From positions 3,203,313-3,267,312 of the forward strand of contig OX422186.1 in assembly GCA_949130485.1 (NCBI GenBank): a DNA stretch of 64,000 bases, in the 5' to 3' direction. This stretch comes from Agelas oroides. Its lineage: Eukaryota; Porifera; Demospongiae; Agelasida; Agelasidae. Shown here piece after piece: positions 1 through 64,000 of the stretch. A program made the position numbers and the translations under genes. The notes under the pieces are model-generated. The model saw only the letters and a list, made by a program, of their open reading frames with translations. It was not told the origin of the DNA and made no database searches. Numbering within the stretch: the stretch's first letter is position 1; each line of letters opens with the position of its first letter.

Positions 1-85
1 ACTCGGCTTCACCTCGTGAAATTACAAAACTTTTTGTGCAATTAATCCCAAATTGCACTGCTAGCCATGGTATTACATATACATA
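1..85. repeat. dispersed repeat end, inverted relative to 34.14-34.23 kb
   Basis: Read on the minus strand, this segment closely matches 34138-34205, sharing the words GGATTAATTGCACAA and TGTAATTTCACGAGG. It is therefore one end of a dispersed repeat. The element type is unknown because the window edge cuts it. Confidence 0.6.
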
Positions 86-165
86 CACGAACACAATGTC
101 AAGTGTTTTGACCTCAAATATGGAAGGTCATTACAACTTGATGTATGTGCCAAGCTAACGTATAC

Positions 166-1438
166 CTGGTAGCAGTTGATCCATTCCTGCCATTGATTTC
201 AGGCATTTCTGAACCTCATCATAGTACTGGCTGAACGTAGTTGAAGTACTTGACATTTGAACACTCTTGGGGGTAACTCCTGACCAGGTTCATCTGGTTT
301 CCTCCACTGTCTTGCCAAGAGATTCGCTGCAGATGCAAATTTAGGTAGTGACAAGTATGAAGTAGTGCTAACTATTGATTACTACATACAATCACGTTAC
401 CGCAAAATTTAAAAACCATACCAAAGTTTTATAGTTTTCTCTTATAAGGTATTCATTGAAATTTTCACCCAATGAAAATAACCAGCTGTAGGTTGTGCAC
501 TTATATTCTGGACGAAGTCCCGATCCACTTCCCCTAGACTTGAAAAGTCCTCAAATAGTGGATTGGGGAAAAACCAAAGGAATCGATGGGAGAATCCCTT
601 TTCTGCAGTTGCCGGCATCTCAATCAATCCCCTGGCTACTCCTGGCTGCGTAAATCCACCCACAGTCAATTGCGTTGAAGACATCACAAAGTTGGCATCA
701 CCACTGACTGTACATGTGTGAGAAACAGGTTATAGCATTACTTGGTTGTCAATATTATGTAGTCATACTTACTGTTCCCATGCAACCATATCAGCTTCAA
801 ATCTATTGTTGGATGTTGCTTAGCAACCAAATGTTTGAATGTGAATAACACTAAGTAGAATGGGTAGAGGTGTGTCAGTGGGTTGCTAAATAACATTCCC
901 CAGACAGAACAGAATTTCACCCTTTGGTCTGCAAAACCTAATTGCAAGTGGCACATACACATGTATCATACTCATCAAGTGACTGACCTGTATCCCTTCT
1001 CCATGGATGTGCATTGTAGAGCTGTAGGAATAGTGACAGCTCGTGAGAATCTGACAATCCGCGTCCACGATAGAGATTGATCTGAGTCAAAAATGCAGAC
1101 ATTTCATCGTAAAAACCAAGCAGTCGGCAGCAATTCTCGCTCATCAAGGCACCCATTTTCTCAAATGTGGCGTCATCAAAAACCCACGTTGGTTCTTCAT
1201 CAGTTACGCCACACATCACATGTATCTCTTGCATCATAGAGTACAGGTGTCGAAAGAGGGTTGATTTCCCACTCCCAGTTGGCATAGATACGGTCAACCA
1301 TGCAAGAACTGGTTCAGTCCAGTCGGTGCCAGGGACTTTCACAACTGATGGGGATAGCACAAAGCTGCCAAGTACAACATATCCACAAAGGACAGCTGTG
1401 GGTGGCAGGTTCAGTGCACTTCCGACTCTTTCACATCC
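166..1438 (-). CDS. DUF3987-like P-loop ATPase, spliced, partial
   Basis: Three minus-strand blocks read as one protein. Exon a (1438-988) opens after an AG acceptor. It carries a Walker A motif (MPTGSGKST), then a Walker B-like LLGFYDEMS, then YNAHPWRRDT. It ends at a GT donor in phase 1. Exon b starts at 707 and continues in matching phase with SGDANFVMSSTQLTVGGF and later FLWFFPNPLF; its 3' end is uncertain (about 440-470). A candidate exon c (279-166) gives FSQYYDEVQKCL and ends at CCAG|gta. This order resembles DUF3987-type proteins, a family with a primase/helicase-like P-loop ATPase whose role in animals is not established. More exons are expected on both sides: upstream (above 1438) and beyond the left edge. 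The gene is divergent from the KDZ gene beginning near 2.7 kb. Family assignment is from resemblance; substrate and function are not known. Confidence 0.66.
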
Positions 1439-2736
1439 CTATTGTAAGAAGTAGACTTCAGTAGTTTCACTGTGTACGTAATTGCCGCTAAACTGCACCC
1501 CCAATGAACTAAACATGGTCTTAGTTCTTTTCTGGTTAGAGCAAGACACAAATTGATGTTTGTAAGCATTCTATATTTCATTGAAGTTTTAAGTATACAC
1601 AGAGGTGTATTTTCTGCTGTGCATTATGTAAAAAGCAATGGAAAGAAGTGTATTAAAGTGAAATTGCTGATAGTACACTAGTGAGACTGGGAAAAAAACT
1701 TAACTTAGCCTCCTTGTGATGGCAAAAACATCAGTTTGTACCCTTAGTTTGTCTGCTCCTGTTTTATCTACTCTTGTTTTGTCAATTCAATTTCTTGAAG
1801 GAATACTCTTAAGTTAGGTAAAACAAAGTTTAATAACAAATACTACAAAGAAGCAAAAGGAAGGGAAAAATATTGAGTAGGCAAAACAGCAGTGGACAAA
1901 ACAGGAGCAAAAGTTCCAGTGCAGAGTACAGTCATTAAGGTATAGTAGTCATGCTTGCTAAAAGTGCTGTACTGTGCTGGAATATGTTTCTGGAAATGAA
2001 CATTGTATGTCCAAATATCAATTTCAAATTTAGCTTTTTCAGGGAATTTGAAGCGCTTTGTAAGTGGGTTGTCAACCGTTACAAGAGTAAAGTAAACTTG
2101 TGGCTCTTGAGACTGCCTGACAGTCACATTTACTATAAGTGTCCATTTCCTTCTACAACCTGCAGCAAAGCGCCAATATACACAAATATCACAGTAAGGC
2201 TTCAAATTAAGTGGGTGATTAGCCTAGAATGGGTGTACTATGATACAATTCAACCAAGTGGTGCGCAGGTGTTTCCAAGTGGTATACCAGACAAAGCAGG
2301 TAAACACAGTCCCCCGACAGTATAAACTAGCAATACCAACAGCATCAGTATGATATTGTCAATCCAGTTTGCATAGGGGGAAAATGAATAGAAAAAAGCA
2401 TGCGTGCTCACTTGTTTTAGAGTTTCTGGGTACAGTGACCAGTTCAGATCAATCTTCCAACAGTTCTCCAGCCTATGCCTTGTTTCCTTCATCTTGCTCC
2501 ATGTTTCAGGACTTACAGCCATTGCCACGTAATTTGACAGTGACACTGCTGTCTAACTGAACTGAGTCTGAGAAAGCACATGGTGCAGCTGGCTTTTATT
2601 TGATAACAGTGGTGAACGCCCATGTGCACTGCATGCTGATATCATGCAGGATGATGTAATGTATCTAGCTAATTCTGGTGGTACTTTTCACTTTGCACAT
2701 GTACATAAGCATTCAGTGTAGTATAATGTTATCAGG
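1439..2736. other. stretch without a recognisable gene
   Basis: This lies between the divergent DUF3987-like and KDZ genes. Short minus-strand frames at 1843-2205 and 2250-2546 show no domain I recognise; the latter has one hydrophobic run that could be a membrane segment. Upstream exons of either gene and a shared promoter could lie here, but I see nothing decisive. Confidence 0.4.
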
Positions 2737-4867
2737 ATGCTGCAAGAAGCTAGTGCTATATGCAGTGATGCATCTGTTCTAAGAAGACTCTCCTTTGCTG
2801 CAGTCACTCTACATAGGGATACTCCAAGGTACTGGGAGTTAGTTGCTAGTTTTGGTTTCTTGAAGTCATCAGGCTGTGTAATTCCATCAAGTGAGAAGAT
2901 CAAGGTTCTGTTAGAAAATGTTAAATATTTGGATGAGGATGCTTTTGATACTGACAGTAACCTCCTAAAAGAGTTGATACAACATGAAGGCTTTCAAGGA
3001 AAGTTGCTTGGGATCGTACTCATATCAGGTAACCACAAATGCAAGCTTTGTGGAGGAAACTTACTGGTACGAGCAGCTAGGCCAAGTTTTCCAGTGGTTT
3101 ACAGCAATGACCTTGGAACTGTAACTGGTACACACTTCCGTAAATACTGTCAAAACAATTGGAAAGGTTGTCCATTCACACAGCACTATGGATTTCACAC
3201 AAAAGGCAATGAGTCAGAAGCAGTATACGATGACGACTTTTCACAGCTTCCGTATTTCGTCTCATCACACATGACCGTGTTCCAAACAAAGCTGCTGTGC
3301 CACCTTACTGCTGAGATGTTACTGGGACAAATCTCATACCGACAGAGATCTGACATCTTCAACTATGTTCATGGATGCGATTCGGCAAAAAAGCAGAACA
3401 CGCAGGCTATTCCACGTGAATGTGACGTGAAAGGCACCAGTTTCAACAGGTATACATATACATATCTAATCTTTTAATGCTACCCTATGGTAATCCCTCC
3501 TACATACACGGTACACTGTTTCAAAATTCTTTGTCACATAAAAGATTACTCATACACATTTACCTGTATGTGACAGTAGGTAGTAGCCTCATTCCCAGGC
3601 TTCTCCCATTATTTGTTCTCCACTTTGCGCTCACACAATCACCACTCTTCAACTCCCTGTGATTTACTGAATGCAAACCAAAGAACCAAAAAAAAAAAAA
3701 ACAGGGAAGTTCTGGGAATGAGGCTAAGTAGGTAGCCAGTAACACCTTTTTGTTCAACAGTGCAGATGAATGCATGGATCGTGGACAACTGGACAGACGA
3801 CGCCTTGAAGAGGCACACATGAGGTTTTGCATCCTGGATGTATTTAAGCGGTACCCGCAGACATTTCCTACCTGGACAATCACTTCCAATTTGCAGCAGA
3901 CCCTAGATGACATTACTCCTCTCAATTACAATGCATTTGCTACAAGATATGCAGGTTAGTTGACTACTGGTTATTAGGATAACTGTTGAGCTACAAGTGG
4001 TTACAACTACCAAATAATCAGATGGAATTGCATCAACACTATATTTCTAAGATATCCCGCTTGTATACTAAAATTGATAAATAAACGCTGGAAAATGCCT
4101 TTCAGTCAAAACATAGGCCAAGATTTCAAGTTGGTGATGAAGAAATGTCTCCTTCATTTACTGGAAAACTCCTATTTAGGACACAAAATTGTGTGTAGAG
4201 TCCTTTAGTTTAAGCTAAATTCTTGTATAATTGTGTTGTTTTCCTGTCATCCATCAGAGCATGAGTGTGGTTTTCCTGGGTGCCGAAATGTGCTTGTCAT
4301 TGATGGTAACATGAAGAACAGGCGTGACGTATGTGCTGCAAGTGAGGCTGGATTTACAGAGTACGAGGGATTGCCAGGAGTGATTAAGACTGGTTGTCAG
4401 CTATCACCTGGGTATCAGTCCAAATACTGCTACGAACATGCCCCAAGGATCAGCCCAAGGACATCTGGAGAAGACCAGACACTTGAGTGTGGTGGAGAAG
4501 GCATTGTGAGGCTAATCACTGCCAAGAAGCAGACTCGCAGTGAGACATATTATCAGGTACATGAAACACATATTTGTCTGTATATTATAGTGGTAGACAG
4601 TATTAAGTACCATCAACAAGTGTAACAGCATGATTTCTTTTAGGTTGCTTGGCTGGGACGGGAGGAACAGATGACTTGGCAGCCTGCATCGACACTACCA
4701 CAAGCACTAATTGATGAGTTTGAAAGTGTCATGGTTAGTACGGGAGCAATAATCACCGACACCAAGTTTGGTGTAGCCCACCACACACTTGTGGTAGGAA
4801 GATCCAGTGCTACAGATTCTTCGCCACCAAAGCGACTGAAGACAACTGCCCTAACTTCTGACCCAGG
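2737..4867 (+). CDS. KDZ-transposase gene, N-terminal exons: CxC5-like and CxC6-like cysteine clusters plus chromodomain-like tail
   Basis: Four exons join in phase: 2737-3449, 3761-3954, 4258-4556 and 4644-4867, all with GT-AG borders. The exact start is not known; an AG precedes 2736. Exon 1 has the cluster CKLCGG...RKYCQNNWKGCPF...HYGFHTKG, which resembles the CxC5 cluster found with KDZ transposases. Exon 3 has HECGFPGC...LVIDGNMKNRRDVC...GCQ...KYCYEHAP, like the CxC6 cluster. Exon 4 reads VAWLGREEQMTWQPASTLP, which matches the C-terminal half of a chromodomain. These clusters are thought to bind zinc and DNA, and chromodomains bind modified histones; the role here is inferred. The intron at 3450-3760 holds a MITE. 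The gene resumes at 9536, and at least one linking exon is not found, because exon 4 ends in phase 2 while 9536 needs a phase-1 partner. It could be an autonomous element or a domesticated host gene. Confidence 0.72.
3584..3726. mobile_element. 143-bp MITE, TAGCCTCATTCCCAG family, 9-bp TSD
   Basis: The terminal inverted repeats are TAGCCTCATTCCCAGGC on the left and TTCTGGGAATGAGGCTA on the right. The 9-bp target AGTAGGTAG is duplicated exactly at 3575-3583 and 3727-3735. It contains an A-run and no ORF, and sits in an intron of the KDZ gene. The 9-bp TSD suggests a Mutator-like mobiliser, but this is not proven. Confidence 0.85.
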
Positions 4868-5797
4868 GTATTGTCGTATAAAATAATTATACATTAGTCT
4901 GTGTAACTTATATACCGGTATATATATGATATACAAGTCTAAAGTGCACCCCAAGATGCACACAGAATCCAGAGTTTAGTGCTGCACACTTCAGAAATAG
5001 GATTCTGTGCTACTTAGCTAGAAAATTTTAAGCTTGTTTAAACAATATTCATTGCTACTTAGCTTAATAGCTTATGGCTTCTTCAAAACACATTTCACTC
5101 CCAATAGTCTCATTCCAAGACACAATTTTTGCACATGCCCTGTGGCCACATTGAAAAACAAGGTCTTGAACACCTTCACTAAGAAAACTGGAGCCTAAGT
5201 AAAAGTGTCATATGCAGGCAAGTTGATACACCAATGTGATTGCTTGTGGAAAGGTTCCAAATAACACCTGTGATTACTGACTGCCATATACCATCTGGTC
5301 CCAGTATTCCTAGTGAAAGTGTCCCGATCCTATTTTTCAATGAGAACGCAGGTCATGAATGACTGGGGATGAGACTACACTGTCAAGGGAGGAGCCAGAC
5401 ATCAACTTAGCTAATGTAAATAGCAAGGCCACCTTCACCTGCCACGTCCATTGTTACCCCAAAGCGTTGTAGCATACATGAAGCATGCAGTGAACCATGT
5501 TAAGTTAATAAGTTTCGTAGTGCAGCTTGCGGCTGGTGATTTTATGAATCCATTGTGTACAGATTGTATTACTTGGAACAATTATTTCTTATCTAAACGG
5601 AAATTTGTTCCTCAATTTGTCTAATCTTACTGTCTGACTAGCTGGCTTCTCTGACAGTTGATCACAGCTGCACATAGGCTACATAATGTTTGTTTTGCTG
5701 TACTCTTGCATTTGGCAGTGCTTGGTCTGTTGTCAAAATGCATTAAATACTGAATATGAACTTATTACAAGGACAGGTAATTGTTAACATCTTAATA
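4868..5797 (+). other. intron-like sequence of the KDZ gene, no gene seen
   Basis: No exon-like block, RNA gene or clear repeat was recognised. An unidentified linking exon of the KDZ gene would have to lie here or between 8.0 and 9.5 kb. Confidence 0.4.
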
Positions 5798-8048
5798 CAA
5801 TGGCAGTTATTCATTTATCGGAAATGATATACAGTCATGAGGGCAGGGCTCTAATTAGAGTATCGTCGCGAACGTGGTGAAGTGTTTACTCAAGGACAGC
5901 ATTGGCCATTGCTGTTTGAAGAGTCTCTGGCTTCCCGTAAGTACAGTGATGAATATCTGTGTTGCTCTAGGCTAGATCAGACTGAAAGAAACAGCAGTCT
6001 TTTGATGGTCTACACTCCGTAATTTACGGAGTGTAGACCATCAAAAGACTGCCTCTCAGGATAACTGTTGCATGCATGCGCTCGGCGGGTAGGTCGACAG
6101 ATGGCGCTCGTACGCCAGTTGTTTGCGTATATCGCTTATAAAAAGTAGATATTTGTGAAGTACAAAGTCTCTTCTACACAATCTGGCGCAAGTCCAGCTT
6201 GAATCGGTGCCTGGAGGAGAGAGCTGGTCTGTAGAAAAGACAGGAAGTAAGCGCCATGATAATTAGTGGCCAAATTCCACACTCCGTAGACTTTCGCTAC
6301 TGAAGGCAATTATCTGGGCCGCTGGCCCAACGACTGAAAAGGCCTCACTAAGGTGTTTGGTTCATGATATAATTCGGTAGGAAGAACCTACTGTCAAACT
6401 CTAGCAATGGAGTGTGCAGCAGGCATTTTTATGAATCCCACCACTACAGCTAGCTACACTGCACACAGGCGTCCAGGAAGGTCCTTAGTACACTGACAAC
6501 ACCAGTCTTGCAGGCCCGACCCACTTCCGCAAAAGAATGGTGAACTGCGTACATGTATACAAGCCGTGTCCTACCACACTGTACAGTGGGTACAATCACA
6601 TTGCAGTATTTTGTCACATGACGCATTACATGACTGTAGCAGTGTTGAAAATGGTGAAAGAGAGCTAGGGTATCTTTTCCGCTACTACAGAAGCTGTAGA
6701 AACACTTCTCGGGGAGCGTGCTTACTCCACAACGTAATTCAAGAGTGCATTATTTGAAATCTGGTTACGTCATCCAGCTAATTGCATTCCAGTAGGACAT
6801 GGCTTGTACACACAGTTCACCACACACTTCCCTTCTTTGCGGAAGTAGGCCTGCAAGACTAAGACAACACCATGTGCTAGAGATGAGTATGAGGATAGCG
6901 ATGAGCAGCAGTAGTGTTTGCAATGAAGTAAACACTGGCGTACTGTACATGGTAAAAACGATGAGGACTCATTGAGAAGGTAAGCTAGCTGGAGGAGTAG
7001 CTGAGCTGGCCACTCAAAATCAATTGGTAGTTTTTTGCATGTGATTTCCACACTAAACTACAATTTAGTTTGACGTGGCTTTACCATATACGCTAACATA
7101 GATATCTATCTATGACGCTAATGTTTACTTCATTGCAAACACTACTGCTGCTCATCGCTATCCTCATACTCATCTCTAGTACTAGTCTCGGTCCCAGACC
7201 CAAAACCAACCCCAGTGCGGATCGCTTTCAATATTGCACACATTATACTGGAAGCGATAGACATGTCGGATGAGGTTTGGGGGTGAGACTACTCTAGTAC
7301 ATGATGATGTCTGTGTACAGTGTAGCTAGCTGTAGTGGTGGGACACCCTTTACATCTCAAAATGGGGATTCATAAAAATGCCTGCTGCACACTCCATTGC
7401 TAGAGTTTGACAGTAGGTTCTTCCTACCGAATTATCTGATGAACCAAACACCTTAGTGAGGCCCTTTACAGAGTGTAGACCATCAAAACACTGCTGTTTC
7501 TTTCAGTCTGATCTACTACAGCAGCCTAGAGCAACACAGATATTCATCACTGCACTTACGGGAAGCCAGAGACTCTTCAAACAGCAACGCTGTCCTTGAG
7601 TAAACATAGTCTCGCAAGCCCGACCCACTTCCGCTAGAGAAGGGAGAGGGTCTGGTGAACAGCTTATACAAGCCTTGTCCCACCGCACTGTACAGTGGGT
7701 ACAATCAGATTGCAGTATTTTGTCACATGACGCATTACATCACTGTTTGAGTAGCATAGCAGTCTTCAAAACGGCAAACATGAGCTAGGGCATCTTTTCC
7801 GCGAAGCTGTAAAAACACTTCGACTATACTTCTCAGGGAGCGTGCTTACTCCGCAACAGGTAATTCAAGAGTGCATTATTTGAAATCTGGTTACGTCATC
7901 CAGCTAATTGCATTCCGTTGGGACACGGCTTGTATACGCAGACTAGAGTAAACACTTCACCGCGATCGCGACGATACTCTAATTAGAGCCCTGCCCTCAT
8001 GACTGTATATCTAATTATTCATTTCCGATAAATGAATAACTGCCATTG
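5798..8048. mobile_element. 2.25-kb composite foldback DNA transposon, non-coding
   Basis: The outer arms are inverted copies. Left 5798-5891 (CAATGGCAGTTATTCATTTA ... ATGAGGGCAGGGCTCTAATT ... AGTGTTTACT) pairs with right 7948-8048, with a small indel. Further inverted pairs are nested inside: about 5892-6000 with 7500-7605, 6340-6470 with 7325-7460, and 6890-6935 with 7118-7165. A 300-bp direct repeat lies at about 6505-6800 and 7615-7945. A short perfect hairpin around TACACTCCGTAA sits at 5997-6050. No ORF resembles a transposase, so it is non-autonomous. It lies in the large intron of the KDZ gene. Confidence 0.8.
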
Positions 8049-8416
8049 GTACATGGTTTGGCCAACCACACAGGATTTTTAAAGTTGGATCCACTTCATC
8101 AGACATTGCGTGCAATACAGAAAAGGACAAGACCAGACTCCATGACCGTACAGCAGGTGAAATTACATCAAAGAGAACTTCTATGTCTAAGTATATGTTA
8201 GATCCTTTTTCACATATACTGCAAAGCGGTGAAGCCACTAGTAGTATGTATGAAAGAGGATCTAACATTGTTCAACATCAACTTAGAAACCATTGTCCCT
8301 GTCCTTGTTAACTGAGTAATGGCCTCCTAGACCCTCCATGAGTCTCCATAATGAGGGAAGAAAAACCTGTTTCCATGGTGATGGCTACTAGAACTGTCTA
8401 GAGAGAGGCCTATAAT

Positions 8417-8910
8417 TAGCCTCATTCCCAGGCCTCGCCCCCTTTTTTTTTTTATTCGGTTTGCATCCAGTATAATACACGGAGGCGGAAGAGTGGCGAA
8501 AAATGGGGAAGGCCTGGGAACACTTATCACATGAATGACGTCAGGTGGATGTGAGGTGGACGTGGGGGGGTGGTGCCTGACTACAAGTATGTGTGCAATG
8601 AACCTGAGAGCAAGTTTCTTACCGGTCAAGCCGAGTACTCACGATCTTGTGAGCGTCTGGGGTTTTGCCTAGCGATGGAGCACTCGATGATGAAGTAAGT
8701 CTAGTATGTTTTGAATGCAGACCCCTTCCCCCATACGTCCACCTCACGTCATTCATGTGATAAGTATTCCCATGGGAATACTTATCACATGAATGACGTG
8801 AGGTGGACGTATGGGCAGGCATTCCCCGTTTTCACCTCTCTTCCACTTCCATGTATTCTACTGAACGCAAACCGAAGAACAAAAACAGGGGAGGCCTGGG
8901 AACGAGGCTA
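8417..8910. mobile_element. TAGCCTCATTCCCAG-family MITE with internal perfect palindrome
   Basis: The ends TAGCCTCATTCCCAGGCCTC and GGCCTGGGAACGAGGCTA are inverted. Candidate 9-bp TSDs GCCTATAAT (8408-8416) and GCTTATAAC (8911-8919) agree at seven of nine bases. Inside, 8730-8815 is an 86-bp perfect palindrome centred on CCCATGGG. No coding capacity is seen. Confidence 0.72.
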
Positions 8911-9535
8911 GCTTATAACTCCTATAGGTTAGGGCTGATGAACACAGAAAATCAATTTTGAATGGGCAATTTTTGAAATGTGTGCATCAGGTTTGGAGCA
9001 ATTACTGTGCTCGATATACCCTCATAACTCACCCTCTTTCCAAGAAAGTACCTGGTTACAAGGGTAGGCTCACTATTTTGAAATAATTGCACTCTTTTCT
9101 ATATGTGTAACTATATTAATTAAGCCCATTGTTTTAATCTAGTTTCTCATCCTCAATGTCAATGTATAAGTAGTCGGCATGCCGCAAAAAGAGCTAAAAG
9201 ATACCTATTTCTAAAAGCTTGCAGTGCATACCCCACAGATGCTATGTCTCATACTTCTTTCACAAGAAGCATGACCTCTTGAGGGCAGGAGCTGCAATTT
9301 TTGTAGTGGCTGCTCACTTGCATGGACTTTTGAGGGACTCTCTACGGGTGGTCATTTTACACACTGGTGTCAGGGCATAGTCTGACATTGTTATGCAAGA
9401 CCATTTACGAGGGAGAAACATAAACCCATTACCTTAGGCAACCTACTGCTAATGTGAAAATGAGCAACTATGTATATTGCCTAAGTAATGCTAAATATAG
9501 TGATAACAGACAATGTTTTCTAAACAATCTTACAG
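8911..9535 (+). other. intron-like sequence, no recognised feature
   Basis: I see no conserved ORF or repeat here. It ends at the AG acceptor of the KDZ-core exon at 9536. Confidence 0.35.
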
Positions 9536-11479
9536 GAATATTGGCTGGAGTGCGTCCCTGTGGTATAATTGTTTTACTTGCAGAGCTGTTTAGGGCTGAG
9601 TCAAAGTCATAGGTATATGCTAATTTGCATGAGTTCATGAGAAGACACCCAAGAGTCTTGGAAAATATTGGTAAGAGCACCTATAGCCACTAATTCAGTA
9701 TGCTGAATAATAGTTAAAAAGCCAACAATTATCACCTGACTGAACTGCCATGCCCTGCATGTAGTTGAGAAGGCCAAATTTCTTACTTCCTCTAGAGTTC
9801 ATATGCTATGATGATGGCTGTCACCTGCGCATGTTTGCCCAGCAAAGTAACAGGAAGAATGTGACTCCAACTGCGCAAAAACTGTCCAAAGTTGAAATTG
9901 TGATTGACAAGCTACATATGGAAGGACATACTGATGAGTGGTGCAAGGCCAACTGTGATCCTCATCTTTTCAAGGCGTTGGACAAAGTAAGTATCTGTCA
10001 GATAAACACTCCTGAGTTTTATTAGCCATCACCATGGTAACATGTCTTTCTTCCCTGGGATACTCATGGAAGGTCTAAGAGCTCATTAATGAGATAATAA
10101 GGACAAAAATTATGGCTACTACATACTAAGTATGTTAGATCTATTTCGCACATACTGCTTTTGTTGCTTCAAAGTGTATGCAAAAAAAAGGAAAAAGTCT
10201 ATATCTTGTAGATGCTCATTGCTACGTGTAGTAATAGCTTGGAGAGTTTATTGTAGCTACAGCTGATGAAGGTCCACGAACCGAAACATTCTGTAACAAT
10301 TGTTGTAAATCTGCTACGATAAGCTCTCCAAGTTAAAGGAAAAGTCTAGCATAGTAGTGTAATCCTAGAATCAAAGAGCCATACTTAGTCAAGTGCTAAC
10401 TGTGAGCCACCTGGTTGTGAATCCTTACACAGTCAACTAAGAAGATGCTTCAGGACGAACCTCCATCAGTGAGCAATACATTGCTGATGTATTATTTGTC
10501 ATGGCACACAATACAGCCATGTGTGTCATGGTCCATAGTTGCATACGGAAACCGGTGCGTAATTGCATAAAGCAGAAGTTACCATGTGCTTTACACACTG
10601 AGTTGCCTTCACTCTCTTTCATGCAGACGCTAAACGTTGCTGTAGCCCTTCACTGTCGCTCTCAACTGAGCTTAAGGCACACATGGATGTTCAATCTTTT
10701 TTAAAATGCGCATTTGTAGTAAGTGGCCGCAAACAAGCCAACAAGCAAGCACATACATGCATGTGCGCAATGCAATCCCACTAGTGAGGGTCTTGGATGA
10801 GCAGCGGAAGCACTCCACCGGGACGCAGTTTCCGCTGGTGGAATTCATTTTTTCAAGCATCCGGGGGTTTTTTGGGGTCTTGTAGTTAGCTTGCTCCTCC
10901 TCGCTCAACTCAAACCATATTGCCAGGGCCTCCCCTTCCAGCAAGGTCGGAAGCTTCAAAAACACTTCGACGCATCCCCATCTGCAAGTGTTCTAGGAAC
11001 CATCTGCTGCTACCAATGTAGTCGTTTCAAGTATTCATTGAGATATATACAGCTTATATACAAAATCAGTTGTCTCAACAAGGTCTATATGCAGCGCTAA
11101 TAGTATCTGTGGTTATGCAAGTTCATTAATGCCTATGCATGTAAAATACAAATACTGTACAAAAACTAAAAGATAGTATCTAAACCACAGTCCTACACAC
11201 CATTACATATGCATAAAAACATCAGGCGAATGTAACATTTCATATCAAATTTTTGAACGTGCAAAATGCTTCCCATCTGTGTTGACACTGTTATATGTAC
11301 ATAACACATTTCTCCAGGTTGACACTGAGGCATGTGAACAGTGTTTTTCTTGGCTCTCTCGATATGCTAAAATAAGTAGGAAGATGCAACGAAGCACTTT
11401 TTTGTTCTTTGTATTATACATGTGCGACATACACAATGTAAGGGAAGAGAGCAAATTACGAAGAAGCGATTTCATGTGA
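9536..11479 (+). CDS. KDZ transposase core, C-terminal exons, with in-frame TAG
   Basis: There are three exons. 9536-9670 encodes ILAGVRPCGIIVLLAELF, then an in-frame TAG at 9610-9612, then VYANLHEFMRRHPRVLENI. 9796-9987 encodes EFICYDDGCHLRMF...DKLHMEGHTDEWC. 11318-11479 encodes VDTEACEQCFSWLSRYAKIS and ends at TGA. Splice phases match across both introns (phase 1, then phase 0). The pattern CYDDGCHL / HMEGHTDEWC / TEACEQCFSWLSRY is typical of KDZ (Kyakuja-Dileera-Zisupton) transposases. The conserved acidic residues probably form the DDE site, by family knowledge. Homologues usually have a sense codon at the TAG (inference). This copy is therefore a recent pseudogene, is recoded, or contains a sequencing error. 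The intron at 9988-11317 holds a hairpin repeat and a gag relic. Confidence 0.72.
10230..10336. repeat. short inverted-repeat element
   Basis: CTTGGAGAGTTTATTGTAGC on the left pairs with GCTACGATAAGCTCTCCAAG on the right, giving a roughly 107-bp hairpin-prone element in the KDZ intron. No ORF and no clear TSD. Confidence 0.6.
10815..10965 (-). pseudogene. LTR-retrotransposon gag fragment
   Basis: Minus-strand translation contains LKLPTLLEGEALAIWFELSE followed by EEQANYKTPKNPRM. This resembles the gag region of Ty3/gypsy-like elements, where subunits pass from LPTLLEG to ELSEEEQ. Only about 50 residues remain, with no LTR or pol beside it, so it is a relic in the intron of the KDZ gene. Confidence 0.55.
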
Positions 11480-11639
11480 TTAATGTTGATTATACTTGAT
11501 TTGTTCTGTAAAGTTACATGTTGCCTTTATTGTTTTATTAACTGTACTCTCAGTTTGATGTTCACTGAGAAATATGAAATGATTTTAATTTGTGTCAGGA
11601 ATGTTTTCAGAAGTACTTCAAGTTCATGCTTTGGACATC

Positions 11640-12930
11640 CAATACAGGATGTCCCAGGACATCTTGGACCTGGGACTCTGGGACCTTACACTGTCTCCAC
11701 GGCTGGGACATCCTGGGTTGTCCCATGCAGGATATCCCATACACTGCCTCCATGGCTTGGACATCCCAAGATGTCCCAGGATATCCCAGGACATCTAGGA
11801 CCTGGGACTCTGGGACCTTACACTGCCTCCACGGCTGGGACATGCTGGGTTGTCCCAGGATATCCCAGGGCATCTTGGACCTGGGACTCTGGGACCTTAC
11901 ACTGCCTTCATAGCTTGGACATGCTGGGTTGTCCCAGGATATCCCAGGACATGTTGGACCTGGGACTCTGGGACCTTACACTGCCTCCACGGCTGGGACA
12001 TCCTGGGTTGTCCCAGGATATCCCAGGACATCTTGGACCTGGGACTCTGGAACCTTACACTGCCTTCATGGCTTGGACATGCTGGGTTGTCCCAGGATAT
12101 CCCAGGACATGTTGGACCTGGGACTCTGGGACCTTACACTGCTTCCATGGCTTGGACATCCCAAGATGTCCCAGGATATCCCAGGACATGTTGGACCTGG
12201 GACTCTGGGACCTTACACTGCCTCCATGGCTGGGACATCCTGGGTTGTCCCAGGATATCCCAGGACATCTTGGACCTGGGACTCTGGGACCTTACACTGC
12301 CTCCATGGTTTGGACATCCCAAGATGTCCCAGGATATCCCAGGACATCTTGGACCTGGGACTCTGGGACCTTACACTGCCTCCACGGCTGGGACATGCTG
12401 GGTTGTCCCAGGATATCCCAGGACATCTTGGACCTGGGACTCTGGGACCTTACACTGCTTCCATGGCTTGGACATCCCAAGATGTCCCAGGATATCCCAG
12501 GACATCTTGGACCTGGGACCTTACACTGCCTCCACGGCTGGGACATCCTGGGTTGTCCCAGGATATCCCAGGACATCTTGGACCTGGGACCTTACACTGC
12601 CTCCACGGCTGGGATATGCTGGGTTGTCCCAGGATATCCCAGGACATCTTGGACCTGGGACTCTGGGACCTTACACTGCTTCCATGGCTTGGACATCCCA
12701 AGATGTCCCAGGATATCCCAGGACATCTTGGACCTGGGACCTTACACTGCCTCCACGGCTGGGACATCCTGGGTTGTCCCAGGATATCCCAGGACATCTT
12801 GGACCTGGGACCTTACACTGCCTCCACGGCTGGGATATGCTGGGTTGTCCCAGGATATCCCAGGACATCTTGGACCTGGGACTCTGGGACCTTACACTGC
12901 CTCCACGGCTGGGACATCCTAGGATGTAGT
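11640..12930. repeat. 79/69-bp minisatellite array
   Basis: About 16 tandem units occur. TATCCCAGGAC recurs at 11940, 12019 and 12098 with 79-bp spacing. A shorter 69-bp variant lacks the 10-bp block ACTCTGGGAC. Units alternate between types carrying CATCCTGGGTTGTCCC, CATGCTGGGTTGTCCC and CATCCCAAGATGTCCC. Each unit also contains short internal repeats of (T/A)TCCCAGGA. The unit is not a multiple of three and has almost no stop codons, so several frames on both strands stay open for hundreds of codons; these are not genes. It starts about 160 bp after the KDZ stop codon. Confidence 0.95.
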
Positions 12931-13754
12931 GGGATGTCCCAGCAAGTGCTGTCACATAAGGGACAGTCCGTGGCAGTCCTAGACCACCCTGAATGGATGT
13001 GCATGTTGGAGGATGTTTGACTTGATGTGTTACATCACTCATCAGTGACATAATAATCCTGTACCAGCTTGCTCATGCTCACCCCCACAACGTTCTACAT
13101 TTTCTAGTTAAACTATAAAAATAGTAATTCCACATCTGTAGTCAATGGAATTAATACACTGGGCATGATTAGGGTCATGTCGGTGTGAACATAGATAGTA
13201 GTACAACTGAAGAAATAAAAATTTCCAGCACAAAGTTATAAAAGCAGGGATTGAACCATTGCTGTGCCTCATAAGATACTTGTATAGGATTTACACATTC
13301 TGTTATACCAAGTACACCTGCAGTCACAATTGCATATATATACATGTACCTCACAACCGCTTCTTCAGAGCTGCTTGCAGTGTATTCTGCAAGTAGAAGT
13401 TTCCTCCAAACCCTGAAGTACAAAAAACATATTATGATTGGCCATGTATTTCTCACGCTACAGCTACACCTAAGAATTGGTATGTTATATAAGACAATAA
13501 TCATACACACAAACATAACTTCATACAAAGATGTATGAACAATCAACGAACCACATCTCCATAAAAAATAGGCCTAGATGTATTGCACAGTTACTCACTA
13601 CGCAGGACGCATTTTGCCGGGCCAATAGCAGGCCACATCAGCTGCGCTGGGGTGACCGGGAAATGGGGACTGCTATCGCATGCACAGAATGCAGTCAGGT
13701 AGCTGGCCTTCCCCAAAAGGTCAGTAGAAACACCTTGAAAACACTGTCTCTTCA
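12931..13754. other. stretch with no recognised gene
   Basis: Unique-looking AT-rich DNA between the minisatellite and a hairpin MITE. Only short frames without domain resemblance are present. Confidence 0.35.
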
Positions 13755-13849
13755 TAGCCTCGAACCCAGGCTTTCCGTTCTGGATTTTGCCTCGCAGCTC
13801 CAAAAGCTGCGAGACAAAATCCAGAACGGAAAGCGTGGGTTCGAGGCTA
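13755..13849. mobile_element. 95-bp hairpin MITE, TAGCCTC ends, 9-bp TSD
   Basis: An almost perfect hairpin: TAGCCTCGAACCCAGGCTTT on the left, matched by AAAGCGTGGGTTCGAGGCTA on the right, with a tiny loop at the centre. Flanks GTCTCTTCA (13746-13754) and GTCTCTTCG (13850-13858) are a 9-bp TSD with one mismatch. Ends and TSD length match the elements at 3584 and 8417. Confidence 0.85.
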
Positions 13850-14048
13850 GTCTCTTCGTGCAGCTATCCTAGTCTCATCCCCAGCCAGTGGTGTCTGTGC
13901 ACAAGACTACTATCGTAATCGTCACGTAACTTCAAAGTTCATGGTTGAATGCACGTGACCCAAAGGGCATGGCACAAGAACAGCACAAAGAAAGACAGAT
14001 AATTGTTTCTATCACACAAATATAGCTTGTATCAAGGTAGATCAAGCA

Positions 14049-14560
14049 CTGCAGATTACTGTGGGATAACAGTGCAAAACTGATTCCCAAAGCAGCCCTG
14101 AGGTATTGACCGAGGTCCAGGAATCCATCATGGACATTGCAGGCACCTCAGACACCGTGGACACTCCAGGGACTTCAGACACTATTGACACTGTAGTGAC
14201 TACGGTCATTACGTTAAAATGATGTAATGTACCGGTTACATAGAGAAACAACCAGGAATCCATAGCATAATTAAGATCCAGCTGAACTGTGATTGGTGTA
14301 TTATCCAAAGATAACCACCTCACCTCCTACACATCAACACAACAAGTTTCTCAGACAGATGTGAGATACCACACGTTATCGACCACGCTTCATGGGCAAA
14401 AGTCAGATAAGCCTACTGTAGGATAGGCAACAGTGCAAGATTGACTCCCAACAGCCCCTAGGTAGCGGTCGAGGTCCAGCAGTTATGGAGAACCCAGCCA
14501 AACTGTGTTGGTGTTATATCCAGACAGATAACCAGATAACCACCTCATCTTCTCCGCACC
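14049..14560. repeat. degenerate direct duplication
   Basis: 14049-14330 and 14410-14560 share diverged blocks such as GGGATAACAGTGCAA / GGATAGGCAACAGTGCAA, GACCGAGGTCCAG / GGTCGAGGTCCAG and GATAACCACCTCA, in the same order. A short (AC)n tract follows at 14620. Nothing coding is recognised. Confidence 0.5.
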
Positions 14561-15280
14561 AGCACATAGGATTTAGCCCACTGACAGTCCCACTATCGTA
14601 ACATGTACAGTTAAACAGACACACACACACACACAAAAAGGGCCGAGCAACAGTGGAGGGTCCAGTGCTCCATTGAAGGGCAGCAGGCAGAGAGACACTC
14701 AACACCACCATGTTGCTATTTCGTGCGCCTGTGCGCTAAGCAGGGGACTCCATCTACGATGCGCAAACGTGTACATGCGCGTGCATAAAGAAGAACTGGA
14801 GGTACCAAAAGTGCTTATGGACAAGGCCTGATTTGAGTGAGGCATAAGATAGACAGAAAAATGTTAAAAGCCATCCATGCCTAGCAAACATAAGGCAAAC
14901 AGTGTGCGCTTAAAGGCTGTGTGTGCATAAGTTAAGTATGGTAACTACATGTGTCAAGCTGTGTTAAACAGAAGGTAAGGCAATGCACTCAGTAATGATA
15001 TTCTTCGGGCGCCTCCTGTATGCACTTCTTTAAAGTCCAGGGATAACGATGCACAAAGGTCTTGCAGTTGCTAAAAGTTCTTGGTATATGTATCCTTGTC
15101 CAAACAATCTTCTTGTGAGTAGATTAGATCTGTAAACAAAATCTTGGTAAGTACAACATATCCTCAACACTATGCAATCAACTTTGCTGTTCACATGCAA
15201 GTGCTCCCCTTCCTCTCATCTCCCTCCTTCTCCTCCTCTCTCTGATACGTAATAGATTACTTTTTGGCTACAAACAACTA

Positions 15281-15492
15281 CCGTAACCTCTCGAAAATAC
15301 GCCCATGGGCGTATTTTCGAGAGGTTACAATTGCTGCTTCTTCGGTGCTTCTTGCTTAACATAACAGCATGTACTGCAGCATAAATAGGTGGGCGTACTT
15401 TCGAGAGAAAAGCACCCATTGCAGCAACTTCATTCAAAAAAGGGGGGTGGGCGTATTTTCGAGGGTGGGTTTATTTTCGGGAGATTACGGTA
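15281..15492. mobile_element. MITE of the TCTCGAAAATACGCCC family with perfect 44-bp palindrome
   Basis: 15284-15327 is a perfect palindrome (TAACCTCTCGAAAATACGCC and its complement around CCATGG). The right end at 15466-15491, GGGTTTATTTTCGGGAGATT followed by ACGG, mirrors the left end CCGTAACCTCTCGAAAATAC. A related copy lies at 46705-47059. No ORF. Confidence 0.65.
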
Positions 15493-17555
15493 TGTGCCTA
15501 GTATGCTGGACATTAGTGCTGACCAAGAGGGCATCATATGTCATAGGGTCACTGACTTATTTGAAATGGCATTAACAAAGAAATGAAAACTTAGCAACAT
15601 GTGGTTTGTGGCCATCTTAATGGGAGGAATTTTTTGTAGTTAGTCAAGAAGCTGAAATGTTCATGATTAACGTGCTCAATCTTTCACATCTGCTAAACAA
15701 AACTTAATCATGCTAGGAAAATACATGCTTGGTAAACATGTTGTCAATAGTGAGATGTGCTTACAGTAACCAGAGTCTCATTTTCAAGAAAATGGTATGC
15801 TGACAGACCACATAAAAGTTTTAGCAGCACATTACCTTTTGAGTGAAGCTCTTTACTCTTAGGTTAATCGCATACATGTACAGATAAAATAATCCAAAAC
15901 AGAGCGCACTTGTTTGACCTTACAATGAAATATAATAAATAAATGAAAAATTTATGAGGGGGTCTGCTCCTTCAATACCAGACTCTGAAAAACCCTGGCA
16001 TTCTCTATTCCTTCTCTAAATCATGATTCTCTTAACTTCAGATGACAACAGTACAAGCAATCTGTTTTCCGCTGCAAGAAGCCAGTTGTGTTACTAGTTA
16101 ACTATACTCCTAGTCAACAAATTGAGTGCACAGTGATGGGCTTATATGTTGTCTACATAATAGACTCCTAGTACTGATATTACACTTAAGGAAGCAATGT
16201 CTATTCTGAGGTCCATGGTCACACTATGTGGCCGAGTAGACTGATAGTCTGTGATGTTGGAGCTGTTTCAAAACTGGCTAGCAAGGGACTAGAAAAGTAT
16301 CATCTCTCTTGTGTAATGAGTTGCTGAAAAGAAATTACTACAACAATGGATGAAGTTCCACCTTGCAATTGTTGTCCAGGAGACCCACCTCACTCAGGAG
16401 AGCTTCATATAATTACAACAGCCAAGAAACAAATGACAATTAAAAAACCACATCACAAACCAGACCAATGGGAAGGTTTTTCAGAAACATTAAAAGTCAC
16501 TGAATTCAGCTTTTTACTAGCATTGCAACAACCTTAAAAGGCACTCCAATTGTGAGTAGCCTCATTGCCATACACAAAAGTGGGTCTAGGAGTGGGATTA
16601 AAAACTTCATGGACATTTGTTCAAATCTGGAGCACTACAGTTTACAAAGCAATCTGGTCACTGGAGCCTGCAAGCAGAGTAAGAAACCAAACTCACCACT
16701 GAAGGAGTAATGAACCCTGATTTGTTCTACCTCCTACAGGCAACCCTGGGCATCACAACTTGTGATATATCACAGGACGTAATGGACAAAGTAAGCACCA
16801 ATCATCAAATATAACTAGGTGCATGTCTCCCACATTGCCTAATTAGCCATCGAGCGAGGAGGCACAGGTACAACATGGCATTGTTTCAAGCACACACATA
16901 AGCTGTCTCATTCTCACCCTCTCTCTCTTTCCCTCTGTATCTTTCTCTCTCCACACATGGGTGTGAAAGCCTGTATCCCACAGTCTGATCATGTGCAACT
17001 TTATAAAATGAACACGTTCACAGGAAGTGACAGAATAATTTCCTTCTGATATGAATCATCTCAGAATGAATTTCATCAGGGCCTCCATCAGCTGGGAATT
17101 CAGGATGAAGCTGGCACCAACAGCTATACAGTCATATAGTTTGATACAGGCATGACACACAAGAGGTGCACCTCTGCTAAAACTGACACTGACACACCAT
17201 CCCAGGTGATTGGGAGAGGGGAGAAAAACAGTTGAAAAGGAGAAAAGGAGAGATTTGATTGGCACAGAATAGTACCAAAGGGATACTTGTTTCGATAGGA
17301 AAAATTGACAAAGCCGAAGAATGAAAGACTGAGGATAAAAAAAAAACACAACAATCAGCTTAAGATTGTGGGTCAACCTTGGAAAGTGCACACAAGCAGT
17401 GGTTAGAAGTTGTTGGACTCAGTCAGATCTGGCATATTAGTTGCATGCATTCCCAGACCACCAATTCTGGCATGCGTAAGTGAATTTATATGTGAGATTT
17501 CTGTCACTACTGAAAAGTTCTCTGAATTTCTCAGTGGTGCTTCTACTACAGTTAC
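15493..17555. other. stretch mostly without features; possible 3' end of the NLR gene
   Basis: No domain was recognised in the short frames, including 16346-16537. A possible terminal exon of the NLR gene lies near 17437-17490 on the minus strand: after an acceptor in matching phase it reads NLTYKFTYACQNWWSGNACN and then a stop. It does not look like a clear LRR and is only a candidate. Confidence 0.3.
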
Positions 17556-20500
17556 CTGACTGTCTTCAAGGATTTGCAGAGCTGGTAGAGTTCATACACA
17601 CCAGATGACCTGAGAACTTCAGTGTCAACACTAGAATGGCAAACAGTAGGAAGGATTAACTACCATTAAATTTTAAGTCATAGGCAGTGTACTTACTCCA
17701 ACTCCTTTAGGTGCAGCATATCCTTCAGTGCAACTCTCAGAGACTCACCAGCTTTCGTAGCTAAAGAGTTGCGCTGCATGCTAAAAGGATTTTTTCAAAA
17801 CAATAAATGGTATTGATAGGCCCATTCCTAGACTCCTCCTACAAAGGAGGGGGAGAGCCTGGAACATTTTATCATATGCATGATGTTAGTAGACACGAGA
17901 CAGACACAAAATAATTGTGCATGGGCATTCACGAAAGTTTCCCCACTTAGTTCAAAGCCAGTGATTGCAGCAAGAACATGTACACATAGCTACAATGGTA
18001 CAAAAACTGTGGGCTACATCAACCATAAATCACAAGGTAGGCTGGTGTAGTAAATTCTCAGTGTGTCAGACACGGCACCTAATAGGCTGAAGGTGAAGAA
18101 ATTTCATGATTTGTTGCATGTTGTAAGCTCATGAGTATCATTGACACCAACTCAAAAAATCTATGTGGGCAATTGCATATTGCTGAGTGCAAAGATGAAG
18201 GTAACACACTAAAGCGATAAAATGTACCCAAAAAGAAGACAGTAGTAGTCTTGAAAGCACTTACCTTGAATGCCTGGCTTAGTCCACCCCCGCAGGATAA
18301 AGTTGTGTCAACCCTTGACATCATGCATGTGATAAAATGTACTGGGATTTCCCCCTTCTTAGTAGGGAGAACCTGGAAATGCATTTCAATATCTAGTGTA
18401 CTTTGCACTGGAGAGTGTGATATCAAGCATACCCCCACTGTGGATAAGGAGTACAATGGTTGTACAAAGCACACAACTTCAGTGAGCAAATTTCCCTATT
18501 GCTGTGCTACAGAAAGAGTGGCAAACTACCTGATTGGGAGCAGAGATACACTAGTGAACGAGAGATTTAAACAATGGAAAATAAACTACCTTAGAACTTC
18601 CAACTGAGTCAACTTAGGCAACAACGGAGCCAACTCAAGAAACTCCTTCAATTGTAATCCACACCTGTCAATGCTGTAATCATGAAATAAAATGCAACCA
18701 TGTGGTATCCATTGAAATCATACCAGTAAGAGGTAAGTCTGGTGAACACACAACTGTCACTGCATAGGAGTACGGCATGTGCCACAGGCATGTCTAGTAC
18801 GTATACATGTTACAAAAGTGACAGTTTTGATCATTGGTTTCATGCTGAAGTGAAAACGTGATGCAACTTTCAAACTTCAGAGTATTTATTGACTACAGAA
18901 TATCCTCACATCAAAGAAGATAACATCGTAGCCTTCTCCATGAAGCAAGCCAGAGCTTTAGCTGCAGTCGGGTCATTGACCTTAGTTCCACTGAGACTAA
19001 AAGTGAATGCATAAGCACACATAAACTAACATTACCATAACAAATAATCTGAAACTTGCAACAAAAAATCACACATGTGGGTATCTCAAACTAATTTAAC
19101 AACATATGGCATTTTATCATAAAATATTCATGATGAATACTAGAGATAGCCAACGCATTTGACTAATATCTCCAACTGTAGAGAAAGTTGTTACATTACT
19201 AACCTTAGGCTTTTTATGTTGCAGAAAGTATTAGAATCAAGCTTTGCTAGAGTTTCAAAGCATTCCTGACCAATGTGGCAGGACTCAAAATCCAATTCTT
19301 CAACTTGTACTCCAGTGTTTGCAAGGATAAACACGATAGCTGAGGCATCAAATGGGTTAATGGTTTCCTTCTTGAAACACAGCACTCCGTTACAAGCAGA
19401 GACTAAAGTCTGACATGCAACTTTACTCCGAGACTCATATGTACAGTGAAGATGAAGAAGAGTGCATGGAGGAGCACCACTGATGATCGATTGAAAACAT
19501 TTAAGGGCACCATCAGTCCTGAGCTTTGTTAGCCCGCAGAAAAACTTGCACACAACATGCATGTGTGCTTTCTTGTGGTAGTTTGATACACGCTGGTACT
19601 GTTCCTCACCACCAAGGGTGGTCAAATAATACGCTGCAAGAAATTCTTGAAATGTCAAGTGAAGGAAGCTATATGTATTCACAGATCCATGCAGTATTAC
19701 TTGATGGTCAACTGTAATAAGTCCAAGAGATTTGTCCATTCCAGATTCAGAAGACTTTAGTGGGAAAAACATTTTCACTTCCTTGTGGAGAAATCCCTGT
19801 TTTTGCTTCTCAGTTGCATGTAAAGCTACTTTACAGATATTTAGAAACGTTTGGTAGTGGCCAGGGTTCAGGTCTTCAAAATGTTCGAGTACCACCAACT
19901 CTCCTTCAGACTTTCTCAATGTTCTAATTAAAGTTTGAAGAGTAAATTCATTGTAAATTTCTGTTTCAGTTTCTGGTAACTTTGAGCCCAATACACCAAA
20001 TAGAAAGGTGACAATTGCTGCATGTATAGGTAGATAACACATGTGCATCACATTTTGGTGATGCTCAAGGTACAGTTTCAGCTCTTGTACAATTTCCAGA
20101 TTCGAATGATAATAATCTGAAATAAAATCATAAATCTGAGCTTTAAGGAAACCTAGAACTTCAATGTTTCTTGCTGCATGTCTTCTGAACTTCTGAGATG
20201 CTGCTGGCCTAGATGCAACAACCACTACTGATTTGGGGAGAAAAGTTCCTCTGATAAGTTCATAAACAAAGTCCAGACGTCCTTTTGTTGTTGAGTATTC
20301 ATCCAGCCCATCCAATGCAAAGCATATCTCCTCACCACAAGTGCTTTGAATGTGTTGTCCAAGTTCTTGAACTTTGTCGTTAAAAACAAGAGACAGTAGT
20401 GTTTCTAGTGTGACTTCTGTTTCACTGGCAAGTTGACGCAGTGGCACCAGAATAAGCAATGACACTAGGCCATTCAAAATCTTTCCCTGAGCCCAGTCTC

Positions 20501-20812
20501 GGCTTACTTTGTTCATAAGAGTTGTTTTTCCCGACCCTGGCCTTCCTTCTAGCAGTATCCTTGATCCAGATGTAGCATTTTCAAAAATGCAGGAATAATC
20601 AATCCTATTCTTGCTCTTAACAATATCATCATCCACTGATCCTCGCACAGTGTGGCGGGAAAACTCATCTCCAAAGTCCAAAGGTTGATTTTCTAGTAAT
20701 GCCAAATTTATATAGTGTGATTTCCTTACAGGAGGCCAACAGTCTTCCCTTACTTCTGGACGATTACGGTAGACAAATCTCACAGTTTCAGCAAGTACTT
20801 GTACTAGATTTC
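17556..20812 (-). CDS. NLR receptor: NACHT exon plus four LRR exons
   Basis: The large exon 20812-19204 encodes a NACHT ATPase. Counting from the codon at 20783, Walker A (GRPGSGKTT) is at about residues 80-88, Walker B (CFALDGLDEY) at about 154-163, then VVVVASRP. A winged-helix-like FLHLTFQEFLAAYYL follows. The exon ends at AAG|gtt within an LRR. Four exons continue leftwards, all joined in phase 2: 18996-18910 (87 bp), 18673-18590 (84 bp), 17780-17697 (84 bp) and 17630-17556 (75 bp). They encode ribonuclease-inhibitor-type LRRs such as NSLATKAGESL and DRCGLQLKEFLELAPLL. The large exon opens at an acceptor in phase 1, so N-terminal exons lie upstream; the DEATH exon at 55.7 kb is phase-compatible. 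Sponges have large NLR families believed to sense microbial signals; that role is inferred here. The last exon is uncertain. Confidence 0.88.
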
Positions 20813-21189
20813 CTGTTAGTAAAACAGATTGCTTTATAATGTAAGGGGGTCAATTTAAAAATAAAACATTGCTTCCATGGTAACTATGAGTAAAGCCTGA
20901 GCCAGATATTGTATGATATTAACTATGTTGGTGATCGCAATGCACGTGGCTCAGATTTGAAAACAGGTATGAACAAATGCCATGTTTCAATAGGAGAGAG
21001 CAAGTTACAAACTTTTGGTCAAAATGGGAAGTTGCCTACACCATAATGTATTGTCTAATAAATTGGCATAGTAGAACATTCACAAGCCTTGCTAAAAAAA
21101 ATACAAAAATAATCGCTGCCAGAAGTCTTAGGTACCGAATAGTTCAAAGTGTTGAAAGAGATTTTACAGAGTTGATGTTGAAAGGACAT

Positions 21190-21265
21190 GATGCTCTAGC
21201 CAGGATTCAAACCTCGGCCTTCAGATGCTCTTACCAACTGAGCCACTTGAACTGTGGCATTGGAG
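21190..21265 (-). repeat. tRNA-derived SINE head
   Basis: On the minus strand it has a box A-like GTGGCTCAGTTGGTAAGAGC and a box B-like GGTTTGAATCC with tRNA-like spacing. The acceptor stem does not pair, so it is a tRNA-derived SINE or tRNA relic rather than a working tRNA gene. Confidence 0.6.
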
Positions 21266-21429
21266 TAGAGGATAGATTATGTATATCCATAGGCACAGTA
21301 TGATTCTCCAGCAGGATCTCCAGTAGGCATTGACTCTGCATATAGTAAGTATCGAAGTACTGTGCCTTCTGAATTCTGGCGAACTGAATTATGGAAAAAT
21401 AGTTACCATCTATCCTGTGCTCCAAAGTC

Positions 21430-21505
21430 AGAGCTCTAGTGGTTCAGTTGGTAAGGGAATCTAACCAGAGTTCAGAAGCCCCAGATTCAAATCTTGGCTG
21501 AAACT
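21430..21505 (+). repeat. tRNA-derived SINE head
   Basis: GTGGTTCAGTTGGTAAGG resembles box A and AGATTCAAATCTTGG resembles box B. The order and spacing are tRNA-like but cloverleaf pairing is poor. It lies 170 bp from the oppositely oriented SINE head at 21190. Confidence 0.55.
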
Positions 21506-23134
21506 CAAGTCCATTTTTTCCCTCCAGTTCGAAGTGCCAGTCAAAGTAGCTGCAACTCTGCTTAAAGATCACCAGAAAATGTTTTCCCTTGTCATCCAGA
21601 CAGCACTGCAAGTATGTATATGGTAATGTGGGAGCCAAGTGTTGGAATGCCATCCATCATGCTACATGACAAACACGCAATGGTAATCCATCATGATGAA
21701 AACCGAAAGCCATCATTGAACACTTATATCACACTAAAAATTGAAGACGTTCCATTGTTTATTTTATGAGAATTAGAGGACCAATAAGCCAGTGGGGTGT
21801 CATTTTTCCAGAGTCCAATTGAGATACTTTGCAGGATGCGCAAGGTGATGTGGTACATCTGTCAGCTGGTACAGCCTAAGATATCCAGGAAACTTCTATG
21901 GCTCTGCAGTAGACAGCAGCTTCTGAAAAAAAGCCTGTAATCTTTTGCTACTTGCATGGGAATTTCACTATACATCACTTCAACCATCACTGCTCTGAAC
22001 TTGACATGTGCAGGTACCGATGCATGCATAAAATATTTGGGATTCCTGATGCCAAAATTACAAGAATTGGAGGTGCCAAATTTTTAGACAATGCATGTAT
22101 ATGGTACAGTACATATAGTCAAAATATAGTTAGTCACTCTTAGGCAGGCCAAGAAAGTAGTGGTTTCTATTAACAAATAAGGATGCTATTCTGCTCACGA
22201 ACAAGAATGAGAAAAGCAGTACATGCATACTTTCCTTAACATCATACTTCCATTGACAGTTCACGACTACGTACATAGGGACCATAAATGTTGCCTCCCT
22301 CTCACTGCCAAACGAGAAGTTGTTCACTTGTAACCTCCCTGTTAGTCTCAAACAAGACTGTTCTGACGCTCACTCATGACCCAATGTTCGTGTTTAGTCT
22401 CATTCTCACTAAGCCACATCTCCATGAACCAGCTAACATTAGTGGTAAACTGAGCATGGACAATACTAAATTCTACTTCACGCACTTTGCAGAAAGCTCT
22501 TACATTAAATATGCAACAAACCCAGAAAGACTAATATCCATTCTCATTCCTTAAGGTGGACTTGTTGATGTAGGTTTGCTTGATGTAGGTTTGCTTACAG
22601 TGCACTTATGATGTGTATCTACACTTCAAGTACATAAACATTCACAATGTGGTTGATGAAGAATTATATGTTCTGACTTTAATATACTTTGGTATAGAAG
22701 TAATTTTAAAGTACACAGAGATGGATACTTCAGTTAACTGCTTCCCAGACATGCTAGCTCTAAACAAACAATGCATACCATTAGCACTACCTTGGCCGTC
22801 ATCCAGCCTCATTCTCTTGACTACTGGCTGTGTTACGGTAGGTATGGGACCTGTGAAAAAAATAAAAGTTTCATATTATTGAACACGAATGTACCATGAA
22901 CCTTGTAATAATACCTCCCTTCCACAACTAATCTTCCCTTGTAACCTAGGCCCATTCAAAACTAGCAACCTATTCTCCAACCCTGCCCTAACTCAGCCCC
23001 ACCTGACCATTATAACAAAGCACATTGCTTAACCATGGTGTTACTAGGATATGCAAACACAAGCTCATAGTACGTATTTACTAACAAATTACTTGATGCT
23101 GTCAGATTAAATCATCATGATGGTGCAAGGAACA
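21506..23134. other. non-coding stretch with repeat fragments
   Basis: No gene recognised. 22790-22870 is a fragment of the R1 repeat family (compare 27010-27090 and 31448-31530), sharing GTCATCCAGCCT and GGGACCTGTGAAA. A short duplicated GATGTAGGTTTGCTT occurs at 22567-22600. Confidence 0.45.
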
Positions 23135-23143
23135 GTGGACATA

Positions 23144-23228
23144 GTTTTGTTCCCAGGTCACTCCCAGATTATATTATGCAGAAGGGCTGTGAGATAAAAT
23201 CTGGGACTGGCCTGGGAACAAGGCTACC
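23144..23228. mobile_element. 85-bp MITE related to the TAGCCT family, 9-10-bp TSD
   Basis: The ends TTTTGTTCCCAGG and CCTGGGAACAAGGCTAC are inverted. GTGGACATAG flanks both sides (23135-23144 and 23229-23238). The right end matches the GGCTA terminus of the other members; the left terminus has decayed. Confidence 0.6.
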
Positions 23229-23746
23229 GTGGACATAGGTTCTGCACTATAGCAGAAGGGGTGGGACACAAGGAGGTAGGAAGGTTTTAAGCACTGGGTA
23301 AACACCTGATGTGGCTGGCTGCTGAAGGTCTGGCATTGGCACTGGGTAGGCCATTGTTTTTGCACAAATGGGCTAAAGTTTGCTTAATAAGTGGGTGTGG
23401 TTTAGAGTCACAATTCTGCACAGAATAGCTGAAGGAACCTATCGGTGAAGTTTCAAGTGCTAGACCCCAAGCAGAAGTGGAGTTATGGTACAATGAAAGG
23501 CTCTGCGTTCTAAACCGGACTCTAGAGTTTTTATAGTAACTAAACAAAATGGAATACATATGAGGCCCTTTTGATTCACTGAGTCAATCAAGCAGCCTCC
23601 CAGATGCAAGACAGTAGTGAGAGCATTGCTACCATACCAGCCAAGCCAGACAGGAAGTAGGCCCTGCCCAAAGCCTTGTCAATGAATGATTTAGGTTAGT
23701 CCAGTATTTTAGCCATTCCTAATTCCTATGATTAATGTATTTGGGG

Positions 23747-23900
23747 CGAGCGTGAGTGAGTCCCACACTAGTGAGTTGAACTGTGATTTTTCACATATAT
23801 ATATATATATATATCCGGCATACGTCGTTCCGTATGTTTTTGGACGCTGTAATTTAATGCGATAGCCGCAGGCCGCATGCGGACCATAAGTACGTATAAT
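23747..23900. repeat. GGGGCGAGC-family repeat copy
   Basis: TTGGGGCGAGCGTGAGTGAG starts a block containing an (AT)n tract and GCGATAGCCGC...GCATGCGG. An inverted copy lies at 56755-56885, and partial copies lie at 34036-34132 and 10710-10790. Probably a MITE family. Confidence 0.6.
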
Positions 23901-25434
23901 TTTCATACAACTTGGTAGCCAGCTAGGCAGCTTAGCCTTAGGCAGCTAGCTCCAAGGTGAGCTTGAAAGGTGAGGCTTATGAAAGATAGCCAGGAAGGGC
24001 AGCTGGAGCGTGCAGTAAAATACCAGTTGTGTTGGCAGCGACTCAGAATAGGCAGCTGGAGCAGGAGTACCTATACCGTATGTCTATGTATACACGTATG
24101 TACTCATAACACTTTTTACTACAATTCTTTCACAGTACAAGGATACTTCACACAAAGCCAGTCACAGATGCAAATGCAATGCTTACACACAAGGCTTATG
24201 AAAGTGACAAGCCCCTTGATTATGGTAAGTTCGCAAAACATAAACTTACAGCTTTGTCGTCAGGACTCAGAGCGAACAACGATCCCCAACAGACATGCAG
24301 TGACTTTTATGCACCTCCCATATGGGAGACAGTGTTTGAAGACTACCCTATCAGAACTTGAGGGCACTTGAAGTACTGGATCATAGCTACTCAATGGTGC
24401 TACCTACATTTACGGTCGAACCACCTCACTCGTAGCATCTACACTCAATCCCAGTTTCATAGTACTACCCACTTTTGGTGTTTATGCTACAGTTCTTGTC
24501 GTACGTTGGACCAACCTACATTTAGCTGGTCTTGCAAGCCAGATCTAACCAGCCTGCCAATGGAAAGCAATCTGCAGTGTAGCTTGCAAGAATAGCATTT
24601 AGTTTTAGCAGACAGTTACATTGCTCTGAGCATAATAAAAACTGTGCCTTCAACATTTAGGAAATTATGTAAAATCTGCAGCTGACTACTCCCATGTGAT
24701 GCTTGCCACTGACCACGCTCTGTGTGGACAATGACGAAGGATTGATAAAAACGTTCAGATCTTCACTTGCAGGAATCATCCACGCACATGTCCATTTCAG
24801 CTAAACACTTCGGCATGTGACACAATTTTCCCTTTAAAATTCACTGATTACCTCAAACGAAACAATGCAGACCATTACCGTCAAAGTAATATTGTTTCTG
24901 ACTCCACACAAAAGGAAGACTGCCATTGTTGCATGAGTTTGCTTCTTCGCTTCATTGCTTCTTTGAGTTGTTCACCTTTGTCAAATAAAAACAGTAAAAA
25001 TTTCTTCTGAAGGGTCTCAAGGCATTTCCGTGAAATTTTACACCTTCACTATATGGTATACGTACCTCTATACATGGAAAAAAAGTACTTGGTCCACTAC
25101 AGCTGCAGATAGATCTTACAACAGTTTTTGAGCTCTGATGTGTAAGCAGCACTAGAAAAAAAACAGCCTCACAAATTGTATAGGCTTGTCCTAGTCAACC
25201 CATTTTGCCTTTACAGTTTATGCATCCCAGGTCTCTAGTACTTCTGACCTGCAGCACTGCAGTTATGGATATAGTATCACAAGCACAAGTGGTGAAGGTA
25301 TGGAACAAGGGTTGGGTTAGTAAGTTCTGTTTGAGGTTAGCAAAACAGTAACAACAACTGTGCACTGCACTATAATTTCAACTGTGTGGACAGCTAGTTA
25401 CGTAAGTAAAGCAATGCCTTACCTAAAGGTTCAG
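23901..25434. other. non-coding stretch; contains repeat R3 copy at 24658-24890
   Basis: 24658-24890 matches 51910-52125 with many substitutions, sharing GTAAAATCTGCAGC, CTGTGTGGACAATGAC and TCCATTTCAGCTAAACAC. It is a two-copy repeat within this window. The rest shows nothing recognisable. Confidence 0.5.
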
Positions 25435-27318
25435 ACAGCAGTGAGACCTACTCAGGTCCGTTAAGGTGGTTGGTCCCCAAACATATTATTCGTGACATGG
25501 AACTATGCGAAAGTATTGTCACTGGTTGCAAAAGTATTGCCATCCATAGTTCGCAGAGATTAAATGACTGCCGCATGTACGCTTCTTAGCTTAGCTAGTG
25601 TTATTCTGGCTGTTAATCTGTATTGTTCAGCTTTGTGTTGTCGCTGGTTGTAAAGTAGATAGATCTGACTTACCGAAGGCATGCCAATGAGACCAAGTAC
25701 TGCGTGTTTCTGTTAGCAGGAGAGGGGAATATGGCTTGACCAACTCGAGCGACGATGACCTATCATCTTTGGTGATTGATGCAAAACGTCAAATGCCTAT
25801 ATTTGTGCCTAAAACTTGGAGAGTGTGTAGTGGATTAGTTTTAACAACATACTGGACCTCGGTACAGAGGCTGCTATTACTGTCACTGGAGAAGTGAGCT
25901 TTAATATAGCAAAGAACTTTCACTCAATATCCATTGCATTGGGATTGAAAGGCATTTGACGTTCCACATATAGCAAAATATAATTAAGGCAATTAAACTT
26001 TGACCCCTTTCATTTTTTAATTGTTGCCATGGTAATGCATGTATATAATAAACTCTCCTCTTGGGTTAGTTACAACATGTACTTTGTCTTTGGTACATGC
26101 TCAAAGTACGAAGGGTAAAGCAAAAATTGAGTTAATATGACCTGCCATTTTCAAAGGTTTAAGGTCACCTAAATGGCATCCTACATGTATACATGTGAAT
26201 AGCGAGCATGGGCTCATTTCAATCTATGAAGACACTGCACAGTTGAGAACTTGCACATTGAGATAAACATCAGCTTCATGCAAAAATGACAGTTACTACT
26301 TGAACAATTTCTGAGTTGTTACATCCCTAGATGCAAAATTAAAGGATTCACGTAAATAATCCGGAAGAAGCAATGACTCTCAATTCAAGTGCACATTGGT
26401 ATAATGTTGCATCTAACTCGTGAATATGACTTTGGTTCACCAACAAGCCTCCCTTCACTAGCTACAACATCATCACCCCTCACAGCAACTCAGTGTGTTC
26501 CATATGCCTACACATGTAGGCCTATTAGTGATTGCCTAGTTGCTTGCTTTTAAAATGTCTAGCTCAAACTCGGAGTCAAAGAAAGCCATCACACGTTCCT
26601 GCTGCTGCTTAATTAAAAATTGGCTCTACTGTGACTTGTTTACTGTGATGTGCATGCAATATCAACTTCTTCTGCTGTACTTTCAGTCATGTCCTGTCTG
26701 GTCCAGTCCAGGTTTTAATGAAAGCCTTAGTGTAAGTTTATGATGCATAGTCTTCCTTTTCTAGGTACACAAACACTTGCACAGAAGTACGTAATGTGGG
26801 ACATGAAAGAAAGCAGTTATATATGCACTTGAAGATGTAGACTGTTAACTTGCGGTATCGTGCAGCCATTTATGTTTGTACTTCTAAACTTCGCATACTG
26901 TAAACTGTAAAGTGCACCACACAGGCTAGTTCCACACAAAACTACACACACCATTAGTACACACCATTAGTACACACCATCTCACAAGAACCATTACAGT
27001 ACCTTGTGTGTGAACTTGACTGTCATCCAGCCTTATTCTCTTGGGTTCCGGCTGCGATGTAGTTGGCATGGGACCTGTGAAAGGTGGAGACAGTTGCATG
27101 CTACTTGGAATCTACCATGAGCCATTGGGAATGCATCATGAACCATGTACTGTCCTTTATAACTGCATTTGCAAAGCTGCATGCAAAGTTATGGTAATTT
27201 CACTGAATAGCATCACTCCACAAACAAGTATGTATAACCAAATCATGGCTTAGTGAGGCATTTGAGAGAAAAGTAAAGCCAAGTTGCACCAATCTATTTA
27301 TACAGGGGTGTCATGTGT
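25435..27318. repeat. R1 repeat family, long copy A
   Basis: Collinear with 30097-31766. It starts at CAGTGAGACCTACTCAGG and GTTAAGGTGG and ends at GGGTGTCATGTG. The 3' third is nearly identical between copies; the middle has indels, and copy B lacks part of 26200-26470. Fragments occur at 37575-37870 (5' part), 22790-22870 and 36460-36550 (3' parts). No protein domain or clear terminal repeat was found, so it is probably a non-autonomous mobile element of unknown type. Confidence 0.7.
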
Positions 27319-27544
27319 CAGAAAAAAGCACCAGTTTTGGCTTCCATCATCCTTAGGGCACTCCTCAACCAGCAAAGCAGTGTTGGGTTCGTAATCACTA
27401 TGACCCACTTAGTAATGAGCCAACACCTCTGGCTCTGAGGAGGCCAAGAAGACACTGAGATCATTATGAACCGTATTGTAAAGTTGTTGTGGTTATGAAC
27501 TGTAGCATTAGATAATCATTGCTACATTGTGGCCTAGTGGATAA

Positions 27545-27740
27545 ATGTCATTGTAAATGGATGACTAGAAACATCCAAAAATGGATGACTAGAATCATCC
27601 AAAATTGGATGATAATTTATGTCATCCAAAATTGGAGGATTATTGTTTGTTCTTGTTCTATATAGAGACAAATGAGCTTAAATCATACAAAAATTGGATG
27701 TAAATATGGATGATGGTCAAAAATCATCCATTTTTGGAAC
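27545..27740. repeat. degenerate tandem ATCCAAAA(A/T)TGGATGA repeat
   Basis: Repeated, partly palindromic copies of CATCCAAAATTGGATGA are spaced irregularly across this stretch. Short hairpins are possible. Nothing coding. Confidence 0.6.
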
Positions 27741-28221
27741 CAGACCATACCTGTACTACCAGATGGTTAGCAAGAGAAGATCTAGTAGAATTTGTTTCTG
27801 CTGATTTTACATGATGTCATACACAGTATAGGTAGATTCAAATACAATAGAGCAAGCTAGATGCTTCCATGAATGCATCCCATACAAAATTATTCACATA
27901 CTGTAGTGCCCCGCAAAAAGGAAGACTATTGCAATCTTAGCCTTAGTACAAAGCGCTTATACGCAGGATGTGACATTTACTCTCACGATTACGCCCTCCC
28001 TTCTGTTGCCCCGCTCACAAATTCTTGTCCAGATAGAAGAAGAGAACGCATTTGACGACTTTGCAGTTGCTATCTGGAATGATGTTATTTATACAATCAT
28101 AGTTGTCAGTAAATTTTGGTAACAGCCATATATGGTTGGGGGGGGGGGGGGGGGGCTTATGCACGGGATAAAAATACCTCTGCAAGACTTTGTGCTAAAA
28201 ATGCAGCATACACATCCTGAC

Positions 28222-28469
28222 ACAAGACAGAAGTTGTGGAGGTGACACAGATCTAGTGAAATGATGTCAACAGAATGAGGCTACGTTGAAATTGCTGTGG
28301 AGATCACCCGACAAGTATTTCTATACACGTCACAAGCTGCACATGATCTGCTGTCTATAACAACCGTTCCACATTGTACATGTATCTGTCTATTGTTCTC
28401 GAGAGCAAACCAACATCCTCACAGAGCACTTAAGTTTGCAACAAGTCTGCCATGCATGTACCCAGTAGT
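28222..28469. repeat. R2 repeat, left part (interrupted copy)
   Basis: Matches 48906-49170 throughout, for example GATCTGCTGTCTAT, CCACATTGTACATGTA and AAGTTTGCAACAAGTCTGCC. The right part resumes at 29733 after about 1.26 kb of unrelated sequence. About 43 bp (TAAGTTTGCAACAAG...CCCAGTAGTA) is present on both sides of the break. A poly-G run of about 20 precedes it at 28138. Confidence 0.7.
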
Positions 28470-28571
28470 AGTGTGTCGAGTGGGGGAGCACCAACACCGC
28501 TGGCACATCGATGTTCAAAAATTTCACACATACATAAAGTGTGAAGTTAAAACATAGAGGGAGATGGGGAT

Positions 28572-28693
28572 GGGGCATTTATGGCTTAAATGGATGGGGC
28601 ATTTATGGCTTAAATGGGTGGGGCATTTATGACTTAAATGGGTGTGGCATTTATGACTTAAATGGGTGGGGGCATTTATGGCTCAAATGGATG
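28572..28693. repeat. 24-bp tandem repeat, five units
   Basis: Five copies of GGGGCATTTATGGCTTAAAT plus GG(A/G)T follow head to tail with few substitutions; one unit is 25 bp. Confidence 0.85.
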
Positions 28694-28929
28694 GGGCGGT
28701 TAGTTACTGTTTTTGGGAGATATGCTCAAAAAAAAAAAAAGTACTGGTCTTCAGGGGAGTACCCTTTCCGGTCCTCACATGACCACGGGTTTCGGTCCCT
28801 TTGAACTCCCGACCCGTGGCCTACTACAGAAAGGGCGGGACCACTCCCCGCCTAAGGCTTGCTTTGAGTGAGGAGCCCAGCTCTCGGTTGGTATTCACAC
28901 GGCTAAGAATATTCTAATTACTAAGCAAA

Positions 28930-29130
28930 TTGGGGGTGGGGCTAAATGGGTGGAGTTATCACAACACTAACTAGGGGGATGGGCGAACCAACGTACCGTC
29001 TCTCCGCTGACTCGCTGTCGTTCCGTGCGTCTGGGAGGCTTGTTCGGCGGTAGGCGTTTCTGCACTGAAGACTCTTTCGCTGGACACTCGGGTCTGTGCT
29101 GTGGCGACTTTTTCGCGGTGAGTACTATAC
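28930..29130 (+). other. GC-rich block with possible 5' exon and splice donor
   Basis: A relatively GC-rich segment ends in TTTTTCGCG|GTGAGTAC, a strong donor-like sequence. The first part (GGGTGG...GGCGAACCAA...GGGAGGCTTG) is also found, diverged, at 52640-52770, so it belongs to a repeat. It might be the promoter or leader of an unrecognised element; no ORF supports that. Confidence 0.25.
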
Positions 29131-29328
29131 TAGTTTGTGTGTGAGACGCGGTCGGGGGGCTTTAAATGGGAGTGTGCTTCTCTTAGTAACGGCATACTTA
29201 CCCTAGTAACGGCATCTTACGCTAGTTATAGCGTGTGCTTTGCTATAGTAACGGTACGCCTAGGGTTATAGTCGGTTCCGTAAGGATGAGCTATAGCTAG
29301 GGTTGGGCTGGGGGCTGTTCGGTGTTAT

Positions 29329-29630
29329 CTTTGAGGCTCACTCATATTGGCATTACGAGTGTGAGGCTCTCTCACACTTGACTAACCACTGTGAGGCTCT
29401 CTCACAGTTGCGCTATAGGTGTGAGGCACACTAGAATTAACATTTCGAGTGTGGGGCTCTCTCACACTTGATTTATCACTGTGAGGCTCACTCATAGTTA
29501 CGCTATGTGTTCGAGGCTCACTAAAATTAATATTATACTACTGTGAGGCTCACTCACAGTTACGCTACGGGTGTGAAGCTCATTCACACTTGAGTTACTA
29601 CTGTGAGGCTCACTCACTGTTATGTTACGA
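29329..29630. repeat. 30-bp tandem hairpin array, ten units
   Basis: Unit starts fall at 29329, 29359, 29389, 29419, 29449, 29479, 29509 (32 bp), 29541, 29571 and 29601. Most units carry a short stem-loop around GAGGCTC(T/A). One class reads GTGTGAG...CTCACAC and another CTGTGAG...CTCACAG, so the outer base pair is swapped as a pair. The roughly 11-nt tails after the stem vary. A partial eleventh unit follows. Not a CRISPR: the setting is eukaryotic and there are no long unique spacers. Confidence 0.85.
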
Positions 29631-29732
29631 GTGTGGAGATGGATAAAGACGGGGTCTTTTTGACTACAGCTGTCCTTCCTCTCGCAATTAAATACACTGT
29701 GGTAGCTAGGTGGAGATCCCCTGCGGACGGGG

Positions 29733-29825
29733 TTGCACCTAAGTTTGCAACAAGTCTGCCATGCTTGTACCCAGTAGTACATATTTTTCTATTGGCAATA
29801 GAAACCAACCACTTAAGTTTTATTA
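29733..29825. repeat. R2 repeat, right part (interrupted copy)
   Basis: Continues the R2 copy: AAGTTTGCAACAAGTCTGCC then TTTTTCTATTGGCAATAGAA and CCAACCACTTAA, as at 49134-49210. Confidence 0.65.
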
Positions 29826-30096
29826 TCAGAGAGTCGGTAGACTCTCTATGTAGGGATGGCGCCAACGCGCAATATATGCAATACTTAAGCAAAAGCCGTA
29901 TAACTTCACTACAAATACGCTAAAAGCTTATTTAAGCGCCTAGGCATCCTCTTTGAGTGCCTTTATGATCAGCAAGACTCATATAAGTGGTCAAAAGCCA
30001 CACAGAAGACAGCTAAACACAAAAGTGTGCGATAGCAAAAGTGCCATTTTTCATATTCTTTCCTTCTTTCTTTCTTCGTTACGACTTTTGTTCAAG

Positions 30097-31766
30097 CAGC
30101 AGTGAGACCTACTCAGGTCGGTTAAGGTGGTCCCCAAATATATTATTCGTGACATGGAAATATGCGAAAGTATTGTCACAGTTTACGAAAGTATTGCCAT
30201 AATTTGCAGAGATTGAAAGGCTCCCGCGTGTATGCTTCTTAGCTTTGCTAGTGTTATTCTGGCTATTAGTTCATATTGTTTAGCTTTGTGTTATCACTGG
30301 TTGTGAAGTAGGTAGGTCTGAGTTACTGAAGGGCTGCCATTGAGACCGAGCACTGCGTGTTTCTGGAAGCAGGAGAGGGGAATATGGCTTGACCTACTCG
30401 AGTGACGATGATTTATCATCTTTGGCGGTTGAGGCAGAATGTCAAATGCCTGTATTGTGCCTAAAACTTGTAGAGTGTGTAGTTTTACTAACATACTGGA
30501 CCAACAGAGGCTGCTATTGCTGTCACTGGAGAGGAGAGCTTTGATAACAGAAATAAATGCCGATTTGAGATGTAAAAACACCTCTATTTGCTTATCAGAG
30601 TTACAGGTTGTATCTGGTACAATGTCCCTACCCAGATTCAGATAGCTAAAGCAAAGAGCTTTCGCTCAATATCCATTACATCGGGATTTTAATTGTTGGC
30701 ATATTGCCATGGTAATGCTTGTTTATAATAAACTACAATCGATTTAGTTACAACATGTACTTTGTCTTCAGTACTTGCTCACTGTACGAAGGGTAAAGCA
30801 AAAATATAAAATTGGGTGCACCACCTCTCTGAGTGGGTTACTAGCATAAGCTCGTCCACAAAAGTCATAGGAACAACTGACATGCCATTTTCAAAGGCTT
30901 AAGGTTGCCTAAAGTGGCATCCTACATCTACACATGTATTTGAATAGCGAGCATAATCAAGACGCGTAATTAAGGATTCATGTAAATAACAATATATGTA
31001 ACCTCATGTAGGCCTATTAGTGATCGTCTAGTTGCTTGCTTTTTAAAATCTTTTGCTCAAACTCGGAGTCAAAGGAAGCCATCACTTGCTCCTGTTACTG
31101 CTTAGTCAAAAATCAGCTCTTTTGTGACTTGTTTACTGTGATGTGCATGCTATAACAACTTCTTCTGGTGTTCTTTCGTTGTAATGAAAGCCCCAGTGTA
31201 AGTTTATGATGCATATAGTCTCGAACACTTGCATAAAAGTAATGTGGGTCAAGAAAGAAAGCAGTTATATATGCACTTGAAGATGTAGACTGTTAACTTG
31301 CGGTATTGTGCAGCCATTAACTTTGTGCTTGCACTTCTAAACTTGTATAGTGTAAAGTGTACCACACAGGCTAGTTCCACACTACACACACCATTAGTAC
31401 ATACCATCTCACAAGAACCATTACAGTACCTTGTGTGTGAACTTGACTGTCATCCAGCCTTATTCTCTTGGGTTCCGGCTGCGATGTAGTTGGCATGGGA
31501 CCTGTGAAAGGTGGAGACAGTTGCATGCTACTTGGAATCTACCATGAGCCATTGGAATGCATCATGAACCATGTACTGTCATTTATAACTGCATTTGCAA
31601 AGCTGCATGCAAACTTTACATTTAAACAGTTCTTATATATGGTAATTTCACTGAATAGCATCACTCCACGAAGAAGTACGTATAACCAAATCATGGCTTA
31701 GTGAGGCATTTGAGAGAAAAGTAAAGTCATGTTGTACCAATCTATTTATACATGGGTGTCATGTGC
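30097..31766. repeat. R1 repeat family, long copy B
   Basis: Same order and orientation as copy A at 25435-27318, with shared start (CAGTGAGACCTACTCAGG) and shared 3' part (GGTTCCGGCTGCGATGTAGT then TGGCATGGGACCTGTG). Short frames inside are not conserved as proteins. Confidence 0.7.
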
Positions 31767-32737
31767 AGAGAAATATAGCACCTTCACTGGGCTGTTAGGT
31801 ATAGAAGGTAGAAATGTCACTGTTTTCATGACAGTGTAAGGTGCATGTATCAATGAATGGCACTGGCACAAAACTATGCACACATTACTTGTAGGAAAAC
31901 AGTACATGGTGGATAAAGAGCCTTTGTGAAAGTAAACCAACTACTGTACACCTCGTTACAGTACCCAACTGTATTGAGGACCAGTTGATTGATTTCTTCA
32001 AGATAAAAGTTAAATCAAACCAATGTACACTCTTCCGCTTCGCATGCTCCTAGGTTTTCACTCACGCTCACTTTCCTTCTTAATGAAACCACATGACAGT
32101 AGAAGAATTCCTCTATACTAAAGCAGAGCATCACAAAACCATCGAAATGAGGTAGTTAAAATTTTCAAGCAGCTCCTTGGCAACAGTAAAGTTGCTACTA
32201 TTATAGTCTTCCACTTGTCATGTCCATCACACTCCCCAATACTTCACATTCTCGTATAACCAAATATACAAACCAGCAAGTACAACTTATTGTAGGAAAT
32301 GATATACCGGCAAGTTTGTGACATACTAATTTTATTCATGAACATGTACCCGCAGGAGCTTATGAACCGCTCATAAGCTCCTGGTACCCGTAACCTTAAA
32401 AAAGCTACTGGATTTTTACAACAACCAGTCACTACAGAGGGCATTCGGCTATAGTTCAGCATAAACACCAACTTGGCTACAGTACAGAGTTGAGTGACAG
32501 TGGGTGACTGCTGGTTTTGTAGGTACGTATAAACGCTACTGAGGAAGCAAGCAAGCTCAGTGTAAACATCCAGCTTGATCTACATTGCTGCCCTAGGAGT
32601 TTTTCCTACCAATCCTATGTTTACCAAAAATGTGATATTACCAATATACTCACAATATACCCACAATATACCAGGACATCAATATGTAGGTCCAAGTCAT
32701 CATGTAATTGATCTTGCACATGTAACAGAAATTACAT
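31767..32737. other. stretch without a gene
   Basis: No domain-bearing frame. A short palindrome, CAGGAGCTTATGA..TCATAAGCTCCTG, lies at about 32354-32383; related AAGCTCCTG ends occur near 58680 and 59262, suggesting a MITE terminus. Confidence 0.4.
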
Positions 32738-33455
32738 CGTACCTATAATTTCTAATAATTCGTACAAAATTAAATAATTTCAGTTTTAGCTGTACGATTT
32801 GATTAGAGTATGAATATTCCGAGAAACGGGGGATGTACAAATAAATAGAGTATTTGTACGAAGTGAATAGAAGAAAAACGCAAGTAAGTTTTCGACACTA
32901 AGGAAACCGATCACAGGTACTTTCTAACTTCACTTAGCTGCCATTATGTATAACAACTAGTAGTCTAACAAGTAACTTTGGCTTCGATCTACGTGCATAC
33001 ATATCCATGTACATGTATGCCTATGCTGGGCGAGCAAATTGAAATTTACGGCTTCTCAACTTACACTTCACACAAACATGTCAGTCGTACTAAGACTCTT
33101 AGCCAACATTGAAGAATGAACTTACATGCAGCATACTGTACAGTATTCGCTTAGTTTCGCGAGGCTTCACACAAATAAACCTGCGGGAACACACAAACTG
33201 ACCCCCACCCGGGCTTATTTCAACATCGTTCCTGCCCGTACGATCAGAATCAAAAGCCAAAAGAATGTGTTCATTTGCATTTGTGGACATTGGAAACGCT
33301 CTCACTATATTTGCGACAACTCAGAGTGCTTGTGCTCAAACGTGCTTCCGCTGTACGAACAATAGAATAATAATCGTGTATGAATAAATTTTTTCCCCAG
33401 AAAAGGGGTGTGTACAAATTAATAGGGTGTAGGAATTATTAGAAATTCTACAGTA
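32738..33455. mobile_element. probable MITE with TTTCTAATAATTCGTACA ends
   Basis: The left TATAATTTCTAATAATTCGT and the right ...AGGAATTATTAGAAATT are inverted, and both sides carry a diverged TGTACAAAT(A/T)AATAG motif just inside. Boundaries and TSD are unclear. The 79-codon frame at 33126 has no recognised domain. Confidence 0.45.
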
Positions 33456-33575
33456 GTCTGGAATTTATGGTCAAAAACATCCATCTCCAGGAGCCCAAGA
33501 ACAAGGGTGTTTATTGATCCTGTATTGTTAATTCCTGTAGCTACAATGCATCATACTAGTGAGATGATTCATCAT

Positions 33576-34132
33576 CTTGGGGCGAGCCTGAACGAGCAGC
33601 ACACTGCTGGTTTACTATGGTTTACTAATTTGTCATGGCACATAGCAGGATTTGTCAATATCTACAGTTGCCTAATATTTCAAAATATATATTAAAATTT
33701 TCAGCAGAGATAGCCAAGTATCACATATGCCAGCCATTTTTCCAGCTAGGGAAGCTAATGCAGCTACACATGCATGGATTTAAGCTTTACACTGAAATCA
33801 TGAGCTGAATTTATGGCCGTTTAAGAGTGTCGTTCATGCCACTGTCCACATCTGTATCGCCTGTGAGCGGCCTGCCGTTGATGGTCGATAGAAGCACATA
33901 CCAGAAGTAAGTTGCCACGCGTGCATCAACTTCAGTTGTCTTCGCTCCGGGTCGCCGACGCTGCACTCTGGCAGCAGCCCTCACATGCTTCATCGATCTT
34001 AGTGAAATATTTGAAATGCGCTCATTTATAATTTACGGTATATGGCCGCAAGCACGTACGTACGTATACATATACACACACATCTGCGCAATGCAGTCCC
34101 GCTAGTGTGGGGCTCGCTCAGGCTCGCCCCAA
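33576..34132. mobile_element. GGGGCGAGC-family element with terminal inverted repeats
   Basis: CTTGGGGCGAGCCTGAACGA on the left pairs with GCTCGCTCAGGCTCGCCCCA on the right. The right arm (GGCCGCAAGCACG...GCGCAATGCAGTCCCGCTAG) matches pieces at 10710 and 23747. No clear TSD, no transposase ORF. Confidence 0.5.
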
Positions 34133-34137
34133 ATACC

Positions 34138-34235
34138 CTGGCTTGTGCAATTTAGGATTAATTGCACAAGGTTTGTAATTTCACGAGGCAAAGCCGAGTG
34201 ACATTACTAACCTTACGAGTGTAAGTAATTGCACT
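34138..34235. repeat. dispersed repeat, matches the left window edge inverted
   Basis: TGTGCAATTTAGGATTAATT and TTTGTAATTTCACGAGG match the minus strand of 1-85. Confidence 0.6.
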
Positions 34236-35459
34236 GCAAGCCATGATATCACATATTAATCAAATATCGCACAGCGGGTATTTTTCAGGGGGGATGTCAT
34301 GTTCATAGTCGAGTGGGATCTGCGAACAATCAACCCGCAAAAATTTGTGACTGGTATCCACGTGCGTGTGATTCTGCAGACAGTTGTGTCCATGAAACAT
34401 GACACTGCTACAATAGCCATCCTGTGAATGCAGTTACCAAGCTACAAGGGCCTACTCTTATTCTTGATTTAGCCTGCTGCTGTCCATGCCTAGTCTCGTG
34501 CGAGTCAGCATACTTCCGCTTACGATACTAGTCTGCATGCTGCTAACGAGTGTGTCCATAACCATAATACTGCACAACTTGACCAAAGTCTCCATTCTGA
34601 GCATCTCCAGTATAACCTATAGCTAGCATGCTTCACACTTGGTGAATGTCAATAAATGAATTTCTAAAATTTGCCTTCCACAAAAATTTTATAGCAAAAA
34701 CTTTTGTGCAATAAATACCCACTAGTCTATATGGTAGGTTTCTTCACCTAAGCTTACACTTGTGTATACAGTGATGCTATTATGAGCAACCACTAGTGGG
34801 AAGAGGAGAAGGCATGCCGGCAATCGGCTGTTCAATCTACAAAGCATGCGAATCAAACCTGAATGATTCTCTGCTCAATCTCGTTCACCTGAAACACACA
34901 GCAATCATCTAGGAGAACAGGCCTACAACCTTCTGCTACCTATCAGAAATCCTCCACTAGGCTCCGGTGACCTGAAAGATTAGAAGACATGGTACTGGTC
35001 GTCCTATTGCAGCTTCAAAGTCAAGACCAGTGATTTTCATTGACAATTCACTGGAGAGCAGCTAATACAACTTTCTGCCTTTATTTCTTTGGTGCTTTGA
35101 TTTGTTTGGAATGCCATTGCTACATATATCAAGGCGCCTGTGGTGCTAATCAGATGCAGATTTCACTGCTTGCCCAGCTGAGCCATACAAAAATTCAAAT
35201 ATTATTCACATGATATTTCACTGCACTGTGTGTGTTATCAAACCAATGCTGCTTTTTTGTGAGTGACAACACCCCAAGATACTTTTATTTTACCTCCTGT
35301 ACTATATAGCATTGATTGTCTATCACCAATCTGCAAATGGTCTTGAGTTGCTGATTAAGTATCTCCTATTACACTCATTCCGGGCAATACAACATACATG
35401 ACAAGATGGGATGAAGTATTGTGTTGAGGGGCACTGCTGTTCCTGTCCCATAAATATTT
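34236..35459. other. stretch without recognised features
   Basis: No coding block, RNA or clear repeat identified in this AT-rich DNA. Confidence 0.35.
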
Positions 35460-35790
35460 TTCAGAACTGGGGGACAGGCTAGACCGATGAACTATACAGT
35501 ATTGTGCAAAGTAACTTTGCGGATAGACAGTGTGGACAGAGAGTTGTGTTAAGGAGCTCCATGCTACGTCCCATGATGTTCCATACATCGCTTTTGGGAC
35601 TAAGGGATGGGGTGAACAGATGGGACAGAGAGTTGTGTTGGTTGACACTATGGGACATCCCTTGTTCTGTGGTGTCCCTTGGGAACTGAGGGATGGGATG
35701 GACAGGTGGCACAGAGGCCTGTGGTGAGGGACACCATGGTATGTTCTTCACTGTCCATATGCCCCTTGGGGACTGAGGAATAGGACAGCC
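35460..35790. repeat. degenerate ~90-bp tandem repeat
   Basis: GGACAGAGAGTTGTGTT recurs at about 35534 and 35625, followed each time by a GGGAC(T)...GAGGGATGGG block. A diverged unit (AGAGAGGGTTGTGTTCAGGG) appears at 36268. ORFs on both strands here come from the repeat and are not conserved. Confidence 0.55.
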
Positions 35791-36330
35791 AGGGCCGCCG
35801 AGAGGATTGGGAGGGCCCAGGGCAAAATTTATTTAATACATACAGTGGGGCTCATAATATAGATTGTGCTAGGGGGGACTGGAGGCATGCCCTCAGTGAA
35901 TTTTGAGATTTTACATGCTCTGAGGTGTGTTCTGGTGATTTCTGAGGCTTCTTTTTCATGCATGCATACAGTACATACATACCTTCAAGTTCCCATCGTC
36001 GTTTAGTGGTGTCAGAAAAGTACGACATGAGTTTTCACATTAGATAAGGTGTGCATTAATTTGAAATCTGCATCGACAGCATAAATGAAGCAAGCAGGCT
36101 GACCTGAAATCAACAATACAGCAAAACAACCCCCTTAGAGAAGCTAGACTTGGATGCGAATAATGAACCAGATTCACTAGATCTTATTTGAAGGAGTTCA
36201 GCACTGTGGGGGCTCCCTTACAAACTGCCCCTGTTGGCCCCCCCGTCGGCAGCACTGAGGACAACTGGAAGAGAGGGTTGTGTTCAGGGACACAATATGA
36301 TGTCCCTTGATGTTTATTTGCCAAAAGAGG

Positions 36331-37574
36331 ATGTCCCAAATTCCCCAGTTGATGACAATGCTGGACATGTGCAGAGGACAGTTTTTACATACACATGGAA
36401 GGAACTGAATGGGGAAAATGGTGGTCTCCTTCCATCAAATAAGATCACTCCATGGAGAAAATATTGCTTAGAGAGACATTGGAGAGAAAAGCAAAGCCAA
36501 GTTGTACTAAGACAGTTTTCTATTTAAACAGAGGTGTCATGTAAAGAAATATAGGCCATTTCATAGAAAAGGGGCCTTCAGGGTGATTTCTGGAAATCTG
36601 CACTTTTATGCACCACACCTCCCTGGAAAAGAATGTTTGCTGAAATAACTCATTTATTGTGAAGTTAGATCTTAAAACAAAATCGTGTACAAAAGATAAC
36701 TTTGAGAAATAACAGTTTAAAGTTCGACAAATGTTTTATCCTGGATGTGGGCATGTGTGCATATCACATTCGGATTTTTCTAGCTCGGGCATTTGTAATT
36801 AAATTGGATACATCTCATCCTCAGGAAATCGATTGTAACAATTGTTTGGTCAACCACATCCACTTTCTAGCTCAGACTGTGCTAGTTTCCTTTCATCAGT
36901 TTGGCATAAGAACATTTGGCTCATTTGACCCAACTCTAGAGATCATGGTACCAAGGTCCAACTCATTTTCACTCCCAGTGTCCATATCAAAATTTTCTGC
37001 CATGCATGTTCCTAGGTCATCCAAAACAAACCCTAATCATCCTGCTCGGTGAATGCAGCAAAGAGTGCTTCATCTTCAAATGCTACAATGCCATCCCTAT
37101 GAGTGGCCATACCTCACAGTAGCTGTAGCTAGGCAACTTACACAGAAATACAGCTGCATTTCACATGCCACGATAACTCACACTTAATGAGTGCTTTCAG
37201 ACAAGGGGTACAGCTGCTAGCATACTATGAATGAACATCAACGAACCACATCTCCCGACAACAAAATAGGCCTAGATGTTATGTATGGCAAAAAACAGTG
37301 AACTCCGACTTTGAGGATTTCTGAAAAGGTAAACTCAGTATTAGTAAGAGCCATTTCTGATTGTCTGTTGTAGCACATGCTGTCATTATGTCGACTTTCG
37401 TTGACATACATTCGATGAAAATCTCGGGCGCTTACCTGTGCCCGTTATGAACGCTACTGCTAGGACACCTTCTGATAGGTACAAAAAAAACAGTGAACTA
37501 CAACTCTAAAAGATTCTAAAGGTAACTCAGTATATACCCATAGGAAGCATTTCTAATCGCTTAGTAACTCAGAA
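36331..37574. other. non-coding stretch with R1 3' fragment
   Basis: 36460-36550 matches the 3' end of R1 (GAGAGAAAAGCAAAGCCAAG and AGGTGTCATGT). The 116-codon frame at 36702 shows no domain I recognise. Confidence 0.4.
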
Positions 37575-37870
37575 CGGTTAAGGTGGCCTTAACTTTAATA
37601 TTCGTAATACGGAAGTATGAGAAGATATTGCAATAGTTTATGGAAATTGAATGGCTGCCAAGTGTAGGCTTCTTAGCTTTGTCAACATTATTCTGACCAT
37701 TAGTCTTCTCTGCATGGCTTTGTTTTAGCGTTGATTGTGAAGTAGGTATGTCCATACATCAGAAGGAATATCACTGAGACCGAAAACTGTGTGTTTTTAA
37801 GAAGACAGAAGTAAAGCTCAAGTCATTTCGAACGACGATCACCGATCGTCTTTGGCGGTTTATGCGGAAC
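37575..37870. repeat. R1 repeat family, diverged 5' copy
   Basis: Follows the 5' part of R1 (GGTTAAGGTGG, TTCTTAGCTTTG, GTGAAGTAGGTA, GTCTTTGGCGGTT) with many changes. It stops where the Ty3/gypsy remnant begins. Confidence 0.6.
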
Positions 37871-37889
37871 ACTCGCCGGCCTTGGAACC

Positions 37890-38937
37890 AAGATCTGAGA
37901 TCAAATATATGTTTTCATCGATATCTGTATGGAAGGTGTTTCACTTTGGTGACGGATCACAAACCGCTGACATTGATAACGATACTGAGTCCACGCAAGG
38001 GCATTCCTTCATTAGTGGCAACGATGGGCGATCATTTTGTCAGCATATCAGTACCAGATTGAGTAAAAGTGCACCAAGGACCACGGAAATGTTGACAGAC
38101 TCTCCAGGTTTTCTATTCCTACAGTAGGAGCCAGGGAAACACCTGCTGTTGATGACTTCACAGTGGCACAACTTGACTAATTTCCAGTTACTGCACAGCA
38201 GCTTGGAAAAGTAGATCCACTGCTGAGTGAAGTTAGATGTTTCACCAAATCTGGTTGGTCCCAAGAGGTGAAGGGTTGTTTCAAGCCCTACTGGAACAGG
38301 AGACATGAACTCTCTGTTGAAGGTGACTGTGTCTTGTGGGGCATACGAGTGATGGTGCCGAAGAAGTTGCAGAATGAGGGATTCATAGAGAGCACCAAGG
38401 CTAAGATGAAAGGAATTGCGAGGAGTTACGTGTGGTGGCCGGGTTTGGACAAGTGTAAGTCAGTGAAGAGTACCCCAACAGTAGCTCCACTTCAACTGTG
38501 GGTGTGGTCGTCAAGGCCATGGCAAAAAGTGCATGTTGATTTCGCCGAACCCTTTAAGGAAAGTATGTTCTTTGTGCTGGTGGATGGACATTCGAGGGGC
38601 CAGAAGTAGTAGAAATCTGCACTACTTCTGCAATGAAAACAATCAAAGTTAGGTAAACGCTATTTGCAGCATATGGACTGCCTGAGCAGGTCGTCTCAGA
38701 TAATGGTCCACAGTTCACCTTAAGGATTTCATGAAGGGAAACCACATCAAACACATCCTGACCACCCCATATCACCCTTCAACTAACGGGTTGGCCGAGA
38801 GGTTCATTCATACTTTCAAGAAAGCCATGAGGGGAAGTGAGAATAGTAGCAAACCCTTGTCATATCAATTGGTCAACTTCCTCCTGAGTTATCGGAGTAC
38901 ACCCCATGCTACAACCAACAGGACACCAAGCAGTTTG
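37890..38937 (+). pseudogene. Ty3/gypsy pol relic: RNase H and integrase
   Basis: FHRYLYGR.FTLVTDHKPLT at about 37908-37975 is the RNase H segment. RSYVWWPGLDK at about 38421-38453 is the end of the zinc-binding integrase part. PWQKVHVDFAEPF and FFVLVDGHS follow, then TTPYHPSTNGLAERFIHTFK at 38760-38819. Pieces are in different frames with stops and frameshifts, so it is non-functional. It ends exactly at the BEL/Pao insertion. Confidence 0.82.
38933..38937. repeat. BEL/Pao target site duplication, left copy
   Basis: GTTTG directly precedes the 5' LTR and recurs at 45325-45329 directly after the 3' LTR, giving a 5-bp TSD. Confidence 0.9.
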
Positions 38938-39252
38938 TGGTGCTGCAAGCAGACTTATGTTGGACACATGCACATAATTGTTGGATTGTACCCACCTTTG
39001 TTCACTTGCATGGCTGCCGTTAAATCATTGTACTTGCAGCAGACTTGTGTCTTTTCATTATCTATTGCCCTCGGCATGTGCTCTTGTAATTTGTCTATGG
39101 AACTTTCTAGAACATTCCTCTTCTCCTATTTAAGTTTCTGTGATTGCCACTTGTCATTGTTCAGTTCTTTGATTGCCGTTTGCCATGAAGTGAATATATT
39201 TCCTACCCTGCTATGCGCATCGTCTGATTACTGTCCGAGAGAGAGCTCAACA
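38938..39252 (+). repeat. 5' LTR of BEL/Pao element
   Basis: 315 bp, TG...CA ends. Contains TATTTAAG, which could serve as a TATA-like box, near 39127. Compared with the 3' LTR it differs at four sites noticed by eye (GGCTGCC/GGTTGCC, CTCGGC/CTCGTC, GATTAC/GACTAC, GAGAGAG/GAGATAG). Confidence 0.92.
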
Positions 39253-39256
39253 TTTA

Positions 39257-39273
39257 TGGTCCTTCGAGCCGGA
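39257..39273 (+). other. primer-binding site, tRNA-Tyr
   Basis: TGGTCCTTCGAGCCGGA is complementary to the conserved 3' end of animal tRNA-Tyr including CCA. It lies 4 bp after the 5' LTR, the usual place for the minus-strand primer. Confidence 0.8.
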
Positions 39274-39369
39274 TACTTTCCGAACTGCAAGTCTGTTCTA
39301 CTGGTTCTCTCTTGGATTGTCGCCTACATTCTACACACCATCGCCGCATGCAACGCACTGATGTTCACT

Positions 39370-39459
39370 GACTCTCTCCTCAAAGTTGCCTGTCAACAAT
39401 GAGCGAAACTGGCTTTTGATTCTCTCCTCAAAGTTGCCTGTCAACCATGAGCGAAACTG
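39370..39459 (+). repeat. 48-bp tandem duplication of the leader and start codon
   Basis: CTCTCCTCAAAGTTGCCTGT ... ATGAGCGAAACTG occurs twice, 48 bp apart. The first ATG (39399) is in frame with the gag-pol ATG (39447) but is closed by TGA at 39417, leaving a six-codon upstream ORF. Confidence 0.85.
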
Positions 39460-42400
39460 ACCAGCCAACACTTGCTACTCTAAGAAAGAGAAGAGGCGTC
39501 AGCAAGGCCTCTATAACCCGCCTGAACACTCGACTGAAAGACCTTGAGAGTAGGATTCACGAACCTACAACCTCGAGCCTTGCCCAACGGATGTCACAAA
39601 TGCTGGACAATCTCGATGCGGACTTCAAGAAGCATCACTATGCCGTTATTGACCGTATTGACGAAGCTGAAGTGGAAGCTCTCAGCAGAGAGCAAGACGC
39701 ACTCGACCAACATGATGATGGTATATCAGATCTTGCTATGCGAATTGAGCAAGTCATGGGAGCCTGCAGCTTGACTTCAGGCCATGGTGCAAGAAAAATT
39801 GTATTGCGCAGACTGTCCTATCTGAAGAATAACCTCTCAGCAGTCAGCACTGCAGTCCATGCGCTAACAGCAGAATCAGCAGAACTCCACCTGCTGCACC
39901 AATATCAAGAGCAGCTATCTGACTTCAAGAAAGAGCTTGGAGACGTTCGCCAAACTCTCTTATCCCTTGGAGTAGAAGAAGGAGATGAGCTTGAAACATC
40001 TACAAATGCCATCAACAAAGTTCTCTTTGACTGCAGCCTGCAACTCAAGAAGCTGTTATTCACTCTCCCAAATCCAATCTCTGATCCATTAATGGAATCA
40101 TCTGCTACAATGGCAACGGGAGTCAAACTACCAAAAATCGATGTTCCCACCTTTGATGGCAACATCCTCAACTGGCAAATGTTCTGGGAGCAGTTCAGTA
40201 TTGCCATTCATGAACGTTCAAGCCTTTCAGACACTGAGAAGTTGGTGTATCTCCATCACTCACTCAAGGATAGTGCAGCAAAGAAAGTTATTGAAGGCCT
40301 GTCTCGGTCTGGAGACCAATATGCCGAAGCAATCATGTGTTTGCAGTCACGCTATGATCGTCCCAGGCTAATCCACCAGACTCATGTCAAGAAGATTGTT
40401 GAAATTGCCCCCTTAAAGGAGGGTTCTGGAAAGGAGCTCCGCTATCTGCATGATACTGCACAACAACACCTTAGAGCTCTTAAAGCCATGGGACAAGAAC
40501 CGTCTGGATCATTTATTACATCTCTGCTGGAGTTGAAGCTTGATCAGAACACCATGTTTGAGTGGCAGAAGTGCAGCCAAGAGTCCTCAGAGGTCCCTCA
40601 CTACAAAGACCTCCTGGGATTTATCAACCTCAGAGCACAAGCGTCTGAATTTGTTTCCTCTGAAACAAAGAAGTTCATTCATACGGAGCGTCACTTACCC
40701 AGACGAGTTCCACCAAGTAAACCTGGTCCAATAGTATCCTTTGCAACAAGTGCAAGCAATACTAATAATTGTGCTCTGTGTAAGAATGAGAAACACCCTC
40801 TGTATGTCTGCACTCGCTTTAAATCCCTTCCTCGAGACAAGATGATGTCCACAATCAAGTCAAATGAGCTCTGTCTCAATTGCCTTCGACCAGGTCACTT
40901 CTCCAAGCAGTGTCCTAGCCTCAACCGGTGCAAGAAATGCCAGAAACCTCACCACACTCTCATCCATGATGACAGCAAGGAAACTCTCCCAAGTCAGTCT
41001 GACAAAACTCTCACTTCATCCACCTCCTCAATTGAGCCTACGGTTCTCAGTCATACAGTGGCTGGAGTCACCTCCAACACTCTACTGATGACCTGTCAAG
41101 TCCTAGTCAAGGCTCCTGACAACTCCTCAGTCAAGGCTCGTGCATTACTTGATTCAGCATCATCCACATCATTTGTTTCCGAGCGTCTAGCTCAGAGTCT
41201 ATGTTTGCCTCACTTCCATCACAACATTAGAATTTCTGGTATTGCTGGACTATCACATCAATCTCCACTCCAATCTGTTGCCACATTTAACGTGTCTCCT
41301 GTCCACACCGCTGCAAAGAGTCTCTCTGTATCTGCCATTGTCGTTCCTCGAGTCACATGTGATCTCCCCGTCCAACCCGTCCATTTTGATTCGCAATGGA
41401 CTCACCTCAAGGATTTGAAGCTAGCAGATCCAGACTTTGGACGTCCTGGAAAGATAGACATACTACTGGGAATTGATGTCTACACCGATGTATTGTTGCA
41501 TGGCCGGCGGTCTGGACCACCTGGTTCTCCAATTGCCTTTGAAACCATATTTGGCTGGGTCCTAGCAGGAAGGACCAGCTTACACACTTCTGTCTGCCTC
41601 TCAATCGCCACCCATCATGTCTCTGTCACTTCAGCTGATGACTTACTCAGGAAGTTGTGGGAAATTGAAGAAAGCCCTAAAGGTCCCTCCAACCTGTCTC
41701 CAGATGAATGCCTTGTGGTCCAACACTTCAAGGACGCACACACCCGCTCAGACGAAGGCCGGTTCATTGTGCCTCTACCAAAGAGACCTCAATCCAAATC
41801 ACTTGGAGAGTCGAGATCTCAGGCTGTGAAACGATTTCTATCACTAGAACGTTCACTGTACTCGAAAGGTCAATTCCAAGAATTCTCCACTGTAATGGAG
41901 GAATACTTCAAGATGAATCATGCTGAGCTAGTTCCTGTGGCTGATCTTCAGAGACCTCCCAAAGAAATTTTCTACCTCCCTATGCATGCTGTCAGGAAAG
42001 AACACAGCTCCACCACTAAGCTCAGAGTTGTATTTGATGCTTCTGCTAAATCTGCTAGTGGTATCTCATTGAATGATCTCCTGCTAGTCGGACCGACCGT
42101 TCACTCCCCTCTCATTGATGTTCTCCTAAGGTTCAGGCTCCACCGTGTCGCTCTCACTGCTGATGTCAGCAAAATGTACCGTGCAATTGAGCTTGTTCCT
42201 TCTGACCGTGACCTTCACAGATTTGTATGGAGAAGGACCCCTGAGGAACCACTCCAAGACTACCGCATGACCAGAGTTACCTTTGGAATCTCTGCATCCT
42301 CCTTTGCCGCAAACATGTCTCTTAAGCAGAATGCTCTCGACTTTGCTGTTGACTACCCTCAAGCTGCCAAAGTTGTTGAAGATTCTTTCTATGTTGATGA

Positions 42401-44984
42401 TGGCCTCACTGGTGCAGACTCCATACAAGATGCCATTGAGTTGCGAAAACAGCTCCAAGAGCTTTTTACGAAAGGTGGTTTTCTCCTGAGGAAATGGAAT
42501 TCCAGCGAGCCAGCAGTACTGGACCATATCCCTGCTGATCTTAAAGAGTTCAATCCAACCCAGCAATTACCCGATCCTGACCGGTACACAAAGACCCTTG
42601 GCATTGAATGGAATGCCAGGCAAGATCACTTTCGCCTTACAGTTGCTGAATTACCTCCCATTACCAATATCACCAAGCGAGCACTTGTCTCTGACATTGC
42701 TAAGACCTATGATGTCCTTGGTTGGTTCTCTCCCGCAATCATCAAGGTCAAGATACTCCTACAGCAGCTCTGGGAACAGAAAGTTGGCTGGGATGACCCC
42801 GTACCACGATCTATCTTGGATGTCTGGCTACAATGGCGCTCTGAGCTACATTTCCTCACACACAAGCACATCCCTCGATGTTACGTTGACAAGAAGTTTC
42901 GAATCACCTCAATGCAACTCCATGGATTCAGTGATGCCTCTGAGCGAGCCTATGGGGCAGTCATCTACATCAGAATGACTGACTCTTCTGATGATGTTCA
43001 AACTTGTTTGGTGACCTCCAAGACCAAAGTAGCTCCCATCAAGCGATTGACTATTCCCCGACTTGAACTCTGTGGTGCCTACCTGCTAGCACAGCTGCTC
43101 CACCATGTTCGCCAAGTGTTCCAATTACCCCTCAGCTCCATCTACGCCTGGACTGATAGCACTATTGTCCTCAACTGGCTCATTGGGAATTCAAGAAGGT
43201 TCAAAACCTACGTTGGAAATAGAGTCTCCTACATTGCTGATCTCATCAGTCCAGAAAGATGGAACCATGTCAATGGTGCTGAAAATCCAGCTGACTCAGC
43301 ATCCAGAGGCCTCTTCCCTTCAGAACTACTGGAGTGTTCACTATGGTGGAATGGCCCTATATGGCTCAAATTGTCACCTGCTGACTGGCCTAAACAATCA
43401 ATACTGCCCCCAAATGACACTCATGAAGAAGAAAGAGAAATCGCACTTCATTTAATCTCTCAACCTTGTTCTCCTGTGATTCCATTTGAACAGTATTCAG
43501 ACTTCAACCATCTCAAACGCATAACAGCCTGGATTCTTCGGTTCACCAAGAACTGTCACTCTGGAACACAGAAACACCTCACTCCCTTGCTTTCCACCGA
43601 AGAATTGCATGAAGCAGAATACTATTGGATCTCCATCATCCAAAATGACCATTTCCAGAATGAAATTCAAACCCTGAAGCAGGAACGTCTATTGAAGAAA
43701 TCCAGTCCTTTACTACCACTCCATCCCTTCCTGGATTCCAACAAATTGCTACGCGTTGGTGGCAGACAGCAGAATTCCAAGCTTTCTTACTCGAATCAGC
43801 ACCCCCTGATTCTACATGGAAAACACCCCGTGACCAAACTAATCATTCACTCTGAACATCAACGCCTCCTACATGCTGGGCCCACTCTCCTCACTGCCTC
43901 ACTATGTCGTCACTATCACATCACAGGATGTCGGAAGACTATCCGTTCCATCACTCGTGGATGTATCACCTGCCGACGCACCTCTGCTCGACCACAACCT
44001 CAAATGCTGGGCCAACTACCCATTGAAAGGATCACTCCCGGACCGGTGTTCAATCAAACTGGAGTAGACTATGCTGGTCCTGTCTACATCAAATATGGTT
44101 ATGTCCGCAAGCCCACTGTGATCAAAGCCTATGTATGTGTATTCGTTTCACTCTCTGTTAAAGCCGTCCACTTGGAACTTGTTTCTGACCTCACCTCTGA
44201 GGCATTCATAGCCACTCTCAGAAGGTTCATTTCTCGCCGTGGCAAGCCCTCACTCATTTGGAGTGACAATGGAACGAATTTTGTTGGTGCTTCCCGAGAG
44301 CTTCAAGAACTAGCTGATTTTCTCGAAAGACAAAAAACACAGCAAGAGATATCACGATTCTGCTCTAACCAGCATATCAAGTGGAAGTTCATTCCTGAGC
44401 GTGCTCCTCACTTTGGCGGCCTTTGGGAAGCTGCTGTCAAAAGCATGAAGATCTGCCTTAGGCGTACTGTATCTTCCCACAAGCTAACTTTCGAAGAATT
44501 CACTACCATACTCACGCAGATCGAATCCTGTCTAAACAGTCGCCCTCTGGTACCACTTCAGTATGATGAAGACGGCATCGAAGCCCTCACACCTGGTCAT
44601 TTCCTCATTGGCAAACCACCAGAATCTATTCCAGATCCTGCTTTTTCTTATCGTACTCTATCTCTACTACGGCGCTGGCACTTATGTCAAGCTCTTGTTC
44701 GCCACTTCTGGCAAAGATGGTCTACAGAATACATCTCCTCACTCAGACGCTACACCAAATGGCACCATCCCACTAGAAATGTCCAAGTTGGAGATGTCGT
44801 TATCCTCAAAGAAGACAATATGGTTCCCACTAAGTGGCCACTTGCCAAGGTTATTCAAACACATACTGGAAAGGACGGATTAGTCAGAGTGGTCACTATT
44901 AAGACTGCCACCGGAACCTACAAGAGGCCTGTGATTAAAATCGCTCTACTCCTTCCCTCAGACTCTCCTCCTAATGTTACTTAA
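39447..44984 (+). CDS. BEL/Pao gag-pol polyprotein
   Basis: A 1845-residue uninterrupted frame. In order: coiled-coil-like gag; DUF1759-type segment (KIDVPTFDGNILNW) near 230-370; CCHC zinc knuckle (CLNCLRPGHFSKQC) near 475; DUF1758-type aspartic protease with DSASSTSF near 567; reverse transcriptase with VVFDASAKS near 860 and SFYVDDGLTG near 980; RNase H-like Pao segment (GFSDASERAYGAVIY) near 1160; integrase zinc-binding segment with CRHYHITG...CITCRR near 1485-1510; integrase core with VDYAGPV, WSDNGTNFVG and HFGGLWEAAVKS (DDE residues); and a DUF5641-like tail ending near 1835. Product makes and integrates element cDNA. I chose the ATG at 39447 because the earlier in-frame ATG is blocked by a stop. 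No frameshift or missing motif was seen. Confidence 0.95.
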   Translation: MSETDQPTLATLRKRRGVSKASITRLNTRLKDLESRIHEPTTSSLAQRMSQMLDNLDADFKKHHYAVIDRIDEAEVEALSREQDALDQHDDGISDLAMRIEQVMGACSLTSGHGARKIVLRRLSYLKNNLSAVSTAVHALTAESAELHLLHQYQEQLSDFKKELGDVRQTLLSLGVEEGDELETSTNAINKVLFDCSLQLKKLLFTLPNPISDPLMESSATMATGVKLPKIDVPTFDGNILNWQMFWEQFSIAIHERSSLSDTEKLVYLHHSLKDSAAKKVIEGLSRSGDQYAEAIMCLQSRYDRPRLIHQTHVKKIVEIAPLKEGSGKELRYLHDTAQQHLRALKAMGQEPSGSFITSLLELKLDQNTMFEWQKCSQESSEVPHYKDLLGFINLRAQASEFVSSETKKFIHTERHLPRRVPPSKPGPIVSFATSASNTNNCALCKNEKHPLYVCTRFKSLPRDKMMSTIKSNELCLNCLRPGHFSKQCPSLNRCKKCQKPHHTLIHDDSKETLPSQSDKTLTSSTSSIEPTVLSHTVAGVTSNTLLMTCQVLVKAPDNSSVKARALLDSASSTSFVSERLAQSLCLPHFHHNIRISGIAGLSHQSPLQSVATFNVSPVHTAAKSLSVSAIVVPRVTCDLPVQPVHFDSQWTHLKDLKLADPDFGRPGKIDILLGIDVYTDVLLHGRRSGPPGSPIAFETIFGWVLAGRTSLHTSVCLSIATHHVSVTSADDLLRKLWEIEESPKGPSNLSPDECLVVQHFKDAHTRSDEGRFIVPLPKRPQSKSLGESRSQAVKRFLSLERSLYSKGQFQEFSTVMEEYFKMNHAELVPVADLQRPPKEIFYLPMHAVRKEHSSTTKLRVVFDASAKSASGISLNDLLLVGPTVHSPLIDVLLRFRLHRVALTADVSKMYRAIELVPSDRDLHRFVWRRTPEEPLQDYRMTRVTFGISASSFAANMSLKQNALDFAVDYPQAAKVVEDSFYVDDGLTGADSIQDAIELRKQLQELFTKGGFLLRKWNSSEPAVLDHIPADLKEFNPTQQLPDPDRYTKTLGIEWNARQDHFRLTVAELPPITNITKRALVSDIAKTYDVLGWFSPAIIKVKILLQQLWEQKVGWDDPVPRSILDVWLQWRSELHFLTHKHIPRCYVDKKFRITSMQLHGFSDASERAYGAVIYIRMTDSSDDVQTCLVTSKTKVAPIKRLTIPRLELCGAYLLAQLLHHVRQVFQLPLSSIYAWTDSTIVLNWLIGNSRRFKTYVGNRVSYIADLISPERWNHVNGAENPADSASRGLFPSELLECSLWWNGPIWLKLSPADWPKQSILPPNDTHEEEREIALHLISQPCSPVIPFEQYSDFNHLKRITAWILRFTKNCHSGTQKHLTPLLSTEELHEAEYYWISIIQNDHFQNEIQTLKQERLLKKSSPLLPLHPFLDSNKLLRVGGRQQNSKLSYSNQHPLILHGKHPVTKLIIHSEHQRLLHAGPTLLTASLCRHYHITGCRKTIRSITRGCITCRRTSARPQPQMLGQLPIERITPGPVFNQTGVDYAGPVYIKYGYVRKPTVIKAYVCVFVSLSVKAVHLELVSDLTSEAFIATLRRFISRRGKPSLIWSDNGTNFVGASRELQELADFLERQKTQQEISRFCSNQHIKWKFIPERAPHFGGLWEAAVKSMKICLRRTVSSHKLTFEEFTTILTQIESCLNSRPLVPLQYDEDGIEALTPGHFLIGKPPESIPDPAFSYRTLSLLRRWHLCQALVRHFWQRWSTEYISSLRRYTKWHHPTRNVQVGDVVILKEDNMVPTKWPLAKVIQTHTGKDGLVRVVTIKTATGTYKRPVIKIALLLPSDSPPNVT

Positions 44985-45009
44985 GACCATCCGGTCTTGG
45001 CCGGCGGTA

Positions 45010-45324
45010 TGGTGCTGCAAGCAGACTTATGTTGGACACATGCACATAATTGTTGGATTGTACCCACCTTTGTTCACTTGCATGGTTGCCGTTAAATCAT
45101 TGTACTTGCAGCAGACTTGTGTCTTTTCATTATCTATTGCCCTCGTCATGTGCTCTTGTAATTTGTCTATGGAACTTTCTAGAACATTCCTCTTCTCCTA
45201 TTTAAGTTTCTGTGATTGCCACTTGTCATTGTTCAGTTCTTTGATTGCCGTTTGCCATGAAGTGAATATATTTCCTACCCTGCTATGCGCATCGTCTGAC
45301 TACTGTCCGAGAGATAGCTCAACA
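45010..45324 (+). repeat. 3' LTR of BEL/Pao element
   Basis: Nearly identical to 38938-39252. It follows GGCCGGCGGTA 25 bp after the polyprotein stop, which probably marks the plus-strand primer end. GTTTG follows at 45325. Confidence 0.92.
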
Positions 45325-45842
45325 GTTTGTTTTTAAAGAGAGAGCTTCGCACTCTACTAGACCTATTGAGACCAGACAGCACTGTCAGAGTGGGAGAAAG
45401 ACAGTTATCACAGAAATGTGACCATGATCGTTGTGCTAAAGAGAGAGAGTATTCAGTTGGAGACAATGTTATGGCCAGAAACTATGGAAATGGTCCAAAG
45501 TGGATGTCCAGTGTGGTGATTGAACGGAACGGCCCATTTTCATACACAGTCCAGTTGGAATTGGGACTACTATGGTGGCGACACATAGCTCAGCTAAGAG
45601 ATAACGTTAATGTTTCCCCACAGAGTGACGTAGAGACATCCACAGGTGGACTAAGATCCCAAGCGTCCACAGAAGAGTCAAGCATTGAGGACAAAAATGC
45701 ACCAGAGACTCCCACTACGACCACTGATTCGAGTCCACCAGGAACTGCAAACGCTGGTGAACCAAATCGTCCTGAAACTAGCCGGTATCCTCGTAGGGTT
45801 CATCGCCCACCTCAGAGGTACTCTGAACTCAACTACACTTAG
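45325..45842 (+). pseudogene. Ty3/gypsy integrase C-terminal part, distal fragment
   Basis: Continues the pol frame broken at 38937: the Leu codon before the insertion is followed in frame by FLKRELRTLLDLLRP. Then YSVGDNVMARNYGNGPKW (integrase C-terminal barrel-like) and a low-complexity tail ending RYPRRVHRPPQRYSELNYT with a stop. This fragment is itself open; upstream damage makes the whole element dead. Confidence 0.8.
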
Positions 45843-45885
45843 ACTGTATGTTTTGTAAATAGCTTTTATTTTAAGTGAGAAGGAA

Positions 45886-46060
45886 TGTGGTATCTTGATT
45901 ATTGTTGTAACTAGGATAATGTATGATGTCATAGTTGGTAATGATTTTCATATGATCTAGTGCGCATGTGCAGTTCTGTGTCCTGCACCTTATGCCATGC
46001 CAGAAATATAATAGTGTTCTTTACTTGTGTAAATCTTCCGGCATCCAAGCGGTCACAACA
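45886..46060 (+). repeat. putative 3' LTR of the Ty3/gypsy remnant
   Basis: A purine-rich AAGTGAGAAGGAA precedes TGTGGTATCTTG, and the block ends GGTCACAACA, giving TG...CA ends about 175 bp apart. No 5' partner was seen, so the borders rest on the polypurine tract and terminal dinucleotides only. Confidence 0.55.
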
Positions 46061-46299
46061 TGAGTGAATTTCGCAGTCAGCACGACCTAACGTTACTTTG
46101 GTCATCGCTCAGCAGTTTCTACACATGTCTTATATGGGTATTGCCATTTGTCTGCTCTAACCAAACTCCTTCGCTTAGTAGTTATGGAATGACCGGAGAA
46201 AAGCTAAGCACCAGTTTTCCATGAAGGCCTTTCAACAGCTACAGTACTGTCTAACCTGTTTAATGGTGTAAACATACAAGATAGTTTACGGTGTAAACA
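46061..46299. other. short non-coding stretch
   Basis: Nothing recognised between the gypsy LTR and the nested inverted repeats. Confidence 0.3.
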
Positions 46300-47145
46300 A
46301 TGTAGCTTATAGGAAACATCATTCTACAACTTCCTGTCAGTTCGAGACATAGCACGTAATTAAATAAACACGTAATTAGATAAACACACAAACATTTCCG
46401 GTACAATACAAGTAGTCATGGCAGCTTTCGTCCCATGCAAATCACCATCTGCTGTGCAGATGTGTCCATGGTGATTTGCATAGGATGAATCAGATGGAGA
46501 TATATACCATGCACAATTGCAAGAGTGGTGCCTTGGCAACTTGGTGCCTCACCGACGTGAAGGCTGCCATGACTACTTGTAGTTTACCGTAAATGTTTGC
46601 GTGTTCATCTAAATACACACTATGTCTCAAATGAAACACCTGTGCATATTCTCCACTTCACCCTTGTTTCTATAGTAACAGGTGGGTATTATTTTCCATA
46701 TACCATAATCTCTCGAAAATAGGCCCACTGTCGAAAATAAGCCCACCCCCCTTTTTTTAATAAAGTGGTTGCAAAGGGTGTTTTTCAGTACGCCCACCCA
46801 TTTATGCTGTAGAAGCAGCACTATGTAAGAGGAGGGACTAACAAATGAAGGCAGACACCATTTGCTGTTGTTGCATAAGCAAGTGCGTGACAAAAGAGGC
46901 ATTGCAGAATCACTACATGCATACATAACTATGACTAACTGAATGTGAGGTAGGTGTATTTTCAAGCGAAATATCACAACTCTCGAAAATACACCCACCC
47001 CCCTCTTTGAGGAGCCACTGAAGTTCATTGCCCATGGACGTATTTTCAAGACATTACAGTACATATACTGACAGGAAGTTGCAGATTCTGTTTCATATAC
47101 CACAGGAAGCTATAAAATGATGTTTCCTATAAGCTACATCGTATG
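46300..47145. mobile_element. nested inverted repeats containing two MITEs
   Basis: Outer arms: ATGTAGCTTATAGGAAACAT at 46303 pairs with ATGTTTCCTATAAGCTACAT at 47120. Inside, 46366-46616 is a MITE with ends like AGATAAACAC.CAAACATTTC and arms around AAGTAGTCATGGCAGC / GCTGCCATGACTACTT. 46705-47059 is a copy of the TCTCGAAAATACGCCC family. The nesting implies successive insertions. No ORF of note. Confidence 0.6.
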
Positions 47146-47202
47146 TTTAGTAGTAACAACAACGACCAATTGGGTTGGAGGACATAACACATAATGCATG
47201 TT

Positions 47203-47252
47203 AGTCTGGGATTTACTGCGGCTGTGCTGTTCTCCCGGGATCCCAGACCAGG
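47203..47252. repeat. short hairpin repeat
   Basis: AGTCTGGGATTTACTGC...CGGGATCCCAGAC forms an imperfect stem of about 10 bp. Its family is not known. Confidence 0.35.
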
Positions 47253-47624
47253 GCGCGTTAACTCGTTCTCAGACTAGAATATGGCCGACTAGCTCTCGCC
47301 GTGTCAAACGAATTGCAGCATAACTCTTGAACGAAATGTTCTTGGCGAAATCTCCTCAATTTAAACACATCCTTGTTTGGTTTGAAGCCTATCTGTGTCC
47401 AAACTTCAGAGATTTAGCCGCCAGGTGAGCCAAGCTAGTTGCAACAGACAGACAGACGACAGACAAACGAAGTACAGTAACTGTAACCCTCACTGCGCAT
47501 GCGCACCGAGGGTTAATCATGTCATAAATGCCGTACAACATAACACCTCTGTATCTCTTAAAATAAAGACATGTATGTTTGAGGCAAAGTAGAGGAAAAT
47601 GAAAACTTGTAGTCACTGGAAATA

Positions 47625-47700
47625 CAGCCCAGGTCCCCTGGCTTGAACAGCCAGTTCTCTAACCACTCAGCTATATATGAGCACCAGGTACCAGCCCTCA
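47625..47700 (-). repeat. tRNA-derived SINE head
   Basis: The minus strand reads AGCTGAGTGGTTAGAGAACT then GTTCAAGCCAGGGGACC, box A- and box B-like with tRNA-like spacing. A related copy lies at 48815-48880; both are followed by CCAGCCCTCACAAT on the plus strand. Confidence 0.55.
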
Positions 47701-48196
47701 CAATTATCTAAATGTACTGCACAGGTGGTAATGAATGCTTCAATTACACACCTGGAATTCACTCAGTATTCGCCATCACGTTTTTAGTTAGGGGTCAAGC
47801 AGAACATATGCTCTCCATCGGCACATTTTGCCTCAGCTAGAAATACCGTATATCAGGGAGCGTTGCCGTCTCTCAATTGAAGTACTTAAACAAAGCCAAA
47901 CATACATGAAGTAAAACTGGCAGCATGCTCTCACCGAGCTAGCTACATATGCAGCTGGCGCAGAGAAGAGCTACTGCTGCATTACGTCACTACGCATTGC
48001 AGGCAAAAATAATATTGGCAGATTTTAGCCTGGCGGTTTCAACCCTGACCACCAAACTGCCAAATTTAATTACCCCATCAAATTTTCCAGCTAATGGGGG
48101 AAAATAGAGGAAAGTAAAAACTGGAAATAGACCGGAAATAGTCATTTTTGCTGTTACAAGGCAAATAGAAGAAAGCAAAAAAACTGGCAGTCACTG

Positions 48197-48813
48197 GATT
48201 CTAAGGGTAAGTGGAAAACACTGAACGGAACCAAAGTACGGAAACAAAAGTGTGGAAGCAGAAGTACGGAAGTGAGAAGAAAATCTACCTAATGGTGTCT
48301 AGTGCCTTACTGACTCATGACTGTGTATTATGACGGCTTATAGTCCAGCGATGTGAGAGCTGTATCCCGGTGGTCTCAGACTGCAGTGAGCGTCACTATC
48401 ATGATGCCACAGCGAGTTTAAGTGGCCAGACCCAACCAAAAGCTAACAATGAGTGGGCCAACCATGCAGACTACAGATGTGAGTGTTGTCATAGTTCCTC
48501 GCTGAATATCTTCGCCAGTGGCTCAACCAGTTGCAGAACTATTCCTAAGATACCAGCAAAAAGTCACTGAAGTGACCAAGACAACTCAGCCTGTCATGCT
48601 AAACGACTGTGTTAGTGCTGACTGGAGTCCGAGGTCCCAGTACCTGGCTCTCACATCACTTGGAAGGTAGTCACCCTTTGCCTACCAGGCACAGTCATGA
48701 GTAAGCAAGGCACTAGACACTGATAGGTGGCTTTTCATCTTACTTCCATACTTCCATTTCCTTACTTTGGTTTCCGCACTTGAGTGTTTTTCACTTGCCC
48801 GGATTCTAACAGG
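48197..48813. mobile_element. foldback element with ~190-bp arms
   Basis: Left arm GATTCTAAGGGTAAGTGGAA ... GTGTCTAGTGCCTTACTGAC pairs with the right arm from about 48620, ending ...CACTTGCCCGGATTCTAACA. The arms are diverged and separated by about 230 bp. No TSD or ORF is evident. Confidence 0.6.
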
Positions 48814-48814
48814 T

Positions 48815-48880
48815 TGCTAGGCATGAATTGTCAGTACTCTGACCACTAAGCTACGTACAATCACCAAGAAACCAGCAGCC
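48815..48880 (-). repeat. tRNA-derived SINE head
   Basis: The minus strand has a box A-like GTAGCTTAGTGGTCAGAGTA; the box B region is degraded. Related to 47625-47700. Confidence 0.45.
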
Positions 48881-48905
48881 CTCACAATCTTATGAAATGC
48901 ATGAA

Positions 48906-49215
48906 ATGCAAGACAGAAATTGTGGAGGTGACATAGATATAGTGTAACAATGTCAACAGAACAAGGCTACTTTGAAATTGGATTGTGTACAAAAGTTTCT
49001 ATAGAGATAATCTGAGTACTTGCATACACATCACAAACTGCACATGATCTGCTGTCTATGACAACCATTCCACATTGTACATGTACCTGTCTATTGTTCT
49101 CAATAGCAAAACAATCATCCTCACAGAGCACCTAAGTTTGCAACAAGTCTGCCATGCATGTACCCAGCAGTACACATTTTTCTATTGGCAATAGAAACCA
49201 ACCACTTAATTTTTT
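48906..49215. repeat. R2 repeat, uninterrupted copy
   Basis: Spans the whole of the sequence split between 28222-28469 and 29733-29825, which shows that the other copy is interrupted. Confidence 0.7.
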
Positions 49216-50019
49216 ATTATTAAACATCTGCACCACAAACAGGTGTATTTTACAACAATAACAATCTAGTAGTAACATGAGGCAATACGAGCCATAAAAT
49301 TCAGGGACAAACAGTCAAAGCCTGGCACAAATAAATCTGGCCCTTATCTCCTTAATTAACCTTACTAATGAAAACTCCATACTGCTATAGTCACGCACAA
49401 ATGAGGAACCAAACTTTTAACTATAACCACCATAGGAGCAACATGATAGGGAGGAGGCTTGAAAGACAGAATGGACAAGATGTATGTTGTACGTACATAC
49501 TGACTTTACTTGATCTTTAGTCATTTTCCTGTGACAGTTGACAAACTCTAGTTTTGCTGGGCCTAATCCCCTTTCTATTCACTGAGCAGTTAGCTAACTA
49601 TAGGTGGTAGATCTTGGTAAATATGGAGCACCTAGTGAATTGTTCATGTTAAGTAATGTTTTAATAACATCTTCCTTAGACACACACTGGTATTGGGGAG
49701 GTACCAGGATTCTGTACCAGTTAACGGCACCAGAGATCATCTGCCAGCTAACCTACTTTATATTCAGCTACTACGTGTAGGGAAGGAGAACGACACGAAC
49801 CAAAGGCTGTAAGTTTGGTAGCAAAAGAAACCATACCAGTGTGGAGGGTACGAGGCTAGACAAGAAAGCTTTGACTCAAGTTTCCTGTGCTAGCTCCAAG
49901 CAGAAGTGGAAATACGGACCAAGGAAGGTATCCATAGCCTAATAAAGACTTACAGTAAATAGCCTATGGTTGTTAAAGAGTTAACGTTGAAATTACAAAG
50001 CTAGATACTGCTGCAGTTT
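49216..50019. other. stretch without a recognised gene
   Basis: No conserved frame or repeat found. An upstream part of the Crypton relic could be hidden here in decayed form. Confidence 0.35.
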
Positions 50020-50954
50020 GCTTTTGGCCTCAGAGGTTTGTTCTGGAAGTCAGAAAGGGGAATGGTGAACATTATTGCCCAGATAGTCTGCACCAACTTT
50101 GCTGTGGTTTGCAACAAGCTCTGAGGAATGCTGATTGGGATATCAATTTTTTTGATCAGTTCCAGTTTGCCCAGTTTCGCTTGCGTTCTTGATGGTGAGC
50201 TGAAACATTTGAATGGTACAGGCAACTACATCCACAAGAAGAAAGCAAAATGTGATCACTGTTGAAATGGAAAAGATTTTGTGGGAAAAAGGCCTACTTG
50301 GGGATTGCTCACCTCAGATTTTGTCTGACACAATGGTATACCTGATAGGACTGCTTTTTTTTTGCTCTGGGGAGTGGTGAAGAACATAGGCGATTGCGCC
50401 ACAATCCTTCACAGCTTCAGCTTGTGGAACCTCCAGCAGGCACACCATACCTTCTCTATAAGGAAGATATGTCAAAGACAAACCAAGCTGGATTGAAGCA
50501 GAGAAAGCTTATCCCCAAAGAAGTTGTCCATCATGCCAATGACACTAATCCTGCACGGTGCCTGGTACGCCTATATAAGCTGTATAATACTCTTTGTCCA
50601 CCTGGTTGCCCAGACCATGCATTCTACCTAGCCCCATGCACTCCTACATCCTAAGGGTTCAAGCGAACTCCGCCTGGTCACTGTAAACTAGCAGAAGTTG
50701 TGTTCCGACTTATGAAAAGTGCTGGTGTACCAAGGTACTTCACAAACCATTCACTACAAGTTACAGCTGCCACTCGGCTATATGATGCCCAAGTGGATGA
50801 GGCTACTATTATGGAGCGAACCAGTCATCGTTCCACTGATGGAGTTCGAGCATACAAAAGAGCAAGTGAGAAGCTCAAGGAACTATCTTCAAGAAGCCTA
50901 AGGTGGAGGATAGTCTCAAACCTCACTTGGCTACTACAGAACCAGAGAACATGA
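50020..50954 (+). pseudogene. Crypton / KIAA1958-type tyrosine recombinase relic
   Basis: Frame pieces follow the DUF3504/KIAA1958 order: FVLEVRKGNGEHYCPDSLHQ and LCCGLQQALRNADWDINFF from about 50038; [14 protein letters not shown]-like text near 50310; then [47 protein letters not shown] from 50380; and YFTNHSLQVTAATRLYD ... TSHRSTDGVRAYKR. There are frameshifts upstream and an in-frame TAA at 50652-50654. The catalytic HxxR is HSLQ, so the second Arg is lost; the HRS motif and candidate Tyr (RAYKR) remain. Crypton recombinases move elements via a tyrosine nucleophile; this copy cannot. No host-gene context is visible. Confidence 0.82.
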
Positions 50955-51298
50955 AGCCTGTTCTGTGTCAACCAGGTCCTACTCCAAAAGAAGACCATGT
51001 CTCTTCTGCCATTTCTGGCATGAACTTTGGAAATCCAACCAACTTTACCATAAACTTCAACTTTGGACAGTGACTACCATACTTATGTATGCTGATTACT
51101 TTCTTTTATGCATTTACAAGGTTTCTTGTGTGTATTGCTAGTAACCACAAGGTGTCTTACTGGGCCAATAAGTCTCTTACTAGTAGTTACTAGTAAGAGA
51201 CTTCTGAGCAAGAGTCTTTAGGAAATAAAAGACTTCATTACAGATTCAAGATCAAAGCATGTTTATCATACCATTCTCTAAGGTAGCTTATGTAGCTA

Positions 51299-51501
51299 CA
51301 GTAGGATGTCACTTATCCGAACTTCAGTCATCAGTATCTTCACTTCTCCGAACCCCCCACAGTATTCACAGATATTTTGCTGTGCATTAAATGGAAAGTA
51401 CTCTGCTTTGTATACAAATAGTATTTTGTCACTTATCCGAACATTTCAGTTATACGAACACCCCTTGGTCCCAGCGTATTCAGATAAGTTACTTCCTACT
51501 G
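51299..51501. mobile_element. 203-bp Tc1/mariner-pogo-like MITE, TA target
   Basis: The ends CAGTAGGATGTCACTTATCC and ...CAGATAAGTTACTTCCTACTG are inverted and flanked by TA on both sides. CACTTATCCGAAC recurs inside. The TA target and CAGTAGG ends fit the Tc1/mariner superfamily, pogo/Tigger-like by the TTATCCGAAC motif. No ORF. A short palindrome at 51166-51206 (AGTCTCTTACTAGTAG...) lies nearby. Confidence 0.75.
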
Positions 51502-51849
51502 TACTACCATCAGCAGACAGACATTGAAATGCACAAAATTGCAATTATTGCGGGCATGGCTTCCATTTTTACTGTTCTATTTCATTTCTTGACTTGACAA
51601 CATCTGACTGTTTTGCACCAAGGAAATTATGTCAGAAATGCCTTGCTTAAATACTCAAGGGCACTAATGAGCTGCAAATTAAAAAAGAAAACACTTATGA
51701 AAAGATTCATAATCTGCTATGTGTGTCTAATAATGGAACACTTGAACTTAATGTACGACATGTACTTACACCGCTTCATCACATTTGTACATGTAATTAT
51801 ACACATTACTACTCAAGTCCAATCATAGCCTTCCTCCTAGGCTCTTGTG

Positions 51850-52160
51850 CACGGGTGGAAAAAATAGGGAGCCTGGTACACACTTAGATCCCCAGGATTT
51901 CTGGAAATATGGAAATTTCTGTAAAATCTGCAGCCAACTACTCCCATGTGAAAGATGTCTGCCACTGTCCACGTTCTGTGTGGACAATGACAAGGGAGCG
52001 ATAAAAGCACTCAGCTCTTCAGTTACGGAATCCTCCTCCATGCACACGTCCATTTCAGCTAAACACTGAGGCTTGTAACACAATCTTTCCCTTTGAGTGA
52101 TTACCTCAAACGAAACAATGCAGACCATACCATCAAGTCTCACGAGAAGTATAATCACGC
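51850..52160. repeat. R3 repeat copy
   Basis: 51910-52125 matches 24658-24890 (see there). A minus-strand frame of 111 codons is open here but broken in the other copy by a stop, so I treat it as non-coding. Confidence 0.5.
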
Positions 52161-52992
52161 AGTATGGCCTTTCAGCAGGTTAACAGAAATTGGCCCTAAT
52201 TTTAGGGTAGCAGAGTAGTATGCAGGTTACCAAGTGAACTAGGTGCATCACAAACAGTGTGTACCTCTCTCTCCTGCACGAGAGCTACAGCCTGACGAGT
52301 CTCATTACAGAGTGTGAGGTAAAGTACTAATCGACAAGATGGTATTCCATGAATACCCACAGGCAATAGAGTAGCACATCTGTCTTTATAAAAGGTGTCT
52401 CAAAAGAACAAAGTGGACAAGATGGTATCCATGAATACACTGCTTGACAATGTGCAGCTGGAGATTAAAATAAGATATGGGCTTGTACTTGAATGGGGCA
52501 TAATAGCAAGTGTCTATGGACAATGGAGTAAATTCAGCAAAAGCCACTCAGCACATTTATATGTAGGTCTTACCCAAACATGAAGAGATGGTACAGATGA
52601 CTGGGAGGGATCTTCAGCTCTTAGGTTTGCTACATTATAGCTGCAAATATTAGGGGTGGTGCTTAAAGGGTGTGGTTATCATAAATATTTAAACAACTTG
52701 GGGGGTGGGTGAACCAATGCACACAAGCTTTCACTGTCAGCTCGTCTTGGTGGGGCATCCGAGAGGCTTGCTATTTGGCAATAACTGTTAGTGTGAATTA
52801 AGTGCCTATGGGTGCTCACAGCTCAAACACCAATAATTGGAGGTGGGCAGTTGCATGGAGGAGGTGCTTAAATGGTTCAACTAGAGAAAGCTGTATCGTG
52901 CTAAAAATCAGACCAAACCGTACCCTCATTACCAAACCTTTGCAGTGTCCAGCAAAATGAACCTCAAAATGTTCGAGGCTATGTACGTATGA
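52161..52992. other. non-coding stretch with copy of the 28.93-kb block
   Basis: 52640-52770 is a diverged copy of 28930-29045 (GGTGG.GCTTAAA, GGGTGAACCAA, GAGAGGCTTG). Nothing else recognised. Confidence 0.4.
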
Positions 52993-53670
52993 AAGTCACA
53001 AAAAAGTTTGCCAAACGCAAACAAGCACATGTAGGGATGAAATCCTCAAAAACCAACCAAACAAGACGGGAACGACACCACAATACTTTTACACCATCCC
53101 TACATCTTGTGCCATTTTGCCAAAACTGTGTGTTTGTATTTGTTTTTTAGTTGTGTGTAGAAGAGGGTTGTCTTGTAGATGGAAGGGTGTGGCGTGGGTG
53201 TGTTGTGCATAGTGAGTATGTTGTGTTGTTGGTGGTTGCTACTGAGTGTAGCAGGTATGGTCCAAGTTGTGTGTAGAAGGTGTGGAGTGAGTGAGGAGTG
53301 GTGAGTGTGTGTGGTATGTTGGAATGTGCATTATGTTGTTAAGTTTTATGCCTGTTTAGCATGATAGATATGGGTTGTCTTGTATACAGGTGGCTGTGAA
53401 GTGAGTAGTGGTAATTTTGTAATGCTTTGTGAAGGATGGGTTATTTTGTGAGATAGTTGAATGGAGTGAAGTACTATGTTTGTTTGTGGTTGGTGTGGGC
53501 TAATAATTACAAATGTAGAGGGTTTTGTGTTGTGTACAGGTGGCAAAATGGCACAAGATGTAGGGATGGTGTAAAAGTATTGTGGTGTCGTTCCCGTCTT
53601 GTTTGGTTGGTTTTTGAGGATTTCATCCCTACATGTGCTTGTTTGCGTTTGGCAAACTTTTTTGTGACTT
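52993..53670. repeat. 130-bp perfect inverted repeat with 418-bp spacer
   Basis: Left arm 52993-53122 (AAGTCACAAAAAAGTTTGCC ... TGTGCCATTTTGCCA) is, as read by eye, the exact reverse complement of right arm 53541-53670. The spacer is TG-rich on the plus strand. Exact identity implies a recent event. The minus-strand frame at 53346-53774 through the right arm is Thr/Pro/His-rich low complexity without a recognised domain. Confidence 0.85.
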
Positions 53671-53850
53671 GTTTCTGTTGTTTTTTTGTTGTTGTTGTGT
53701 AACCACACCCCAAGTGAAATGACTAGTTTATTGTTGATGTTGATGGATTTCTGGAGGATGTTAGCTGTTTGCACTTATCCACTTGACAATGGAATCATGG
53801 GTGTAACTGTTGTCTAATTGGGTATGTGCATGTGTGTGTGAGTGGTTGTT

Positions 53851-54117
53851 CTAAGGCACTGTGGTCTCGGGGTCCTCCCAATAACGGGTATGGGAGGACG
53901 CCCTCTTGGTCTCGGGGTCCTCCCAATAACGGGTATGGGAAGATGCCCTTTTCTTTTCAGGGTTCTTCCAATAACTAGTAAGAGAGTACGCCCGGGAAGA
54001 TGCCCTTTGTTTTTCCGGGTTCTTCCAGTACTTGTTACGGGACGCTTGCCTTTTGCTTTCTTTGTTTCGCAGATAGTTCTGCTTATCCCGCGCCCGTTTC
54101 TTGTGGACGTTACGCAT
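53851..54117 (-). CDS. small Lys/Arg-rich repeat protein (YWKNPEKKRASS repeats), possibly truncated
   Basis: An 88-codon minus-strand frame starts at an ATG (MRNVHKKRARDKQNYLRNKE) and contains repeats of the form YW(K/E)(N/D)PE(K/T)(K/Q)RASS(H/R), about 15 residues (45 bp) each near the end. The last two DNA units (53863-53907 and 53908-53952) are nearly identical. The basic, helical repeats resemble N-terminal repeats I associate with proteins of mobile elements in sponges and cnidarians, but I cannot name the family. It stops abruptly after ETTVP, so it could be a first exon or a truncated copy. Reading continues in frame a few codons upstream of the ATG. Confidence 0.4.
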   Translation of the reverse strand: MRNVHKKRARDKQNYLRNKESKRQASRNKYWKNPEKQRASSRAYSLTSYWKNPEKKRASSHTRYWEDPETKRASSHTRYWEDPETTVP

Positions 54118-54486
54118 ACTGCGTTCCTTGTCAAATCCAGCACAAGTACGTCAACTGCTGTATGAAAGTAGCAACATATGCAATCGTTTGGGAATCAATC
54201 GATCGTCAAGTTCTCTACAGAAGTAGAATAACCGCAGCTGCATGCCAACTTCACGTGCTGTAGCTGTTGAACTTCTGTTGACGTAATCGCTATGAATATT
54301 CTATTCTAACAAAATGGCGTATAGCAGCAAGCATAAGCGTGGGGTTACCTGAGAATCGCCGATTAATTCGACTTCTTTCTTTGAGAACGATGAGTGGTGG
54401 GTACAATACCCAGTAATTTATGCTGATCTTTCGCGTTTGAATCGTTGTAATAGCTTCAGCCGTTGTCGTGCTATCGTGGTGAGCAA

Positions 54487-54516
<30 letters not shown>
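54487..54516 (+). repeat. (AAG)n microsatellite
   Basis: About ten AAG triplets in tandem. Confidence 0.95.
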
Positions 54517-54517
<1 letters not shown>

Positions 54518-55723
54518 CAGAAGATAGACGATTTGCCTTTTTTAGCGACTTGATGTCAGGTGTACTTAGCGATGCTTTCCAGCAAATTTAACGATCCTGT
54601 TGCCCATGGAAGCACTCGATAATGTCTGATATGGCTCATGGAGGCTGTTGACTTATCTAACGCGGACATTTCGAGCGTGTCATTTGTGCACCTTGAATGT
54701 GGCCGCCATTTTTTTTCGGGGTCATCCCTACATATGGCGTACTACCGTACGCCATGATAGCTCATTGATAATACGTACTAACTTTTTAAACAGATTTACA
54801 GTAACCAAGCAAAAACTTTCCATGGTGGGTGGTTACATGGAGGACCTCACAAAGTCACAGAACTGTCAAAATTGGTGGGTCGGCACTTGCACAGAAATGG
54901 GAGCTTGCACAGGGTATTACAGTGTGATGGTTCCAAATTTCCTGAAATAATGCCAAACACTCATTGGCTTTTGAAGCAATATAGTCAAAAGAAATCCACC
55001 TCTTTGAGTGGGTCAAGCTAGAACTCCCAATTTTTCAATTGCAACACACACCAGTGCATGTCTTACCATATATGTTCAATATGCTCATTATGGATAGAAT
55101 CACAATTAAAGAAAGGATCATTGGTTACATTTTTATAAAACCAGGGCCTAGATATATACAAACCTACCACTATATTTATACGTATATCCAGAGTTTGTGT
55201 TTATAGCATTGTCCATCAGCTGGTAGACAAATGCTTGTGGTAGGTGAAAATGTCATTCCAGGGGAAAGTGCCCCTTGACCTAATGAATATGCACTCAGAT
55301 TAGATATCTAATGCACCGGCCAGTGTATTCACTTTCCTTTTAACCTTTACTTCACATCGTAGGCATTTTAAATTTTGTACTTAACTTTAACTAAGTGGTA
55401 TTGCACTATAATTCTTTATCTGTACACCTTGTTCTGTGGTGTGAATTATAATAATAATAATTAACATCTCACATCTTGGAGGGTACAATTCTATTTGTGC
55501 TGATACACTTTCCATAAAGATTTCAAACAAAAGAGGTAAAACTGTGCTTGCAGCCCGCATGGCGTAAGTTATATTACTAAACCACACGTACCTGATGTTT
55601 GGCATTTCTGCAAAGGCCGTGTGTATGCAATCCTTTTCTTTGTACTACTCATTACTCATCAATATAACACGTACTTTGGAAGTTAATTCACCAGTTAAAC
55701 AGCTTGGGTACAGACAAACCAAC
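54517..55723. other. stretch without a recognised gene
   Basis: No conserved frame was identified. If the DEATH exon has a nearer 3' partner exon than the NACHT exon, it should lie here on the minus strand; I did not find one. Confidence 0.35.
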
Positions 55724-57075
55724 CTTTCCTCTGTAGAAACACTGACTTGAGGTTGGCTGCAAGGCTTTCATGGCCACTGCTCTGAAGAGCAACTGTCAGA
55801 GTTTCAAGAGTTGGTAAACGATGGTTTGGAGGGGCCCATTTCAACCATTGACTGAGCATCTCTCTGAAGTAGCCTGTGATGCCTTCTTGAATCAGCACTG
55901 GGTTGTGCTGTATTATAGTTAGGTCAGAGTGTAAGAGCCCAAGAGAGCCTCCGATTGTCCTCCACTGTGGGGCAGCTGATCTCATTAGTTCAGTAAGGTT
56001 GTGAAGATCGTGCTCAGCCAGGATTGTGTCACCACCTATCACAGAAGTAAACAGACTCAGCTTTCACAAACACCACACACACACACACACACAGACACAC
56101 ACACAGTCACACACTTTACACATACACACGCAACACTGTAGAACATTGTGGGACGAGTGTGAGCAAGCAATGCACTACAGCATTGACAGTTAGGTAGCTA
56201 AAGCTTTACCAGTGAAGTATCAGATCATAGCACACAGGCCATTCATGCATGGCATGTAGCTAAAACGAGGTTTGTAACTCTACTGTCTACAAAAGTGCTC
56301 AATACGTATGTAGCTTAGAAAAATTGTCATGGGTGCAGAGAAGAGCTTTTCATGGGGTAGTACCATACAACAGAGCCATTTGTCCTACCATCACGCAGCT
56401 ACTCTGGTTGTTGCAGGTATAGGCTAAGTCAGAACACAGTCTGGCATGCATAGTCCTTCAAGATTTGATGCATCTTTGAGAAATAGTAGAGGGAAGTTGC
56501 CACGCATCAGCTATGGAGCAAAATCTCTGCCGCCTACCGCATTCGGTAAGCTGCATGAGCCTTTCTACACAACTGTAAGCCCTTGTGCACTGAGTAAGTG
56601 CTACGCTTCAGCTGCCTATCCCAACTGCTATCTCTCGTACAATAGGTGCACATGCTCTGGCTGTCATTCCTGGCTATCTTTCATAACTGTCATCATTCAA
56701 GCTCACCCTAGCTTGCTGCAAGAGCATCAAGTTGTATGAAACCTTACTTATACTCCGCATGCGGCCCGCGGCTATCGCATTATATTACAGTGTCAAGAAT
56801 ATACGGAACAACGTACGACAGTAAATAATATATGAAAAATTGCAATAGAACTCACTAGAGTGGGGCTCGCTCACGCTTGCCCCAATAAGCCATCATGACA
56901 GGCATTCAATTCCTTTACAGGCATACTGCCATAATTGGTCTTTGAGACCTACCTTGTTGAAAGGGTTGAGACGGGACAACCTCTGACTGATTTCCACCAG
57001 TTGACTGCTGAGGAGGATTCACAGCACTCACAAACTGACCACCCACTTGTGAGGTACCAGATGGTGGAACAAATC
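55724..57075 (-). CDS. DEATH-domain exon and proline-rich linker exon of an NLR-like gene
   Basis: Exon 57075-56953 (123 bp) encodes a Pro/Gln/Gly-rich linker (FVPPSGTSQVGGQFVSAVNP). Exon 56035-55724 (312 bp) encodes a complete DEATH domain: LAEHDLHNLTELMRSAAPQW, IGGSLGL, YFREMLSQWLKWAPPNHRLP and ETLTVALQSSGHESLA. Both have GT-AG borders and are phase 1 at each end, so they join cleanly. DEATH domains form homotypic signalling complexes. In sponge NLRs a DEATH or CARD domain precedes NACHT. The 55724 donor (AAAG|gtt) is phase-compatible with the NACHT exon opening at 20812 on the same strand. It could alternatively be a separate DEATH-domain gene. Confidence 0.8.
56073..56135. repeat. (CA)n microsatellite, interrupted
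   Basis: CACACA tract with single AGAC and GTCA interruptions. Confidence 0.9.
56755..56885. repeat. GGGGCGAGC-family repeat, inverted copy
   Basis: Reverse complement of the 23747-23900 repeat: CCGCATGCGGCCCGCGGCTA, TATACGGAACAACGTACG and GGGGCTCGCTCACGCTTGCC. It lies in the intron between the linker and DEATH exons. Confidence 0.65.
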
Positions 57076-58734
57076 CTGTAGAAATTAACAATGACATTAC
57101 ATTAACTTATGAACTAACTGACTGATTTACGTAACTGTCAATTCTGAACTATTTGAAACCCAAAAATGGTCTTCCCGATCCCAATGGCCCTTTATCTCTG
57201 CGCCTACCTTCACAAGCAATCACCCTGGCCAACATGATATCGAGGTCGCAAAGGCTACCAAAGACAGCAACAAGAAACGTGGCCAATACAAGAAGTATCA
57301 TTGAAACATCAGCTTAATCAAGACAAAATACAGCAAGTTCTTTCAAACTCCTCCATGCTTCACTATCTCAATCTGTAGCCAGTTGAAGGTCCCTCTCACT
57401 ATTAAAGTACTTCGGCAATTTTTCGTACTGTATGTCCATTTGTAAGAAAAAATTAAAATTAACATGTGAAAACATGGAGTACGAGAACAGCGTGCCGTGT
57501 TCATACGTAGCTACCACACAGCTGTTGGCGAACTACTGATGTGCAAAAGAGAACCAAGGAATGCTTTAGACATGTACTGTGGCAGTAAAGTTGGGTGATT
57601 ATTCTTTGTAAAAATATATTTCATGTTTCTTATTTTCCAGTTACGTATTTTTTACAATGAAAATTTCCAGATCTACGGTATATCACACACAATCAAGTAT
57701 CTCCAAAGAAGAATAGGAGAACAAAATAAAAAGATTAGTCAAAGTACAATGGACATGTTCCCACCACCCTCCTTAACAGGAACACTTTCAAACACACACA
57801 CACTTGTCTCATACATGGTAGTCTGTTATCATCAATACACTGAGTATCTAATTATACTTACTACAGAAGGCTTGAGGTATTTACACAAGTGATCAACTCT
57901 CACAAAACCAACTCCCATAAAGGAGCACTAATCAATCAATTGTCACAATGCTGTGATAGGAGCTAAAGGGTCAAAGGAGTATCGATTCAACACCATTCCA
58001 ACAAAATTACCATCCAAGATGGCCAAACATTCTCCATAGTGTATGCTCCCCTCCCTAGCAAATAGGCAACCTACATAGCCTCAAACCTATAGGCTTTTCA
58101 TTCCAGATTTTGTCTCATGACTTTGGAGAAAAATCAGAAGGAAAGCCTGGAAGGATTTCGCGCATATACGGTGGCACCATCTTCACAGCAGTACCTAGCA
58201 AATGCCCAAGACGTCACAACAGGCTGGATGTGGTATGTCATGGAAGTAGTCAACATGTTGAGTGGGGGCACAAACACTGCTGCCCACATCATCATTCCCA
58301 TTTTGGAGGTGAGGCTGGTGTACTTATGTATAGCCTGTGTCTTCTCTTAATATGTGGGGATTGCTGGGGGAGGGGAGCTAGGGTGAGATGGACATTTGTC
58401 TTGGGTAATGCTAGTGGTGAAGCTAAACAGTTCAGGAGTGGTAATTGGTCATGTTCAGGGCTAGTGCTAGGGGAAGGGATTAGGCTGAGGGTGGGGCTAA
58501 CTGACAGTCAGGGATGGGGGTGTGGAGCGGGGAGGGCTGGGAGGTAGAGGTAAAGGCATGAGATGGACTGGCTAAAGACTAAAGAGGAAGAACTAGAAGT
58601 AAATGGTTGGGGGGCTGGGGGGGGGGGGGGGGGGGGGGGAGGGGAGGGGGAGGTGAGATGCATGGTGTTACCAGACTCATAAGCTCCTGGTGTTGCAGAC
58701 AGAAAGTGGCTGTCCAGTCAGTGGTTCACTCCAG
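57076..58734. other. intron-like stretch without recognised coding
   Basis: Part of the intron between the two linker exons. Frames at 57623-57892 and 58110-58547 have no recognised domain; the latter becomes G-rich. A long poly-G run lies at about 58617-58639. Confidence 0.35.
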
Positions 58735-59275
58735 GAATTAATAAGTTCCCAAAAAATGCCCCCTTCGAGCAAATGCCCTCCCTCCTCTTTAATCCTCAAG
58801 TTCTTACATAAGTATTTCTCCCTTGTGTAAACGCCCCGTATTGAGAATCTTCCGGGCATGCTTATAGTGAGTTTTGGTTTAGCTCCGTCGTCACTTGTGT
58901 TTGTAAACACGTACACCCAAGGTTTTGGTTGCTCACACTGGGAACACGAGCTTACGCGGGGTTGTCACCTGTCACCACTGACGATGCAAATGACTTCGAT
59001 GCCTCTCACTTAGTGCATGTTTTCACAAGCACCACTGATTTCCCGTAGTACATGTTCAGCGGAAGCTGCTGTTCTTCCAGAAACCTACGGCAGTCATCGT
59101 GATTGTCAACCTCGAGCATATTAAAAAATTGTGAGGAATGGAAAGAGGGGGGGGGAGGGGGCTATGTACGAGAAGAATTGAATATTCGAGCAAACGCCCC
59201 CTAGCTCCCCACTTCTGTCTCAAAGTAGTGTGCAAAAAGGGGGGGGGGGGGGGGGGGCATTTTCAGGAGCTTACG
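58735..59275. mobile_element. probable MITE with AAATGCCCC / GGGGCATTTT ends
   Basis: AATAAGTTCCCAAAAAATGC at the left is roughly inverse to GGCATTTTCAGGAGCTTACG at the right. Internal diverged GAGCAAA(T/C)GCCC motifs (58767 and 59188) are repeated. Poly-G tracts at 59145 and 59236. Borders uncertain. Confidence 0.4.
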
Positions 59276-59345
59276 GTACTTGTCTATTTTCTGAAAAAAA
59301 CCCAAACATTCAACATCATTTGCTTTGTATTTGTACTGTTATGTC

Positions 59346-59350
59346 ATAGT
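59346..59350. repeat. copia target site duplication, left copy
   Basis: ATAGT precedes the left LTR and recurs at 62561-62565 after the right LTR. Confidence 0.88.
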
Positions 59351-59527
59351 TGTTGAAATCAGCCAGCACTAGCAGCGAGAAAGTTTATTATAACTTGAAG
59401 CACACAAAAATCAAAAGCATGGCATGAGACGGAATCACATGATGAAAGCGTGACCATAAAATGATGCAATATTACATAATGCATGATTGTGGATACAAAG
59501 TCCAGAGTCATGAGTGCATTTCTAACA
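59351..59527 (-). repeat. 3' LTR of copia element
   Basis: TGTTGAAATCAGCCAGCACT ... TTTCTAACA on the plus strand; same sequence as 62384-62560. Confidence 0.92.
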
Positions 59528-59534
59528 CTCCTCC

Positions 59535-62309
59535 TCACTCATGGCTCAGTTCAAAGTCTCTCAGTGGCACTATTCCTGCCTTTTCTCGTAGAACACACAA
59601 CCGCTGTTGGGCAAGTCCCTTGGTCAGCATGTCGGCCACCATCTCATGTGTAGGGCAATATTCCAGCTCAATCGTTCCATTTTTTACTTCTTCCCTAATG
59701 AAGTGATGCCTTATATCGATGTGCTTAGCTCTCCCGTGGAATTGCGGGTTTCTGGCCATTGCAATGGACGATTGGTTATCTTCCAGGATAGTAGTGGGCC
59801 CCTTCGGTGGGTTTCCTAGTTCAGAGTTGAGTCGTCTCATCCAGACACACTCTTGAGTGGCACTAGATAAAGCCACATATTCTGCTTCTGCAGTCGAGAG
59901 AGCCACGGTGTCTTGCTTCTTGCTCCGCCATGACACAGGTCCACCTGCGATTTGAAACAGGTAGCCTGAGGTCGACTTCCTGTCTTCCTTGTCTCCTGCC
60001 CAGTCAGCATCGGAGTAGGCCTTACAGCTTCCTGATTCATCTCCTTTGAAGATGATTCCAAAATTGGAAGTCCCTCTCAGGTATCGCAACACTCGTTTTG
60101 CTGCTACCCAGTGAGTTTGGTTGGGTTTGCTCGAGAACCTGGCCAATGTTCCCACAGCATACGCAATGTCTGGCCTTGTACATGTGGCTAGATACATCAG
60201 ACTTCCCACCAGCGACTGATACGACTGCTGGTTCATCACTTCCATGTCCTCAGTCGCCTTCACGAGACGATTGCCTGGATCCATAGGGGTTTTGACCGGC
60301 TTGCAATTGCTCATCCCCATTTCAGTCAGGAGCCTTTCCACGTATTTAGGTTGTCCTATCCAGCTCTCTTTCTTCTCCTGATCCTGGACGACTGACATCC
60401 CCAGAAAATATCCCAGCTTCCCCAGGTCCTTGATGTCGAACCTTGACGACAGCTCCTCCTTGACATGCTTCATTCTCCTTTTGTCTTTCCCAGCCAGGAC
60501 CATATCATCCACATATACTCCAATGTAGAAGATGCTTTCTCCTCCTGACATGTAGATGCAGGGATCAGATTTCAATTGAGAGAAGCCCATTTTTGTGAGT
60601 TGATCATCGAGTGCCATGTTCCAGCACCTGGAGGACTGTTTCAGTCCATAGATACTCTTCCTCAACCGACACACTAGGTGCTCTTCCCCTTCTTTCTTGT
60701 ATCCTGTCGGCTGCTCCATATAGACTTCCCTTTGCAGTGTGCCATTTAGGAATGCCGTGGCTACATCAACATGATGAAGCTCCAATCCACGCTGAGTAGA
60801 AAGCGCTATCAGAGTTCTCAATGACTCCATACGCACGACAGGGCAAAAAGTCTCGTCATAGTCTGAGCCGAACTTTTGGTCAAACCCTCGTGCCACAAGT
60901 CTAGCTTTGTAACGCTCGATCAAGCCGTCACCGTTTGTCTTCACCTTGTACACCCACTTGCAACCGATTGCCTTCTTTTTAGGAGGCAATGCAGTCAGCT
61001 CCCAGACTTCGTTGTCTTTCAGCGACCTCATCTCCTTGGACATAGCCTCACTCCATTTGGCTTTCTCCGGGCAGTTGGTTGCTTCTTCAAAAGTGGTGGG
61101 TTCATAGTGAATTGTGAGGTGAGCTTGCGGAAAACCATAGTAGTCCACTGGTTTTCTTTCTCTGGCAGATCTCCTAGGCGGGGCTTCGTCGCCAGATGTG
61201 TCATTACTCGTGCCTCCCTTTTCTTCATCCCTTTGTTCACAATCTGACTCTGGTTCATCAACCGAGTCTAGGATCAATGGACGCTGTGCAGGTTTCTCCT
61301 CCTCAATGGATGGTCCTCCAATCTCTCGTTCATCTATCAGCACATCCATGTTGACTGTGCCTTCTCCAGCAACATCTAACGAGTTCCCATCACCCAGGGT
61401 CACTTTATCATTGGATCCCACTTGCTTTAGCTCAGTAAACATGCTTCGATCATTACACATGTGGCAGGTGGCCCCCGAGTCCACAATCCAGTCATCTCTC
61501 GACTTTGCCACAAGTGCGTTGCCAATCAGCATGGCATCATGGGACTGCTGCTGCTCCCTTTTGGGTTGACGTGACGGATCCTTGTGCTTTCCACCCTTCT
61601 CACTTGACTGTGCTTGAGCAAACTTCCTACAGTCCTTCTTGAAGTGCCCAGGCTTCTTACAGTAGTGACACGTGAATTGCTTCCTTTTTCTTGCCACGAG
61701 AAGCTTCTTGCTATCCTCCACTTCCTCCCGGTCTTTCAATTTTTGTTCCTCCCGCAGCAAACGCTCAGTGACATTTTCTAAGGCCGGTACAGTGTCCGAA
61801 CCACCTTCCAGTGCAGTCACCAACACGTCGTAGCTTTCTGGCAGTCCTGCGAGGAGATACACAACCTTATCTTCATCGGAAATGGGTTCTGCAATCACTG
61901 CCAGTTCATCGAAGGCTTCAGTCATCTTCTTAACGTACTCTCTCATCGACCCACTGTCACTTAACTTCATAGTGACCAGCCTTTTTCTGAGGCCCAGCTT
62001 GTTTGCCCAAGTCTTCTTTTGGAACTGTCCAGATAGTTTCTCCCAGACAACTTTTGGATCCTCAGGGTCCCCAATGAGATAAAGCAGGGACGGGTCGACC
62101 GCCAGCACTATGGTGGCCAGAGCCCGATCTCTCCGTGCCATGTATTTCATGTGCTTGTCAGCGTCTGTCGCCGAATCTGGACATTCTTCGGTGCCAGCTA
62201 CAATTCCCCATAGGCCTTCTCTGATAAGAGCCATTCTGCATTGGACCTTCCAGGTCGGGTAGTTGGTACCGCTCAATGGTACGATCGACACTGCCTTCGC
62301 GTCTGCCAT
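59535..62309 (-). CDS. Ty1/copia gag-pol polyprotein lacking integrase
   Basis: A 924-residue frame. Gag begins MADAKAVSIVPLSGTNYPTW, with a CCHC knuckle (CHYCKKPGHFKKDC) near 210. An aspartic protease motif WIVDSGATCHMC lies near 275. Near 320 the sequence passes directly from the protease region (GEGTVNMDVLIDEREIGGPS) to the acidic linker before reverse transcriptase, skipping the pre-integrase HHCC and DDE integrase core expected in this family. Reverse transcriptase follows (CKWVYKVKTNGDG, DVATAFLNG, YVDDMVLAG near 600), then RNase H (YSDADWAGDKEDRKSTSGY near 765) and DMLTKGLA near the end. The frame is preserved across the gap. Full copia polyproteins are usually longer, near 1,300-1,500 residues. 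The copy is therefore probably non-autonomous for integration, but may have been mobilised by integrase from a relative. Confidence 0.93.
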   Translation of the reverse strand: MADAKAVSIVPLSGTNYPTWKVQCRMALIREGLWGIVAGTEECPDSATDADKHMKYMARRDRALATIVLAVDPSLLYLIGDPEDPKVVWEKLSGQFQKKTWANKLGLRKRLVTMKLSDSGSMREYVKKMTEAFDELAVIAEPISDEDKVVYLLAGLPESYDVLVTALEGGSDTVPALENVTERLLREEQKLKDREEVEDSKKLLVARKRKQFTCHYCKKPGHFKKDCRKFAQAQSSEKGGKHKDPSRQPKREQQQSHDAMLIGNALVAKSRDDWIVDSGATCHMCNDRSMFTELKQVGSNDKVTLGDGNSLDVAGEGTVNMDVLIDEREIGGPSIEEEKPAQRPLILDSVDEPESDCEQRDEEKGGTSNDTSGDEAPPRRSARERKPVDYYGFPQAHLTIHYEPTTFEEATNCPEKAKWSEAMSKEMRSLKDNEVWELTALPPKKKAIGCKWVYKVKTNGDGLIERYKARLVARGFDQKFGSDYDETFCPVVRMESLRTLIALSTQRGLELHHVDVATAFLNGTLQREVYMEQPTGYKKEGEEHLVCRLRKSIYGLKQSSRCWNMALDDQLTKMGFSQLKSDPCIYMSGGESIFYIGVYVDDMVLAGKDKRRMKHVKEELSSRFDIKDLGKLGYFLGMSVVQDQEKKESWIGQPKYVERLLTEMGMSNCKPVKTPMDPGNRLVKATEDMEVMNQQSYQSLVGSLMYLATCTRPDIAYAVGTLARFSSKPNQTHWVAAKRVLRYLRGTSNFGIIFKGDESGSCKAYSDADWAGDKEDRKSTSGYLFQIAGGPVSWRSKKQDTVALSTAEAEYVALSSATQECVWMRRLNSELGNPPKGPTTILEDNQSSIAMARNPQFHGRAKHIDIRHHFIREEVKNGTIELEYCPTHEMVADMLTKGLAQQRLCVLREKAGIVPLRDFELSHE

Positions 62310-62364
62310 CGTGCTTCTTCTCGATTCCTGAACTCGCTATTAGTTAACTGAAAGTTCAGACAGC

Positions 62365-62383
62365 CGTGCCTGGGCCCATAACC
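62365..62383 (-). other. copia primer-binding site, half-tRNA iMet
   Basis: Directly inside the 5' LTR the minus strand reads GGTTATGGGCCCAG then GCACG. This is complementary, with one extra base, to the anticodon-arm region of initiator tRNA-Met, the internal primer known for Drosophila copia. Confidence 0.75.
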
Positions 62384-62560
62384 TGTTGAAATCAGCCAGC
62401 ACTAGCAGCGAGAAAGTTTATTATAACTTGAAGCACACAAAAATCAAAAGCATGGCATGAGACGGAATCACATGATGAAAGCGTGACCATAAAATGATGC
62501 AATATTACATAATGCATGATTGTGGATACAAAGTCCAGAGTCATGAGTGCATTTCTAACA
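62384..62560 (-). repeat. 5' LTR of copia element
   Basis: Same 177 bp as 59351-59527, with no difference seen; the TSD ATAGT follows at 62561. Confidence 0.92.
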
Positions 62561-62565
62561 ATAGT

Positions 62566-63216
62566 GACAATTGGTGTACTATGATGACATTCCATCGGCA
62601 AAAATTGTGATTACAAGCCACTAGAGGTGTTTTGTGGATTAAGTCACAATGGGCACATAGGATTTTGATTAAGCTGAAGCCATCCTGAAGTTGTTTCTAT
62701 GACTCACCTCACACGAGCCAACACAATGAGAATGAATGCTAGTTTCAACTGCTTTCACTTTAGCAAGTCAGTTCAGTACTGAAGTAAAAGGTGTGTCTAC
62801 ATACGTAAATTATGCCTACAGACATGGTTCCCAAAAAATAGAGACATGGTACTTCACAAATCAGTACTAATAATAACCACCTACCCACATCAAAGGTACA
62901 TTTTCAGCTGACCAGAAAAATTCTAGTTCACATAAATATCGGCAAAAGCTCACAGCTCCTAACAGTGTGGAATTTGCTGGTGTCACGGCACATGCAGTGA
63001 GTGTTCTTATGTAGTTGAAACAGGGGGAGAACAACAAGCTCCTATAGCCCCACACGTATCACCACTCACCATGACCATTGGAGAATAGGATATCAGGAGC
63101 AGTGACACAAATTAAATTTTTTACTTTTAGCCAAATAACTTTTTAAACAATTCCACATAAATACATACATAGCTCATAATCAGAGCACTAGACGAGCAAA
63201 ATGTTACTCATCCTAC
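62566..63216. other. intron-like stretch without features
   Basis: Lies between the copia insertion and the linker exon at 63217. Nothing coding or repetitive was recognised. Confidence 0.35.
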
Positions 63217-63330
63217 CAAAGATCGGCTGCACAGGTAGTGGATACTGGTAGTGTGAGCCCACTGGTGGATACTGGTAGTGTGAGCCCATTGGTGCCTGAC
63301 TTGCAGCACTCACAGGATAACAAGTCATAG
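63217..63330 (-). CDS. proline/tyrosine-rich linker exon upstream of the DEATH exon
   Basis: The exon has an AG acceptor just above 63330 and ends at CTTTG|gta. Its 114 bp encode AMTCYPVSAASQAPMGSHYQ then a second (P)VGSHYQYP repeat and VQPIFG. It is phase 1 at both ends and joins in frame with the exon opening at 57075. Earlier exons would lie beyond the window. Low-complexity content limits certainty; phase and splice sites are the main support. Confidence 0.55.
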
Positions 63331-63630
63331 CTGTAAACATAAATAAAGTGGGTAGATATAAATTCTTCATACTAGACCATACATTGTAGATGCTGCTGTA
63401 CTTCAAATGTGGCCAACTTCAGATACTATAGCAGGGTTTCATACAGGATTTTGAGTTGGGGGGGGGGGGGGAAACAGGATGGTAACAGGATGACAGTAGC
63501 GTGTGAAAGCTATTAGGGGGGTCTGGGGGCACGCCTCCCAGGAAAATTTTGAATTTAGATCCTCTCAGATTGCTTCTGACGCAATCTGGGACAAACTTTC
63601 CAAACATTTTTATGACACATACTTATGTCC
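63331..63630. other. stretch without a gene; poly-G run
   Basis: A poly-G tract lies near 63459-63471 with flanks suggestive of a repeat (TGGGGGCACGCCTCCCAGGA). Nothing coding recognised. Confidence 0.3.
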
Positions 63631-63635
63631 AGCTG

Positions 63636-63686
63636 GGGGGGGGGGGGGGGGGGGGGGGGGAATTCAGCCCCCCCCCCCCCCCCCCT
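63636..63686. repeat. adjacent poly-G and poly-C tracts
   Basis: A run of about 24 G, then AATTCAG, then about 17 C. Could form a G/C hairpin, and is also a likely place for assembly error. Confidence 0.85.
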
Positions 63687-63819
63687 CCCCTTCCCTGCAT
63701 GAAATCCTGCTATAAATGATCATACATGTATCTATTGAAGTTGCAGGAGTACTCTCGCAGGAGGTTGTTAAGATTTTATCTGCGAGTGTAGGGGAGTGTG
63801 TGTACATGCATGTGTGTCC

Positions 63820-63991
<172 letters not shown>

Positions 63992-64000
63992 CTGAGTACG

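Follow-up and report, generated by a model that had tools for sequence, protein, structure and literature searches.

We found that the 30-bp hairpin array at positions 29329 to 29630 of the window, meaning the whole 64,000-nucleotide stretch of Agelas oroides DNA analyzed here, is probably (roughly 0.6) a minisatellite inside a retroelement that has no coding capacity, is presumably non-autonomous, measures 2.0 to 2.4 kb per unit, and would form concatemers by way of minus-strand RNA. Most likely, this carrier is a non-coding retroelement that occurs in chains and has been active in recent times, and the paired base swaps in the stems of the array seem to go back to two old differences that copying has multiplied, rather than being repeated signs of a selected RNA fold. 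As a minisatellite, the window array is ordinary.

A first-pass annotation, which drew on the letters of the window alone, had placed the array inside a 1.26-kb insertion that might be a mobile element, and both suggestions held. The insertion is 1,264 bp long with exact limits at 28471 and 29734, and it is bounded by two copies of a 45-bp target-site duplication (28426 to 28470 on the left and 29735 to 29779 on the right), which form a direct repeat of 96% identity. Three paralogous sites (L029, L030, and L031) lack the insertion and carry the 45-bp sequence only once. The insertion site itself lies within a larger repeat that recurs every 4.5 to 4.7 kb or so. The inserted element is a single truncated unit, presumably on the minus strand, and it contains, besides the hairpin array, a second internal minisatellite found by tandem-repeat scan (28571 to 28697, 24-bp period, 5.2 copies); a run of 13 A on the plus strand (28728 to 28740), which would be a T run on the sense strand; and a GC-rich plus-strand block (28981 to 29130) that closes with GGTGAGT (29117), a donor-like site. 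The minus-strand remainder beyond the array (29631 to 29734) continues in longer copies with the part of the unit that the window copy is missing.

The annotation had also noted a strong splice donor just upstream of the array. The donor-like motif is indeed there, but splicing from it found no backing: its 26 matches represent 25 places (L015 and L040 overlap), of which 24 continue past the site with identical or almost identical sequence, while at L009 the sequence breaks four bases past the site without a donor-to-acceptor join. We therefore rejected splicing from this site, as no donor-to-acceptor loss was seen in the 25 places.

The element belongs to a dispersed family. DNA searches of the genome with four queries (the array, the 858 bp upstream of it, the tail of the unit, and the unit junction) all matched many places, and merging these matches, with those within 9 kb of each other joined, gave at least 88 distinct places, a lower bound since 40 candidates were scored per search. 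We studied 43 regions (L009 to L051, among which L015 and L040 overlap). The longer copies have a unit of 2.0 to 2.4 kb and are often chained head to tail; in L010, for example, the unit spans 3146 to 5137, and its tail, ..CAGAAGTT, runs directly into the next head, GTGTGTCG... This tail-to-head junction was present in 19 of the 40 family loci examined (17 of 38 rows, plus L049 and L050). L050 is one insertion (374 to 8668) of 3.67 units of 2,258 bp, in which the second, third, and partial units show no difference over their common length and the first has two, and L049 consists of stretches of 2,413 bp with 0 to 1 differences among them. Between the units of L049 and L050 there are 26 mismatches and 177 gap bases (98.8% identity outside gaps), so each insertion is uniform within and distinct from the other. 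Since L014 holds a second, more diverged element nested inside the first, neighboring units are not always the product of one event. A 274-bp stretch spanning the unit junction gave 19 full-score matches at 13 separate places when tandem neighbors were merged, which suggests recent activity. Inverted element segments, as in the 5' inversion of retroelements, were seen inside five copies (L009, L024, L037, L040, and L048). Satellite-like tandem repeats flank six others (L010, L018, L019, L021, L028, and L044), repeating every 144 bp or so in L010 and every 72 bp or so in L021, and the element may thus favor such blocks or survive there.

The two ends of the element behave differently. On the plus strand, the left end has one fixed start, lying either in unrelated flanks or after a unit tail in chained units, whereas the right ends vary between copies among the rows listed; L042 and L043 share a right end but look like copies of one site. 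A fixed left end combined with ragged right ends most likely marks a retroelement of the minus strand whose 3' end is constant and whose 5' end is truncated. The sense strand of the window element would accordingly be the minus strand, with its 3' end at 28471 and its ragged 5' end at 29734.

We compared 24 left flanks with the unit tail and counted 22, 22, 21, 20, 11, 18, 16, and 10 matches at positions -1 to -8, with background levels from -9 onward. For these counts we shifted the register of three rows by eye so that they end in GTT, and L050 is still out of register; before re-registering, the same 24 flanks gave 19, 19, 19, 18, 13, 16, 13, and 10. Heads that follow a unit tail, the same-flank twins L035, L036, and L042, and heads that were short or eroded (L025, L044, and one in L038) were left out. 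Such matching suggests that the target may prime by annealing to the RNA, although an AGTT belonging to the element's own end offers an alternative account of the first four matching flank bases. In the window copy, the flank bases CCCAGTAGTA predate the insertion according to the paralogous site, but an exact match is absent at the last base, so this copy fits target-RNA annealing only in part.

Of the 11 loci tested for a target duplication at their edges, one had it, so it is not a constant feature of the family. L027 showed a 9-base match (the cross-locus maximum being 8), but not at the edges, and L049 had no duplication beside the insert, with 749 bases between L049 and L051 unread. A looser scan of 32 loci returned the window copy, a 46-bp repeat in satellite DNA at L018, satellite matches, and weak off-edge matches.

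No coding capacity was apparent in the unit. The longest open reading frame in a doubled L050 unit is 122 aa, a length reached by 34.5% of 200 shuffles, and three L010 frames gave no Pfam match above the curated cut-off and one weak match below it. Rfam searches of ten loci and of a single unit including its junction found no hammerhead, and a core-pattern scan of the L050 unit returned only two matches, with the two motifs in the opposite order, which we judged by eye not to be ribozymes; a divergent ribozyme could escape both searches. In the window, the only Rfam match to reach the gathering score was a tRNA at 21192 to 21252. The ten loci gave 15 matches with E up to 1, all under the gathering score (microRNA, IMES-3, MAT2A_C, and RNAIII models), and one unit gave a single match under that score (MIR815). 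We rejected a known structured RNA or ribozyme in the element, as none of its matches reached the gathering score.

In the mechanism that we propose, minus-strand RNA longer than one unit would come either from transcription reading through a chained copy or from a circle. Reverse transcription would then be primed, always at one place on this RNA, by a nicked target with a 3' end similar to the sequence that precedes the start of the unit (..CAGAAGTT), presumably with a helper enzyme. Copying would stop at varying points, after anything from under one unit to almost four, leaving the fixed 3' end and the ragged 5' end. The array would gain or lose steps of 60, 90, or 150 bp by slippage or unequal exchange, through which whole-unit types would spread together with their paired differences. 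Lag identities do show amplified steps of 60 bp (L016, L036, L042, and L043), 90 bp (L033, L034, and L038), and 150 bp (L044, L049, and L050). The most specific version, in which a ribozyme-free non-coding retroelement would use multi-kilobase concatemeric or circular RNA, target annealing at one constant internal site (on the CAGAAGTT side of the junction), and the hairpin array as a signal for the helper enzyme, laying down up to nearly four near-identical units per event, strikes us as improbable in all its parts together. The element could serve to test how chained non-coding retroelements form without a known ribozyme.

The chains could also come from rolling-circle DNA copying, and a Helitron- or Helentron-type DNA element, which would start at the fixed plus-strand left end, go more than one lap around a circle, and stop at random, deserves consideration. 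Central minisatellites are known in the Helitron/Helentron group, and its non-autonomous derivatives share with our element both these and head-to-tail chains; the near-identical chained units of L049 and L050, the internal minisatellites, and the lack of an edge duplication in ten of 11 loci all agree with such an origin. However, Helitrons have 5' TC and 3' CTRR ends and are not known to make a target duplication, whereas the ends read here (GTGTGTCG.. and ..CAGAAGTT) carry neither terminus, the right ends are ragged among the rows listed, and the window copy has a 45-bp duplication that is single at the paralogous sites. We consider a Helitron-like element distinctly unlikely. Among retroelements, SVA likewise carries a variable tandem array (VNTR) inside a non-autonomous element, but our element differs from it in having no terminal poly(A) tract on the putative sense strand, in the hairpin form of its repeat units, and in the chaining of whole elements.

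The retroelement reading finds its closest parallels in Penelope-like elements (PLEs) and retrozymes. According to PMC11167929 and PMC3846280, PLEs occur as a full and a 5'-truncated unit in partial or full tandem, start reverse transcription internally on multi-unit RNA, and leave inconstant target duplications; PMC3846280 also infers that pLTR sequences sufficed to integrate in trans a structure with an unrelated gene. The arrangement of full and truncated tandem units (the pseudo-LTR) recurs in our family, as seen in the junction at 19 of 40 loci. Unlike in PLEs, however, no open frame for reverse transcriptase and GIY-YIG was found within the unit, where L050 frames are no longer than those of shuffles, nor was a hammerhead, and target-RNA matching seems to prime here, while the start site of an anole PLE is described in PMC11167929 as not homologous to the cut DNA. 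Metazoan retrozymes, which are non-LTR elements, also consist of non-coding tandem units, and in PMC7761336 their multi-unit cDNA is proposed to come from an RNA circle; their units measure about 150 to 300 bp and contain hammerhead ribozymes, in contrast to units of 2.0 to 2.4 kb here, with no hammerhead found in the ten loci, the junction unit, or the L050 scan. Since the element has no enzyme frame and no ribozyme was found in it, we file it neither as a PLE nor as a retrozyme despite the common anatomy. We recognized no paper describing the family in a literature search of open PMC papers.

Within the window, the array has ten units, as annotated, but the 30-bp period, which the annotation gave as exact in nine of the ten units, holds in eight of nine start-to-start spacings, and one spacing is 32 bp (29509 to 29541). 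Nor do two unit types simply alternate, since the strongest period by Tandem Repeats Finder score is 90 bp, a higher-order repeat. The hairpin stem itself is real: when the array was folded, as the annotation had proposed, the RNA z-score was -7.8 for the plus and -4.8 for the minus strand, and none of 100 shuffles per strand folded as well. Across extracted units, with repeated arrays included, the proposed axis gives a mean of 6.00 of seven Watson-Crick pairs, compared to at most 4.38 for axes shifted by 1 to 6. All seven pairs are kept in four of the ten window units and six or more in seven. The annotation was right that the units at 29419 and 29509 lose the stem, but its list was incomplete, as the unit at 29329 loses two pairs and that at 29601 loses one.

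To this stem the annotation had attached a stronger claim, namely that paired swaps point to selection on a fold or a binding palindrome. We cut 47 distinct arrays (557 units) by motif chain, oriented them by hand to the element, and counted the element strand only, with one array kept per identical set. All seven Watson-Crick pairs were present in 289 of the 557 units. At the outermost pair, 1-19, C-G (202) and G-C (185) are both common, in line with the swap as annotated, alongside G-T (103) and the broken forms G-G (12), C-C (9), and C-T (25); a both-side change at the innermost pair, 7-13, had been missed (G-C 428, A-T 87, G-T 23, and A-C 8). Both-side changes are common only at these two of the seven pairs and are also tied to unit types with different tails.

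Several results are in keeping with hairpins selected as folded RNA, for example as a helper-binding signal, or as paired protein sites, with the swaps being compensatory. Standard pairs exceed the expectation under independence at 1-19 (495 against 279 of 557 units), 3-17 (440 against 388), and 7-13 (539 against 469), while at the other four the count departs from it by no more than two units. Arrays of 17 units or more keep full stems more often than shorter ones (133 of 192 units against 156 of 365), and single differences between distinct units number 51 at the 14 stem sites, 63 at the 11 tail sites, and 9 at the five loop sites. However, when we compared 190 distinct 30-mers, pairs of units with exactly two differences, both in the stem, had them at pairing partners in 3 of 46 comparisons, with about 3.5 expected by chance. 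The annotation itself had named frequent one-sided stem changes in other copies as evidence against its reading, and such changes are common. Among 435 position pairs ranked by mutual information, 1-19 was 5th, 3-17 23rd, and 7-13 35th, but unpaired positions, 19-23 and 17-21 among them, ranked higher; the other four stem pairs fell below 320th, partly because there is little variation there. Inheritance of unit types as wholes gives unpaired positions just as much covariation, and it also explains why three pairs exceed independence. Units with broken outer pairs exist, and whole-unit spread accounts both for the recurrence of the paired state and for the stems that are kept. We therefore give little credence to compensatory selection.

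Both-side changes could also arise without selection if imperfect palindromes were repaired during DNA copying by template switching from one arm to the other, a mechanism described in PMC8794818, and the short arms and 5-base spacer would suit it. Few such events are needed here, though, no single event was traced, and the one-sided forms at 7-13 (G-T 23 and A-C 8 of 557) speak against it, although ordinary mutation also explains them; we regard template switching as unlikely. That the array encodes a ten-residue protein repeat is highly improbable. Thirty is divisible by three and frames stay open across several units, but spacings other than 30 in 19 of the 47 distinct arrays, including the window copy, break the frames, and open frames in the L050 unit match shuffle length. 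The spread of a few old differences by copying remains our preferred reading, and it carries a caution: both-side changes in tandem arrays can be few old events multiplied in this way and need not reflect a selected fold.

The window holds several other features. A 79-bp tandem array of 15.4 copies (11740 to 12927) has long open stretches in all three plus-strand frames. A frame with a NACHT domain (19191 to 20849) adjoins the tRNA match, which lies on the minus strand, and another at 55695 to 56063 matches the Death domain weakly, under the curated cut-off. At 59535 to 62336, a 933-aa frame of Copia type matches the gag, Pol_BBD, and RVT_2 models of Pfam but no integrase model. Finally, a BEL/Pao retrotransposon (38938 to 45309), identified by Pfam from a 1,854-aa open frame at 39420 to 44984, lies between 300-bp direct repeats that are 99% identical, and the open frames on either side of its long frame appear by eye to be putative integrase-like frames of another element.
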